NCBI GenBank assembly: GCA_003024785.1
Contig: PUQB01000077.1
Coordinates: 186,001-250,000 of the forward strand
Length of the DNA: 64,000 nucleotides
DNA from: Selaginella tamariscina
Taxonomy: Eukaryota; Streptophyta; Lycopodiopsida; Selaginellales; Selaginellaceae
Reading direction: 5' to 3'
Positions 1 to 64,000 of the stretch are shown here, piece by piece. The first letter of the stretch is position 1. Each line of letters opens with the position of its first letter. The notes beneath the pieces were generated by a model, which worked only from the letters and a program-made list of their open reading frames with translations, ran no database searches and had not been told where the DNA came from. A program made the translations under genes and the position numbers.

Positions 1-70
1 AATATGCATATGCAATAATACATAATTATGTTTAGAGATAATATCTCATGTTTGATTAATACAACTGATG

Positions 71-1107
71 GGCGGGATTAATCCCGCCCACGAATCCCTC
101 CGACGAGGAACGGTCGGCGGGATTAATCCCGCCGCCGACTCAACCCTTCGGAGAGAGTCGGCGGGATTAATCCCGCCTTGGACTCCCTCCGACAAGGAAG
201 AGCCGGCGGGATTAATCCCGCCGCCTCTTCCTCCTCGGGGGAGTCCGGCGGGATTAATCCCCCGACTCTCTCCGACGAGGAAGGGAGTCCGGCGGGATTA
301 ATCCCGCCGCCGACTCAACCCCTTCGGAGAGAGCGGCGGGATTAATCCCGCCTTGGACTCCCTCCGACAAGGAAGAGTCGGCGGGATTAATCCCGCCGCC
401 TCTTCCTCCGGGGGAGTCCGGCGGGATTAATCCCGCCGACTCTCTCGAGGAAGGGAGTCCGGCGGGATTAATCCCGCCGCCGACTCAACCCCTTCGGAGA
501 GAGTCGGCGGGATTAATCCCGCCTTGGACTCCCTCCGACAAGGAAGATCGGCGGGATTAATCCCGCCGCCTCTTCCTCCGACGAGGAAGGGAGTCCGGCG
601 GGATTAATCCCGCCGACTCCCTCCGCGAGGAGAGTCGGCGGGATTAATCCCGCCGGACTCCCTTCCTCGTCGGAGGAAGAGGCGGTCGGGATTAATCCCG
701 CCGGCTCTTCCTTGTCGGAGGGAGTCCAAGGCGGGATTAATCCCGCCCACAATTCTTACGACGGGGAATGGGTGGCGGGATTAAACCCGCACATAACTCT
801 CTCCAAAACTATGATTTCAAAGAGATTCGGGATAAATCCTGTCCCCAAATCTTTAAAACAGGGAAGTGGTGGCGAGATTAATCCCGCCACCCCTTCCCTG
901 CCTCCTAAAATGGTTGGCGGGATTAATCCCGCCGACAACTCTTTCTAATAAATTCTGGTAACTCTTCATCAGTTGAGAAGGTTATCGACGGGATTAATCC
1001 CGCCACTCTTTTCAGTGGCGGAGAAGCATTGCCCGGAGATGGTGGCGGGATTAATCCCGCCACTTCTTCAAGAGGCGAAAAAGAAATGGCCGGATTAATC
1101 CCGCCGC
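71..1107. repeat. Palindromic satellite array I
   Basis: About two dozen copies of the perfect 18-bp palindrome GGCGGGATTAATCCCGCC lie in tandem. The first four start at 71, 116, 160 and 205, a period of 44-45 bp. The spacers are a small recurring set of GACTC/CTTCC-rich segments, several of which are reverse complements of others, so larger hairpins can also form. Copies from about 770 on are more diverged and more widely spaced. The core contains two inverted GGATTA sites, a sequence that some homeodomain and GARP/Myb-like proteins bind; whether a protein binds here is unknown. Open frames across the array (GGINPA/AGLIPP peptides on both strands) follow from the palindrome and are not taken as genes. 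Confidence 0.95.
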
Positions 1108-1740
1108 CCCGGTTAACCTAGAATATTAAGTTAAAAGGATATTTAAACGTGATAAATCCCTAACGGAATATATTATAATCCTAATGCATTTCTAAACCCC
1201 TAAATTGTAATTTTAAGAGAGAATGTAAGAGAGTGAATCTTAATAAGTATTTTTAAATTTGTTTATAATACTTACTTGTAAACTGAAGGCGCCGTGCTTT
1301 CCTATAAAGAATAGCACCCAATTTAATCTCGCTCCTGAGATGATCACTATGAAGAAAAAAGAAGATCTACAGAGTGAAAAATACAGAAATGAAGAAACCC
1401 TTGCCGGAGAAAGAACCAGATCTGAATTTGAGTGGGAAATTAAATGCATTTTCAAATTTACATGTCAGACCGACAATACATATGTCAGAAATTCAAATTT
1501 TTTAAAAAGAACAGAAAATAAAATTTAAGATGAGTTGACACAAATATCCGACACTCTGACATATATACTCTCCAGTTCCAATGAGTATTTTAAAATTGCA
1601 TTTAATGTTATTCAAGTGATTCAAGCTGTTTAATATTACGAAATTTTAGACTATATTCTACATTCTTAGTATTCAAGTATATTTATATTATATATATATA
1701 TAAATATATACTTATACAATAAATAAATTGATATATTATT
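1108..1740. other. AT-rich spacer, nothing recognised
   Basis: This AT-rich stretch separates the palindromic array from an AT-rich repeat. A short open frame on each strand at 1240-1528 has no recognisable motif. I see no gene here. Confidence 0.6.
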
Positions 1741-2470
1741 ATGTATCATTAAAATATATTCATAGTCTGTTTATTATTATTATTTTCTTAATTACTCGAG
1801 TATTTAGTTTTCATTTCCTAGTATCAATGGGATATTCTTTAATATTTTATTAATATTTGAAGAATATTCTAATATTAAACCTGATTATCATAATTAAATT
1901 AGTCTTGTTCTTAATTATTGCAGTAATTATTCTACATTTGTATATATTAATGGGATTTTCTCAATTAATTTGTTATTATTTCAAGAATATTCATGTGTTA
2001 AACCTTATTATCAATATTAAATTAATACACACTATGAACATATTTTAAATTATACATAATAATACATCATTTTATCTAATATATAGTCATATATAGTTTT
2101 AATAATATATATATTAATATCATTTCCTTAATTACTTGAGTAATTAATCTTCTTTATATTAATGGGATATTCTTTATTATTTTCTTATTATTCCAAGAAT
2201 ATTCCAATATTAAACATGATTATGATAATTAATTTAGTTAATTATTTGAGTACTTAATTTACATTTGTATATATTAATGGGATTTTCTCAATTAATTTCT
2301 TATTATTTCAAGAATATTTCAATGTTAAACCTTTTTATCAATATTAAATTAATTATATTATTAAAACTATATATGGCTATATATTAGATAAAATCATATA
2401 TTATTATGTATAATTTAAAATATGTTCCTAGTGTGTTTATTAATTTTATTTTCTTAATTATTCGATGTTT
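1740..2470. repeat. AT-rich degenerate tandem repeat
   Basis: A diverged AT-rich unit recurs about four times, near 1825, 1945, 2155 and 2275. Shared marks are ATTAATGGGATNTTCT, then an AAGAATATTC block and a TTAAACCTNATTATCA block. Spacing is irregular at about 120-210 bp. No coding signal was seen. Confidence 0.65.
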
Positions 2471-2699
2471 GTTTTGCACACATATATAAACACAATCATA
2501 AATTTACACACGCATTACAAGAACTTACAAAAACACATATGCACACACATGCACAACCCTAAACCAAACTGAAGAAATAGGTTGCTTCTTTATTGAAAAC
2601 ATCATGTTAACGCATGTATGATATATGTACTCAATCTGTGTGACTGTATGTAACACATTGAATTTACATGTGTAATATTTATATTAAGCTTGTTGGAGC

Positions 2700-2729
2700 A
2701 AACCCTAAACCCTAAACCCTAAACCCTAA
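2700..2729. repeat. Interstitial telomere repeat
   Basis: Four back-to-back copies of the plant-type CCCTAAA unit. A weaker pair of copies lies at about 3165-3184. The run is far too short for a working chromosome end, so it is an interstitial block left by break repair or insertion. Confidence 0.85.
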
Positions 2730-2739
2730 TATGTAACAC

Positions 2740-3300
2740 AATGAATTTACTCATGTAATATGTATGTATGTCTGTGTGTATACACGTGTGCATGTATATA
2801 TGTGTACTCTGTATGTATATATGTGTACTTTCTGTCTTCTCTCATACATACACACCATGCATGATCCATGTTAATATGTACTGTCTCTCTCTCTCAAACA
2901 TACAACCATGCATGATCTATAATATGTACTCGGTCTCTCTAATATTATGTACTAATATGTATGTATGTCTGTGTGTATAATACACACCATGCATGATCCA
3001 TAATATGTACTGTCTCTCTTCTCTCATATACTATGTATGTATATCTGTGTATAATATGTGTAAGTATATATGTGTACTAATATATGCAATGTGTACAAAA
3101 ATAATTTTTCAACACTCTTCTTTCTCTCATACATACACACCATGCATGATCCATCCTAAATCCAAAACCCTAAACCCTAAACCCATGTAATATGTGTGTA
3201 TGTCTGTGTGTATACACGTGTGTATGTATATATTATGTGTATTAATATATGCAATGTATTGATGTATTGATACACATGAAACTTTAACACTCTCATGGAC
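2740..3300. repeat. TGTATGTCTGTGTGTA / CATGCATGATCC minisatellite
   Basis: Two motifs, ATGTATGTCTGTGTGTAT and CACACCATGCATGATCCAT, recur with variable spacing. Short frames such as 2768-2980 only reflect the simple composition. The CCCTAAA runs are embedded at both sides of this block. Confidence 0.7.
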
Positions 3301-3559
3301 ACACACATGTTAAATCCCTGCATGATTTATATTTTTGAGGTGTATGTGATACACCACGCACACGCACGCGCTAATAATATAATGAAAGAATATTCGTTTA
3401 GGGCGAATCTATATTTTATTCTTTTTAGGGTTTAAGTATATTCTCAGAGGAATATTCTATTAGGGTTGATATATATATTTAATTCCTTTAGGGTTTAGGT
3501 ATATTCTTAGGGTTTCAAGAGGCGGCGGCTGTGAAATCGGCGCGGCGGCTGTGCACACA

Positions 3560-3568
3560 GGTGAGATC

Positions 3569-3599
<31 letters not shown>

Positions 3600-3769
3600 A
3601 TATGTATAGGAGTGTGCGTATAATTTTATTTATTAGTTTTATCTCTCTCACACACGCATACACACGATATACATATACACATATATATATATATACCTAT
3701 ACATATATACATACATATATTATGTGTACCAGTATCTGTAAATTTTTTTTTATATGATCTTGCTTTACA

Positions 3770-3818
<49 letters not shown>

Positions 3819-3908
3819 ACATATATATATTATATATATATTATGTGTACCAGTATCTGTAAATTTTTTTTATTGATCTATCTCTCCCACACACACGCGC
3901 ACTGCTTT

Positions 3909-3941
<33 letters not shown>

Positions 3942-4093
3942 CACACACACACACACATTATATATATATATATTATATATATATTATGTGTACCAGTATC
4001 TGTAAATTTTTTTTTTATTGATCTATCTCTCCCACAACACGCGCACTGCTTACACAACACACACACACACACACACACACACAACACACACAC

Positions 4094-4127
<34 letters not shown>

Positions 4128-4750
4128 ATCAATGCATATTAACAAATAGTATACAACACTAGTTATATATATGCTTATATATTCATATGGGTTATATATC
4201 TATATACACACATATATATAGTGTGTGTTTTTCTGTATAATTTATTTATTTATTAGTTTTATCTCTCGCACACACACGCACACTCCTGTGTATGTATATA
4301 TGTGTGTGTGTGTGTGTTTGTTTATCTGTTTGATTTTATTTGTTTCGCTCACACACGCATACACACATATACATATACATATATATATACCTATATACAT
4401 ATAATAACATACAACACTAGTTTATATATATGCTTATATATTCATAGACTCTCTCTCTTTCTCTATAGATGATATTATCTATACACACATATATATGTGT
4501 GTTATCTGTATAATTTTATTTATTTATTAGTTTATCTTCGCAACCACCACGCACACTCTAGCTATATTATATGTGTGTGTGTGTGTTTGTTTATCTGTAT
4601 GATTTTATTTGTTTCGCTCACACGCATACACACGAATATACATATACACACATATATATACCTATGCCACACATATATTAGGTGTACCAGTATGCTGTAA
4701 TTTTATTTATTTATCTATCTCTTGCACACACACGTACACTCCTATACTAC

Positions 4751-4793
<43 letters not shown>

Positions 4794-4810
4794 TATATAT
4801 GTGTGTGTTT
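3560..4810. repeat. CA/TG/TA microsatellite with larger tandem block
   Basis: Long (CA)n, (TG)n and (TA)n runs are nested inside a larger unit. The unit starts with TATGTGTACCAGTATCTGTA followed by a T run and GATCTATCTCTCCC, at about 3720, 3842 and 3984, with a weaker copy near 4678. Period is roughly 120-140 bp for the first three. Frames in this region are low-complexity artefacts. Confidence 0.9.
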
Positions 4811-5741
4811 TTATCTCGCTAAGCCCCTCGAGCGGCGGGATTAATCCCGCCGCTATAGGTTATAGCCTCGGCGGCGGATTAATCCCGCCGCTATATGGTT
4901 GGGGCCATGGCGGCGGGATTAATCCTGCTGCCCAGGCCCTTCAGGCATGGGTGAGCGGCGGGATAATCCCGCCGCCGAGGCCCTTCACGCAGGCTATGGG
5001 CGGGATTAATCCCGCCGGATTCCGCGTAGGGCATTTACGGGATGGGCGCGGGATTAATCCCGCCGCCGAGCCCCTGCAGGCCATGGGCGCGGCGATTAAT
5101 CCCGCCGCTCTTCGGTTTGTTGTAGAGCGGCGGATTAATCCCGCCGCCCAGGGAATTCACGCAGGACATGAACGGCGGGATTAATCCGGCCCCACGCTCA
5201 TGCCCTTCGCGGAGGGCGCGGGATTAATCCCGCCGTCCATGTCCTGCGTGAATTCCTGGGCGGCGATTAATCCCGCCCCCACCATCCCTGTCCAAAAATG
5301 CCTTACATGGTGGCGGGATTAATCCCGCCGCGTACGCATGCCTGCGCGGAATTGGCGGGATTTATCCCGCCGCCATTGGCCTGCCTGAAGGGTCTAGGCG
5401 GCGAGATTAATCCCGCAAAATTTCGCATAGGGCATTGGCGTTCGGCGGGATTAATCCCGCCGACTAAGGCACGAGTGAAGGCCCTGGGAGGCGGATTAAT
5501 CCCGCCGGACGCCAATTCCCTGTCGGAATCGGGCGGGATTAATCCCGCCGCCATTGCCTGTCTGAAGTGCCTAGCGGCGGGATTAATCCCTCCCGATTCC
5601 GCGAAGGGAATTGGCGTCCGGCGGGATTAATCCCGCCGCATAGGGACCGAGTGAATCCCGCCGCATAGGGACCGAGTAAAATATATATTAATCCCTGTGC
5701 GGCGGGATTAATCCCACCGAGTCTTCAATGCCTGTTGGAGA

Positions 5742-5870
5742 AATGAATCTCGCCACCCTTCCCTTTTTCCTCCATTGGTGAGTTGGACCAATCCCAAACG
5801 TTTCTGTATAAGATGTAGAAGGTTTACAACATACCAATGGAGGGGACTGGGAAGGGTGGCGAGATTCATT
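5742..5870. repeat. Foldback hairpin, copy 1
   Basis: Inverted arms of about 37 bp, at 5742-5778 and 5833-5870, surround a loop of about 54 bp. The arms carry GCCACCCTTCCC on one side and GGGAAGGGTGGC on the other. The unit is repeated directly about 229 bp downstream with a few changes. Confidence 0.85.
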
Positions 5871-5970
5871 TAACCATCCCTTACATGGTGGTTTAGGGTG
5901 TAGGCCCAGATCGAGTGAAGGCCCTGGGCGGCGGGATTAATCCCGCCGAGTCTTCAATGCCTGTTGGAGG

Positions 5971-6098
5971 AATGAATCCCGCCACCCTTCCTTTTTTCTC
6001 CATTGGTGAGTCGGACCAATCCCAAACGTTTCTGTCTGAGACGTAGAAGGTTTTCAACATACCAATGGAGAGAATTGGGAAGGGTGGGGAAATTCATT
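5971..6098. repeat. Foldback hairpin, copy 2
   Basis: A direct repeat of the hairpin at 5742-5870, with similar arms (about 5971-6007 and 6060-6098) and the same loop core CCAATCCCAAACGTTTCTGT. The left parts of the two repeat units each follow a palindrome core and GTCTTCAATGCCTGTTGGAG, so the duplication includes part of the array. Confidence 0.85.
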
Positions 6099-6416
6099 TA
6101 ACCATCACTTACATGGTGGGCGAGATTAATCCCGCCCCTTTCTGGAGTCACTGAAGGGGTGTGAGAAATAAATCCTGCCCAGTTCTCTCTGAGACCGAGA
6201 AGGGTGGCAAGATTAATTCCGCACTCCCGTTCAAGGCCTCCAGAAAGGTGGCGAGATTAATCCCGCCCACTCTTTCAGGAGGCATTGAAGGGGTGGCGAG
6301 ATTAATCCTTCCATGTGAATATATATGTGTATTAGTATATATAAGTTGCATATCTCATTTTATTTACTTTTATCATCTTTCATAATATTTCGAGTAAAAG
6401 CTAGGAATCTATGTAA

Positions 6417-6503
6417 AACTGTCCAGAGCTCACATTTGTGGTGGTTCTAAAACGAAATGTTATCTTTCTTTTGCACTAACACAAATGTGAGCTTCGGACA
6501 GTT
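6417..6503 (+). other. 87-bp hairpin, miRNA-precursor-like
   Basis: Arms of 24 nt (6417-6440 and 6480-6503) pair with only two adjacent mismatches around a 39-nt loop. The size and pairing resemble a plant microRNA precursor, but a very short foldback element would look the same. It lies about 140 bp upstream of the first proposed exon of the fusion locus. No known microRNA was recognised. Confidence 0.5.
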
Positions 6504-6741
6504 AATTACGTCTACTTCTCTCTGTGTATTATTTTTGTATATTCGGGTTTATACAAGTGTGTGTGCGTTTTTATATAATTTATATTTATAGTGTATTATT
6601 TTGCAGAAGGACGATTTGATCAAACAAGGAGATCGAGTCATTAGTATGGAGTCGTCGTCAAATTCTGGGTAAGAATTAAAATAAAATCTGTTATACTCGG
6701 ATACTTGAACTAATCATTTTTGTATTCAGATGTGGAATTGA

Positions 6742-7318
6742 GTGACATTAAAGACAAGAGCAGGAGAAGAGATGGGCAGGGGGATTCTGGAATCAACTTG
6801 GCCATATTTTAAGATAAATGGGAAGCGCATTGGAGCAACCATGGTTGCTGTCAAATTAACCTCTGTCACATCTCATGGACAAGCAAAACAATGGAAAGTA
6901 GATTCGCTAGTCAAGCACCCGAAAGCAGGCTGCGAACCCAGATTGGACGATGCTCGACAGATATGCCTTGTTCCATCCAATGTCACGTTCTCGGATCCAG
7001 AGGTCGTCAGTTACAACATTAATCTCGGTTTTGTCGACTTGTGGATAATGACGTTCACGTGTTCACTAATGATGTTGACCTTGGAGTTCTTCTTCAACTC
7101 AACGAAAGCCCATCTATGGAGGGGATCCATCTGGATGTCTACTTCGAAGATCTTCAGACTCATCGAGTAGGTGTATTGTCAGGAGATATTGCTTCACAAT
7201 ACAGAAAATCAGCAAGTGGAGCAATCTTCCCTCTTCACATTGAAGAAGAACACAGCGACATCATAAGGGAGATTGAGAAGGTGGCTCGGTCTCAGGTTCT
7301 CTACAGATCACGTTCAAT
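6742..7318 (+). CDS. Unknown N-terminal region of the fusion locus
   Basis: Coding-like sequence in two frames: about 6760-7037, then 7041-7318. It contains a basic segment around the residues KQWKVDSLVKHPK and a following part with GVLLQLNES and RVGVLSGDIASQY. I recognise no domain. Codon use and base composition match the ParB-like part that follows, so it is taken as the amino-terminal region of the same protein. The frame change near 7040 cannot be explained by an intron, because no AG acceptor lies in the needed place. An upstream mini-exon at 6646-6668, ending at a GGGTAAG donor, could supply the start codon. Confidence 0.45.
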
Positions 7319-8041
7319 TTGCTTAGGAAGCTTCGGGAGCTGGAGAGTGTGCCGAGAACACTAGAACAGCTGCAGTCGGGGATCACACATGTTGATTCGG
7401 ATCGCAAAAGAAAATCATCAATCGTTTTGTCAGCTGCACCTGTGGCATCTCATGCTGCAATAAGTCACAAGGAAATGATGTTGGATGATAAGATTTATCC
7501 TTGTAGGGTTAAATATTGCAGCGTCAACCCAAACTTCAATTACAGGCCACTCAACCAGGAACGTGTAGCTGAGCTCATGGAGAAGATGAAGGACGACAAT
7601 TCTTATACCGTTCCACATAATGCTGTTTTGTGTCCATACTATGAAAGAAGGAAGGGTGCTGACAAAGTCTGGATCACAACACCAGAACAACTCATGAAGA
7701 TTCAGACGGAGAATAAAAGATCTATCAAGTACTACATCATTAGTGGCCAGCACACAATAACGGCAGCCCAACGACTTCTCGATGAACACAACAAAGGAAC
7801 GATGGCAACAAAACTTTCCGAGCATACCCGTGAGAAGCTGACAAAAAGATCGGCGTTTTTAGCTAAGCCGAATCTCACAATCGAGCAGTACCATAAGTTA
7901 TCGGCGGAATGGGACGCTGCCGACACCAACCACTACAACAGCAAAATATGGGAGAAGTTTAAACACACGCGAGCCGTGTGGGAATCTCTTCAGCGACCAC
8001 AAAGAGCTACCGCAGGGAATACACAATCTGCGGAATACCGG
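7319..8041 (+). CDS. ParB-like (ParB/sulfiredoxin fold) domain
   Basis: About 240 codons in one frame. The core resembles ParB N-terminal/DGQHR-type domains: a first part with RPLNQERVAELMEKM, in the position of the usual NPR-containing strand-helix, and about 100 residues later ISGQHTITAAQRL, matching the conserved G-[EQ]-H-R-x-x-A-A-x-x-L helix except that Thr replaces Arg. Family members bind DNA or NTP, and some are nucleases. In phages and bacteria ParB-like domains are often fused upstream of a DNA methyltransferase, which is the order seen here. The C-terminal part (to SAEYR) is helical and unknown. The segment ends at a CGG|GTAAGC donor (GT at 8042). The call rests on motif reading; structure prediction would settle it. 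Confidence 0.5.
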
Positions 8042-8057
8042 GTAAGCAAATTGTTTG

Positions 8058-8075
8058 GGCGGGATTTATCTCGCC
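8058..8075. repeat. Diverged copy of the satellite palindrome inside an intron
   Basis: GGCGGGATTTATCTCGCC differs from the array core at two positions. It lies just after the GTAAGC donor of the ParB-like segment, inside the likely intron (8042 to about 8102). It is the only copy found outside the two arrays. Confidence 0.6.
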
Positions 8076-8134
8076 GGTATATTAATCTGTCTTTTTCCTC
8101 AGAGAGTTAAATTGCAGCAGTTGATTTTGCCCAG

Positions 8135-8593
8135 GTGGGCGGGAAGGAAACATCATTTCTGATGATGTTGATTTCTTGCCCCGAAGATAGGATCTTTGCC
8201 AAATGGTTGGGGATTATGGAATCCTTTTCAAAAGGAACACTGAAGAAGAAGCAGACAAGTGAAGGGGAGCCCTCAGAAAAGTCTGCAAAGAAACCCAGTA
8301 AGACGCCGAAGGCTAAGTCTGTTCAATCTACAAAGGATGTAGACAACGATTTCAAGCTCACATGGTTGAAGCCTTTAAATGGAACAACGATGGAGGAGAT
8401 GGAAGTCTTGGCTGATTTGGTGATCGATGGCAAACTACAAATTAATAACAGCAGCCCAACCTCTCCTTTTCATCTCAAGGCAATGGAGTTGAAGACGGTC
8501 AGGCATTTCAAGGAGTGGTTGGGAATACACTGCCACAAACTGGGTTGGACCTCGACTTCAACATATGAAGAGGTAGCAAATATTTGCATGTGA
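8135..8593 (+). CDS. Lysine-rich linker region of the fusion locus
   Basis: An open segment of about 150 codons between the ParB-like and methyltransferase-like parts. The first third continues a folded domain (FAKWLGIMESFSKGT). A low-complexity basic linker follows (KKKQTSEGEPSEKSAKKPSK), then a helical part with LKTVRHFKEWLGIHCHKLGW. Just upstream, the other frame from 8103 reads KLQQLILPRWAGRK, which looks like real coding sequence, so the frame changes near 8140. No domain is recognised. The basic linker would suit a nuclear DNA-binding protein. Confidence 0.45.
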   Translation: MGGKETSFLMMLISCPEDRIFAKWLGIMESFSKGTLKKKQTSEGEPSEKSAKKPSKTPKAKSVQSTKDVDNDFKLTWLKPLNGTTMEEMEVLADLVIDGKLQINNSSPTSPFHLKAMELKTVRHFKEWLGIHCHKLGWTSTSTYEEVANICM

Positions 8594-9706
8594 CGAACGA
8601 TGATATGCTTGTCGAATGGGTGAACCAATCGGAAGATCTAGGCAAGAATCTATTGCACGCCAACGCCAAAAAGGAGAACATTGGGATGACGCCTTCTCTT
8701 ATGGCAGTCCTTCAGCAGCGGAGAACCGAATTGAACCTTATAAAGGAGGATGCTACGAATCACGACAAGCCCTACAGATGTTTGTTGTTAGATTCGGAGA
8801 CTTTATGGGGTAACATCACTGCTTGTAGGAAACCGTTTCAATTGTTCGTGATGGATCGGCGGGTGTCAAAAAATCTTTCGACAGATAGGGCACTAGAGGA
8901 TCTGGTGGAGAAACTTAGCCGTGCAAGCATATACATAGAAGGTATTTATTATTGAATTCATGCTTGCGCTCTTCACTGATACCTACTTTTTCAGGTATTT
9001 ATTTCTTGATTCTTGCTCATGTCACCGATACTTTTGCCTTCGCCTTCGCCAAGAAGAATAGACATCGTTGGACAGGATTTTATATGAACGATGCTAATCC
9101 CAAGTGCATTGATACGTTGTTCACTTGGTTGTTAGGAATGCGCCAAACAATTTCAAGCTTCCAAATGACTGGCCAGGCATCTGTTTGCACTCCAACGGCC
9201 CTGAACCTCCATCCGATACACCGATAGGTATGAGTGACGTATTCGGCAATGTACGTTATCCAAACATTACAAGTCAAGCGGCACGGAGCATCGTCAACTT
9301 GATCAGGGGTCCTCACAGTGATGCGTGGGTTTTTGACTACTGCACTAGGGGGTCCGTCTTGAAGGAGTGTTACCTTCGGCATACATGTGTGTTTGCCGTT
9401 GAGAAGGATAAGACCATGGTTGAGGACCTGAACAAGTGGATAGATTGGGTCTCAACTGAGTACCCCAACGATTCCATAAAGGCGTATTTGAGAAAGTTCC
9501 CTCCAGATAAGTGCGATAGCTCTGAAGGTGAATCTGGTTCAATCTCGAGTCTGAGAACGAACATCAATCAGATATTAGACCGGAAGTTATCTCGAGGAGT
9601 ACAGAACATTCGCACACTCCAGGACCCATGGAAACATCAATAGAAGATGCAGAAGATCTTGAACCATCTCACAAGCGGCTTAGACCTTCTTCGCCTCATT
9701 CAGAAG
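8584..9706 (+). CDS. Degenerate DNA methyltransferase-like domain (beta-class order)
   Basis: The parts are 8584-8941, an intron at 8942-8994 (G|GTATTT to TTTCAG|GT, frame kept), then 8995 to about 9120, 9125 to about 9590, and a tail to 9706. The order matches beta-class amino-methyltransferases. First comes a motif IV-like site, FQLFVMDRRVSKN, where DPP[YW] would be expected. A hydrophobic strand, GIYFLILAHVTDTFAF, follows, then a Pro/Asn stretch (VRYPNITSQAARSIVNLI). Last is a motif I-like strand, WVFDYCTRGSVLKECYLR, followed by VFAVEKD, which ends in the acidic residue that usually contacts the methyl donor. DPPY is replaced by DRRV and the F-x-G-x-G loop by YCTRGS, so catalysis is doubtful. 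The tail is acidic with a KRLRPSS cluster that could be a nuclear signal. Confidence 0.5.
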
Positions 9707-9808
9707 GTAATAGCGAAGAAGAATTGATAATGAATTGATAGAGTGATGAATAGTTGTAAATGAGTGTAACATAAGGCATTTTTGTATATTTCTTTTATAT
9801 TTGTACAG

Positions 9809-11184
9809 AAAATAAATTCTCAAGGATTAATGAAGCTTTTAGTTCAAACATGGGTCACACATTAACAAGGTAAATAATATACCTTGATAATTTTAAGGTC
9901 AGCTAATTATCATTTTGCAGATGTAATGAAATAATTGAGAACATGGATTTTCAGCATTGCCATGAGGTAAGAGAGGGGTTTGGCGACAATTTCTTGTGCC
10001 ACATGTCAGAATGACAGAGTTCATGCAGGAAATGGATAATAATGCAGCTCAAAACATCGTTACCATGGGGGCCACTTCAGTTTTTGCATCATCATTTTTA
10101 TTGGCTTCAGTTCCGAAATCAATTTCTTCAGCGCATGCAATATCTGAATCTTGTAAGGATGATGTACAATTAAATGATGAAGGGATAGGCAACGAAATAG
10201 TGGCAACGGATAAATGTGAAAGGGAGCAAACAAGTGATTTGCAAAGTATTCAAGAGGCAACGCTATCTCATGTTACTCATGGCCATATTGTGTTGTTGGA
10301 TGTCAATGGTGTTCTGCTTCATCGACAAAGGCCCGAGGATAGAAAAACAGAAATCAAACAAGGAGATTTCATTCCTTGTCATGGTAAATTTCGATATGAT
10401 ATTATTTTTCGTCCAGGGTTGGATCGTCTCTTTCAAAAGCTTAAGGAGATGGGTGCGCTTGTGGGGATTTGGTCATGCATGCAGATTCATAACTTAACAC
10501 CGCTGTTGAATTTACTTAAGAAACATTGTAGTGTTGCAGAAGAGGTGATTCGTAAAGATTGGATTTTTGACCAGCGAATGTGTCATAAACCTCTCGAATT
10601 TCACAATATAAGAAAGGAAAGCAAGCCACTTCTTCAAGAATGAAAGAATAATTGGGACTCATGGGGAGATCAGTCGCTTAAGGATAACGAAGAATGCACA
10701 TATCTTAGTAGTAGACGACTCTCCTCAGAAGGCTATGCTCAACCAAAACATTGCTTGTATTCATCCAATCACTTTCGATCCATATTCTGATACCGATATC
10801 ATGGATGAGCTAGTGAACTACTTGGATACGTGCCTCAGAAAGAAGAATCTCGAAAATTTTTGTGAGCAGTATCCACCGTATCATACATTTCCTGAAGCTT
10901 TTCTTTCTCGTGATATTGAATTTTATAAAATGAAGGATAGCAACCGGGCGCTTTATAATATTATTCTTAAGGAACGTCAGTTTTTAGATGAGCCTTTATG
11001 CAGACCTTCTCTTATCACATCTTATGTATTAACAAGGATGGCAACTCCCAATTGCATTCGTGAGAGTGTTAAGTGGTGGCAACAACATCAAGATATTGAC
11101 CAAAATGATTTGATTAATCCGGAGAGTGATGATTTAGACAAAATGAAAAGATTTCTTTGTATGATAGAAAGAAAGTATTTATAA
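9809..11184 (+). CDS. FCP1/SCP-like HAD phosphatase domain
   Basis: Exons 9809-9869, 9921-9966 and 10029 onward are joined by in-frame GT-AG introns, and the first follows in frame from the methyltransferase tail. Motif I is VLLDVNGVLLH; the second Asp of the usual DxDxT/V signature is Asn, which would weaken acid catalysis. Motif II is VGIWSCM, and the C-terminal metal-binding motif is ILVVDDSPQKAM at about 10702-10737. A FRPGLDRLFQKL stretch between them is typical of NLI-interacting-factor/FCP1 domains, which remove phosphate from the RNA polymerase II C-terminal repeats or other phosphoproteins. One frame change near 10640 splits the domain. After it the frame runs to TAA at 11184 with a plausible C-terminal extension. 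The next gene on the same strand starts about 1.3 kb downstream. Confidence 0.7.
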
Positions 11185-12511
11185 AAAAATTAACATGTTG
11201 ATAAGAAAATGATTTCATTTGTAATTATGTTTGATAGTATTTCTTCATTATTGTAAACTATTTTTAGAATAATATGAATATTCTAAGATATTTTAGGAAT
11301 ATTCCTTACTAAGTAAGGTTATTGAAGGATTAATTAATTAATTAATTAATATTTAAGGCTTAATTACATATTAATTAAATGATTAATTAATAATTAAAAC
11401 TTAAGTATTAATTAGTAATTTATTTTATATTCCCATTTTCACGTATCATGCCCACTTTAGTTACAACGTGCATGAGAGAATATGGGTATATTCATATCTC
11501 TTCACATGTATATACAGACGAAAAAGCATCATCTCATATATACAAGTCTTAAATTCATATACTTATACATACATACATATTTATATATATATATATATAT
11601 ATAAGTCTTTTTAAGTGTATATTTAAATATATATATTTATATATACACATACACATGTATACAAGTCTAATGTTGTATAATCATAATGTGGTACGTGTGT
11701 AAAATGTTATTTATGTGTGTGCACAAACACACACACAACCACCCGAAAATCCGTGTGTGTGTGTGAGTGTGTTTGCCGAAATTGGCAATAACTCATGTGT
11801 CGGAGGTGTGTGTGTGTGCACACGCGCGTGCGTTTGTGAATAGAGAGAAATCCTACTAAATTTGCACATACATACACAGAAATTACTATACATATATATA
11901 AGATTTTATCTGTAGCCATGTCGCCGTGACGCTCACACTAACCTCTTGTCGCCGCAAAAAAAAGAACAAAAGTGCCCTCTCTCAACAATGGAGAATGGAG
12001 AGAAGAATGGGCAGCCCTAAACCTTTACCTAAAATCTAACACTTAACCCTTTGACCCTTAACTATAAAACTGTGTTTAATCAAACCATACAACAGTATAT
12101 ACAATACTTGCGATAAATAATGCACTATATAAAAGGATACAAATACAAACACATATTTAAGTAAAAATTTGTATGTTAAAAAAACATATTATTATATAAT
12201 TAAATAAATATTCGTGTAAAAATATGTATTTATAATGTTTACATTAGATAAAATACTGGATCAAATAACTATATAATTATAATAAATAAATTAACAGAAT
12301 ATAAACAAGTCATAAATAAATATGTCAGATGAATGTAGATTAGACACATATTTATTTAAAAGACAATAAAGATTGCTCTATCTTTATGTGAAGTGCTATA
12401 CTATATTTAAGATCTATACGTTTCCTTGAATTAAATATTCGCCCACGTTGAGTCATGATTGTGAATTTTTGAAATGGTAATATCCGATATTTACTAAAAG
12501 ATGATTAAGTA
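11185..12511. other. AT-rich spacer with simple repeats
   Basis: Contains a TTAA tandem run near 11327-11350, a (TA)n run near 11581-11600 and TG/CA-rich sequence at 11690-11830. The short CA-derived frames at 11707-11919 are composition artefacts. A proximal promoter for the transposase gene would lie in the last 300 bp, but no clear TATA box stands out in this AT-rich context. Confidence 0.6.
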
Positions 12512-15500
12512 ATGCTGTTGTTTTTCTGTCACGTTTGTGGTAACTGCTTGCAAATGGCCAGGATTGTTTATGGCAATTTGGATCACGATGTTCCTGTGAT
12601 AGATGGTGTTGAAATCATTCTTACTAATAAGATTAGAACGTTCTTTGGCATTTTTGATTGGCAAAGTGTTGGTCTTTTTAAACTTCTTCATGGGCAGTCT
12701 GCTTTAGAGATCGAAATGAACGAGGGCCAAGATGCTGGAGGGAAGGATAATCCAGGATATGTTTTGTTACCGGATGAAGGACCATTGTTTAAGTTTGTCG
12801 TTGTTTCTGACTCTGAATACTCAACGTTGAAGGACCTTTTCACTTCTAATACCTGCAAAAAGGGAAGAATTCTTATCGAGGGTTCCACGATCATTCATAC
12901 AAATGAATTGCCTGTTGCGTATGATGGGGATGTCATTTTTGAGCTCCCTCCTTCCGAATACAAATACAAAGGAATGAATCGGAAAGAGGATGGACATACC
13001 TGGACAGTAGGAACGACCAGCAACTGGAATTTTCAAGTGAGGGTGTCTAGGAGCAAATGTGTTGGGAGCCTTTGCTGTATCAACCCGGATTGCCCTGCTT
13101 CTAAGGCAGGATTTCCGAACTGCACTAAATGGAAAGGATGTATTGTTTCCCCACCTTCAATCGACAAACTGGCAAAAGGATTGACATGTTTTTTCTGTAA
13201 AGAAAATCCATTGTGCCTTGAAGTTTGTCATGCTGTGGCGTTTTGCGTTTTCCCAGACAACATAACCAAGACTAGATTGTTTATCCACCAGGGAAAACAT
13301 TCACATCCAGTGGGTGATGGTGTTTCTGCATCGAACAAAGAAGAAATGCATATGGCGGTCCAGAATGCAACAGAAAGAACTCCCAGAGCTAGTCCAAGAG
13401 TCATCAAAATGGCAGCATGTAAAGATGCTATTTTTGGTTTCCTATTAGATAATTCTGAGCCTGGAAGTTGGGATAAGCTCATGGATCATTTGCAGCCATT
13501 ATCAAACAATCGAAGGTACAATTAGAGTTTTAATTTGTGCTGAGCATTCTTTGATAATACCTTTGATGCAGAGTTCGTCAATGGGTAGCGTCCGCAAAGA
13601 GAACTGCTGTTGAAATGCTAGAGAATATTGATGGATTATTGGAGCTGAAACGAAGGTTGTCTATCCCATTCATCCACATGATTCACTATCCTGAGATGAA
13701 TTTCCGTGGTTCAGACGACCAGGCATTAGTTTTTAAAATGACGGTTTCAGGGCCAGGTTCTGGAATCGATTATGTAAGGATGTGCCAACCTCCTCTTGGC
13801 CCTTTGCAGAAGAGTTGGGTTCTACTTATCACACACACCGTGTTGTTGATAAGTGGATCACTCTGGCATTGCATGTTTACGACCCAAAGTAAGATGTTAT
13901 CTTTTTGTTGTTTGCTTAACTCTTTTATTATTTATAGTGTGCGCCGATTATCCACCATTGCTTATGGTGACATGAAGAGACAAACGGCTGGAGCTGTGGA
14001 GAAGTTTTTTCGTGCTATGTTGGATGTCTGTTCTGAGAAGGGAATTTACAATGTGCAGTTCGTTGGGTTTATGTCCGATGAAGCAGGAGCGATCTGGCAA
14101 GCAATTAGGAATGTGTTCTTTAATGGCCAAGAAATTCCTGGACATGAACGGAGCTGTATCTTTCACTATGAACAAGCCATACAACGTGTGACAAGGAAGT
14201 GGGTCCCTCTTGAACATCAACAACAACATCTTCAACTTTTAAGATCATGGCCAACAGCCACATCAACAACTGATCGTGAAGAAATTGAAAATAATCTTTT
14301 CCGCTTTTGGAATGAAAATGTGAAGGATGTTGGAGTTATGCAGACGTGGTTTTCATGGTGGGAAAGACAGAAGAATCATATTTCAAATGTTGTTCTTGAA
14401 AGCATGCCGGAGAATGCTGCAAGGGTTGTGCCCATGACAAACCAATCGGAGTCTGTTCACGAAAGATGGAGGAGGGCTAGAGATTTAAAATACATTTCAT
14501 TGTACCAAGCTACAATCCACGACCTGACTGAATCAGTGCGACAATGTGCTCTTGTGAAGGCTTTTAGAGATGGAAGGTATAGTGGTTCCGGGCCGACTTC
14601 AGAGGAGCTCTCAGCAAGGTTCGAGAGAAGAATGTCAAATGCTAACTCAACAACACCTACAACAAAGGTTATCATCGACTTAGTTGAAGATGTTGCTCCA
14701 TTAAGCATGCAGGATACTGCTTTTGTGGCTGCCACGAATGTTGAACATCGCACTGTGCAAAGAAATATGGGGTCAGAGGCTGAACGATCCCACCGACCAG
14801 ACATCTTCTATAGTGAACAGGTTATTCCAACACAGTGTAGACGGAAGCGATGATTGGATTTTCAACTTGCAGAAGAACATGAAGAATATGTTCTTGTTGA
14901 AGAACAAGATGTTACACCTGGACAATGGGCGATTAGAAGATGTGGTGAAAGAAGTTCTGTGAAATGTCTGGCAGGCTTTCCCTCTTCAGGAGGTCAGTGG
15001 AGTGCTTATGACAAAAAGATCAGTCCTAGTGGTAATCGAGTGGCTGCTCCTTGTTTTTTTGGAAGGATCAGATACAATGACAAAGAAATTGGTGAAGAAT
15101 GCTTTCGCTCACAAATGATGTATTTTTGTCCAACAAACATGCTTTGCAGCAGACATCCAAGACCAACTATTGTTTCTCCGCCAGTTTCTACCTCGGTTTG
15201 GAAAGTTCAAGTGGGCACGAAGCTGATAGCAATGGAGATCAATGATCTGGCAAGATCAGGTTTTATACTAGCTGGGCTTCCTTCAGCTCATGCAAGAGTG
15301 CCAGGTTTTTCAACACCTCATGTTCCTTCAGTTCCTGTTGGAGTCACTGGATTTTCAACACCCCCTGCACAATTTTGTGGACCTCCTGTTCCTGCAAGTG
15401 GTCGTGCAACAAGAACACCTTTAGGGATGTCTAAGAAACAATAGGTAAGTTTTGAAGCATGTTTGACGTTGGGAGCATATGTCGCAGAAGTTAACGTGGT

Positions 15501-15675
15501 TGATCCTCCAACATGCATTCGCTTCAGAGTATGTGACAACGACCATACATCTGCTTGGGTTGTCATTTGCAGCGCACCATCTTGTTCATGCTCGGAGTTC
15601 TGCAATGGTCGTCAGTGGGTGCCTTGCAAACATATGTATTTTGTTTACAAGTGTGTACTGGGAGCTGATCCTTGA
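12512..15675 (+). mobile_element. Mutator-like transposase with GCM-type zinc finger and SWIM finger
   Basis: Exon 1 is 12512-13515 (first good Met at 12554). A 56-bp intron (13516-13571) keeps the frame. Exon 2 runs to 13888 with one frame change near 13800, a 49-bp intron (13889-13937) follows, then a long exon. Domains in order: an N-terminal region; a Cys/His cluster at about 13060-13310 (CVGSLCCINPDC, CFFCKENPLC, FIHQGKHSHP) like WRKY-GCM1 fingers; a MULE DDE core with FMSDEAGAIWQAIRNVFF and RSCIFHYEQAIQR; and a C-terminal SWIM finger CSCSEFCNGRQWVPCKH at about 15586-15636. This WRKY-GCM1 plus MULE plus SWIM arrangement is known for plant and fungal Mutator-like elements. The strand where the first catalytic Asp is expected (STYHTHRVVDKW) lacks a clear Asp. 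In-frame stops lie at 14851-14853 and 15442-15444, so this copy is probably dead. Terminal inverted repeats were not found. Confidence 0.8.
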
Positions 15676-16800
15676 GTTGTCAAGCATTTGCAACGTCGTA
15701 CACTTGCACCCCGTGAACTAAGTTCTTTATTGATGCTACCAAGGAACCTCCTCCACCATCTATTTAGTGTGTTTGGTTTGTTTTCAAAGAGCTTTGGTTT
15801 TATATTTGTTATTTCAAACTTATAATTTTCAATATAAATTTTAATGGTAATTTTATGCTTAGCATATTTTTAAGTAATTTAACATATATTTTCTTTAAAT
15901 ACAACAAAAATATACTACCATATTTTGTATGCGGCAGCCGCACTAGAATATTCTAGAATATTCTTAAAAATTTTAGAAGGTCCAATTGTGTGTACATTTG
16001 GCAGTACAAAAATTTCTATACAGAATATTCGAGGATATCTAAACGGAAATTGTACGGAACAACAGAATATTTAAGAATATTCACAAATCCAGGTCAATCT
16101 CGTTGACATGCGCTCCAATTTCGCCGTGCCCCCAGAGTTATAATCTCTCTGTAGCACTTTCCTCCCTAAAATTACACTGATTTTGACAGGTAAACCTAGT
16201 GAAAACTGGAATAGTAACCCTAGGCAGAAACAATTGGTGTGAGTGAGAATGTACAAAGTACGCCAAGCAAACAAAGGCATATTACCTACCATAGAGTGGG
16301 CATCAAATACCTTGTCTTTCTTTTTAATCTGTTTATTAATTAAACTTAAATAAGTATTAAACCTATTAACTGGCACCTCCACCGTTATCTGTGACGTTTT
16401 TACTTAAAAATAACTATATCGCGTGTATCTAAAACTTCACTCACAAGTAGACTTATATGTTTTCTTTTTTTTAATTTCAATCACAACAAGACTTTTAGAT
16501 TTTTTATTTTTTATCTTTTTCCTTAGCATTGTTATTCCTTTCTTTGACTCTAATGTCTTATTTAAAAAATGTGATTACTATATTTCATCTTCATCTTCGT
16601 CCTCTTGTATAATGTGTTCATCGAACATGTCACTAGTATCTTATAAATTTATAAAGCAGCAATATCCCCCGGGTTGCAAATGAGCCCAGCTAACCTATGC
16701 ATGAATATCCAGGCTGGAAACAAGCCTGGCATTTGGCCATGGTTGTGTTTTCAGCTTCTCGCCTCGTAAGCATAGAATTGTGGCTTTTCATGATTTCATT
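15676..16800. other. AT-rich region, no gene recognised
   Basis: Sequence downstream of the transposase. It holds AGAATATTCT palindromes near 15950 and 16070 and a T-rich stretch at 16440-16570. Small frames (for example 16071-16382 minus, 16423-16683 plus) have no recognisable motif. From about 16800 the sequence joins the duplicated flank of the CVNH cluster. Confidence 0.5.
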
Positions 16801-16819
16801 TATGTGAAATCGTGTATCT

Positions 16820-17060
16820 TTATAGGTATAACTTGTAGGCATCAGATTATATCTTGCGTATGTATATCACATTCGTATAAATGTACTATGGATGCATGCA
16901 TGATAAATTCTTGTATACATAAATGTATAACTAATCTGTTGTACTTTGAAAACATGTGTGAGAGAGAGGTTTCTTTGACACACTATGCACTCCTAGATAA
17001 TTATTATAATCTTGATTGTCAAATCACCATCCTTCTGTTTCCAATTTAGAAACTATGCAA
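16820..17060 (-). repeat. CVNH 3'-flank duplication marker (minus copy)
   Basis: Carries the block read on the minus strand as GTGTGTCAAAGAAACC after GAGTGCATA. Matching blocks lie at about 21060-21420 (+) and 29440-29720 (+). In each case it lies roughly 0.5-1.2 kb beyond the 3' end of a CVNH copy, so it marks the outer edge of the duplicated segment. Confidence 0.7.
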
Positions 17061-17265
17061 ATGTGTAATTATAATAATAATAATCATTAAATTTCCAATT
17101 GCATTTGATATGTATGAATATATATGTAATTAATAATTTTTTAATTTTTACTAAATTTTCGGAAGGATAAAGTTTTAAATGAAACTATAAACTATCTTAG
17201 TTACATAAATTTTGATGGACCCAACATAGCTTTGTCAAGTGTAAGATTCTCTTTGATATTGTTTT

Positions 17266-17470
17266 TTGATCTTGTTACCTTTTACAGCACGATGCAGAAT
17301 GCATGAATTAAATAAACTTATATTTGAAGAGTTACTGAATAAACGTAGGGAGGAGAGAGCTTGTCTACACTTCTTAACATTTGAGCTCTTTAAGAAGCTG
17401 AACAAACCATACATAGCAGTTGGGGATGGCTATTACATGCTTTGTATTTATAAAATAGTAACATAAACGA
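17266..17470 (-). repeat. CVNH 3'-flank homologous segment
   Basis: Shares GAATGCATGAATTAAA, AACTTATATTTGAAGAGTT and TTGTCTACACTTC blocks with 24980-25180, and in the opposite orientation with 28900-29050 and in part 20850-20930. These are downstream flanks of CVNH copies. The 66-codon open frame on the plus strand here is not conserved in the other copies and is not called a gene. Confidence 0.65.
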
Positions 17471-17559
17471 CTTAAAACAAAGAAAATTAAATAAGATAAG
17501 TGCAACAGACCGTTTTATTTTCTTTTATTTACTTAAGAGATGTTCAGCATAAACATAGA

Positions 17560-18222
17560 CAGATAGCAACTTTAGCAGCAAGTGAGAGTGTTCTGATGCA
17601 GTTGTTAAGATCACGAACCAATTCCCCCCACTGCAGAAAGCTCTCACGTTGCTACCACCTCCGCATGCGGACGTTGTTACAAGATCGAATTAAGCTGCTT
17701 TAATCATACGAGAACAGAGTCATGGTGATGGTAATTACACGAGAACAGAGTCATGGTGATGGTAATTACACGAGAACAGAGTCAATGGTCATCGTCATCG
17801 TCACGACTGTCGCAATAATTTTATAATATAAATATGAAATGTAAAACGAATCTGCTTAAAAATAAACCTGTTTATGTTAAACTCATTGGCTTGAACAATC
17901 TAGCTGGCGAGTGGTGCTATTGAACCCAACACACTGGTTTATGTCGATGCAGGTTGGGAGTCTTATTCCTGTTGAATTATCGATCAAACGTCTTGCGGAG
18001 GGAGGAGAGATTACATTACATACTATACTAAATACTAATATACAGATTCATGAACAACCGCTCGAACTGCTGAAATTACTAGGGTTTTTAAAAATTTAGA
18101 CATTTAAATTACACTATCTGAAAATTACATAATGAGACAACCGTATGAAGAATTTAAGCTGTGTATACGTACTTGAGCAGAGCTGACAACAGCTAAGAGC
18201 ATGCGGATGGAGGCCTGTAACG
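17560..18222 (-). pseudogene. CVNH lectin pseudogene 1
   Basis: Minus-strand relic of a two-exon CVNH gene. Exon-2 homology is split: the 3' half (about 17560-17702) and the 5' half (about 17890-18005) are separated by about 190 bp that include a near-exact tandem repeat of ACGAGAACAGAGTCATGGTG. A damaged exon 1 lies at about 18173-18220, still followed by the conserved donor CAA|GTACGTATAC, but its first codons differ from the intact genes. The reading frame is not open, so no protein is expected. Confidence 0.8.
17703..17800. repeat. Short tandem repeat inside CVNH pseudogene 1
   Basis: ACGAGAACAGAGTCATGGTG plus ATGGTAATTAC occurs about three times in a row with small changes. It sits where the exon-2 homology of the pseudogene is interrupted. 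Confidence 0.75.
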
Positions 18223-18693
18223 AAGACATTTAATAGTTTAATCTAAAACTTTGTCCTTCCAAAAATTTAAGAAAATAAAAATCAAGATATGTACAATTGC
18301 TTCTTTATTAAGCGTGCAAATCTTAAAATCTACTAAGACAGCGACAAAATCTTATGTCAAAATCTTGAAGAAGACATTTTAATAAAAGGATTTTAATGAT
18401 TATTATTAATAATTAATTGGTCATATTTAGAATAATATATTGCTGCTTTATAAATTCCAGAAAAAGAATAAGAAGGATAAGCCATGCCCCAACTACTTGT
18501 TTCGAAACTATTCAGAACTTGTATATATTGAAAACTATTCAGAATTAGTACGGAAGGTCCCTCGATGGGAAACAAACTGTAATCTAAAAAAATTTAAGGC
18601 ATCTCATTAAAATAAAATGCCAACCGTTTTATTTCCTTAAGAGATATTAATCACTCATTAACATCTCAACATAAACACGTATAGATAACAGAT

Positions 18694-19232
18694 TTAGCAG
18701 CAGCGGAGAGTGCCTTCAATGTTTTCAATGCAGTCGTCAAGATCACGAACTGAAGGCACACCACCGCAAGTAGCTCTCACGTTGACACCTCCGTAGCTGA
18801 TGTTGATACAAGATGCAACAAAGTTGCTTGAACAGTCGAGCTGGCCAGTGGTGCTATTGAATCCAACACACTGGTTTACATCGATGGAGGCTGGGAATGT
18901 TACTCCTGATGAATTTGCGCATCTTGCAGACATGATATTACCACTGAAGGAGATATTAGTGCAGGACTGCGAGAAGTTGCAAGCCTACAAATGAAGACAA
19001 ATGTCATTATTTCTTTCCAAACAAAATGAAGACCTTGTGTGTGTGACATTATGTCACGTTCTTTGTTTTATGTTACATTAAATTCACTACAACATATTAT
19101 AGACTTCATGAACAAGACAGAATACTATACTTAACCTGGTTGAAACAACCCTAAACTGTGTATACTTACTTTTGCGTGGCCGATAACAGCTAACAGAATG
19201 CTCAAGATCACTAAAGCACGAATGGGAGCCAT
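18694..19232 (-). CDS. CVNH-family secreted lectin 1 (CVNH1)
   Basis: A two-exon gene on the minus strand: exon 1 19232-19170, intron 19169-18985 (GTAAGT...TTTGTAG, phase 0), exon 2 18984-18694, giving 117 residues. A signal peptide (MAPIRALVILSILLAVIGHA) leads into a domain of about 96 residues with ten cysteines. CVNH proteins are two tandem pseudo-repeats of about 50 residues. Here the repeat marks are CNFSQSC and ARC in the first half and QLDCSSN, SC and ATC in the second, ending in RCC. The family binds high-mannose glycans and is thought to act outside the cell, possibly in defence. Three N-x-S/T sites are visible. A TATA box lies about 70 bp upstream. The closest copy is the gene at 21864-22437. 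Confidence 0.92.
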
Positions 19233-19303
19233 TTCTAAAAGCAAGCTTTGCAAATGAATATAGAAGATAGATGATTGAGATGATCATTTCCAAAGCATCT
19301 TAC

Positions 19304-19310
19304 TTATATA
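19304..19310 (-). promoter_or_regulatory. TATA box of CVNH1
   Basis: Minus-strand TATATAA in the context GGGGACTATATAAGTAAG, about 72 bp before the start codon. Further upstream lie a GATAAGATAACACAAAATGG module and CAACACGCAACT, both shared by the other CVNH promoters, and a distal GGCCCA site. Confidence 0.8.
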
Positions 19311-19639
19311 GTCCCCATTTTGTGTTATCTTATCAAGTTGCGTGTTGCAATCCAACAGTTCTACCTTGGTGTGCACCCTGTAAAGTCTTGGCAAGGTTAC
19401 CGTATACGTTATTATTTACTATTCTTTTATATACGTGTATGGATATGGACTGGGCCATGTTCACTGCTATCAGATTGCGTTGTGCCTGGACTCTTGTGCC
19501 ATACCCGCTTAGTAATCTAATATTATTTTCAATCACTCTTTTATATCGATTTTATACTAATAAATTCATATATTAATAACTTTTATAATTTAATATCTGA
19601 AGTCAGTCCTCCCATTGATATTAAATTATTATCTCTAGA

Positions 19640-20060
19640 GACAATAATGTGTGCGCATCTGTTTGTTTTGACACATTTCTTTCAATTGCGCAACTTTTCA
19701 GACACTTGCGTTGATCTCTCCCAGAGATGTTAATCACTCATATAAACATCTTAGCGTAAACACATACAGAGCAGCAGCACGTGAGATTGCCATTAACATT
19801 TCCAATGCAGTCCAATCACGAACAAACGGTTCACCACCGCGAAAGCGCTCACGTTGGTACCTTCGATGCTGACGTTGTTACAAGATTGAGTTAAGTTGCT
19901 TGAACAATCTATTGAAAGTTGAAACCAACACACTGGTTTATTTATGTTGATGCAGGTTTGGCGTCTTATTCCTGTTGAATCGATCAAGCATCTTGTACAT
20001 AGGGTAGTGTAAGTAAATAAAAGAAAATAAAACGGTCCGTATGTCTATGGGTTATTTGTT
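19640..20060 (+). pseudogene. CVNH pseudogene 2 with internal inversion
   Basis: The left piece (about 19640-19722) matches, on the plus strand, the end of the intron and the start of exon 2 of the gene at 28143. The middle piece (about 19723-20009) is the rest of exon 2 plus 3' untranslated sequence, but inverted. The right piece (from about 20010) returns to the plus strand and matches the 3' flank (AAGTAAATAAAAGAAAATAA). Both inversion ends fall at points that adjoin in the intact gene, apart from about 10 bp lost. No exon 1 is nearby. The minus-strand frame at 19793-19987 is the inverted exon. Confidence 0.8.
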
Positions 20061-21060
20061 GTGTGTCCGTATGTCTATTGTGAACGCCCCCATCAACTCT
20101 CAACGACCATCCTAAATCACCCATCGCTGACATCATAAATCGCTCATTAATTATTAGTCTGAATCGCCCCGTTAATATTATTTTAAATTATATTTAACGG
20201 TTATCATAAATCTTAAACAATTAAAATCTTAAACCTCCATTTTATGATTATTCTAAACTCTTTAAATTTTTAACATAAAAATAACTTAAAAAAAGATAAA
20301 GATAGTGAATAAAGAGTTAAGTTATTGCATAATTAATAAGTAATCACAATCAACGTTTCATATAAAAAGAAATTATAATAAAAATTACACTAGAATAAAT
20401 TCGTTAAAGATAAAATAGTTTTATTTTTTTCACAGCTATAAAATCATACTTCGGGTGTTCATGTTCATGCCGTTCTCACTGTTATTAAAGATAATAATTA
20501 AGTTAAAAATTTATTAAATAATTAATTAATAAATAGTAAATATATATTACTACATATAGTAAGTTTATTATGTGAGTTTGTTTTCGTGACATTATTGACT
20601 TAGCAAACATTTTAAATTATATTAAATGATCATTTTAAATCTTAAATTCTAAATTTGAAATTTATGTAACATTATTGTCAACTTCAAAAAAAACTTATTA
20701 AGTTAAGGATAATAATTGAGTTAAACAATTTAATTTAAAAATAAATTCATTTAAATTCAAAATAATAATTAACTTAAACTTTATTAATTAATAAATTATT
20801 ATTAAATAATTAAGCCCACCGATAGCGAGCATGTGTACTATTTAAATATAAGTTTATTTAATTCATGAATTCATGTATAATCATCTATGTTGTGAAAGGT
20901 AACAAGGTTAAATCAATATTAAAGAGGCTTTTTACACATGTAACGACTAAAGAGCAAGAAAATCATGTTATGTTCTTGAAGAATCCAAATTGTTTACAAC
21001 TACTTTTGTAAAGATGTTTTTACTGATTATTATTAGTAATTCAACATATGGAAAGCAACT
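20061..21060. other. AT-rich spacer with CVNH flank remnant
   Basis: Mostly AT-rich, without a gene. About 20850-20930 matches the downstream flank of the CVNH gene at 28143 (the 28975-29080 region) in the same orientation, which supports a plus-strand origin for CVNH pseudogene 2. Confidence 0.6.
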
Positions 21061-21420
21061 GGACATTTAATGATTATTATTAATTATAAATTACATATAT
21101 GCATAGTATCTAAATTGGAAATAGAAGGATGGTGATTTAGAATATGGCAACCAAGGTTATAACAATTATTTAGGAGTGCATAGTGTAGTGTGTCAACAGA
21201 AGCCCCAAGAGTAGTGAATTTGTGCAGCAACAGAACCTCTCTCTCTACACACACACACAGCACATTTATATGAATGTGATATATATATATATATATATAT
21301 ATGAAGATATAGATACATGTGGGCATAAGAAGTACACACATGAATTGAGTATGTGTATCTGATGCCTACAAGTTATACATATAAAGATACGGAAACAACA
21401 CGAATTCACATAATGAAGAT
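21060..21420 (+). repeat. CVNH 3'-flank duplication marker (plus copy)
   Basis: Matches 29440-29720 in the same orientation and 16820-17060 inverted. It includes GGAGTGCATAGTG, TGTGTCAACAGAAGCCC and a CTCTCTCTACACACAC run, followed by a (TA)n stretch at 21277-21301. It ends the duplicated segment containing CVNH pseudogene 2. Confidence 0.7.
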
Positions 21421-21863
21421 AAAACGATGTGAAGCCACAATTCTATGCTTATGAGACATTCCAAGTGCAAGGGCCAAAGGCTTTCGGACCTGGATATGCA
21501 ATTCATGCGCAAGACATTTTAATTACACAAGTATTTTAAATTTTGAGAGAAATCAGCAGGTCACGGGTAGTTTATAAAATGCTTATGCAAAGTATTACAA
21601 GCATTAAATACAAAGCTAAGAATAAGAAGGGTAAGCCATGCCTAAACTGCTTGTTTCTGAAACTATTCAGAACTTGTATATTTAGAAACTATTGAATGCT
21701 TAGTTATGCCTATGCTGGATGAGTATGGAAATTTATGGAAAGTAAACTTAACTAAAGAAATGTAAGGCATCTCATTAAAATCAATTAACTTCAACCATTT
21801 ATTTACTTAAGAGATATTAATTACTCATTAACATCTCAACATAAACACTTATAGATAACAGCT

Positions 21864-22437
21864 TTAGCAGCAGCGGAGAGTGCCTTCAATGTTTTCAATG
21901 CACTCGTCAAGATTACGAACTGAAACCACACCACCGCAAGTAGCTCTCACGTTGATACCTTCGAATCTGACGTTGTTACAAGATGCAACAAAGTTGCTTG
22001 AACAGTCGAGCTGGCCAGTGGTGCTGTTGACGCCAACACACTGGTTTACATTGATGGAAGTTGGGAATGTTACTCCTGATGAATTTGCACATCTTGCAGA
22101 CATGATATTACCACTGAAGGAGATATCAGTGCAGGACTGAGAGAAGTTGCAAGCCTACAAATGAAAATAAATGTCATTATTTCTTTCCAAACAAAGTAAA
22201 GACCCTGTGTATGTGTGCCATTAAGTCGTTTTCTTTGTATATGCTTACATTAAACACTACAACGTATTATAGACTTCATGAAAAGAATGTAAGCTGCAGA
22301 GAATACTAGGCCTATATAACCTAGACATATATACTATACTTAATCTGGTTGAAACAACCGTAAACTGTACTTACTTTAGCGTAGCCGATAACAGCTAACA
22401 GAACGCTCAAGATCACAAAAGCACGAATGGGAGCCAT
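21864..22437 (-). CDS. CVNH-family secreted lectin 2 (CVNH2)
   Basis: A two-exon gene: exon 1 22437-22375, intron 22374-22155, exon 2 22154-21864, giving 117 residues. It has the same layout as CVNH1: a signal peptide (MAPIRAFVILSVLLAVIGYA), then ACNFSQSCTDISFSGNIMS and the ten-cysteine domain ending RCC. Differences from CVNH1 are scattered and include the segment CNNVRFEGINVRATC. Splice sites match CVNH1 (donor GTAAGTAC, acceptor TTTGTAG), and the frame is intact. The 5' flank is repeated inverted at about 24190-24672, where only the promoter survives. A secreted glycan-binding lectin is expected from the family; its target is unknown. Confidence 0.92.
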
Positions 22438-22511
22438 TTGTAAAAGCAAGCTTTGCAAATGAGTATAGAAGATATACGATTGAGATGATCATTTGTTTCC
22501 CCACCATCTTC

Positions 22512-22518
22512 TTATATA
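22512..22518 (-). promoter_or_regulatory. TATA box of CVNH2
   Basis: Minus-strand TATATAA, about 75 bp upstream of the start codon, followed upstream by the AAATGGGG and GATGACACAAAATGG context shared with the other CVNH promoters. Confidence 0.8.
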
Positions 22519-22559
22519 CTCCCCATTTTGTGTCATCTTATTAGGTTGCGTGTTGCAAT

Positions 22560-24190
22560 CCAACAGGTGTGCACTGGCAAGGTTACCGTATACGTTATAA
22601 TTTGCTATTCTTCTATATACGTGTATGGATATGGAATGGGCCCTGTTCACTGCTATTTGATTGCGTTGTGTCTGGACTCTTGTGGCATACCCGTATAAGC
22701 TCTTCTAACAACAAGATATTAAATTATTATCAAAAAAAATTGAGTTTTTAAATGTTCTGTGTTACAGTAAAATCTGTTTAATTTAACAGCTTAATAATCT
22801 AATATTATTTATCCATATTAATAAATTCATATAATTCAATAACTTTTATAATTTAATACTTGAAGTCTAGTCGTTCCATTGATATTAAATTATATCTCTA
22901 GAGATAATAATGTCTAATGGTTGATATCCAAATATATCCAGTGATCGACTCAAAGCATATGTATACAACTCTTTAAAGTCAATATTGATCAATTATTAAT
23001 TACTTTCATGCCAGTTGATCAAGAGCCAATACTAATTAATATACAATATATAAAAATTTATCATATCAACATAAATGTTGAAAATAACAAAAGCTCCTCA
23101 TGAAATTAAAAAAAAAAAAAACAACCACTTTTTATCAAGAAAAATAACATCACCTGTCCAAGGAAAACAGATTATTTCAGATTCATTAACTTAAGTTAAT
23201 TCATAACTTATATTATTAATCAGAATAAATCAAGTGAATGCAGTCTTTGTCTTAATTAATCAGCATACCATGCACTAATGATAGTGTTTAAGTTTGATGT
23301 ACGTTGTTTTAAATTCACTTGCACCAGATACAAATATTGATACATATCAGGTTTGGAATTGCATACTTATCATGCACATTTTACATTTGCCAGGTTGTTG
23401 AGTACATAGATATTGACTTTGAAGAGTACATAGATTTTGAGTGCGAGATTATTACTTACTGACCCTACAATACCAAATAATGGCCCTACATTGCCAATTG
23501 TCTATTCTGATTTCAAGACTTTTTTAATCAAGCTCGTTATTTTTCAATTTGAATTCAATCGTGATATTTGATTAGTGAACATTGATTTCTGTGTAGTGTT
23601 AATCATATTTATAAGGATGTGTCATTGAAATTTTTAACTCTCAAAAATATAAATAACCCTAAACCAGTCATTTTCTTAAACCATTTATTTCATATAATCT
23701 TTACTATTCTCATTTGGCAACTAATTCCCACTTAGAATGAACCTTCAATTGCAGCTTGAGCTCTAAATGACTTAGTAACCCCTGAAAGGGGACTAGGTCA
23801 GCACCATTACTCATACTTCGTTTGGTGTTGAATTCAATTTAAAAGAATAGTGAGCTTAAGCAAAATAAAGTCCTGAATCAGAATAAGCAAGAGAAGACAC
23901 AACATAAATTTAATTTGGCATTGTAAATTTTTAGGGCCTGTAAGTAACGATCTCACACTCAATATGTACACAACAACATAGCAAATGTAATATGTGCCTT
24001 CAATTCCCAAAGAATAATATATAAATAAGCTAATTGAAAACTGCACATTTACACGAGGCTGATCATCTAACACATTTCACCTATAATATTAAGTTGTGAT
24101 AACTTAATTGATATTCAATACTTGTATCTAGTGTAAGTAAATTTAAAACAGCGTTACATACAANNNNNGTGTATACATACGTGTCATATA
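22560..24190. other. Centre of an inverted duplication
   Basis: AT-rich sequence between CVNH2 and its promoter-only mirror copy. About 23215-23300 is the inverted counterpart of about 24195-24285 (shared TTAATTAAGACAAAGACTGC block), placing the symmetry centre near 23.75 kb. I see no gene; the 79-codon minus frame at 23834-24073 has no recognisable motif. Confidence 0.6.
24164..24168. other. Assembly gap (5 N)
   Basis: Five undetermined bases sit inside the inverted duplication. Gaps at such places often mark an uncertain join, so the distance between the arms may be wrong. Confidence 0.99.
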
Positions 24191-24359
24191 TACAGCTTAA
24201 ACACTATTCATTAGTGCATGATTTACTGATTAATTAAGACAAAGACTGCCTTTCACTTGATTCATTCTGATACGTAACAGTAAGTATCATATATATTAAA
24301 GTTGAGTGTATATTGACTCTTCAATTAAGGCCTCCCAATCCGAAAGGAGGAGTAATCGT

Positions 24360-24675
24360 TTATCTTGTGATTAGAAGATCTTACAGGGGTATGTCACAAT
24401 AGTCCAGGCCCAACGCAATCAGATAGCAGTGAACGTGGCCCATTTCATTAAATACAGTCATCCATACACGTGTATAGAAGAAGAATAGCAAATTATAACG
24501 TGTACAGTTAATCTTGCAAAGATTTTCCAGGGTGCACACCAAGGTAGAACTGTTGGATTGCAACACGCAACTCGATAAGATAACACAAAATGGGACTATA
24601 TAAACAAGATGGCTGGAAACAAATGGTCATCTCAATCATCAAAGCTTGCTTTTAGAAATGGCTCCTATTCATGGA
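24360..24675 (+). pseudogene. CVNH promoter-only truncated copy
   Basis: A plus-strand copy of the CVNH promoter and leader: distal GGCCCA sites, CAACACGCAACTCGATAAG, a TATA box at 24597-24603, the leader CAAAGCTTGCTTTTAGAA and a start codon at 24658. Homology stops about five codons into exon 1 (MAPI...), and unrelated AT-rich sequence follows. It mirrors the promoter of CVNH2. If active it would drive a non-CVNH transcript. Confidence 0.8.
24597..24603 (+). promoter_or_regulatory. TATA box of the promoter-only copy
   Basis: TATATAA in the context GGGACTATATAAACAAG, 55 bp before the orphan start codon. Confidence 0.75.
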
Positions 24676-24979
24676 AATAATCATTAAATTTCCAATATGT
24701 TGAATATATATGTAATTAATAATAGTAATCATTAATAAAAAATCATCTTTTATGTTTTACGAAAACGTAGTTCTGGGTTCTTCAAGATTTGACATAAGAT
24801 TTTGTCACTGTCTTAGCAGATTTTAAGACTTACACGCTTAATCAAGAAGCGATTGTAAAAATTAAACATATCTATATTAAACTATTAAATGTCTTAATTA
24901 CATAAATACGAGGACCCAACGTAACTTTGTTTAAGTGTAAAAATTCTCTTTGATATTAACCTTGTTAGCTTTTACAGCA

Positions 24980-25190
24980 TGGATAGTTCATCGCTATTCA
25001 TCAGAATGCATGAATTAAACGAACTTATATTTGAAGAGTTCCTAAATAAACACATGGAAGAGTGTGCTTGTCTACACTTCCTAGCAGTGGAGCTCTTTAA
25101 GAAGCTGAACAAACATAAAGAGCATTAGTGATTGGAGTGATGGCTATTACATGCTTTGTATTTACAAAGTCAGACTTAAGATAAAAAAAA
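24980..25190 (-). repeat. CVNH 3'-flank homologous segment
   Basis: Matches 17266-17470 in the same orientation and about 28900-29050 inverted. It lies just beyond the 3' end of CVNH pseudogene 3, as expected for a duplicated flank. Confidence 0.65.
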
Positions 25191-25240
25191 ATGTTAATCA
25201 TTCGTAAGCATCTCAACATAAACACATACAGATAGCAACT

Positions 25241-25849
25241 TTAGCAACACGTGAGATTGCCATTAACATTTCCAATGCATTTGTTAAGATCACGAACCAA
25301 TTCCGTACCACTGCAGATAGCTTTCACGTTGGTACCTCCGTCGATGCGGACACTGCTACAAGATTGAGTTACGTTGCTTGTACAGTCAAGCTGGCGAGTG
25401 GTGCTATTGAATCCAACACACCGGTTTATGTCGATGCAGGTTGGGAGTCTTATTCTGTTGAATTATCGATCAAACATCTTGCACATAGGGTAGTACCGTT
25501 GGAGGAGAGATCAACGCAAGTCAGTGAAAAGTCGCAAGGAACCTGCAAATTCAAAGAAATGTGTCATTATTCTTTGCAACAGTGAAGCCCCACGTGTGTG
25601 TGTTACATTCTCTCGTGTCCTTGACATGTTTTATGGATAAGGATTTTACACTAAACATTACAACTTATATAACAACCACTAAGGAAAAAACTGCTGAAAT
25701 TACTAGAGTCTTAAAACTAAGACAGCTTCATCTGAAAATTACATAATGAAACAACCATATAAAGAATCTAATCTGTGTATACGTACTTGAGCATGGCTGA
25801 CACCAGCTAAGAGCATGCTCAAGATCACGAAAGCACGAATGTAGGCCAT
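25241..25849 (-). pseudogene. CVNH pseudogene 3
   Basis: Exon 1 (25849-25787) is intact and encodes a signal peptide (MAYIRAFVILSMLLAGVSHA). The donor GTACGTATAC and acceptor ATTTGCAG are conserved, and exon 2 spans 25542-25241. It closely matches the gene at 28143-28719, including VPC at the exon-2 start and CIGNVNG near the end. A one-base loss after the residues IDNST, about 25 codons into exon 2, shifts the frame onto a stop, so the lectin domain cannot be made. A promoter with a TATA box is still present. The copy is head-to-head with the 28143 gene. Confidence 0.88.
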
Positions 25850-25928
25850 TTAATTTGTGAATGCAAACTTCCCAAATTTGTAAAGAAGGTATATGAACGG
25901 ATGTGAGCTTTGTTGCTCAAGGTTCTCC

Positions 25929-25935
25929 TTATATA
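25929..25935 (-). promoter_or_regulatory. TATA box of CVNH pseudogene 3
   Basis: Minus-strand TATATAA in the context GGGGGACTATATAAGGAG, about 80 bp before the start codon. It is nearly identical to the context at the 28143 gene. Confidence 0.75.
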
Positions 25936-26269
25936 GTCCCCCTTTGTGTTAGCTGCGTGATTGCACTCTTGAAAGTCTTGGCAACCAATCACTAGATGTT
26001 TACTCTTTGCTGTACGTGTATGCATGCGTGAACATTTGTAATGAAATGGGCCATATATATGCCCGTATGGGCCATGTTCACTGCTATATGGATGCAGAAA
26101 CATTTCTAATATAGCTTGCCCTGGGTTTAGACCCTACCAAGACGCGTACGTACGTCGACAGCAGCAAACATGTCAAGCTTGAAGGAACCCTAATCTGTTC
26201 TGAAAAAGAGAGAAGTGGTTGGTTTTCTATTGACAAAGTATTATACCATGTCTTTATCACTGTCCTGTT

Positions 26270-27740
26270 CCAGGAAGGCCACGAAGTTGCATCGTGTCTT
26301 TGGTCACCTCTCTCTTTCTTTGGCCAGGCCTACTACGATTTCTACATCAAATACTTCAAGACATATATTAGTGTAGCATTGTAACCAAATAGATTTTTTA
26401 ATTAAATAAAAAGTATATATTTAAACCAGATGTTCTAAATAGGGCTGAGAAGATAATGATACTTGTTTTTCAATTTTTCTGTAATTTTTTAAAAGTTGAT
26501 ATAACATTAATATTAATCCTCCTTCCTAGTTTAGCTACATGGAACTCACTGAGGAAATCTATGGTGTATATTCAGAGGTGCTTTCAATATGAACATTACT
26601 AATCATGCATAAATATTATATGTTTCTATATTGGTTAACAGCCTGGTGATTTTGATTTACATTATCTCTTTGAACCCATTCCTTGAGCACTAGGTAATAT
26701 GAGACAGATTCTTGTTAAGTAGTTTACTCTCCCCTCCATATACATGTTTTCTTTATTCTCATTATAAGGTATATCTCCTTAGTTATAGTGAAAGACACAC
26801 TGAGATGAATATAAATAGAAATGGATTGAAGTAGCTGAAAGAGGAGTGTGTGGGCTTGGCTAGCATATTTTTTGAGAATATCTACAAAATTTACATTCTT
26901 AGAATATTCTACAGTAAAAAAAATCTGTTTTACAACACGAGTTGAAGACTTCAAATACAAAGACACAAACTTTACGTAAACAAAATATATTTATAAATTA
27001 AATTGTTTTTTATCAATTACAATATTCAAGTGTTTATGAAGAGAGTGAGTTAGCAAATCAAAAATCAAAAATACACTTTACATCAGTTATTTACGACAAC
27101 CCTAATTAAATTGCACTTACTTAATTAAATTTTAATTTTAATTATATTTATTTTATATTCAATTTTATATTATTAAAATATTTGTTCACGCCAAGTTAAT
27201 TACAAATGTCCTAGTATGCAAGTAAGGAAGGACTAAATTAATTTCACTTTGATTAATACTCACCAGGAAGAGCCATCAACAACCTCCTCATTAAGGAGTA
27301 AAAAAGGATGAATTCGAAAAACCTCTTCTCTTGTAACTTAAAATCTCACGCCATATTTATTAATTAATTAATATAGAAACATATAATATTATGCATACAC
27401 ATTAATAATGATTATTGAAAGCATATCTGAATATACATCTTAGCTTTTACACCTAGCCAGTTCCGTGTAACTAAATTGATATTATTAATAATGCTATATC
27501 AACTTTTAAGAGAATTAATAAGAAATTGAAAAAAAAATTAAATAAATAAATTATCACCCCTATTTAAGACATTTATACTTTTATTTTAATTAAATCAACG
27601 ATTGATCATCTAATATAGGTTTGTAACCTGGGTAAAGAGAGAGGTGTGAATATATGGTAAAAGGATGTGTTCACATATCCCAAAGACACATGCAACGTTA
27701 CCAGCAACGAGGGAAGATGGTACGCAGCATTACAAGTCCC
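26270..27740. other. Centre of a second inverted duplication
   Basis: AT-rich spacer between the head-to-head pair CVNH pseudogene 3 and CVNH3. The flanks mirror each other: the GGTTGGTTTTCTATTGACAA block near 26215 appears inverted near 27765. No gene is recognised; the minus frame at 26724-26966 is not supported by any motif. Confidence 0.6.
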
Positions 27741-28067
27741 AAGTGAAGCTCTTAGAATCTTAATACTTTGTCAATAGAAGGCCAACCACTTCTCTCAGTC
27801 AAAGCAGGTTAGGACTCCTTCAATTTTAATAGCTTGCTGTTGTCATCGTAGGGTCCAAACTGGGCAACCTAAGAAGAACGTAGCATTGAACATGGCCCAT
27901 CCCATTAGAAATCCATATAGCAGTGAACGTGGTGGCCCATTAGAAAACCTCATGCATGCGTAAACATCCCGGATAAGGTTGGCAAGACTTTCAAGAGTGC
28001 AATCCAAGGTAGAACTTCATTGGTGAAGTACAACACGCAACTCTATACAATAACACAAAGTGGGGAC

Positions 28068-28074
28068 TATATAA
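28068..28074 (+). promoter_or_regulatory. TATA box of CVNH3
   Basis: TATATAA in the context GGGGACTATATAAGGAG, 75 bp before the start codon. A CAACACGCAACT element lies about 45 bp further upstream and a GGCCCAT site near 27893, as in the other CVNH promoters. Confidence 0.82.
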
Positions 28075-28142
28075 GGAGACCTTGAACAACAAAGTTCACA
28101 TATCTTCTTTACAAATTTGGGAAGTTTCCATTCACAAATTAA

Positions 28143-28719
28143 ATGGCCTCCATTGGTGCTTTCGTGATCTTGAGCATGCTCTTAACTGTTGGCAGCTATG
28201 CTCAAGTACGTATACACAGATTAGATTCTTCATATGGTTGTTTCCAGATTTAAGTGTATTATAAATGTCTTATATGTATTGTAAAGCAATTTCAGCAGTT
28301 CCCTTTCTTTAGTGGTTGTTCATGAGATCTCTATATAAGTTGTAGTGTTTAGTGTAGAGTCCTTATCCATAAAACACGTGCGCATCTATTTGTTTTGACA
28401 CATTTCTTTCAATTTGCAGGTTCCTTGCAACTTCTCACAGACTTGCGTTAATCTCACCTCCAGTGGTACTATTCTACGTGCAGACTGTTTCGTCGTCGAT
28501 TCAACAGGACAAAGACTCCCAAGCGTCATCAACATAAACGATTGTGTTGGGCTCAATCGCGCTGCTGGCCAGCTTGACTGTTCAAGCAACGTAATTGGAT
28601 CTTGTAGCAGTGTCCGCATCGAAGGTACCAACGTGAAAGCTACCTGCAGTGGTACGGATTTGGTTATTGATCTTAACAAATGCATTGGAAATGTTAATGG
28701 CATGCTCACGTGCTGCTAA
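28143..28719 (+). CDS. CVNH-family secreted lectin 3 (CVNH3)
   Basis: Exon 1 28143-28205, intron 28206-28419 (GTACGT...TTTGCAG, phase 0), exon 2 28420-28719, giving 120 residues. A signal peptide (MASIGAFVILSMLLTVGSYA) is followed by a CVNH domain with ten cysteines. The first half has CNFSQTC and RADC; the middle has RLPSVININDCVG; the second half has GQLDCSSN, GSCSSVRIEG and KATC, ending NKCIGNVNGMLTCC. It differs more from CVNH1 and CVNH2 than they do from each other and belongs with pseudogenes 2 and 3. AATAAA-like signals lie about 60-80 bp after the stop. A secreted mannose-type glycan lectin is expected from the family. Confidence 0.93.
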
Positions 28720-28899
28720 AGTTGCTATCTGTATGTGTTTATGCTGAGATGTTTAAGAGTGATTAACATCTCTTAAGTAAATAAAAAGAAAATAAAACGG
28801 TTTGTTGGAGTTATTTTTTCTTTCTCTAAGTAGTTTTTGTTACTATATAAATGCAAAGAGTGCAATAGCCATTTCCCAGTACACCTTGCAATCACTGTA

Positions 28900-29720
28900 T
28901 TGCTCCGTATGGTTTGATGAGCTTCTTAAAGAGCTCAACCGCTAAGAAGTGTAGACAAGCTCTCTCCTCGTGTTTTTTTAGGAACAAATCAAATATAAGT
29001 TCATTTAATTCATGCATTCGTGTATAATCATTCATGCTGTAAAAGTTAAGAAGGTTAAAAAATATTAAAGAGGCACATGTAAGGGGTGAGGAAGTTAAGT
29101 TGAAACAGTTTAATTAGAAATTTTGTCCTTCCAAACGTTTTGAAAAATAAAATTCAAGATATGTCTGCTTTTAATACAGCGACAAAGGCCCCTTTTCTTA
29201 ATTACAGTTAATTAAATTAATGATTATAATGATTTTATATGGATTTAAAAGATATAAATTAAAAGATCTTCAATGCATTTGATCTATCTGCATGATTTAT
29301 TTAATGTATAAATTTTCCTTAAATACACTTTATATCAAATCTTGAAGAATTCAAATAAGACAAAAGAGTATTTTTTAATGATTATTATTATTATTAATTA
29401 CATATAAATCGTACGTATAGAAAGCAACTAGAAATTTAATGATTTATTATTATTATTAAACATATATGCATAGTATCTAAATTGAAAATAGAAGGATGGT
29501 GATGTAGATATGACAACCAAGGTTATAACAATTATTTAGGAGTGCATAGTGTGTCAACAGAAGCCCAGAGAATAGTGAATTTTGCAGAAGTAACAGAACA
29601 GCTCTCTTTCTCTCTACACACTTGGTTTCGAATTACAAAAGAATGTTTATACATCTATATATACACGAATTTATTATGCATGCATCCACACACATCTGTA
29701 TGAATATGACTAATGATTGA
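28900..29720 (+). repeat. CVNH3 downstream duplicated flank
   Basis: Contains the inverted counterpart of the 17266-17470 and 24980-25190 flanks near 28910-29060, and the outer marker (GGAGTGCATAGTGTGTCAAC) near 29540. It marks the far end of the cluster. Confidence 0.65.
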
Positions 29721-30996
29721 GTATGTGTAGCTTTATACGAGTAAAATCATTAATATGATTTAATATTTAGATTATTATTGAGTATATATAGAGATGGTCT
29801 TTTTATCTTAATATTGCGTAATATAATTTATTTAGTCTGATCTGGAATATTTATTTATAATAAGCAATAAATTTATTATTAATATTATTTTTATAAAGAT
29901 ACAGAAACATAATATGAAATGATGTAAAAGCATATACGAGTGCAAGGGCCAGTTGATATTATTAAGATTTTGAGTTCCCAACCACATTGGACATTTTATC
30001 TTATGTATTATTAAATTTAAGTAATTTATTGTTGATTTTTCAGACGGATCGTTCTGAAAAGTGTACGCTGGGTCTCCAATGTGTGAAGAATTTTATCTGA
30101 AAAGTGCATGCTCGCTCTCCAATGTGTGAAGGATTCTATTGTCTGTTGAGAGATAGTTTGAATCGTAGAAGAAACAGAAATTATAAGATGTTGAATCTTC
30201 AATAAAATCCATAGATAGAGCGATAGTGGACTAACATCTTGTGATTTCATTCAAGATGTAGGATAGAAAATAAATGTTAAAATGGGAATATACATAATAA
30301 TAATTAGTAATTTTAATTATTTAATTACTATTTATTAATAAATAATTAATTTTTATTATATTATCTTTAATATGTTTATTATTAACCTTTTCAAATTTAT
30401 TTGAATTTGATTGATCATGTTTAACTAATAATTAATAAATTATTAGGTATTCATGTTAAAATTAGACCTCTTAAATTTTGTTTATCTACGGAAGAGTGTG
30501 CCAAGCAAGATATAATATTCAATATGAAGTAGCCTGCATTCAATGGATGATTTAGCAGGTGGCGTGTTGTTGCTGGTGTGAGAGGAGTTGATTAGGCTTG
30601 TAATAAAAGACAAACAAGATCTGATAGTGTTCCAGAGGATGTGAAAGTCTTAGTGAGGGAGTTCACATGGCACACATCCTCTCTCTCTCTCCCACACAAA
30701 CGCACATGTACAGTGAACTCTTGTGTGTGTGGTTTCTATGTACGTGTGTTGTCATGCATATAGTCTAGCTGAGATTTGTTTTTTATGTTTAATCTTGCAG
30801 AATACATTTATACTCCACGATTTCTCACATACTACTTTACTTAACCAAGTTTTTATAAATATTTCATGTCTTGCATGAATGCAGATTTTTTTATTACATT
30901 CTTGATTGTACATATTAATATACTAGAGATTTAACAAGATCATGCAAGATGTTCTTGCATGCAAATTTTCGTGTAAGATCTTATACATGCACTCTT

Positions 30997-31056
<60 letters not shown>

Positions 31057-31700
31057 GCAAGATTGCTTATCATGTTTCATCAAATGTTGTTAAAGAAATC
31101 ATGAACTTGCAAGATTTTATGAAATCTACATTTTGCAGATTGAAATGTATGAGCTCTTTATTAAGGAGAGGAGATATGTCAAACAATGTTTGCGTAGTTG
31201 AAGCGTTTCTTTTGTTCTCAAGTGCTGTTGTATATATCGCGTTCAAAGGGATATGTTCAAGCAAACTTTCAATAAATTGCGACTTCACATCCATGAAAAG
31301 CAATGTGTTTGTAACTGCACATTGTCTGCTCTAGGGAATGAGTTCTGCTGCACACATTGAAGCTGTTAGTGGCTTTTGCACAAGTTACTATGTGATCCCA
31401 CTGCTACTGGTTTGCATAAACTGCAATTCATTCCTGGGACATAATATGGAGATTTTAGTGAAGAATATTGAGCTTTGTGAACGTGAGAGAGAAGATGCTG
31501 AACGTAGGATGAAATTTCAAAACTTCATATATGGAAGAAGGACATATATTGAGAAACTTGAAGCTGGAGACAAAGTGTTAACTGCAAAATTAGTATCCAT
31601 ACAATGTCGAGATTGTGTACAATAATACGTAATACAATAATCACGTCCAGGGTGAATCCGACGGTTATCAATTTTACAAATAATCAACGGTTGTGATAGA
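29721..31700. other. AT-rich region, no gene recognised
   Basis: Holds a (TA)n microsatellite at about 30999-31054, an internal repeat near 30050-30130 (AAAAGTGTACGCTGGGTCTCC and a variant) and small frames at 31101-31334 and 31338-31625 (plus). The latter reads EREREDAERRMKFQNF, a possible short coiled-coil fragment, but nothing identifies a family. Confidence 0.5.
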
Positions 31701-31796
31701 GGCAATAGGAAGCGCCTGAGATTCACATAAATAGGGGACCGATCCTCAAGCCGGCAAGGAGCTTCAGTCTCACAAACCTCATAGCAGAATTCGTTC

Positions 31797-31916
31797 ATGG
31801 CAATTACACGCCTGACAGGAAGCAGGATAAGAGCTACCAGCCAGAAGAAATGGTGCTCTAGGAGAGAGCTACTAGTCAGAAGAAATGGTGCTCTGCCAGG
31901 AATCTCCAGCGTACAG
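31797..31916 (+). CDS. Possible orphan first exon encoding an organelle-type presequence
   Basis: Forty codons from ATG 31797 to a CAG|GTAGAT donor, ending in phase 0. The peptide is rich in Arg, Ser and Lys with one acidic residue (MAITRLTGSRIRATSQKKWC and onward), as mitochondrial targeting presequences are. An ATAAATAGG TATA-like site lies about 65 bp upstream, and the 5' region is less AT-rich than its surroundings. It contains a direct repeat with AGAAGAAATGGTGCTCT twice. No downstream exon of a matching gene was recognised before the retroelement fossils begin, so this may be a captured or stranded first exon. Confidence 0.35.
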
Positions 31917-31919
31917 GTA

Positions 31920-32900
31920 GATTTCTTTACTCCACTATCAAAGGACAATCCTTGTGTTCCATTCAAGTTTAGCATTCTGGTTCACTCCCTTTGGTTTGCA
32001 GCCTCTAATCAATATATTAAAATGTTTGCCACAGGGATAAAACATTCCCATTTAATACAAGTTGTGGATTATTTTCACATTTAGCTAGTTTTTTTTAATT
32101 AGTTTTTTTAATTCATAAATAAAATTTAATATTTTAATTCATATTCTATTCTTTGGCCCCACCTTGACAATTTAAATTAAAATACTTCAAAATTAAAATC
32201 AAGTTCTGCAAAGGCAATGACTATGGTAACTCAACATGACTATAATTATATGGTTTTCCAAATTAGTTTACACATTAGGTTGATGAGTTTGAAGTAAGAG
32301 AACAATGATTGGTGGGAAAAAAAAAATGAAAGATTAGTGAAAAAAAAGTAGAACTCACCAACATTAAAAAGTAATAGAATAAAAAATATCAAAAGTTAAT
32401 AATGAATAAATGATATATCACAAGTATGACAATTACAATGTAAGCCCTTAAGCTTAAGTATTGAGAAAGGTACTTGTAAGTCCAAGATTAATTTATTAAA
32501 TAAGTTCAAACAATATAAATTCTTATTTTATGGGTTCGTGAACCAAGTATGTTTGTTTATTTAAATAAATTATAATCACTATTCTAATGATTAATCCAAA
32601 ATAATTTGTTCAATTTATTATTAGTTGGCATTGCGTGGTGGTGGTTCAACCCCTTTTGAAAAAGAATTCTCTCAATTGGACAATTTTAAAAGATTTGTTT
32701 AGAGTTCAAGAAGTGTTTTGGTAATACCTATAATATTTACACAATAATTAATAAAATTAATTAGCTCACTTAGGATAATTATTTTGCATTTATTTTTTAG
32801 TTTCATTCTATATGATAGTTAACTATTTGAATGTCGTATGTATCTGATAAGGTAGCATCAGGATTAGTAGCACGGATGGTAGCTCATGCCTTTGTTCCGG
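31920..32900. other. AT-rich spacer, nothing recognised
   Basis: AT-rich sequence with A and T runs and no open frame of interest. It precedes the first retroelement fossil. Confidence 0.5.
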
Positions 32901-33765
32901 TCTGAGGTCCATGTCCCCATGAAAATAAAAGTTGATGTTGCAAACCTTTAACTATAATCTAGAAGAGCACATAGAATCATGTTTTTTATTGTGGTGCTCT
33001 AGGTCCCATTACAATGAACTATCCAAACAAGCTGAGGCAAATCGTCAACGAAATACATTTAAAGAGTTCCAAAGGAGCAAATCTTTAAGGTTATCAATAA
33101 GCTCAATGAGAAATTATTAAACAATTAAATTTAATCAATGTTGGAATCATTTGGTTGGCCAACCTCAAACATGAAGAATCATTATAAACATTTAATTTCA
33201 TTCTATTCTCTTGAGTTAATAAGTCTTTTGTAATATGAGATGAGTTGCATATAGTGGAACATTGTAAATGTGACAATAACTTAAATTTTAGAGCTAATGC
33301 TTCTTTTATAGATTGTAACTTTATGCCTAATTATGCAATCACCTTTAAGAACTTCCTTATAAGGTTCTAGTCTTTATTATGGATTCTCAATTAATTATAT
33401 TAGGTGCTGTACAAATCAAATAGTTCATGCATGATCTCTTTCTTTACAATGTTCTAATGTCATGAACTACCAAAATATACCAAGTTGATGATGATGCTGT
33501 ATATGCCAATGTTAAATATTCTTTTAAAATATTTTAAGTTAATGTTAATGCTAGTATATATCAACACTAGAATATTTTAAGATAAAGAATTAATGATTCA
33601 AATTGAGATTTAGAACCAGAGGTCCATATTCAAATTTATATTGGCAGTCCATAAACACCAGGCCCTAATATATAAAAAAGGCTAAGGTTAAGGTTTTAAT
33701 ATTCCGATTCAACACTAGTTGTTAGTTAATCTCCTTTTATACTAAGTAATTAGTATTTTTCCTCT

Positions 33766-33792
33766 TTTTTTTTTTTTTTTTTTTTTTTTAAC
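33766..33792. repeat. Poly-T run
   Basis: An almost pure run of T of about 27 bases. Confidence 0.9.
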
Positions 33793-36458
33793 AGTTCTGC
33801 TCTTATTTTATTATTGGCTTCGATCATGAGAGTTTGAACCGGAATTCTTTCATGTTAATTGCGTCCCAATCATGTTAGGATAATGACAGAATTCATGTAA
33901 TAAGATTACACATGCATGTTTTCAGAGTTGCACCAAGAGAATCAATGATTATGTTTACCGAGCCAATGATATCCTTATATATTCTAAGACATTGAAGGAG
34001 AGCACGAGAAGCATGTTCAATAGGTGTTGCAAAAATTGCATGACCATGGCCTTGATGTCAAGCTTGAGAAGTGCAATTTTGAACAAGATCATATGGAGTT
34101 TCTAGGGTACATTATTTCATTAGAAGGAGTTTTAATGGATATTACCAAGGTAAGAATTGTGTTAGATTGGTATGTCAGTCCATATAGGATATTTAATGTT
34201 TTTTCAGCTTTGCCAATTTCTATTGTAAGTTCATTAAGGACTACTTCGAAATTGTGTTACCATTTACCAAACTCGCATATAAGGACAAGCCATTTTTGTG
34301 AACATTAGAGGCAAAATCTACCTTCAACGCCTTGAAGTAAGCTGAGGTCACCCAAGTTGTCTCTTGACCCCAACTGAGAAGCAACATTGTAGGGTTTATG
34401 GTTTGTGTTTTTATTGTGGCGATCCTAGTCATATTACAATCAACTAAGCCGAGGTGTATGATCAACCATGTTCACCCTACGAATCCTCAATCCATCATAA
34501 TTAATCAATTTTGTCATGAGAGTCCTAAGCCTTTGAGCTGCAGCAACAGTTTTGAAGTTCTTAATAAGTTAAATGAAGAGTTAAACAAGTAAGTCCAACC
34601 AAAATAGGAGCCATTTGGTTGAACAATTTTAAGCATAAAGAGTCTTTACAATCAATTAACTTCATTCTGCCATATTGAATGGAAGGTCGTTTGCGACACA
34701 AGTTGAGCTTTGCATGGCCAAGGTCGCAAAGTCGTAGCATAGACTCTATTGGACTCTAGAGCCAACACTTGTTTCATGGATCGTACCTTTGCACGTCAAT
34801 ACTTAATTTCCCTGAGGAAACTCTTGTATCAAGTTCTTGTCTTAGTTGTAAATTCTCAACTTGTGGCATCTTAGTGCTGTTGTTGAGGAGTCTGAGCCCA
34901 TCCAAGTGACCATGGTAAATGCTTCTTACAAGATCTTCTTTAACATGATCAACAATCATAAGTATCCAATTATCCTTGGTACACCATAGTTTGAAATGTA
35001 CAATCCAACCATCAATTGGCACAAGAGATGTTTCAGTTTGCCAAGAGAGGTCGAGGTTTCCAACTCTCTAGACCCAAGTTTGCATGATGTCGTTAGATGA
35101 ATTCATCTAAGAAGGTAAGTGGGATCCTTCATCATTTTTTGTTGTAGCTATCACTTCGGCACCCAAGTCTAGCTCAAGTAAATCTCTAGTTTAGCTCAAG
35201 TAAATCTCTAGTCCAGCTACTAGCTATGTATAGTGAGTTTGCTAATATTTTCGACAGGGTAAACTTCTAGAACATCAACTATATGATTGTCCCATTGATT
35301 TGGTGAAAGGTAATCAACCCGGTTCTCTCCAGTGGAGTTTGAGGTGTTACAGACATACATTAAGGAAAACCTTTTGATCGTGTTCATCCGACACTCAAAG
35401 TCTTCAATTAGTGCACTCATCTTCTTTGTCAAAAAAAAAATGACTCATTGCGTTTAGTAATGGATTATCATGGCCTCAAGGTAACAGTGCAAAATCGCTA
35501 TCCCTTACCATTGATATCGAGCTCTTGCAGGGCCAAGTATTTCAACAAGATTAACCTCTAAAGTGCATATAACTTAGTCAGGATCTGCCCAAGGAACGAG
35601 TGGAAGATTGCATTTCGCATGTAATACAAACATTTTTAGTATGCAATGATGCTATTTGGTCTCATCAATGTAGTTTTTTTCATACATGGTTAACAACATC
35701 TTTTGCGAGTTCTTGAACATGTTTGTGATATTGTATGATATCCTTATATATTCTAAAACATTGAAGGAGAGCATGAGAAGCATGTTCAGTAGGTGTTGCA
35801 AAAATTACATGACCATGGCCTTGATGCCAAGCTTGAGAAGTGCAATTTTGAGCAAGATTGTGTGAAGTTTCTAGGGTATATCACTCATTGGAAGGAGTTT
35901 TAATGGATCTTACCAAGGTAAGAATTGTGTTAGATTGGTATGTCCCACAGTCCATACAGGATGTTTAATGTTTTTTCGGCTTTGCCAATTTCTATTGCAA
36001 GTTCATCAAGGACTACTCCAAAATTGTGCTACCATTTACTAAACTCGCATATAAGGACAAGTCATTTTTGTGAACATCAGAGGCAAAATCTACCTTCAAT
36101 GCCTTGAAGTAAGCCTTCATCTCTACTTCGATATTGGCTCATTCGAATATTGATAAGTTTCTTGCACCAGAGATCAATTACGAAGTACATGATAAAGAGC
36201 TTTTAGCTATTGTAGATTCATTTGAAGAATGAAGGCACTTCCTAAAGGGTTTCACCATATTAGGTTATAGTCTACAATGACCATAAGAATCTCATGTACT
36301 TCTAGTCGACACGAGTTTTGCGTTGTAATAGTTTCGTTGGGTCCAGTTCTTAACAAGGTTCAACTTTATCATTACGTATTGACCATGTTCACAACAAGGT
36401 AAAGCAAATGCTCTGTCCGACGATCCTACTTGACTCCTTGTCTCAGTTATGGATTAAC

Positions 36459-36699
36459 TTTTTTGGCTTAAACCATGGTTTTTAATATTTATATAAATAA
36501 TAAACCCTAATTTTTAATAAAAATTATAAATACTAATAATTTATATAATGAATAAATTTAAAAGGTATTTATAAAAAAAAATATAAGATTAAATTTATAT
36601 ATTTGATTAATTTAAAATAATTATATAAATTGGTTTGAAATTTGTTAATCTAAACCATTATAGTTTATTTGGCGATTTAAAATATGGTCTAAGTCAAAA
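36459..36699. mobile_element. MITE copy 1
   Basis: An AT-rich element of about 240 bp with terminal inverted repeats: it starts TTTTGGCTTAAACCATGG and ends, read inverted, TTTTGACTTAGACCATAT. A second copy about 1.34 kb away shares the interior (ATACTAATAATTTATATAAT). It has no coding capacity. The target duplication is not clear. Confidence 0.75.
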
Positions 36700-37799
36700 T
36701 TGTCAATCCATAGTCTTGGTGACTCGGCATTTGACTAATAATGATAGGATTTTCTAGAATCAATTGAAGTTGATGGTTACTAAGGTGTTGCAAGCTTCAA
36801 TGGATTCTAACATTCTTGACATGGTCGTGCGGCACTACTAATAGATTCAGTTGCTTAGGATTTATGAATCATATTACTTCAGACAAAGCCTTGAGTTATG
36901 GTTCTCAATATAACTTTTGCCAGTTCAAGTTCCAAGACAGGTTGTTACTATATAATAATTTTGTTTACATTCAAATGGCCCATGTCGTTTCGAATGTTGC
37001 AGAATTGTCATGATAGTCATGTTGCTGGACATTTTGGCACACACAAGATATTTGAGTTAGTTACTTGGGATTACGGGTGGCAGTATGTCGTAGACTTTAT
37101 TCACACTTGTGGATATTTGTTATTGGTCCAAGGCCACTTGCCATTGTCCATATGGGTTACTTCAGCCATTGTCAATTTTAACTAATCCTTGAAAATCAAT
37201 TTTCATGGGACTCATCACTAACCTTCCTTGATTGAATGGTTTGTGCAACTTTAATTGTGGTGTCCCTATTCATGATTCATTTTCTTGTACGGTCTGCCCA
37301 ATGATATCATCATCAATCGTGACCCTCAATTTGTTATTAAGTTTTGGAAGAGACTACTCCAGCTTTTGCACATTGAGTGCAAGTTGTCCTTGGAGTATCA
37401 CCCATATCATATATTGATTATCAATCTAAACGTACCATTTGACCTTGGAGTAATATCTTCGATACTTCAACAACTACTAGTAGGACAATTGGGTTGAACT
37501 CTTGCCCCTTGTAGAGTTTGTGTACAATAACTCAATCATTATTCTTTGCAGTCCATGGTCAGCATCCTCGTGTTAAGGTTTTGGTCAACCCATCAACAAA
37601 AACCTACCTCAACCACCTTCAAGTTATTCATGAGGAGTTGGCTCATCACCTCCACTGGCCCAAACCTCTCACAAGGTAAACTGCCGATCGATGCCATCAA
37701 ACTGCCCCTATTTTTCAAGTTGGTGATTGCAAGCTCATTCAATGAAGTTTATGGACCACTTGGCCATCTCAGAAGCTCAACTATCAATCATGGATTAAG

Positions 37800-38048
37800 T
37801 TTTTTGACTTAGACCATGGTTTTTAATATTCATAAATAGTAAACCTTAATTTTAATAAAATATATATATATACTAATAATTTATATAATGAATCAATTGG
37901 GAAGGTATTTATTAAAATTAAAGAATATAAAATATATTTGATTTAATTTAAAATCATTAAAAATCATTATATAAATTGGTTTCAAATTTGTTGATTTAAA
38001 TTATTATTGATTTGTTTTTGTGATTTAAACCATGGCTTAAGTTAAAAT
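37800..38048. mobile_element. MITE copy 2
   Basis: About 249 bp, in the same orientation as the copy at 36459-36699. It begins TTTTTTGACTTAGACCATGG and ends, read inverted, TTTTAACTTAAGCCATGG. It lies just outside the left LTR of the minus-strand gypsy element. Confidence 0.75.
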
Positions 38049-38075
38049 TATTAATGTTTAAACCATTCTAATCAT

Positions 38076-41000
38076 TATCAAGCCACGATAAGAACAAAGA
38101 GGCTTGACTCAAGAGCAGACAAGAACTAAAACAAGACAAGAGCAAAACAAGAATTAGGAGACGAGAATAGGAGGCAAGAGCAAGACAAGAACAAGCAAGA
38201 ATGATCGTAGAATGACAGGTGTTAATAGTAACTGATTATACAACAATTACGTCGGAGCTTTTATGCTCACAACTCCAAGAGCTAATATAGGCATGAGCTA
38301 AAAATATACTTCAAAAGCTAATCGAGGCATATCATATAGATATATCCTGTAAGCATATCCTATAGGCATATCTTGCAAGCATATCCTGTATCCCGCATCC
38401 TGTATCTTGTATCTTGTATCCTGCATCTTGTATCATGGATCCTGTATCGAGTCATGATAGCACCTCCTCCCAAAGAATGAGTTCCACAAGTCCTGGGATT
38501 TGGTTTAACAAGATAACGTCGATGGAAGGCAGCAACCTTGGAAGAAGCATGGAGTAAATTGGATGTAAATTCCCAAGTGCGATCAGCAGGCAAATAACTT
38601 TTTCAATCCACCAAGTATTAAAGTTGGCATCGATGAAGATAAGAATCAAGGATGGTTGCAGCTTCGTACTTAGGTTCATTGTCAATGACCACAGGAGGGG
38701 GAGGAGAAGAAGCATGACCAGAAAGAGAAGAAGGATAATATGGTTCCAACAAAGAGGTGTGAAACACATGATGAAGTTTCACAGTAGATGGTAGCTCTAA
38801 TCGAAAAGCTATAGAATTAACCTTAGCCGCAATCCTATAAGGACCCAATCATTGAAAATCCAACTTAGAAAAAGGCTTATTGGTGTAAATATGCTGACGA
38901 AGAAGCCACACAAAATCATCAATCTTGTGCAAGTGCCAGCTGATGATGAGCATTAGCATGATGCTTGTACCATTCCTATGCCTGCTGAAGATGAACTTGG
39001 AGATCATCTTGTACTTGACAAAGATGCTGAAGACGATCCTGTACTACAGGAGCGAAAGAAGGAGAAGCATGAGGAGCAAAGTCAAAACGTAGATGGTAGC
39101 TTATAAGAGTGAAGAAAGGTGTCTAGCTTGTAAATGCGTGAACGGAGTTGTTGTAGGCAAACTCCGCCATAGGAAGAAGGTCCAACCAATTATCTTGTTA
39201 ATAATTGATGAAGCAGCGAAGATACTGCTCCAAGGTCTGAATTGTTTTAACTACCCATCAGTTTGCAGATGATATCTTGAAGAAATATCCACTTTAACTC
39301 TCCGAAGAAGCTCTCACCAAAATCTGGACATGAATTGTGGGTCTTGATCAGAAACAATGCTCTCAGGAAGACCATGTGTTAGAACACTTCGCGGATCACC
39401 AATTCAACAGTTGTCTGGCCTGTAGCCATCTTATTACATGGTAGGAAATAAGCCTGTTTGGTGAAATGGTCAACCACCACAAGAACTGCATCAAATCCAC
39501 GAGAAAGAGGAAGATTTATGAGGAAATCCATAAAAATGGATCTCCAATGAGCAAAGGGAACAAGAAGAGGACAAAGAAGACTAAAGGGCACATGACGAGG
39601 CATCTTCAACCTGTTGTAGGTTTCACAACTCTATACAAACTTTTTCACAAAACCTCGCAACCCAGGCCACCAATAGTTGCATGTCATCAACTCAACTATC
39701 TTGGCCACATCAAAATGTCATGTAACTGGGGTATTATGATAATCTTGTAGCACACGAGTCATGTAAATGCCAATAGGAATATACAAGAGACCTTCTCAGT
39801 ACTGGAGTTCATTCTGTATGGTAAACAACTTGTAGTCTGTACAGGAACTAGAAGAAGAAGAGCTTGTGATGTCAGGACTAATGTGTGAAAACACATTCTT
39901 TGCCAAGTCATCTGTAACCAATTGCAAATGGATGTTTTGTAGAAGTGTGGAATCTGCTGGAGCCTGATGAACCTGTAGTGTTGCAAGCCAAAATCAATCA
40001 GGACCCAATAACACTTATTTTTGATAATCATATGCAGGATCACCCAGGGTCGGTGCAAGACAAGAGTGCCTAGACAATGTATCCGCTTTGCTATTTTAAA
40101 AATCAGGCTTGTAGACGGTGACAAAATCAAAATGTGATAGGAATCCACCTATTTAGCCTGTCGCCAACTGAAAACTTGAGCCGTTTTAAAAAAAACTCTA
40201 GGTTCTTGTGATCTGTAAGAACTTATACAAGATGCGCAGCACCTTTTAGGAAGTGCTACCACTCCTTGAACGAATCCAAAATGACCTTGAGTTCTTTGTT
40301 ATGAATCTCGTAATTGATCTCCACCGAAAGGAATTTACGAGAGTGAAAGGCTACAGGATGGAGTAACTTGTCTTCTCCAACTTGTGATAGGATAGAACCT
40401 ACTGCAAAGTCTGAAGCATCTGCTTTAACAAAGAAGAAACGAGAAGGATTAAGATGTGCTAAAATTGGAACTATCGTGAAGGCGTCCTTGAGTGTTATGA
40501 ATGCATGTTCTGCCTTATCAGACCAAGAAAAATCCCATGTGCACTTGGTGAGTTCTGTGAGTGGAAGTACACGCTTGGAGAAGTCCTGTATGAATCGCCT
40601 ATAGAAGTTTGCAAAGCCAAGGAAACATTGTACGTCTTGTACAGACTTGGGCCTGTGCTAAAATTAGAGCTATCATGAAGGCGTTCTTGAGTGCTGTGAA
40701 TGCATGTTCTGCTTTATCGGACCAAGAGAAATCCCCTATGTGCTTGGTGAGTTTCGTGAGTGGAAGTACATGCTTGGAAAAGTCCTATAGAATTGTCTGT
40801 AGAAGTTTGCAAAGCCAAGGAAAATTGTATGTCTCGTACAGACTTAGGCCTCTCCCACTCCACGATAGTCTTCACCTTGTGCATGTTCATGAAAATGCCA
40901 GCAGAAAAGACGATGTAGCCCAAGAACTCCACAGTATCCCTGTCGAAAAAACACTTCTCCAACTTCGCATACATGCTATGCTTGCGAAGCTTCTTTAGAA

Positions 41001-44000
41001 CTAGTCGTACATACTTGTCATGTGCCACCTGGTCCTTAAAGAAAATCAAAATGTTATTGAGTTAGATCACCATAAACTAGTTCAAGAAGTTGTTCACCAT
41101 GTGTTGAAACACGGCTAAGGCATTTGTAAGTCCAAAAGGCATCACTGTGTACTCAAAATGTCCATACCTTGTGTAAAAGGCAGTCTTTCACTCATTACTT
41201 GGATGAATCCGTACAAGATTGTAGGCCCTTTATAAGTCGATCTTTTTGAACACTTTTGCTCCTCGTAGCCGATTAAAAAGTTCTGGGATCAATGGCAATG
41301 GAGTATCGGTTCCGGATGGTGACTTAATTCAAAACTCCTGTAATCCACAACCAAATGCAAAACTCCCATCTTTCTTCTTAACAAAGAAGATAAGTGCTTT
41401 TGTAGGGGACTTTGAGCGACGAATGAAGCCGGATGCCAAGTTGTCCTCGATGTACTAGCGAAGAATCTCCAATTTTGTAAGTGATAGTGCATAAATTGGT
41501 CCGAACAGTGGAGTCTTCCCTTCTGCAAGATCGATAAGATAGTCGTATGTGAATAGGAAGAACTGTAGCCTGTGCTTATCAAAAAAGTTCTAAAATGAGT
41601 GATACTTGAATGGCAAGGAAAAGTAGAAGGAGGAAAAAAAGATTGAAAAATAGGAGAGTCAGATACATGAAAGGTAAAAGAGGATGTAGGAGTTACTTAA
41701 AAAATAAAGAGATGAAAAGGAGCAGGATTAGTGGCAAGTTCCATGCATAGTAGTGGTAAGAACTCAGAGAGGAGAAGGAGGGGAGCTGTGAATGAAAAAG
41801 GGAAAGAATCTTAGGGGATGGAAAAACAGTGATAAAAAGAGCAGGATTGAGAAAAATCTGTGCAGATGTTGAGGAGTGTATAGAATTGGAAGAATTCTGT
41901 ACAGAAGTCTGTGAATGCACAGGAGTGAGGAGAGCCTGCGAATGTGCTGATGAACTGACAAGAGGTGGATCCTGTTGAGGAGGAACCTTCGACACTAATA
42001 CAGGATTAGAAGAACCCTGTACAGGAATCTATGAACTTATAGGAGTGGAGAGAGCCTGCGGATGTACTGACGAACTGACATGAGGTGAATCTCGTTGAGA
42101 AAGAATCTTCAACACTGATACAGGAACATGCACGGTCAATCCTGTAGCTTATACTGCCTCAGACACTAAGGTCATATCCTACACGCATGAAGGTACATGA
42201 TTGATCTTGGCTGAAGAGAGAAAAACGTGACCATCCTAGACCTCCAGTTGATCTAAGGTTATAACCACAAACCATGGCATGCTTTAAAACGATGGGAGTC
42301 ATCCGAGTCTTGATCCAATTGAAAGAAATCAAACAGTTGAATGCGCCATGAGTACAAGAGAGAGGTGTGGTAGCATGGGTAACTACGATAGAAGCAATCA
42401 GACAACCATTTGCAACCTCTACATGAACTGCACGCTTCAACTTCACCACCGAAATACCATGCTGAGTTACAAAAGTATCATCTATGAAGTATGCATTTGC
42501 ACAAGTGTCTAACAGGGCAAACTCCTTGAGTTCTTGGTTATGGAGGCGAATGTGTACAGGAAACTTGAGTGATGGGAAGGTATGAGCAACACCAATAGAG
42601 CTTGCACCTACATCCAACTTTGTGGCTCCTAAACGAAGTGGACATTGAAGTTTTTCGACTGAACTTCAGCTTCAACTTCACACGTCTTGAACTTCTTGGC
42701 TTTAATAGGACATTATGTCACCTTGTGTCCTGCTTCACCATAATACAAGCATAATTTTCACCGTGACGATGTTGCTTCTCCACATCTTAAAGTGGACCAT
42801 GCTTGTATTTATCAACCTCCATAGAAAGTACTTTAGAAGATATCGTAGGAATATGTGCTACAGCTACAAGATTGGCTTGCAGGAATTGCTGACGGGATTT
42901 TTCCTAATGACGCTCGAACAAATAGTTGTCGCAGCAAACGGCATGTTGCATGATCTCCTCTAAGGTTTGAGCATTCGGTAACATAAGGAGAAGGTCCTTC
43001 ACGTCATCTTTCAACCCAAAATGGAAGTGTTCGATTAATACAGTCTGTCCCATGAAATGTTCGTGCAAAGTTGCTGAAATTCGGATGCATAGACAGAAGC
43101 TGGTTAGAATTCTTGTGTGAGCTTCCATAACTTTGTGCATGCGGAACGATATTTATCGGAATCTCTAAAGCAGGCTTCAAAGACATCCACAAATCCTTCA
43201 AAGTCTTTTATTAATGGGTCGTCACACTCCAGCAAAGGGGCAACCCAAGCCTGTGGGGATCCAACTAGTAAGAATGCCAAAAAGTTAACCTTTTGTGCAT
43301 CATTTGAGTAACGGCGTGGTTGCATGCGAATCAAATGCCTAATTTGATTCAGAAAACCTTAAAAATCTGTGCGATTGCTATTAAACTTCTATGGCATGTG
43401 ATCTTTGGCTCTGAAGAAGAGTTCGATGTAAAGGAAACCACAAATACTTGAGAGATAGCCTGTGCAGCAGCCTTAGAGGATGCATTAGCAATTGCATGTG
43501 CCGTGTTGGTGGAACCTTGCAAATTTGTGACCACTTGGCGCAAAGTGGCCAACTCATGAAGTAACATTTGGTGCTCGCATTGAAATTGCTCAAAATCTGT
43601 CATAATTTATGAAAAAAATGAGGAAAACAAGGAAAAAAAACTAAGGAAAAAAAAAAGTAATTGGAAATTGAGGAGCTATGAAAACAGTTACTATCAAACT
43701 GTCAAGCCATGATCCAAGAACAAGGAGGCTTGACTCAGGAGCAAGACAAGAACTAAGAACAAGACAAGAATAGGACAAGAACTAGGAATAAAATGAGAAT
43801 AGGAGGCAAGGAGCAAAACAAGAACAAAACAAGAATGATCGTAAAATGATAGGTGTTATTAGTAACTGATTGTACAACAATTAGGTCGGAGCTTTTATGC
43901 TCATAACTCCAAGAGTTAATTTAGGCATGAACTAAAAATATACTCCAAGAGCTAATTTAGTCATGAGCTAAAATAGTGTCCCTTATCTTATAGGCATATT

Positions 44001-44046
44001 CTATATCCCACATCCCGCATCATGTATCATGTATCGGGTCGTGACA
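38076..44046 (-). mobile_element. Fossil Ty3/gypsy LTR retrotransposon with both LTRs
   Basis: A minus-strand element of about 6.0 kb. LTRs lie at about 43700-44046 (5') and 38076-38459 (3'), with near-matching TGTCAAGCC and TCGTGACA ends. A purine-rich tract (GGGAGGAGGTG) abuts the 3' LTR. Parts in order on the minus strand: gag about 43600-42900, aspartic protease about 42620-42160, a Ser/Pro-rich stretch about 42000-41690, reverse transcriptase and RNase H about 41600-39900, integrase about 39700-38900 and a C-terminal region about 38850-38450. There is an internal duplication near 40480-40850. It is broken at many points, and the LTRs differ by several substitutions and a length change, so it is not recent. 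Confidence 0.85.
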
Positions 44047-44148
44047 GTGTTAATACATTAGCATAATGAGCTTGCTTCTGGGCAAAGAAATACTCTACTT
44101 TACTACAATAACATAATGAATAACCATCTCCAATCAATTAATATATAC

Positions 44149-44200
44149 TTTAGCATAGTCGACAATAAGTAAAGCATGCTTAAGATCACAAAAAGTAGGA
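44149..44200 (-). pseudogene. CVNH exon-1 relic A
   Basis: The minus strand carries TTTTTGTGATCTTAAGCATG and a following TATGCTAAAGTA, matching the signal-peptide exon and donor region of the CVNH genes. There is no start codon in place, and no exon 2 nearby. It shares the flank AATGGTCTAAAAGAACTTAA with the relic near 56.8 kb, so the two are duplicates of one relic. Confidence 0.6.
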
Positions 44201-44229
44201 GTAAATCAAAAGTCTGTTTGTCTAGGTGC

Positions 44230-45300
44230 AAACAAATGGTCTAAAAGAACTTAAATACATCTTAGTGTCATAGTTTTACTATGAGTCTTTTTTATTTTGG
44301 AGGTTCACTATTGTCATTGTGTTGGGCCTGGATAGTAGAAATAGCCCCACGTAGTGAATTAGGTATTTACGGGTGTTTAGATAATTGTCGCTAAATACCT
44401 TGAGAAACTCTACATGAAGGTGGAACTTTCATCTAGAACTCTCCCTTTATTATTTTTAGTTATAATTAGGGTTTTGGGTGTGTTGGGTGAGTTTGCATGG
44501 ATAGGACACCTCTAGGGTTGACCTACCCTGGATTTAGGGTTAGGTTAAGTAGGCTTTAAACTCAGTAACATTGGGGATGGCATTCCGTGCCAGCCCACTC
44601 ACACAAATAGGAAAGAAAGGGGGGCTTTGTCACAAAACAATATGTAATGACAGTTTCTTGATTCAAAAGAGAACTTGATAGTCTTTTATTAGTGCAAGAC
44701 TTGTGTTGTCAAGGCACAACTCATATTGTGCACCTCAACTTCCAACCAACAGGGGTACATCACACCAAGTTGCCCAACCCTTATCATTTGAGATTCATGC
44801 CCATGTGATCAGGTACATCATGTTCAAGGAGTTAATCAACTACTGAAGCTCAATAACTCATTCACAAAACCTAGAAGGCGTTGCTTGAGTTCATGTTTCA
44901 TAAGTTTAGCGGTTAAGGCCTTACTTTAGTTGCTTCATCCATGCTAAGCTATGTTGGGTCCAATGTTGGTTTATCTTACTAGATTCATGGGCTTTCAGTG
45001 AGGGTTTCCAGAGTTGATATTTGGCGAGGTACACCCGTGGCATCGTTTTGGTAACTTTAGCAATGATGTTTGGCTTAGATCTAAGTTTCTTTGGAATGTT
45101 CAATAACTTTTGGCTCTGGAGAGTCCGATTCAGAGAACTATCACTCTTCAAAGAACACATGCTCAACAAGTCGGTGTGGGATTTTAAGTATGACTAATAT
45201 TTGGTGCTTGTCAAAAGTTGATGCATATGGGTATTTAACCTATGTAGAATGTTTCCAACTTCAAGCATATTCTCTAAGTGGTGATATTTGGGTTTAGTAG
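44230..45300. other. Unclassified repeat-like region
   Basis: Moderate-complexity sequence with no gene recognised. It contains GGGTTGACCTACCCTGG and AGGGTTAGGTTAAGTAGG and lies directly upstream of a gag fossil, so it may be leader or LTR sequence of that element. This is inference only. Confidence 0.35.
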
Positions 45301-46480
45301 AATGAGTAAGTGAAAACAACATGAGCCTGAGGCAAAGAGGGGCTATCATAGAAGCTCAGAATGAAGAACAAGAAGAAGTTAATCCAACATGTCGACCTCC
45401 AAGGAAATCATGATGAATGTCCTAAATGAACTTTAGAGAGATGTTTTAGGGTTGAACAATCAAATCAATAATGTAGCAATACGAGTTCTAGTGGCCACCC
45501 CAGTATGAGACGCTCCAAAACCAGGTGCATGAAAAAAAATGAAGCATCATGTTCCTTTGAGTTAGAGTTATGTTCCTATATTAAGTTAGAGTCTTCAACT
45601 GAAGAAGATGTTGTGCTCCCAATAAGTTCAAACCGTTAAAGATTTTAAACTTTAAGGGTTCAAGGACTATAAGGTTTTGGATAACTAGTTATACGACATT
45701 GAGAGCTATTTCAAGGTTGCATCTGTTCAAAAGTCAGAGAAGTTTGCATGCGCTAAGCAATAGAAGCTTAGTGGCAAAACATTGAAAGTGAACAGGGGCA
45801 CCAAAACAATTAAAGTCATATGAAATGCAAGATTTAAAAGCAGTACATATCAAATGATCTCGAATTAGCTGACTTGATAACATGTAAACAAGGAATTCGA
45901 GAAGACTTAATGAATTACAATTATCAGTTTAAAAGTGTGCGGCATTTGGTTTTAAACATGATGATGACAAAGCTTGGAATTATTTCATGACGAACCTAAA
46001 TTATAAGACTCAAAAGAAGATCTAGAGGTATAAACCAACAAGGTATCAAAATTGTTGAGAAGTTGCTCAAAAAGTTGCATATGGTATGTCCTTGGATTTG
46101 TATGATAAAGGGATGAACCAAAATGAAAGTTGCAAAATCCTTCCCTTAGCTTTTGGATAGACAATTAACTTAGTTGTCATCAGTTAGTCCCTTTACATGA
46201 AGTTTGAAGTTTCTAAATGTACCATCCAGACTCACAAGGTCTCAAGGCAACTGGATCACAACCTCCATAGCAAACCAAAGGCCTGATTCTAAAGTTTGCT
46301 CTCTACCAGCAAACCTTTAAAGTGTTACAATTGTAACGAATTGGACATCTAACTAGGTAATGCTCAATGTCATTGTAGCAGTTAAGTCATTCAAAGCTAT
46401 GGTAGAAGATAAAATTGCCAAACTTAAATGGCTTGAAGGTCTAAAAAATGAATCAAAAAAAAGTAATGTTGTGTTAAACA
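45300..46480 (+). mobile_element. Fossil gag region of a Ty3/gypsy retroelement
   Basis: Plus-strand gag-like sequence (translated pieces resemble the DYKVLDNWLYDIESYFKVA type), with no pol part attached. Heavily broken and old. Neither LTR was recognised. Confidence 0.5.
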
Positions 46481-46729
46481 CAACTTGCTTAAGTCAAAAT
46501 CTATAAATTCCTGGAATCCATATGCTGCGGAAAATAGAAGAAGCTGGAGGAACATTTTGGTCTGCAAAAAAGTTGGAAATGGTGGTGTATTTTTATGCAT
46601 TTTATACTTCTAGAATGTTTACTTGTGTTCACATAAAGAATATCAAAGGTGGCATACGCTGTGCGCGGGACTCTTTTTGGTAGGTAAATACACGTAGTAA
46701 ACTAGATTTGCAACTAAAACATCTGTGTG

Positions 46730-46805
46730 CGGCCGCGTAGCGCAGTGGTGACTTCGGATCCAAAGGTGATGAGTTCGAATCCCATTGTGGTTGGTAACCA
46801 GTTAA
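46730..46805 (+). mobile_element. tRNA-derived SINE-like head
   Basis: Carries RNA polymerase III A-box (TAGCGCAGTGG, about 46738-46748) and B-box (GAGTTCGAATCC, 46771-46782) promoters at tRNA-like spacing. The acceptor stem does not pair and there is no proper 3' end, so it is not a working tRNA. AT-rich sequence follows, as in plant SINEs. The 3' end of the element is not defined. Confidence 0.55.
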
Positions 46806-46847
46806 GGTTAAATATTTTTAGTGCATGATGTTTAAATAATCACATGA

Positions 46848-46947
46848 TCCTTTAATCAAAAAGGCTAACGTGTGAGTATATGCTCACATGAGTTTATAGT
46901 ACAAATCCTTTAATCAAAAAGGCTAACGTGTGAGCATATGCTGGCAT
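46848..46947. repeat. Direct repeat, 2 copies
   Basis: CCTTTAATCAAAAAGGCTAA and the following CGTGTGAG-ATATGCT occur twice, 58 bp apart, just before the chimeric carrier pseudogene. Confidence 0.8.
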
Positions 46948-46969
46948 ATTTTTACTTAATTAACTCATT

Positions 46970-47852
46970 AAATTAAAGGTAGTGCCGAAGGAGTTAGGGT
47001 TGTTCATAACACTGAGTAATGGAAAGAGGTCCGGCATCAAATTATCTGTTCGCTGGGGCGGTTGCAGGGAGCAGTATCCCGAACGGCAACAGCTCCTCTA
47101 GACCGTCTCAAGGTCATTCTTCAAGTACAAACAGCACATATGACTGCACTTCAAGGGATAAAGCAAATATACAAGGAAACTGGCGTTTCTGTTACTACAT
47201 AGGAAATGGAGTTAACATACTTAAAGCAGTGCCTGAGTCAGGTATCAGGTTTTATGCGTTTGAGAAGCTCAAGAAGTTAGCGGCAAGGATTGAAGGTAAA
47301 GACGAGCCAGGAACATTTGGTCGGCTTCTTGCCGGTGGTGTCCGCTGGTGCAATCTCTCTAACATCGATCTATCCTCTGGAGGTATTGAAAACCAGACTA
47401 CAAGTTCTTCCTGGAAAGGCAAGTATGATCACATTAGCTAGAGATATCTATGTGAAAGAGGGTGTTCCTGCACTGTATAGGGGTTTAGTTCCATCCTTGA
47501 CAGGGATAATCCCCTTGGCAGCCATTGAGTTTGCTACATATGAAGCTCTCAAGAAAGGGTGTAGGTCTTTATTGCCTCCAGGATCTGAACAGAAGCCATG
47601 GATGCACATGGCATGTGGTACTGTTGCTGGGGCTGTTGCAGCAACTACCGTGTATCCTTTGCAACTTATTCGCACGAGGTTACAGGCACAGCCTCTTATG
47701 TACGAAGGCATGATAGCTGCCTTCAAAACTATAGTGAAGACTGAGGGTGTGCAGGGCTTGTACAAGGGCTTAGGACCAACATGTGGAAAGTAATACCTGC
47801 TGCTGCCATAACTTACACGGTGTATGAACAAATGAAAAAGTCCCTGTTCTAA
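46970..47852 (+). pseudogene. ATP-Mg/Pi mitochondrial carrier pseudogene, copy A
   Basis: An intronless copy of the carrier part of a calcium-dependent ATP-Mg/Pi carrier (SCaMC/APC type), starting at ATG 47019. Visible parts are [19 protein letters not shown], the signature YPLEVLKTRLQV, and YPLQLIRTRLQA of the third repeat, ending KKSLF. The family has an N-terminal EF-hand regulatory region; it is absent. The frame is broken near the start, near 47335 and near 47780. The lead-in ATTAAATTAAAGGTAGTGCC matches the junction found in copies B and C. Shared 3' flank with copy C extends to about 48060. Confidence 0.88.
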
Positions 47853-48070
47853 CTCAATGAATCAGATGGTAATAATACATGTTGGATTACTACAACAAGT
47901 GTTCTTGCTCATTTCCCTTATAAATATGTTTTAAAGAAGAGAATAACTAAGTGATGCCCTATTCCACATACCAAACAACATATACATGTAGACACGGAAT
48001 AAGAACCATCTAGAGAGAGATAAAGAGAATGAATAATGTAACAAGCATACTGCGTGGTTATTCACCGGAG
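47853..48070 (+). repeat. Flank duplicated with carrier copy C
   Basis: AACTCAATGAATCAGATGGT, GTAATCCAAC-like and GAATAAGAACCAT blocks recur inverted at about 54560-54720, showing that copies A and C share their downstream flank. Confidence 0.75.
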
Positions 48071-50440
48071 GATATGTTTGTACAACTTAAAACAAATCAG
48101 GGTTGCACCTACTCTGTTTGTCACAAAGAGGTGCATGTGTGTGCAACTCTCTTGTTGTAGTAATCCAACGTGTGGTAATTTAATTTTTAACGTACTTACA
48201 ATAATTAAACTTATAAAGTATAAAGCAAAGTGTCTTGTGATGTACTTGGGGCTGGTCAATTGAACTTTTAATTCTTATAAGAATGTTCAACTCGATTGTT
48301 ATGCGATCTACTTGTTTAACCATGCTAACTTGAATGTCAATTAATGCACAACAAATCGTAAGAACCATGTGCAACATATGTAAAATTTATATAAGTTAGT
48401 ATTTAAACTCTTGTAAGTTTGGCACGGTTCCATCGATTAAATAATGTGCGTAGGGTGTGGAGAGTGTACACACATTAAGGTTTAAACCTACTCTTATCGA
48501 TTGTGATTCTACCAACGCATGCATCTAGTTGAACACACATCTTTACTCACTTTATATGGAGAGATGATTAAGCCTACTACTGGTTAAGGAGTTGGTGATT
48601 TAGTAAGTATACATTACACATAATGTTAATTAAATATTAAGTTTACACGTAAAGTAACTTGGGCAATTGACTTAGGGCGGATAAAACACCAAACTCTTAT
48701 GGTAGTGACTGACAGGAGAATGGATAATTCCTTTAAGAAATGGAAAAACAGTTTACAAGAGATCTCTCCTCGATTCCCCCAATCAATCCCTTTTAGCCTT
48801 CAGCTCTACTACGCCCATGCGGCCTAATTATGTTCATTACACTACCATAATCCGACTAACTACCAAGATCTATGGAACCGTTCACCAATTTCCGTTTTAG
48901 CTGCATCATTGTACGAGTGGTTATCATTTGCCACTATAAACGCTATAGTCTACATGGGCACTATCAATCTTCTGCCTAAGCATCCTCCTGCTCTTTCGTT
49001 AGTTACCCTCCCTCTTGAATATGAATATATATGCCAAGTTATACCTTAAAACTAAGGTTAGTACTTACTAACTCATGAGTGGGTTTTTTTTCTTTTATCA
49101 AATCCCTATAAGGCTAATGTTGAACAATTCTCAACATGCAACCGCCAGAAGTGACAGTACATAAAGGCCATTGTTAATAATTTAAATTGTTTAACTTTCA
49201 GACACATATTCTTAACATGAACGTTCCTAACCAAGTGTGGTAGATAACATGCATGCCTAAAAAACCTAACCTCTCTAGAGCATATGTTCAAGGCTTAATA
49301 CCCTTATTCGAGCAAGCATGTGTATGCTTTTAAGAATCACCAACCCCTCAATGTTGAAATTGTGACATAATTTTGGAAGTTATACCTAGGTGTTAGAGTT
49401 TTAATCAAAAGAGCCCAAAGTGGCAACACATGGCTAGTGGTCATTTGGCATTAACCATGTGTGAATGACAACTCTTCCAAAATGATCTCTAGAGTCTGGC
49501 TCAATTGCCCAAGTAAAGACTTATGGTACTAACCTAAGTTTGTAGAGTAATTATCTTTTAAATCCTAGAAGATAAACTTAAGTAAATTTTAGTATCTGTT
49601 TTCAAGAGACTCAAACATGTTCATGACCTAACTTTATTAAGGAGATGTATCTTACACAGACCTTGTGACAAAGCTAAGGCATGAATGCATGCCATAAGCG
49701 AACATAAGTGTTCTACTAAGTAAACCCCCTAAAACTAGGTTTGAACAATTTTAAGCACATAACTATACAAGTTCTTCATGAAAGGGCTTATATTAATAGC
49801 TTAAGCTGTTTAGCCCCTAAACAAGTTCATACCCTAAGAAGAACACCCTTAGCAAGTGTGCCAACTAGCACACCTAGTTATGAGACCTAGACTCCCTTAG
49901 GATATCCAACCCTTTGATCTTAAACCTGTGACATAATCCATGCATCATCTAGTATAGTGTCCATGTTCATACGACACCATTTTCCAAGACATAGGCTATT
50001 TTTGTTATAGCTTATTAGACTAAAGAGTTACACTTGGTATTACAAATGTGTCTTGCAAATGCCAACCCTAAAATCTCTTTTTTGAACTCTTAGGAATATG
50101 ATAAAGAGAACTTGTTATGATCATAATTGAATAAGGGCACAAACAATGCTCACATTATAAAGTTAAAATGTTTGTCTTTCTTTACTATAAATGTTGTTCT
50201 CAACTTGGTGGAGAGGAAAATGCTAGAGAAAAGCCTCAAACCCCTTATTATTGGAATGTGTAATTTAACAAGACTTTCCAAGTGTGTAATCGACTTATTA
50301 GATGAAAGAAGTTAAGTAACCCCTGGATGCAATGTACTTAAATACAACAGTGTGGATATGTCAACTTTAAAGATAGGCTTACCCTTGGCGTGTGACATAC
50401 TCTTACATATTGAAATTTAGGGCGGCACAAAAAAAGTGTG
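48071..50440. other. Gene-poor region
   Basis: No gene or domain recognised. Sequence at about 48640-49020 has the moderate complexity of an old LTR-type repeat, but no paired copy was found in the window. Short frames have no recognisable motif. Confidence 0.5.
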
Positions 50441-50444
50441 CCGT
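50421..50444. other. Small hairpin
   Basis: GGCACA and TGTGCC arms around an A-rich loop, directly before the 91-bp tandem repeat. Confidence 0.5.
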
Positions 50445-50449
50445 AATGA

Positions 50450-50722
50450 CATAAGTTAAGCTTATGTCGGTAAGGAGGAAGGAATTAAACACCTCTCAAG
50501 TTCTGACATGCTCTCAAAGAACCAAACCTACTTAAATGATCATAAGTTAAGCTTATGTCAGTAAGGAGGAAGGAACTAAACACCTCTCAAGTTCTAACAT
50601 GCTCTCAAAGAACCAAACCTACTTAAATGATCATAAGTTAAGCTTATGTCAATAAGGAGGAAGGAACTAAACACCTCTCAAGTTCTGACATGCTCTTAAG
50701 GAACCAAACCTACTTAAATGAT
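50450..50722. repeat. 91-bp tandem repeat, 3 units
   Basis: Units start at 50450, 50541 and 50632 and differ at only a few positions. Each begins CATAAGTTAAGCTTATGTC, a short inverted repeat, and contains AAACACCTCTCAAGTTCT and ACCAAACCTACTTAAATGAT. The near identity implies recent expansion. Confidence 0.95.
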
Positions 50723-50925
50723 GTGACATAGATTCCCCTGTTTTCATGTTTTATAAAGTTGGGCTAACAATAAATATTATTCCCAATGGAATAATACTTG
50801 TTGAGTTTAACCTCACCAACCCTTAAACCCTAATCGAGGGGTTTAAGGCAGGTCAACCCTAGGGTGTTTTTAACTATATTTAACGCACTAAACTCACTAG
50901 AACCAACTAAGAATTTAACTGAAAT

Positions 50926-51117
50926 GACCGTTCTTTACTTTAAAAGTTACTTTTAATAATGATTTGCTCGGGTGTTGTTAGGTATTTATAAAAAATTTAA
51001 GTAAAATTAACACTTCAATCTAGAAGACTCTCTTGTTTTACTTAAAATTTTCTATAAATACCTAACAACACCTGAGCAAATCATTATTAAAAGTAACTTT
51101 TAAAGTAAAGAACGGTC
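50926..51117. mobile_element. 192-bp foldback element with near-perfect arms
   Basis: Arms of about 81 bp (50926-51006 and 51036-51117) differ by only a few changes around a 29-bp loop. It starts GACCGTTCTTTACTTTAAAA and ends with the complement. It may be a foldback MITE or an inverted duplication. A transcript would form a long double-stranded RNA. Confidence 0.9.
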
Positions 51118-52700
51118 ATAATAAAAACATTGACATTAAGTGTTATATTATATAAGAACCAACCTAGTATTAATGTAATATATGACACTTCTTTTTAGAA
51201 CTTAAGACACCATGGTTTACCAAATGCCAACCCTATAAGCCCTCACTTAGAACTCTTTTAGAACCCAACTCCTAAAACCTCCCAACACTTAACTAAGTGT
51301 ATGAACAATGTTCAAAGAGAGTGATTCAAGATATATACGTATGTTGAAAATCATAACTAATAAAGGTAGATTAACCCTTAAGGTGTGTCCAACATCATAC
51401 TTACATTATTTAAGTGATGGAGTTAAATTTGTTACACATGGTTATCATAATTCACCATGCATCAATAGGTGTCCTAATTAAATGAGGACAACCTAAATTG
51501 ATATAGCTCATTTTTAGCATAACGATTGAACTTATAAAATTTTTCATGACCAATAGAGCTTTTGGTTTACAAGGCCTCAAGTGCCATAACATTATTCTGT
51601 TCCCTTTAATTATAAAAGTAAAAAGTTAATTGATGTTAAAAAAAGACTCTTTTACTACTTAATTATGTAATTACGATTTACTTAGTTAAATGACTTCACC
51701 AAAAACCAAATGCATCACAAGACCCAATTAAGGATTAAAATAAAGGTAAGTAAAAACTATTAGTAAGTCAAAGATTACACTATTTACCATTACATAAATA
51801 ATGGTAAAACACACTTTTTGTTTCTTACAATTTCAAAAAAGACTTTTCTTTTGTTTTATTATACTCCCATTAACTAATTAATTAAAAGGGCAATTACTTA
51901 TTAGATTTCTCATTCTATTTATCCATATTTCAATTTCACATGAGAATAAAACTTGGGAAGTGCATTAGAAAAGGTGCTTTCAAAGTACAAATATATACTT
52001 CCTTTATTATATTTAAGTATATTTAATTAGTTTAATAAGGTACATAAGTTATTTATTTAAATATGTTTATCATAATTCTTACATAGTGAAGTCACTTGAC
52101 TTAAATAAATCGTGTGTTAAGCCATCGTGTAACACTGACACGTTCTTTATGTTTTAGGTTGAAGGGAAATGAATAGTGTTGACATGCTTTATAAGTGATG
52201 TGTATAAATATGTTTTATCAGTGGAGAGGAATTCAAACTTTAATAAGTTTGTATTTACAAGTGCATTTTTTAACAAGTGAGGTATAATGTAATTATGTGT
52301 ATCGAAGTATTTCACCAACGGAGATGTGGTAAAAGAAAGGCATAATATTAAGAGTCTATAGTATTAATTTCCTTATTATTACTAAGTGAAGATTAATGTT
52401 TTATATCATAAATTAATATAGAACTTTTGAAGGCTAAAATTATAAAATTTCTCATGTATCATATTGAAATAAGTAAATATGCTTGAGAACTTAAGATATA
52501 TTAGTAAAGATAAAGTTTAAAGTATATAATGAAAATTGAAAATAATTAAAAGTGATTATCTCAAAATTGTTTAACATACACTTGTATTAAAAATGCAATA
52601 ATATTTAATTACATTGAAATTTTAAAATATTATTAAAATAAAAATTATTATCAAACTCTCCACGTTACAAATAAAGACTGGATAGGATACATTAAATGTG
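51118..52700. other. AT-rich spacer, nothing recognised
   Basis: AT-rich, without coding signal. A weak inverted repeat (AGTGTTATATTATATA and AATGTAATATATGACACT) lies at about 51139-51190. Confidence 0.5.
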
Positions 52701-52711
52701 TATTAAAATTT

Positions 52712-52825
52712 GAAAGACGGCACCCCCATCACCGTGGAGAAGATAGCTACTGTGGTGAGGGCAGCCAACGTGAAGGTGGATTCTAAGAGAAGAGGAACAT
52801 CAATTTTGATCTTCAGCATTGGGTC
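52712..52825 (+). pseudogene. Acidic ribosomal protein P1 fragment, copy B
   Basis: Plus-strand translation reads KDGTPITVEKIATVVRAANV and continues KVDS, matching the conserved N-terminal helix region of plant 60S acidic ribosomal protein P1. A Gly/Asp-rich part follows, in place of the P1 hinge. It runs into ATTAAATTAAAGATAGTGCA and then into carrier fragment B. The fragment has no start codon. Confidence 0.75.
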
Positions 52826-52901
52826 CGATGGAGATGGTAGCGGAGGCATTAAATTAAAGATAGTGCAAAACCAGTATAAAAGATAAGGTATTGTGAGAGT
52901 A

Positions 52902-53088
52902 ATGGAAAGAGGTGAAGAACTTAGTCGGATATCAACCTATCTGTTGGCTGGGCGGTTGCAGGAGCGGTATATCGAATTGCAACAGCTCCTCTAAGGTCAT
53001 TCTTCAAGTACAAACAGCATACGTGACTCCATTTCAAGGGATAAAACAGATATACACCTTTCTGGTTACTACGTAAGAAATGGAGATC
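52902..53088 (+). pseudogene. ATP-Mg/Pi carrier fragment, copy B
   Basis: Corresponds to the first transmembrane segment and first loop of the carrier (ATGGAAAGAGGTGAAGAAC onward, to GGTTACTACGTAAGAAATGG, the YYIGNG region). The reading frame is broken. It is cut off exactly where BAHD acyltransferase sequence begins. Confidence 0.78.
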
Positions 53089-53089
53089 T

Positions 53090-53575
53090 GTAATGAAGGC
53101 AAGAAATCTCAAGCCAATTGAGACTACCGCTCTTAGCTTTGCTGTGGATAGACGAGAAAGATTTAAACCAAAACTTCCACACAGATACTTTGGCAATGTT
53201 GTTTTCGGAACGCACACAACTTGCTCCGCGGAGGAGCTGATGAGTAATCCCTTCGGTTTTGGTGTGAAGCTGGCACAGGACGCAAAAAGCGTGTGGACGA
53301 TAAGTATCTCAGGTGTATGGTTGATTGGATTGAGGAACATGCGGAGCTTCCTCTTCCATGTGTGGATCCAAGATGTGTTCTTCTAGTGACGAGCTGGGCA
53401 AGGTTTCCCCTCTACCAAGTGAATTTTGGTACGGAAGAAGCCAGCATTTGCAGGATCTGCAAGTGCACCGGGGTTAGTTGTCTTCTTGTCTGTTGACAAT
53501 CACGGAAATATCAATGTTCTTGCTGGGCTGATATCCTGCCATGCCCGAATCTTTAGTGTGCGAAATCGTGAATTT
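53090..53575 (+). pseudogene. BAHD acyltransferase 3'-half fragment
   Basis: Translates to the C-terminal half of a BAHD acyltransferase of the hydroxycinnamoyltransferase (HCT-like) type. Visible parts are ALSFAVDRRERFKPKLP, HRYFGNVVFGTHTTCSAEEL, and in the next frame DDKYLRCMVDWIEEH and FPLYQVNFG, where the DFGWG motif should be. In a third frame follow KPAFAGSASAPGLVVF and HGNINVLAGLISCHARIF. Two frame changes (about 53290 and 53430) and the missing catalytic HxxxD half make it non-functional. It adjoins the carrier fragment without a gap. Confidence 0.85.
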
Positions 53576-54560
53576 CACGCTGTGTATTGCTTTCTCAAGA
53601 TGTTGCTCCATATTAATATGTGTTTTAGAGCATTGACTGGGTCAATACATAGGGTCCGTGTTCAACCGTGATTGCGGGACCACGGCAACACGCCGTCGTT
53701 CACGGCGTGTTTTGGAGCTACGAGTCTGTGCTTATGAACGTAATAATTTCCTATTCAGAGAGTGTGGATGTAAATACTGTGTTTCTGTGTATGCAACTCG
53801 ACAATACACACGAGAATTCGGCCTAGCCTTTTTCTAAGTTTGAAAAATAAGCTCAAAGCTAATCAATCAGTAGTTAAAAGTGACTCATTGATTGAGAACA
53901 AACCCATCACAAGATTGTGCGAATCGCAAGAACTAGGCTGGTTTAGGTTCTTTTGAGTATATCTAGAGTTACATGCAACATGTGAAGAGGAATTTCTGCC
54001 GCCTATGCATGGGCGTTATGGAAAGATATCAGAAGACCTAGAAGACGTGGAACATAAAGTACGATCGATAATCCGGTTCAAGGATGGTGTCTCGGACGAG
54101 AATAAGTGGTTGACAAATAAAAAGGATGGTGTTTCGGACGAGGATAAGTGGTTGACAAAGAAAAAACTGAAGGTCAAGTGCGTAAAAGTGGAGACAAAGT
54201 GCTCAACAGTGGACAGCCACATGTCCGTCTCGATGGGGAACGCAGGACTGATTTGTCTGAGAATATGCATGGATGGGGAACAGTAGAATGCAGTTTCACA
54301 GGAGTTTTGTCTAGGAATCAAAATTAAGAAACTTAGAACAATGGAGAAGCATGACAAAATGGAACTTCGGAAATGAATCAAATGACATCTTCGTGCATGA
54401 AAGACAAAAGCTTTAATATTAAAATGAAACAAAAAAACAACTTAATCAAATGTCTTAAACATTGATCGATAAGAATCGAAATATTCTAGTATAAAATGTA
54501 TACGTGTGAACCTTACTATGTTCTGAGGTTGAACATGGCATATCCCTGTTGGTGAATAAA
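53576..54560. other. Unassigned region
   Basis: A small hairpin with AACACGCCGT and ACGGCGTGTT arms lies at about 53686-53711. A frame at 54005-54286 contains two 42-bp direct repeats (KDGVSDENKWLTNK, then KDGVSDEDKWLTKK). It is lysine-rich and does not resemble a known family. I cannot say whether it is expressed. Confidence 0.4.
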
Positions 54561-54722
54561 CACACGCAATGTAACATTATTCATTTCTCTTTATCTCTCT
54601 CTAAATGGTTCTTATTCCCGTGTCGACCGTGCATCACTTAGCCATTTAAACATACAAGTGAAATGAACAAGAACACTTGTTGTAGTAATCCAACATCTAT
54701 TATTACTATCTGATTCATTGAG

Positions 54723-55547
54723 TTAGAACAGCGACTTCTTCATTTGTTCATACACCTAAGTTATGGCAGCAGCAGGTATTACTTTCCACATGTTGGGTCC
54801 TAATCCCTTGTACAAGCCCTGCACACCCTCGATGTTCACTATAGTTTTGAAGGCATCTATCATGCCTTGGTACATAAGAGGCTGTGCCTGTAACCTCGTG
54901 CGAATAAGTTGCAAAGGATACACGCTGGTTGCTGCAACAGCTCCAGCAATAGTACCACATGCCATGTGCATCCATGGCTTCTGTTCAGATCCTAGAGGCA
55001 ATAAAGACCTAGACCCTTTCTTGAGAGCTTCGTATGTAGCAAACTCAATGGCTGCCAATGGGGTTATCCCTGTCAAGGATGGAACTAAACCCTTATATAG
55101 TGCAGGAACGCCCTCTTTCACATAGATATCTCTCACTAATGTGATCGTACTTGTTTTCCATGAAGAACTTGTACTCTGGTTTTCAATACCTCCAGAGGAT
55201 AGATCGATGTTAAAGAGATTGCCCCAGCTGCGCCACCAGCAAGAAGCTGACCAAATGTTCCTGGCTCGTATTTGCCTTCAATCTTCGCCGCTAACTTCTT
55301 GAGCTTCTCAAACGCACAAAACAGGCACTGCTTTGAGTATGTTAACTCCATTTCCTATGTAGTAACCAGAAAAGCCAGTTTCCTTGTATATCTGTTTAAT
55401 CTTTTGAAATGGAATTATATATGCTGTTTATACTTGGAGAATGACCTTGAGACGGTCTAAAGGAGTTGTAGCAGTTCAGGATACTGCTCCTGCAACTGCC
55501 GCGAACAGGTAGTTTAATATCCGACTACGCTCTTCACCTCTTTCCAT
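54723..55547 (-). pseudogene. ATP-Mg/Pi mitochondrial carrier pseudogene, copy C
   Basis: A minus-strand, intronless copy of the carrier domain from ATG 55547 to the stop at 54723. It carries YPLEVLKTRVQV, ARDIYVKEGVPALY-type and YPLQLIRTRLQA motifs and ends KKSLF. A stop falls right after AAAIT (a TAG where copy A has TACACG), and the frame changes near 55140 and in the first third. It lacks the EF-hand region, as copies A and B do. Upstream it is joined to a P1 fragment by the same junction as copy B. Confidence 0.88.
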
Positions 55548-55618
55548 TACTCTTACAACGTTATGAAGAACCCTAACTCTCTTGATCCATTTCATACTGG
55601 TCTTGCACTATCTTTAAT

Positions 55619-55830
55619 TTAATGCCTCCGCCACCACCTCCATCGGATCCAAGGCTGAGGATCAAAATTGACGCTCCTCTTCTCATGCAACTTGGAGAAA
55701 AAGTTGGGTCCTGCCTTCACCAGAGTAGCTATCTTCTCCACCGTGATGGGATGCCGTCTCTCGTAAAGAAAAAGTGCAGCGTACGTGCAAGCATTCTTCC
55801 TCTCCATAGCTCCTCTCTCCTTCTAGCAAA
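55619..55830 (-). pseudogene. Acidic ribosomal protein P1 fragment, copy C
   Basis: The minus strand reads NACTYAALFLYERRHPITVE and continues KIATLVKAG, matching the conserved start of plant P1 proteins (ACTYAAL, PIT, EKI, LVK). The Gly-rich hinge follows in another frame. It keeps more of the P1 N-terminus than copy B. The Gly-rich end joins ATTAAATTAAAGATAGTGCA, about 45 bp before the carrier leader. Confidence 0.78.
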
Positions 55831-55869
55831 AACCCTTGTCTACTCAAGAATAAACACATTTATTTAATA

Positions 55870-56770
55870 TTTACTATCCAAAACAAAACCAACCTTTTAT
55901 TATATTTAACAGAAAAAATATGAAATCAACCCTTTATTATATTTAATAGAAAAAAATATGAAGAACTGAGTCCCAACCATGATCGATATAGGAATAATAT
56001 ATATTTTATATTGACTAGTTTAACTTATTAATTATAATAAAAATTAATGAAATAAAGATCAATTTGGCAGGGCTCTTAGAACACTAACGATGTAGCAACG
56101 AGGGGTTGAACTTCATATTGGTATTCATAAATATGTAGTTGAGATGAAAAGATCAAGTTATAATCTAATCACACTGAAAAGTGATGTATAATCACATATG
56201 CCATATAAGTTTAATGTAGTTAAATACAATCACAAGTTTAAATCGATTTTTGAACTCACGCAACACATGATATCTTTTTCAAAAAAACTGCAAACCAAAG
56301 ATAAAAGAGATCTAATCAAACCAACTTTGACTTGAAAAATATAATGTGTTTTATTAAATTTATTGTAGAAACTTAATTTTAGTGTGCATATTTTGATGGC
56401 TGAAAATCAAATTACTTTACTTTTTTGGAGGGCATGTTGCTCTCTTGTAAGTGCATCAATTCTGCTTTAGGATGTTTAATTTAAAGTTGAAGATACCCAG
56501 GTAAATGTGACAAATTCATGAGAAAAAAAAAATAAAAAACTAAAAAATCCATACTTTAGACAAATAAAAGAGTGGGAGAAGTAATTAAACTGTCAAATCA
56601 CTACTTAAAGAGTAATGCTTTAATTAAAATAAAATTAAATTAAGTAAAGAAATCTAGTGTAGTGGTGTTTGATGGCTCTTTGGTTAACCCTTGAAGTGAT
56701 GTGTGTTATGATAGCATCAACAACGATTAGAGTTCCTACAAAAACATAATGAAACAACCATCTCAAGAAT
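55870..56770. other. AT-rich spacer, nothing recognised
   Basis: AT-rich sequence with a short tandem repeat near 55890-55960 (CAACCTTTTATTATATTTAA, twice). No gene is seen. Confidence 0.5.
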
Positions 56771-56781
56771 CTAAATTGTAT

Positions 56782-56823
56782 AGAGCATGCTCAAGATCAC
56801 AAAAAGGCAGGAATGGAGGCTAT
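56782..56823 (-). pseudogene. CVNH exon-1 relic B
   Basis: The minus strand carries GCCTCCATTCCTGCCTTTTT and GTGATCTTGAGCATGCTC, matching CVNH exon 1; the start codon is ATA instead of ATG. The conserved flank ACATAATGAAACAACCAT lies downstream. The upstream flank (AATGGTCTAAAAGAACTTAA) is shared with relic A at 44.2 kb. Confidence 0.65.
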
Positions 56824-56829
56824 TAAATT

Positions 56830-57600
56830 TGTAAATGTAACACTCTAAAATGTCTGTTTGTTTGGCTGTAAATGGTCTAAAAGAACTTAAATAAAGTGAG
56901 CTACTAATGTGTGTGGCTCTGTCAGCAAGAGCTCGGAACTGTATAAAATCTTTTAAAAATATTCTTGTGAAAATCTTTAGTGTCGAGGATTTTCCCGACT
57001 TCGGTGTGGGAGTGAACACATGTGGATAAATTTTATAAATTCAGGCCACAATAAACTTAGAAAGTAAAAACAGAGTGTCTTTACATAATTACTGTAGATA
57101 AGAAGGTTTTTGTCCAGTAGTATCAATTAATTATATATAGTAAAAACTTGAAAAATAATGAACATAATTAACCTTCAACATCTGCCATAGAGTAAAGTGT
57201 GTTAATTTCATATTGGCTTGTGAATGAATATAAGATCCATGAATAATATACAAACCAACACATACTACATTATATATGCAAGGCGTGTAATTGCAATTTG
57301 TGCATGTTCTTTTACTTTGAAACTTGTGATAGGAACATATGGGGTATTAGGAAATTAAATACTGCATTCTATCCTTGTAAGATAAATAGGATACATGCTT
57401 TAGTAGTCCTTTTACCTTATGTTCAACAAGTTCGCCTTTTATCAATTACCAAATATAATGTTTTTATTCACCTTGTTAGAGATTTTTGCCTGATTTTAAG
57501 TTACTTACGTTCCGTCATTGTTGGGATGTCATGTCTTTGAAAAGGGGTGTAATTAAAATGTTTAGCCTAGTCCCGTGGGTGGTCTTGGTAGTCAAACACC
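56830..57600. other. AT-rich spacer, nothing recognised
   Basis: The region after the CVNH relic. Frames at 57298-57540 (plus) and 56771-57019 (minus) show no recognisable motif. Confidence 0.45.
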
Positions 57601-59660
57601 ACATGAAGATTTAATCTTTTATGGCATCAAATTTATACCTTCTATGACAGGCAAGTCCTTAAAAACTTTATCCACATGTTTCTCAAACTAGTATGTACAT
57701 GTTTCCCAAACTAGTATGCATGGATTATATTATCTACTGAAAAAAACAAGTTTATAATGCACATGGTCCCATTTGACAACCACTTAAATTTTAAATCCAA
57801 ATGGCCCATCTAATGACCACATAACTTTAAAATCTATATGGTTTATTTAATGATCACTTAAATTCTAGCCTCATCCTAAGTCCTCAGGGCACCAAGGATC
57901 GTTATGAACCTCATTCAACAACCATCATAAATTTAAAACATATGTATAATGCATGCGGCCCCATCGGATGCCATTTATATTTTAAATTCACATGGCCCAG
58001 TTAACAATAGTTAAATTCTAAATCCATATGGCCCCATCCAACAATCATGTAAATTCTGACCCTTGTGAGAAAGTCCTTAGAATCGAGGATTTTCTCATAA
58101 ATCCTCAGCATCGAGAATCTTTATGAACCCCATTCAACAACAGTCATAAATTTAGAATAGGTGTACAATACATGTGAACCTCATCCAACGGCCACATAAA
58201 TTTACAAGTCCCATTTGATAGTCACGTAAATTCTAGCCCATCTAATGTGTTTATGAGAAACTCCTTAGTGTTGAGGATTTTCTTAGAAAGTACTCAACAC
58301 CAAGAATCTTCATGGACCTCATCCAATGGCCATCATAAATATGTTGTTGTTGTTGTTATAGGTATTATGACAACTTTGGAGAGAGGTGATAGAAGAGTAC
58401 TCATTTAATCTTAGTGGTTCTCTATAAAGAAGGTGGCTACAATGTCCTTGCCCAATGGTAGGCACATGGCAACAATGCTTCATATAAAGGTGCTTCTTAA
58501 TGTGGCAATTCCCATGGTACCTAGGGAGTGGAACATGGACCTTGCTGCCCCAGCCCTTTGGCTCAGGCTTTTCCAGTTGGTGTGATAAGCAAGGATGTGA
58601 TTAATGTTTTTTGGCATTAATATAATAGATTAACCTAAGAATATTTAAGTTGTTGAGTATATGCCAAAATATACTAGCTTATCCCTTATGCAACTTATGT
58701 AACATGGCAATGTCTACTAGAAAACCTGCCTCTACCCTTCTCTGAATTTCTTCTGAAGAAAATCTTTGGCACTGAGGATTTCCATGAACACCCCATCTAA
58801 CAGTCATCATAAATATGGAATGCACATGGCCTTATATGGTGGCCATCTCAATTCTAAATTCATGCGGCCCTATCTAATGGTTTCAAATAAAATTTGGTGA
58901 CCATCTAAATTCTAAATCCATATGGCTTCATTTAATGGTTTCAGATAAAATCCTTGGTGCTAAGAACTTTTAAATTATAAGACAAATCCTTGATATGGAC
59001 AGAAAGTCCTTGGAGGATCTTCATGAATACCCCATCTAACATCCATCATAAATTTGAAATGTAATGGTCTTATCCAACAGCCACTTAAATTCTAAATCCA
59101 TATGCCCTATCCCATGGTTTCAGAAAAAATCCTCGGTGCCAAGGACTTTTTTGAGAAAATCCTTGGCGCTGAGGACTTTTAAATTATAAAAAAATCTTTG
59201 CACTGACAAAAAGTCCTCGGTGCCAAGGATCTTCATAAATGCCCCATCTAATGGCCTTTATAAATTTGAAATGCACATGGCTTTATCCAATGACCACCTA
59301 AATTTAAATCTATGTGGTTCCATTCAACAATTTCAGAGAAAATCCTTAGTGATGAAGACTTATAAATTATAAGAAAAATCCTTGCACCAAGGATCTTTAT
59401 GAACACCCCATTCAATAGCGATTATAAATTTAAAATGCATATGGCTTTATCCGAAATTTTAAATCCATGTAACCCCATTTGACAATCACCTAGAGTCTAA
59501 ATCCACATTGCCTCATCCAATGTGTTTAAGTAAATCCTTGGTGTCAAGAATTTTATTAAAAAGTCCTCGATGCCAATGTTTTTTCTCATAATTCAAAAGG
59601 CCTTGGCGCCAAGGACTTTATGAGAAAATCCTCAGTATCAAGGTTGATTAAGTCATTAGT
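57600..59660. repeat. Decayed tandem array (CCTTGG / ATGGCCC units)
   Basis: Variants of two sub-motifs alternate throughout: CACATGGCCCCATCCAAC, with AACCACNTAAATTCTAAATC, and AAATCCTTGGTGCCAAGGA, with TTTATGAACCCCATTCAAC. Sub-units are spaced about 50-60 bp, and larger blocks of about 150-250 bp can be traced. The CCTTGGNGCCAAGG core is itself a palindrome. Every copy is diverged, so the array is old. A short simple run (TTG)n lies at about 58342. Confidence 0.75.
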
Positions 59661-62050
59661 ACTCTGTATATATAAAGGTTTTCTTTCAGGCGTTAGGGCT
59701 TTGAGAAATCCACCGCAATTCTCGCAATGATTCTTATCGACTCTCATTAAACCATGCAACTATGTCTTAGACTTATTTATGGGTACCAAGAAAATGTTTT
59801 TTTAGTGCAGCAATGGGGAGAAGGAGTGAAGATGAATTCGATATTTTGTTCGCATATAAGAGATACGATATGACAAACCTTCTCAAGCCATTGCATTTTA
59901 CAAAAACGTTTGAGGCAAAGAAAGAGCCGAATGAGAGTTCAAGTAGTGGTATATAAATTAAAGATGAAAATGAAATGAGCAATAAACAAAATTAGGACGA
60001 TGAGCATGACATCAAACAAGATCTTCAAGAAAAATAATTGTGAAAAAAGAAAGTTTATTAACCACAAACAAAAGGTGATAAAATTCATGTAATCGAAAAG
60101 TCTTCATGAAATAAGGAAGTTATCAGATACACTTACAAACTCTAAAAGTCAAGAAAGAAATTTTATAGAAAAAAAAGAAGAAGAAAACAATCCACAGTGG
60201 TTATCCTTCGAACGCCCTCAAACACCAAGGAAAAAAAGAAAATGGTGATGTTAAAAAGAAGAAGAAATGAAGGATAATACATAGATTCCTCTATATGCAA
60301 ATTAACATGTGTATTTTTTGTACAAATGTAAATAACTAAAGAATATAAAAATTCAACTATGAACATTAATATCTATTGACTATCACTACTGCTCCATTTT
60401 AACAAAACTTTTCACCTCAATAATAATCACTTCTTAAACCCAACTGTAAATGTAATCCTTCATTTATCTCTCATATTATACCTTGGCGCCTAAGGCCTTA
60501 ATGGTAAGTACCATAAGAAATTTTTGAAATAAACAATATTACTTTTGACAATTTTTGACACCAAAGTGAATTAAAAAGAATATTCTTCATACAATTTGTA
60601 CTGTGCCGCCCAGCACACCTATGAAATGGCACGCAAAACAGTCACTCATTAAATAAATATTCTTAGTTAATCAATTAGAGTTACTAAATTAACTTGGATT
60701 TATGAGTTTTAAGAGTTGTGTAATGTTAAAATATTGTAGTTTTTAAGTTACGCTGTAGTAATATTGTTTTGGTTCTAAAAAAAAGTTCTAGTGATGTGCA
60801 CCATGGTATATGGTAAAGTTGCATTATGTGTTCGCAGTGTGGAGACACATCCTTTAATGTCATCTTTCTCTTTACTATTATTACTCTATAAACATAATAT
60901 ATTTCATGTTTATATGAGGATGAAGATCTTCAATCATCTATATTCTCTCTATTGGGCCCATATATAAATTTGTGTTCTTAGTATGGTACACCAATTCTTT
61001 AGCAATTAAACAAATGTTGTAAGACTCATTACTCAGTGGATTACATGTTTTTACATCTAATTTACTTCAAATGTTTTGCTTATTATAAAACATTTATTAA
61101 ATGTGAATATTCATCACTAAATTTATGTGCATAAATAATATATAACAAATGTGATATTATCAAGTTAATAAATGATGTCTACATGTTAATAATTCCTTTT
61201 CATTTAAAAATAAACAATGTGTGCATATTATTCTTTTTTAAAGGAATATGTGAAAAGGATATGACATTATTTTCAATGAGTGTTAAATACATATATATTT
61301 TGTAAATTCTCATGGTTCTTAAGAAAATAAAATAAAATTTGTATAGCATGGTAACTCAAGGGCCTCTAATGTATTCTTATAAGTCCTTTAATATTCATAA
61401 TTAATTTAGAACATTAGTAATCTTTATTACTTATGTTTTATGTGTTTATAAACACATACAAGTCTTAGAAAATATTATGTTTACACAAGCATGAGTTTCA
61501 CAGAAAAGATATGAAAATTCAAAGTTATACAAATATTCTCTAGAATATATTATATAAATATCTCAATATATATTAAAATACTAAAAACACCATGGATATC
61601 TTTATTAAGTATCCAACTCCATGAAACAAAATACTTGTGATAAATTATTAAGTATTTAATTTAAATATCCTTGTTAATTTAAAATAAAAGATCCAAAATC
61701 TAATAAATATAGGTACTTGATTTAATATAAACTTGACATATTCTAATCTATTCATAATATATTCTATTAAGAATGTTTGTACAACACCCAATATGATAAT
61801 TTATTAGTATGTATTCAAAATGCATTACTATATGTATATATATACAACAAGATATAAAAACAGACCGTACATATACATAATACATAATTGGAATGTTTGT
61901 GTTTGTGTTTGTGTTGAAGTGAAATACAGTAATGCTACGTGTCACACTGAAATGCAGTCTCTGTCAGTAAACGTGTCTCTTTCATTTAAGCCGTCATCTT
62001 TGAAAACAGTGAAAAGAAATTTTAAATGATTTAGCTTTCAATCTCTCATA
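59661..62050. other. AT-rich spacer, nothing recognised
   Basis: AT-rich sequence. A frame at 59773-59982 (minus) and others have no recognisable motif. A palindrome related to the array core (CCTTGGCGCCTAAGG) occurs near 60481. Confidence 0.5.
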
Positions 62051-62080
62051 TATTGCAAGTTCATTACTCAGTCGCTTACA

Positions 62081-62497
62081 ATGGCAAATAATCCTTTCGT
62101 GTTGTGTCTTCTCTTGCCCACTCTCATTTCTAGTCTTTATTTGGTTCAAGCTCAAACCCTTTTCAATGTGAATTCAACAAATTCATTTACAACTTTTGGG
62201 AATTCAAGCACTCCCTGGCCCTGGGGCATTTCTGAAGTGGTCACTTTTCCTAGCAACTCGTCTGCAGCTGAGCTTGCAATGGAAGGTTCATTTCAAAGAG
62301 GAGTTGGTTGCCAAATCAGATTAGTAACAAGTAAGTATACATAAAAAATGACTCAAGAAGATGATATTTATAAACATGTTTAAATTTCAGGTCCAAATTT
62401 GTTCACGCAAGTGTAAAATTCACCATGTGCCCGTGTTGAACCTTCTAATGGTTCGCGCAATTATACATGCCAAGTACATCTCACAAGTGATCAGTGA
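62081..62497 (+). pseudogene. Small secreted protein gene, two exons, one in-frame stop
   Basis: Exon 1 from ATG 62081 encodes a clear signal peptide (MANNPFVLCLLLPTLISS, then LYLVQAQ), followed by a Ser/Asn/Thr-rich domain with five N-x-S/T sites and WPWGISEVVTFPSN, up to GCQIRLVT. A donor (A|GTAAGT) and an acceptor (TTTCAG at 62385-62390) allow exon 2 from 62391. That exon would add SPNLFTQV, then a TAA at 62414-62416, then NSPCARVEPSNGSRNYTCQV and HLTSDQ to a TGA at 62497. The sequence after the TAA looks like the real continuation (two more Cys, a sequon), so this is probably a secreted cysteine-containing protein with a recent nonsense change, or an error. The family is not recognised. 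Confidence 0.5.
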
Positions 62498-62749
62498 TTT
62501 GAATTAGTTACAATTTTTGTAAACTAGTTTGTCAACATCAGTCAAATCTTTTATAATTGTAGATTATTATCATAATTAAACTTTGAATATTCCGGTAGAA
62601 TATTGTTTTACCGGTTAATATTTACTTTTACAGAGTTCTATGACTTAAGTCATAAGTTAAGTTAAGCCATGGCGAATCTTTGTCCTGATGGATGTCAAGG
62701 GCTTAAAAAAAAATATGGCCAATTAATCGTGAATATTATCACTGTCGTT

Positions 62750-64000
62750 ATTCAATATGGATGAACCCTGCTGTTCCAAAAGGCTATAAGCATTTGTTTT
62801 GTTGTCTCTACTGCTCTGTTCAAATCCCTGGTTCGCAAAAGCCTCGAGCTATTAGAAAACATATTTTGAAAACCCATCATGTGAAAAAAAATCGTTGTGC
62901 CGTGAGTCTCGAGAGTAGGAGTGTTACTTGTAGTTTGCTTGGAAAAAAATAACTGGAAGAGTACATGCTGATTCAATCTCAAGGAGCTGCTAGGGTTTCC
63001 AATTTAAGACGACAAAGAGGCACAGAAAAAGAAACAATGGCGGATCCTTCATCTTCGACTGGAATGGCCGTTGGCACAGGTATTGAATGCGGTAGGGCTA
63101 GTTCATCGACTTCTTGTCTTTCACGACATGGGCATGCTCCAGCTTCTTCGGATGCTTCTTCACACAGTCGCATGCATTCTCCATCACCATCACCACTTGG
63201 AATTGGAAGAGTCGCTGGAAGGGCGGCAATTGAGGAAGGTCCACTTCACCATCTTCAAGTAGAAGCGACACTGGAAGAGGAAGAAGCATGTCACGCTCTA
63301 ATTCTACAAGCCCATCTTGCGGATTGCTACACGAACTCGATTGCCGGCTTATGAAGTGGTTGTGTTGACCAGGAGGAAGGGTATGAAGCATATGAAGAAG
63401 ACGAAAATGATGAGATGTTCTCAATGCAGGAGGATCACAAGATGATAGCCCTCGAAGACAAGCATCCCGGTCTCTAGCGAAAATTCCAGATTGGGAAAAT
63501 GACGAAGCCTGGGAGTTTTTAGAAGCAATTAGCAATGAAGAAGTTCGGATGCGGTTCAAACAAATTCACTACCTCCAAGCGCAGGATACCATTCAGAAAA
63601 TGAATCAGATGTTCAGTGATTTGGTGCCACACCCAATTTTCAATCGTGCTACCACTATGGTGGCTCCGGTGGAGCATTGACAATGTCACCAACACGGGGG
63701 AGCCAACGGCAGACATCACCAACCTCTCCCTTTGCTACTACAAGTGGAGGAGGTGGACAAACAACTTCAACAGCAATTGAGCTACAAGAGGCACAACAAG
63801 CATTTGCAGTGTGGGTTTATGAGACTGCCACTCCATTCACTGTCGCACTCAACAAATCTATGAAAGAGTGGCTAGAAAAATCAGCATTTAGGTACAACAT
63901 GTTCATTTTGCCTTCGATGACAGACAAAGTGTATAATGATGTTGTCAACAAAATGTCTGCATTCATTGACGAAGCTCGAGTTTCTCATATTCCACAACCA
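62750..64000 (+). mobile_element. hAT-like transposase gene, 5' part, runs off the window
   Basis: A BED-like zinc finger is visible at about 62761-62895: CCLYCSVQIPGS followed by AIRKHILKTHH. A Ser/Pro-rich and acidic linker follows (SPSPSPLGIGRV; EEGYEAYEEDENDEM), then a helical part (63480-63660). Last is a DUF659-like start of the hAT core, with AFAVWVYETATPFTVALNKS and NMFILPSMTDKVYNDVV, open to the window edge. The frame changes between these parts several times (near 63240, 63470 and 63650). Since plant hAT genes of this kind usually have long exons, this copy is probably broken. The catalytic part and the 3' end lie outside the window. Confidence 0.65.

Follow-up and report, generated by a model that had tools for sequence, protein, structure and literature searches.

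Palindrome arrays and a selected accessory gene in a putative Sola-like DNA transposon of Selaginella tamariscina

According to the consulted parts of two descriptions, Sola transposons generate 4-bp target duplications, have terminal inverted repeats of 11-1124 bp, include some members longer than 15 kb, and are found in moss (PMC10741241, PMC9033089). Sola2 elements with an extra protein that has differing 3' parts are also known from the consulted part of another study (PMC3627910). In Arabidopsis, VANC proteins are described, in the excerpt used here, as binding to short motifs that lie in tandem repeats within noncoding DNA (PMC5735166). ParB-methylase fusions occur in phages and bacteria, Bce_0392 being one case, and the consulted portion of that paper names a conserved active-site Arg for the ParB-type protein (PMC5512222); the Javan113 protein is a further fusion of this kind.

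We analyzed 64,000 nucleotides of the S. tamariscina assembly (the window), in which an earlier note had described a single protein combining ParB-like, DNA-methyltransferase-like and HAD phosphatase parts, perhaps a factor of a mobile element. The mobile element is real: the block is a repeat inside a bounded transposon. Rather than being an ordinary host gene, the locus belongs to a cut-and-paste DNA transposon that is 14.6-15.2 kb long. Positions 1-11473 of the window make up the right three quarters of a copy of 15,151 bp (strand unassigned) that starts 3.7 kb to the left, with 3,678 bp upstream of the window (L029 6323-10000, equal to C1137:182323-186000). The right end falls at the identical base in 19 of the 20 copies fetched, and the left end is shared by the window copy, three others and 8/9 further copies. 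Imperfect 27-bp terminal inverted repeats are present in all four copies aligned end to end. Exact 4-bp target duplications flank 9 of the 12 copies with both ends read (4/4 in a first set, 5/8 in a further set; a 13th copy was left out because its left end was unreadable), and the other three have 5 bp in one case and three of four bases matching in two. The DUF7869 gene occupies the left part of the element and two plus-strand genes the right part. The features in the window are as follows.

71..1105, no strand: palindrome array 1, with 21 GATTAATC-centred sites that mostly repeat every 44 bp or so
4834..6307, no strand: palindrome array 2, upstream of the 950-aa gene, with 22 GATTAATC-centred sites in a less regular arrangement
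6646..6668, plus strand: possible first exon of the accessory gene (MESSSNSG), predicted from sequence only
6730..8041, plus strand: accessory exon 2, with the ParB/sulfiredoxin-like motif block at about 7480-7790
8103..8941, plus strand: accessory exon 3, with the motif-IV-like DRRV region at its end
8995..9738, plus strand: accessory exon 4, which contains the motif-I-like DYCTRGS region and closes with the stop TGA at 9736-9738
9850..11184, plus strand: separate NIF/FCP1-type HAD gene, with exons possibly at 9850-9869, 9921-9966 and 10029-11184
11447..11473, minus strand: right terminal inverted repeat of 27 bp, pairing imperfectly with the left end ATGCAAGTTGTAAC
11474..11477, no strand: 4-bp target duplication GAGA, right copy; the left GAGA lies directly before the element

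All 140 scored matches to the coding block are 91-100% identical, and the 300.7-Mb assembly contains 1,168 exact right ends. Multiplying these ends by about 15 kb, we estimate that, provided most copies are full length, the family makes up perhaps 5-6% of the 300-Mb genome. Copies of the main family diverge by 0.19%, and the burst of transposition was therefore recent. Exon 2, exon 3, and exon 4 plus the HAD frame are open together in 0/20 fetched copies, and in the window copy the frame is broken near 6740, 7040, 7290, 8103-8140, 8590, 9113, 9570 and 10636; the indels that break the frames may be read errors or decay. With a DNA-virus origin of the element in mind, we saw no viral gene among the frames read.

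The DUF7869 gene, on the minus strand, encodes a protein that matches PF25273 (1.8e-13 and 3.4e-27) and has 77 relatives, including Physcomitrium, Ceratodon and Riccia; the named ones come from mosses, a liverwort, molluscs, a coral and a sea cucumber. In an alignment of 55 relatives, D169, D172 and D327 never vary, and E366, D367 and D369 are nearly invariant (at least 90% of rows). Judged from these sequences, it is likely a Sola-like DDD/E transposase, the superfamily being suggested by the duplication length, the element size and the moss relatives. The N-terminal part of the protein contains a Cys cluster, and a weak match to HTH_psq (E 0.07) follows later in the chain. A sequence search of the PDB with the transposase profile gave no match, and in viral contigs searched with the transposase alignment none of 159 pattern matches was confirmed.

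Each of the divergent promoters carries an array of an 18-bp palindrome, GGCGGGATTAATCCCGCC. In array 1 the first GGGATTAATCC core precedes the transposase ATG by 158 bp, a distance that is the same in 3/3 copies. The window has 23 exact palindromes and 40 sites with at most two mismatches, all within the element, while 100 shuffles gave 0; the whole assembly has 27,128 exact palindromes and the reversed control 0. Even a palindrome cluster that has no exact right end lies beside the accessory gene. The palindromes are better conserved than their spacers, with arm positions conserved at 90-100% in array 1 and 73-100% in the more variable array 2. CpG observed/expected ratios are 1.0-1.1 for the arrays, compared with 0.72-0.77 for the two genes and 0.50-0.56 outside, and the high ratio of the arrays may only reflect youth and GC content. 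The clusters probably act as control sites.

The first of the plus-strand genes, an accessory gene of about 950 aa ending at the 9736 stop, is what had been read as the ParB-methyltransferase block; plus-strand coding blocks are indeed present across 6742-11184. Its intron 2 (8042-8102) holds one weak palindrome (8058-8075). Exon 2 is open as 477-478 aa in 4/20 copies and broken in the window copy, and exon 4 is open as a 273-aa frame in 8/20. Comparison between subfamilies shows that the protein is under purifying selection: dN/dS is 0.22-0.26 over the whole 950 aa and 0.15-0.21 for the ParB-like exon, values which argue for coding beyond chance, and the N-terminal portion of exon 2 shows weak selection (0.44-0.60). 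Full-length homologues were absent at 1e-3 among the 7,999 scored candidates sharing most words, as were homologues of the ParB block at E 10 among 725 candidates; these searches need shared 5-residue words and length, so distant relatives could escape them. In viral contigs searched with five ParB-block reads, none of 22 pattern matches was confirmed, and tblastn of the ParB block against phages gave a single match, an RNA polymerase at E 4.

The ParB and methyltransferase assignments of this protein are tentative ones made from motifs only; no search gave them profile or homology support. The ISGQHTITAAQRL motif is present in the ParB-like block, where 5/5 aligned copies read SGQHT. The conserved ParB active-site Arg sits after the GxH motif, and here it is missing. 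The methyltransferase-like motifs are altered, with DRRV for DPPY and YCTRGS for FxGxG. Neither PF02195 (ParB-like block) nor PF01555 (methyltransferase-like block, which lacks DPPY and FxGxG) was matched, Pfam, PHROGs and NCBIfam returned nothing relevant for the two blocks, and a PDB sequence search with the ParB block gave no match. Even the Javan113 protein, which seeded the phage ParB-methylase profile used next, scores 24.4 bits against PF02195, below the Pfam cutoff of 26.3. We also compared the blocks with profiles built from 70/81 phage ParB-methylase loci and 76/81 methylase loci (the rest were dropped for being duplicates, too long or lacking a long frame), a low-power test, with a single sequence on the element side and a narrow template (Neff 2.1), that gave nothing significant. 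In this low-power test, with shuffles run against the first profile only, the ParB-like block scored 12.5 against the ParB-methylase profile, below the shuffle mean of 15.1. For the methyltransferase-like block hhalign gave 17.4, compared with a shuffle mean of 16.2; 13/40 shuffles reached that score and the reversed sequence gave 19.5. Because the catalytic-type motifs are changed, it is a fair guess that the accessory protein binds rather than catalyzes.

The second plus-strand gene contains a NIF/FCP1 domain, so the phosphatase was correctly recognized: PF03031 matches the window copy at 1.4e-8 and copy L010 at 6e-12 (46 bits against a cutoff of 21.8, profile positions 2-155 of 160). The rule for the catalytic loop of NIF/FCP1 HAD proteins is DxDx(T/V). 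The window and the copies have LLDVNGVLL, with DVNG and without DxDx(T/V). For this HAD gene dN/dS is 0.43-0.67, on only 7 to 16 changes, which does not demonstrate selection, and a PDB sequence search gave chance-level matches only (E 0.45 and up).

That splicing out 9707-9808 makes one fused ParB-methyltransferase-phosphatase protein is very unlikely. GT-AG pairs do stand at the proposed intron borders and are intact in the seven copies compared, and this intron would excise the 9736 stop, but the frame is open through the donor at 9707 to that stop, and also in the divergent L021 and L026, where the stop comes one codon later. L027 and L028 are one base short at the stop and, in an alignment read by eye, read on for only some eight codons. 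An AATAAA follows at 9811, and the HAD frame stands alone, running 406 codons from stop to stop in L010 and L023 (2/20 copies). Synonymous divergence (L026-L028) is 0.05-0.19 across the accessory exons and drops to 0.01-0.02 in the HAD gene, and the two parts therefore have different histories. The triple fusion is not supported: these are two adjacent genes with a stop in between. The other two proposed introns (9870-9920 and 9967-10028) fit a separate NIF gene, possibly starting at ATG 9850.

By analogy with the VANC anti-silencing proteins of Arabidopsis, we think it probable that this is a Sola-like element whose accessory regulator acts on the palindrome arrays. The 950-aa protein, a degenerate ParB/sulfiredoxin-like block joined to a degenerate beta-class-methyltransferase-like block, would be a DNA-binding factor with the 18-bp palindromes as its targets and would keep the two promoters active or unsilenced, in the way that VANC acts for VANDAL; the DUF7869 protein would be the transposase, and the NIF/HAD gene a passenger or a helper whose catalytic motif is altered (DVNG, not DxDG). 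It is possible, if rather unlikely, that the palindromes are instead bound by the transposase itself, like the subterminal repeats of other DNA transposons, and that the 950-aa protein does something else. The association of the palindromes with the element, their conservation above the spacers, and the Cys cluster and HTH_psq match of the DUF7869 protein would suit this, but in the window copy 3.7-4.8 kb and 5.2-6.6 kb separate the arrays from the ends, placing them beside the promoters and away from the termini. Each palindrome half, GGCGGGA/TCCCGCC, resembles an E2F core, and with the location at both promoters this raises the unlikely alternative that these are host transcription factor sites through which the element borrows a host S-phase activator; 27,128 perfect 18-bp palindromes with a conserved TTAA centre are more than a short host site needs. 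Two motif-like blocks that by eye follow beta-class enzyme order could indicate a captured, catalytically active DNA methyltransferase marking the element, a reading made highly improbable by the changed motifs, the lack of a PF01555 match and an hhalign score within the shuffle range. We also regard as doubtful the idea of a transposon-built ParB/parS-like system, in which a diverged ParB with a dead methyltransferase would load at the promoter arrays and protect or organize some 27,000 sites; if true, it would represent a novel type of anti-silencing or bookmarking machinery for transposons. A young family that carries an accessory gene under selection and without detectable known relatives, in a genome with 27,128 identical palindromes, makes possible a direct test of escape from silencing, and of how some transposons outrun it in a second superfamily besides VANDAL.

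Compared with Sola, reported from Physcomitrella, this element shares the 4-bp duplications, a terminal inverted repeat length within the known range and the size, a likeness drawn by description only, whereas the palindrome arrays and this accessory gene pair have no counterpart in the consulted parts of the Sola descriptions (PMC10741241, PMC9033089, PMC3627910). ParB-methylase fusions have the same order by eye (a GxH block, then motif-IV-like and motif-I-like regions), but here there is no significant profile similarity and the key ParB Arg, DPPY and FxGxG are absent. Nearly the whole domain of NIF/FCP1-like HAD phosphatases (PF03031) is matched, with the difference that DVNG replaces DxDG and the gene is encoded by a transposon. 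The VANDAL transposase family differs from that of this element. The motif of VANDAL21 is the 9-base YAGTATTAY, while here it is an 18-bp palindrome; what the element shares with VANDAL/VANC of Arabidopsis, as far as the consulted part of the VANC description goes, is an extra transposon gene together with arrays of a short motif in noncoding regions.

We find here a bounded, recently amplified transposon that carries three genes and, close to promoters, two palindrome arrays, and we regard the identification of the locus as a transposon as virtually certain. The features in the window are:

1-11473: right-hand part of the 15,151-bp element (window copy)
71-1105: palindrome array 1, near the likely transposase gene
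3600-4800: long stretch of CA/TA microsatellites, inside the element between both arrays; such microsatellites are common to many fetched copies among the matches listed
4834-6307: palindrome array 2, upstream of the accessory gene
6730-9738, plus strand: accessory gene, with a ParB-like block in exon 2 and methyltransferase-like blocks in exons 3-4
9850-11184, plus strand: HAD gene, NIF/FCP1-type
12509-14853, plus strand: two long frames shortly beyond the element's right end, with no convincing hit in Pfam, perhaps another transposon gene
40259-41061, minus strand: fragments that resemble Ty3/gypsy-type retroelement reverse transcriptase
47016-47922 and 54653-55490: inverted pair, arms 85-95% complementary and ~7-8 kb apart, presumably pieces of a mitochondrial-carrier-like gene, which they resemble
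50450-50722: 91-bp unit in three tandem copies, 95-97% identical to the first

Searching the ParB-like block against the window's own assembly gave 5,850 first-look candidates and at least 140 scored matches. The 140 scored were 91-100% identical, 37 of them (the window's own counted in) were perfect over 277 aa, and four had one internal stop. We fetched 20 copies of the element for comparison with the window copy, and in 19 of them, among the matches listed, similarity ended at window position 11473; the exception, L021, breaks off at 10887. Flanking sequence to the left of four copies, the window's included, puts the left end 3,678 bp before the window begins. Copies on contigs C663 and C576 are 14,761 and 14,553 bp long, and the one on C929 is 14,943 bp, of which 5,000 are N. 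These N sit between its two remaining palindrome stretches, which suggests that the arrays are difficult to assemble. The termini form an imperfect 27-bp inverted repeat, flanked by exact 4-mer target duplications in all four copies (GAGA, ATAT, ACTT, AGAT) and in five of eight more with both ends read (CCTA, TTTT, GTGT, TATT, ATGT). The other three have five bases (TATTT, C1293) or inexact pairs (CTAA/CTAT, C519; TTGT/TTTT, C837b); a ninth further copy, C560, has its left end outside the fetched piece and was left out of the count.

The 21-bp right end occurs 1,168 times exactly in the genome (576 forward, 592 reverse; control 0). Among seventeen main-family copies, the window's included, the mean pairwise difference is 0.19% (0-0.51%), counting substitutions only over up to 4,994 bp, with all four divergent copies (L021, L026-L028) set aside; the amplification burst is therefore recent.

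A minus-strand gene in the left part of the element encodes a DUF7869 protein, the likely transposase, with an open 660-aa exon in two of the four copies read (C663 and C576); the window copy is broken. A search at E 1e-3 gave 77 relatives, among them proteins from Physcomitrium patens, Ceratodon purpureus and Riccia sorocarpa and others from molluscs, a coral and a sea cucumber. Aligning 55 of these shows D169, D172 and D327 to be invariant, with E366, D367 and D369 almost so, a residue pattern that fits a putative DDD/E active site. A full-text search of open-licence literature found no paper on DUF7869. According to passages of two papers (PMC10741241; PMC9033089), Sola elements combine a DDD transposase with 4-bp duplications and terminal inverted repeats of 11-1124 bp; some exceed 15 kb, and they occur in P. 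patens. From these published descriptions we favour Sola as the probable superfamily.

Within the window, the palindrome GGCGGGATTAATCCCGCC has 23 exact occurrences, or 40 if up to two mismatches are allowed; every one lies inside the element, and the number expected is zero. There are two arrays, whose sites we defined by their GATTAATC centres; around these, arm agreement per position is 90-100% for array 1, 73-100% for array 2 and mostly 25-80% in the spacers. In three of three copies, array 1 starts 158 bp upstream of the transposase ATG; from the final GGGATTAATCC site of array 2 it is 475-717 bp downstream to the possible ATG of the accessory gene. Genome-wide there are 27,128 exact palindromes, and none in the reversed control. 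The one cluster examined that lacks an exact right end nearby, on contig C1, still flanks an accessory gene, at 94% identity.

Assembled from uninterrupted exons of different copies, the accessory gene encodes ~950 aa in three exons, which a short first exon may precede. Of the 20 copies, 4 keep exon 2 open, 7 exon 3 (304-aa frame) and 8 exon 4 (273-aa frame); none has all of these and the HAD frame open together. In three of the four copies with exon 2 open (L017, L018, L023), a brief segment around 7270-7350 reads differently and may conceal paired indels. Most breaks are small indels that could reflect either decay or errors in the reads, and each of the 20 copies has 12-35 inserted columns relative to the window copy. 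Against the divergent copies L026, L027 and L028, with indel- or stop-bearing codons removed beforehand, the whole gene has dS 0.11-0.12 and dN/dS 0.22-0.26. By part, dN/dS is 0.15-0.21 for the ParB-like exon part, 0.12-0.15 for exon 3, 0.34-0.44 for exon 4 and 0.44-0.60 for the N-terminal part of exon 2.

The earlier note had read this region as one protein fusing ParB, methyltransferase and phosphatase. Its plus-strand coding blocks exist, its motifs are present in the first two, and the third, the phosphatase, is a HAD domain of NIF/FCP1 type; the fusion itself is not supported, since the exon 4 frame stays open across the donor proposed at 9707 and reaches a stop at 9736. That stop falls one codon later in L021 and L026, while L027 and L028 lack one base near it and run on some eight codons (alignment read by eye); an AATAAA follows at 9811. 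We thus find it very likely that the accessory and HAD genes are separate. The note's two further GT-AG pairs, 9870-9920 and 9967-10028, connect the HAD frame with a candidate start at 9850 and, for that reason, are quite plausibly introns of this second gene.

For the HAD gene, dN/dS is 0.43-0.57, on too few changes to show selection. Its dS in L026-L028 is 0.01-0.02, versus 0.05-0.19 in the accessory exons, and its between-subfamily synonymous divergence is ~10x below that of the ParB-like exon and 3-4x below that of exon 4. Such low dS suggests recombination or exchange of this 3' part among subfamilies; passages of PMC3627910 record Sola2 elements whose 3' parts differ.

Neither accessory block gave anything relevant in Pfam, NCBIfam or PHROGs, and full-length and ParB-block protein searches, phage tblastn and viral contigs yielded no relatives. 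"ParB" and "methyltransferase" are motif-level guesses, because against a profile of 70 phage ParB-methylase fusions the block scores are not significant beside their controls (40 shuffles and the reversed sequence). The ParB-like block scored 12.5 (shuffle mean 15.1, reached by 35/40; reversed 15.6) and the methyltransferase-like block 17.4 (shuffle mean 16.2, reached by 13/40; reversed 19.5).

It is conceivable, if somewhat doubtful, that the accessory protein is a palindrome binder. It would bind the arrays and, once bound, would support expression or escape from silencing. The CpG observed/expected ratio, 0.50-0.56 outside the element and 0.72-0.77 across the genes, reaches 1.0-1.1 in the arrays, and this high array value is weakly in line with such a role. 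Titles and abstract openings of the open-licence papers listed held no eukaryotic transposon with ParB or methylase cargo matching this one, nor, for 4-bp, Sola, moss-transposon or anti-silencing literature, any description of it. The parallel we draw is with VANC21, which, according to passages of PMC5735166, binds a short motif spread by tandem repeat formation through noncoding VANDAL21 sequence, where it brings about a loss of DNA methylation.
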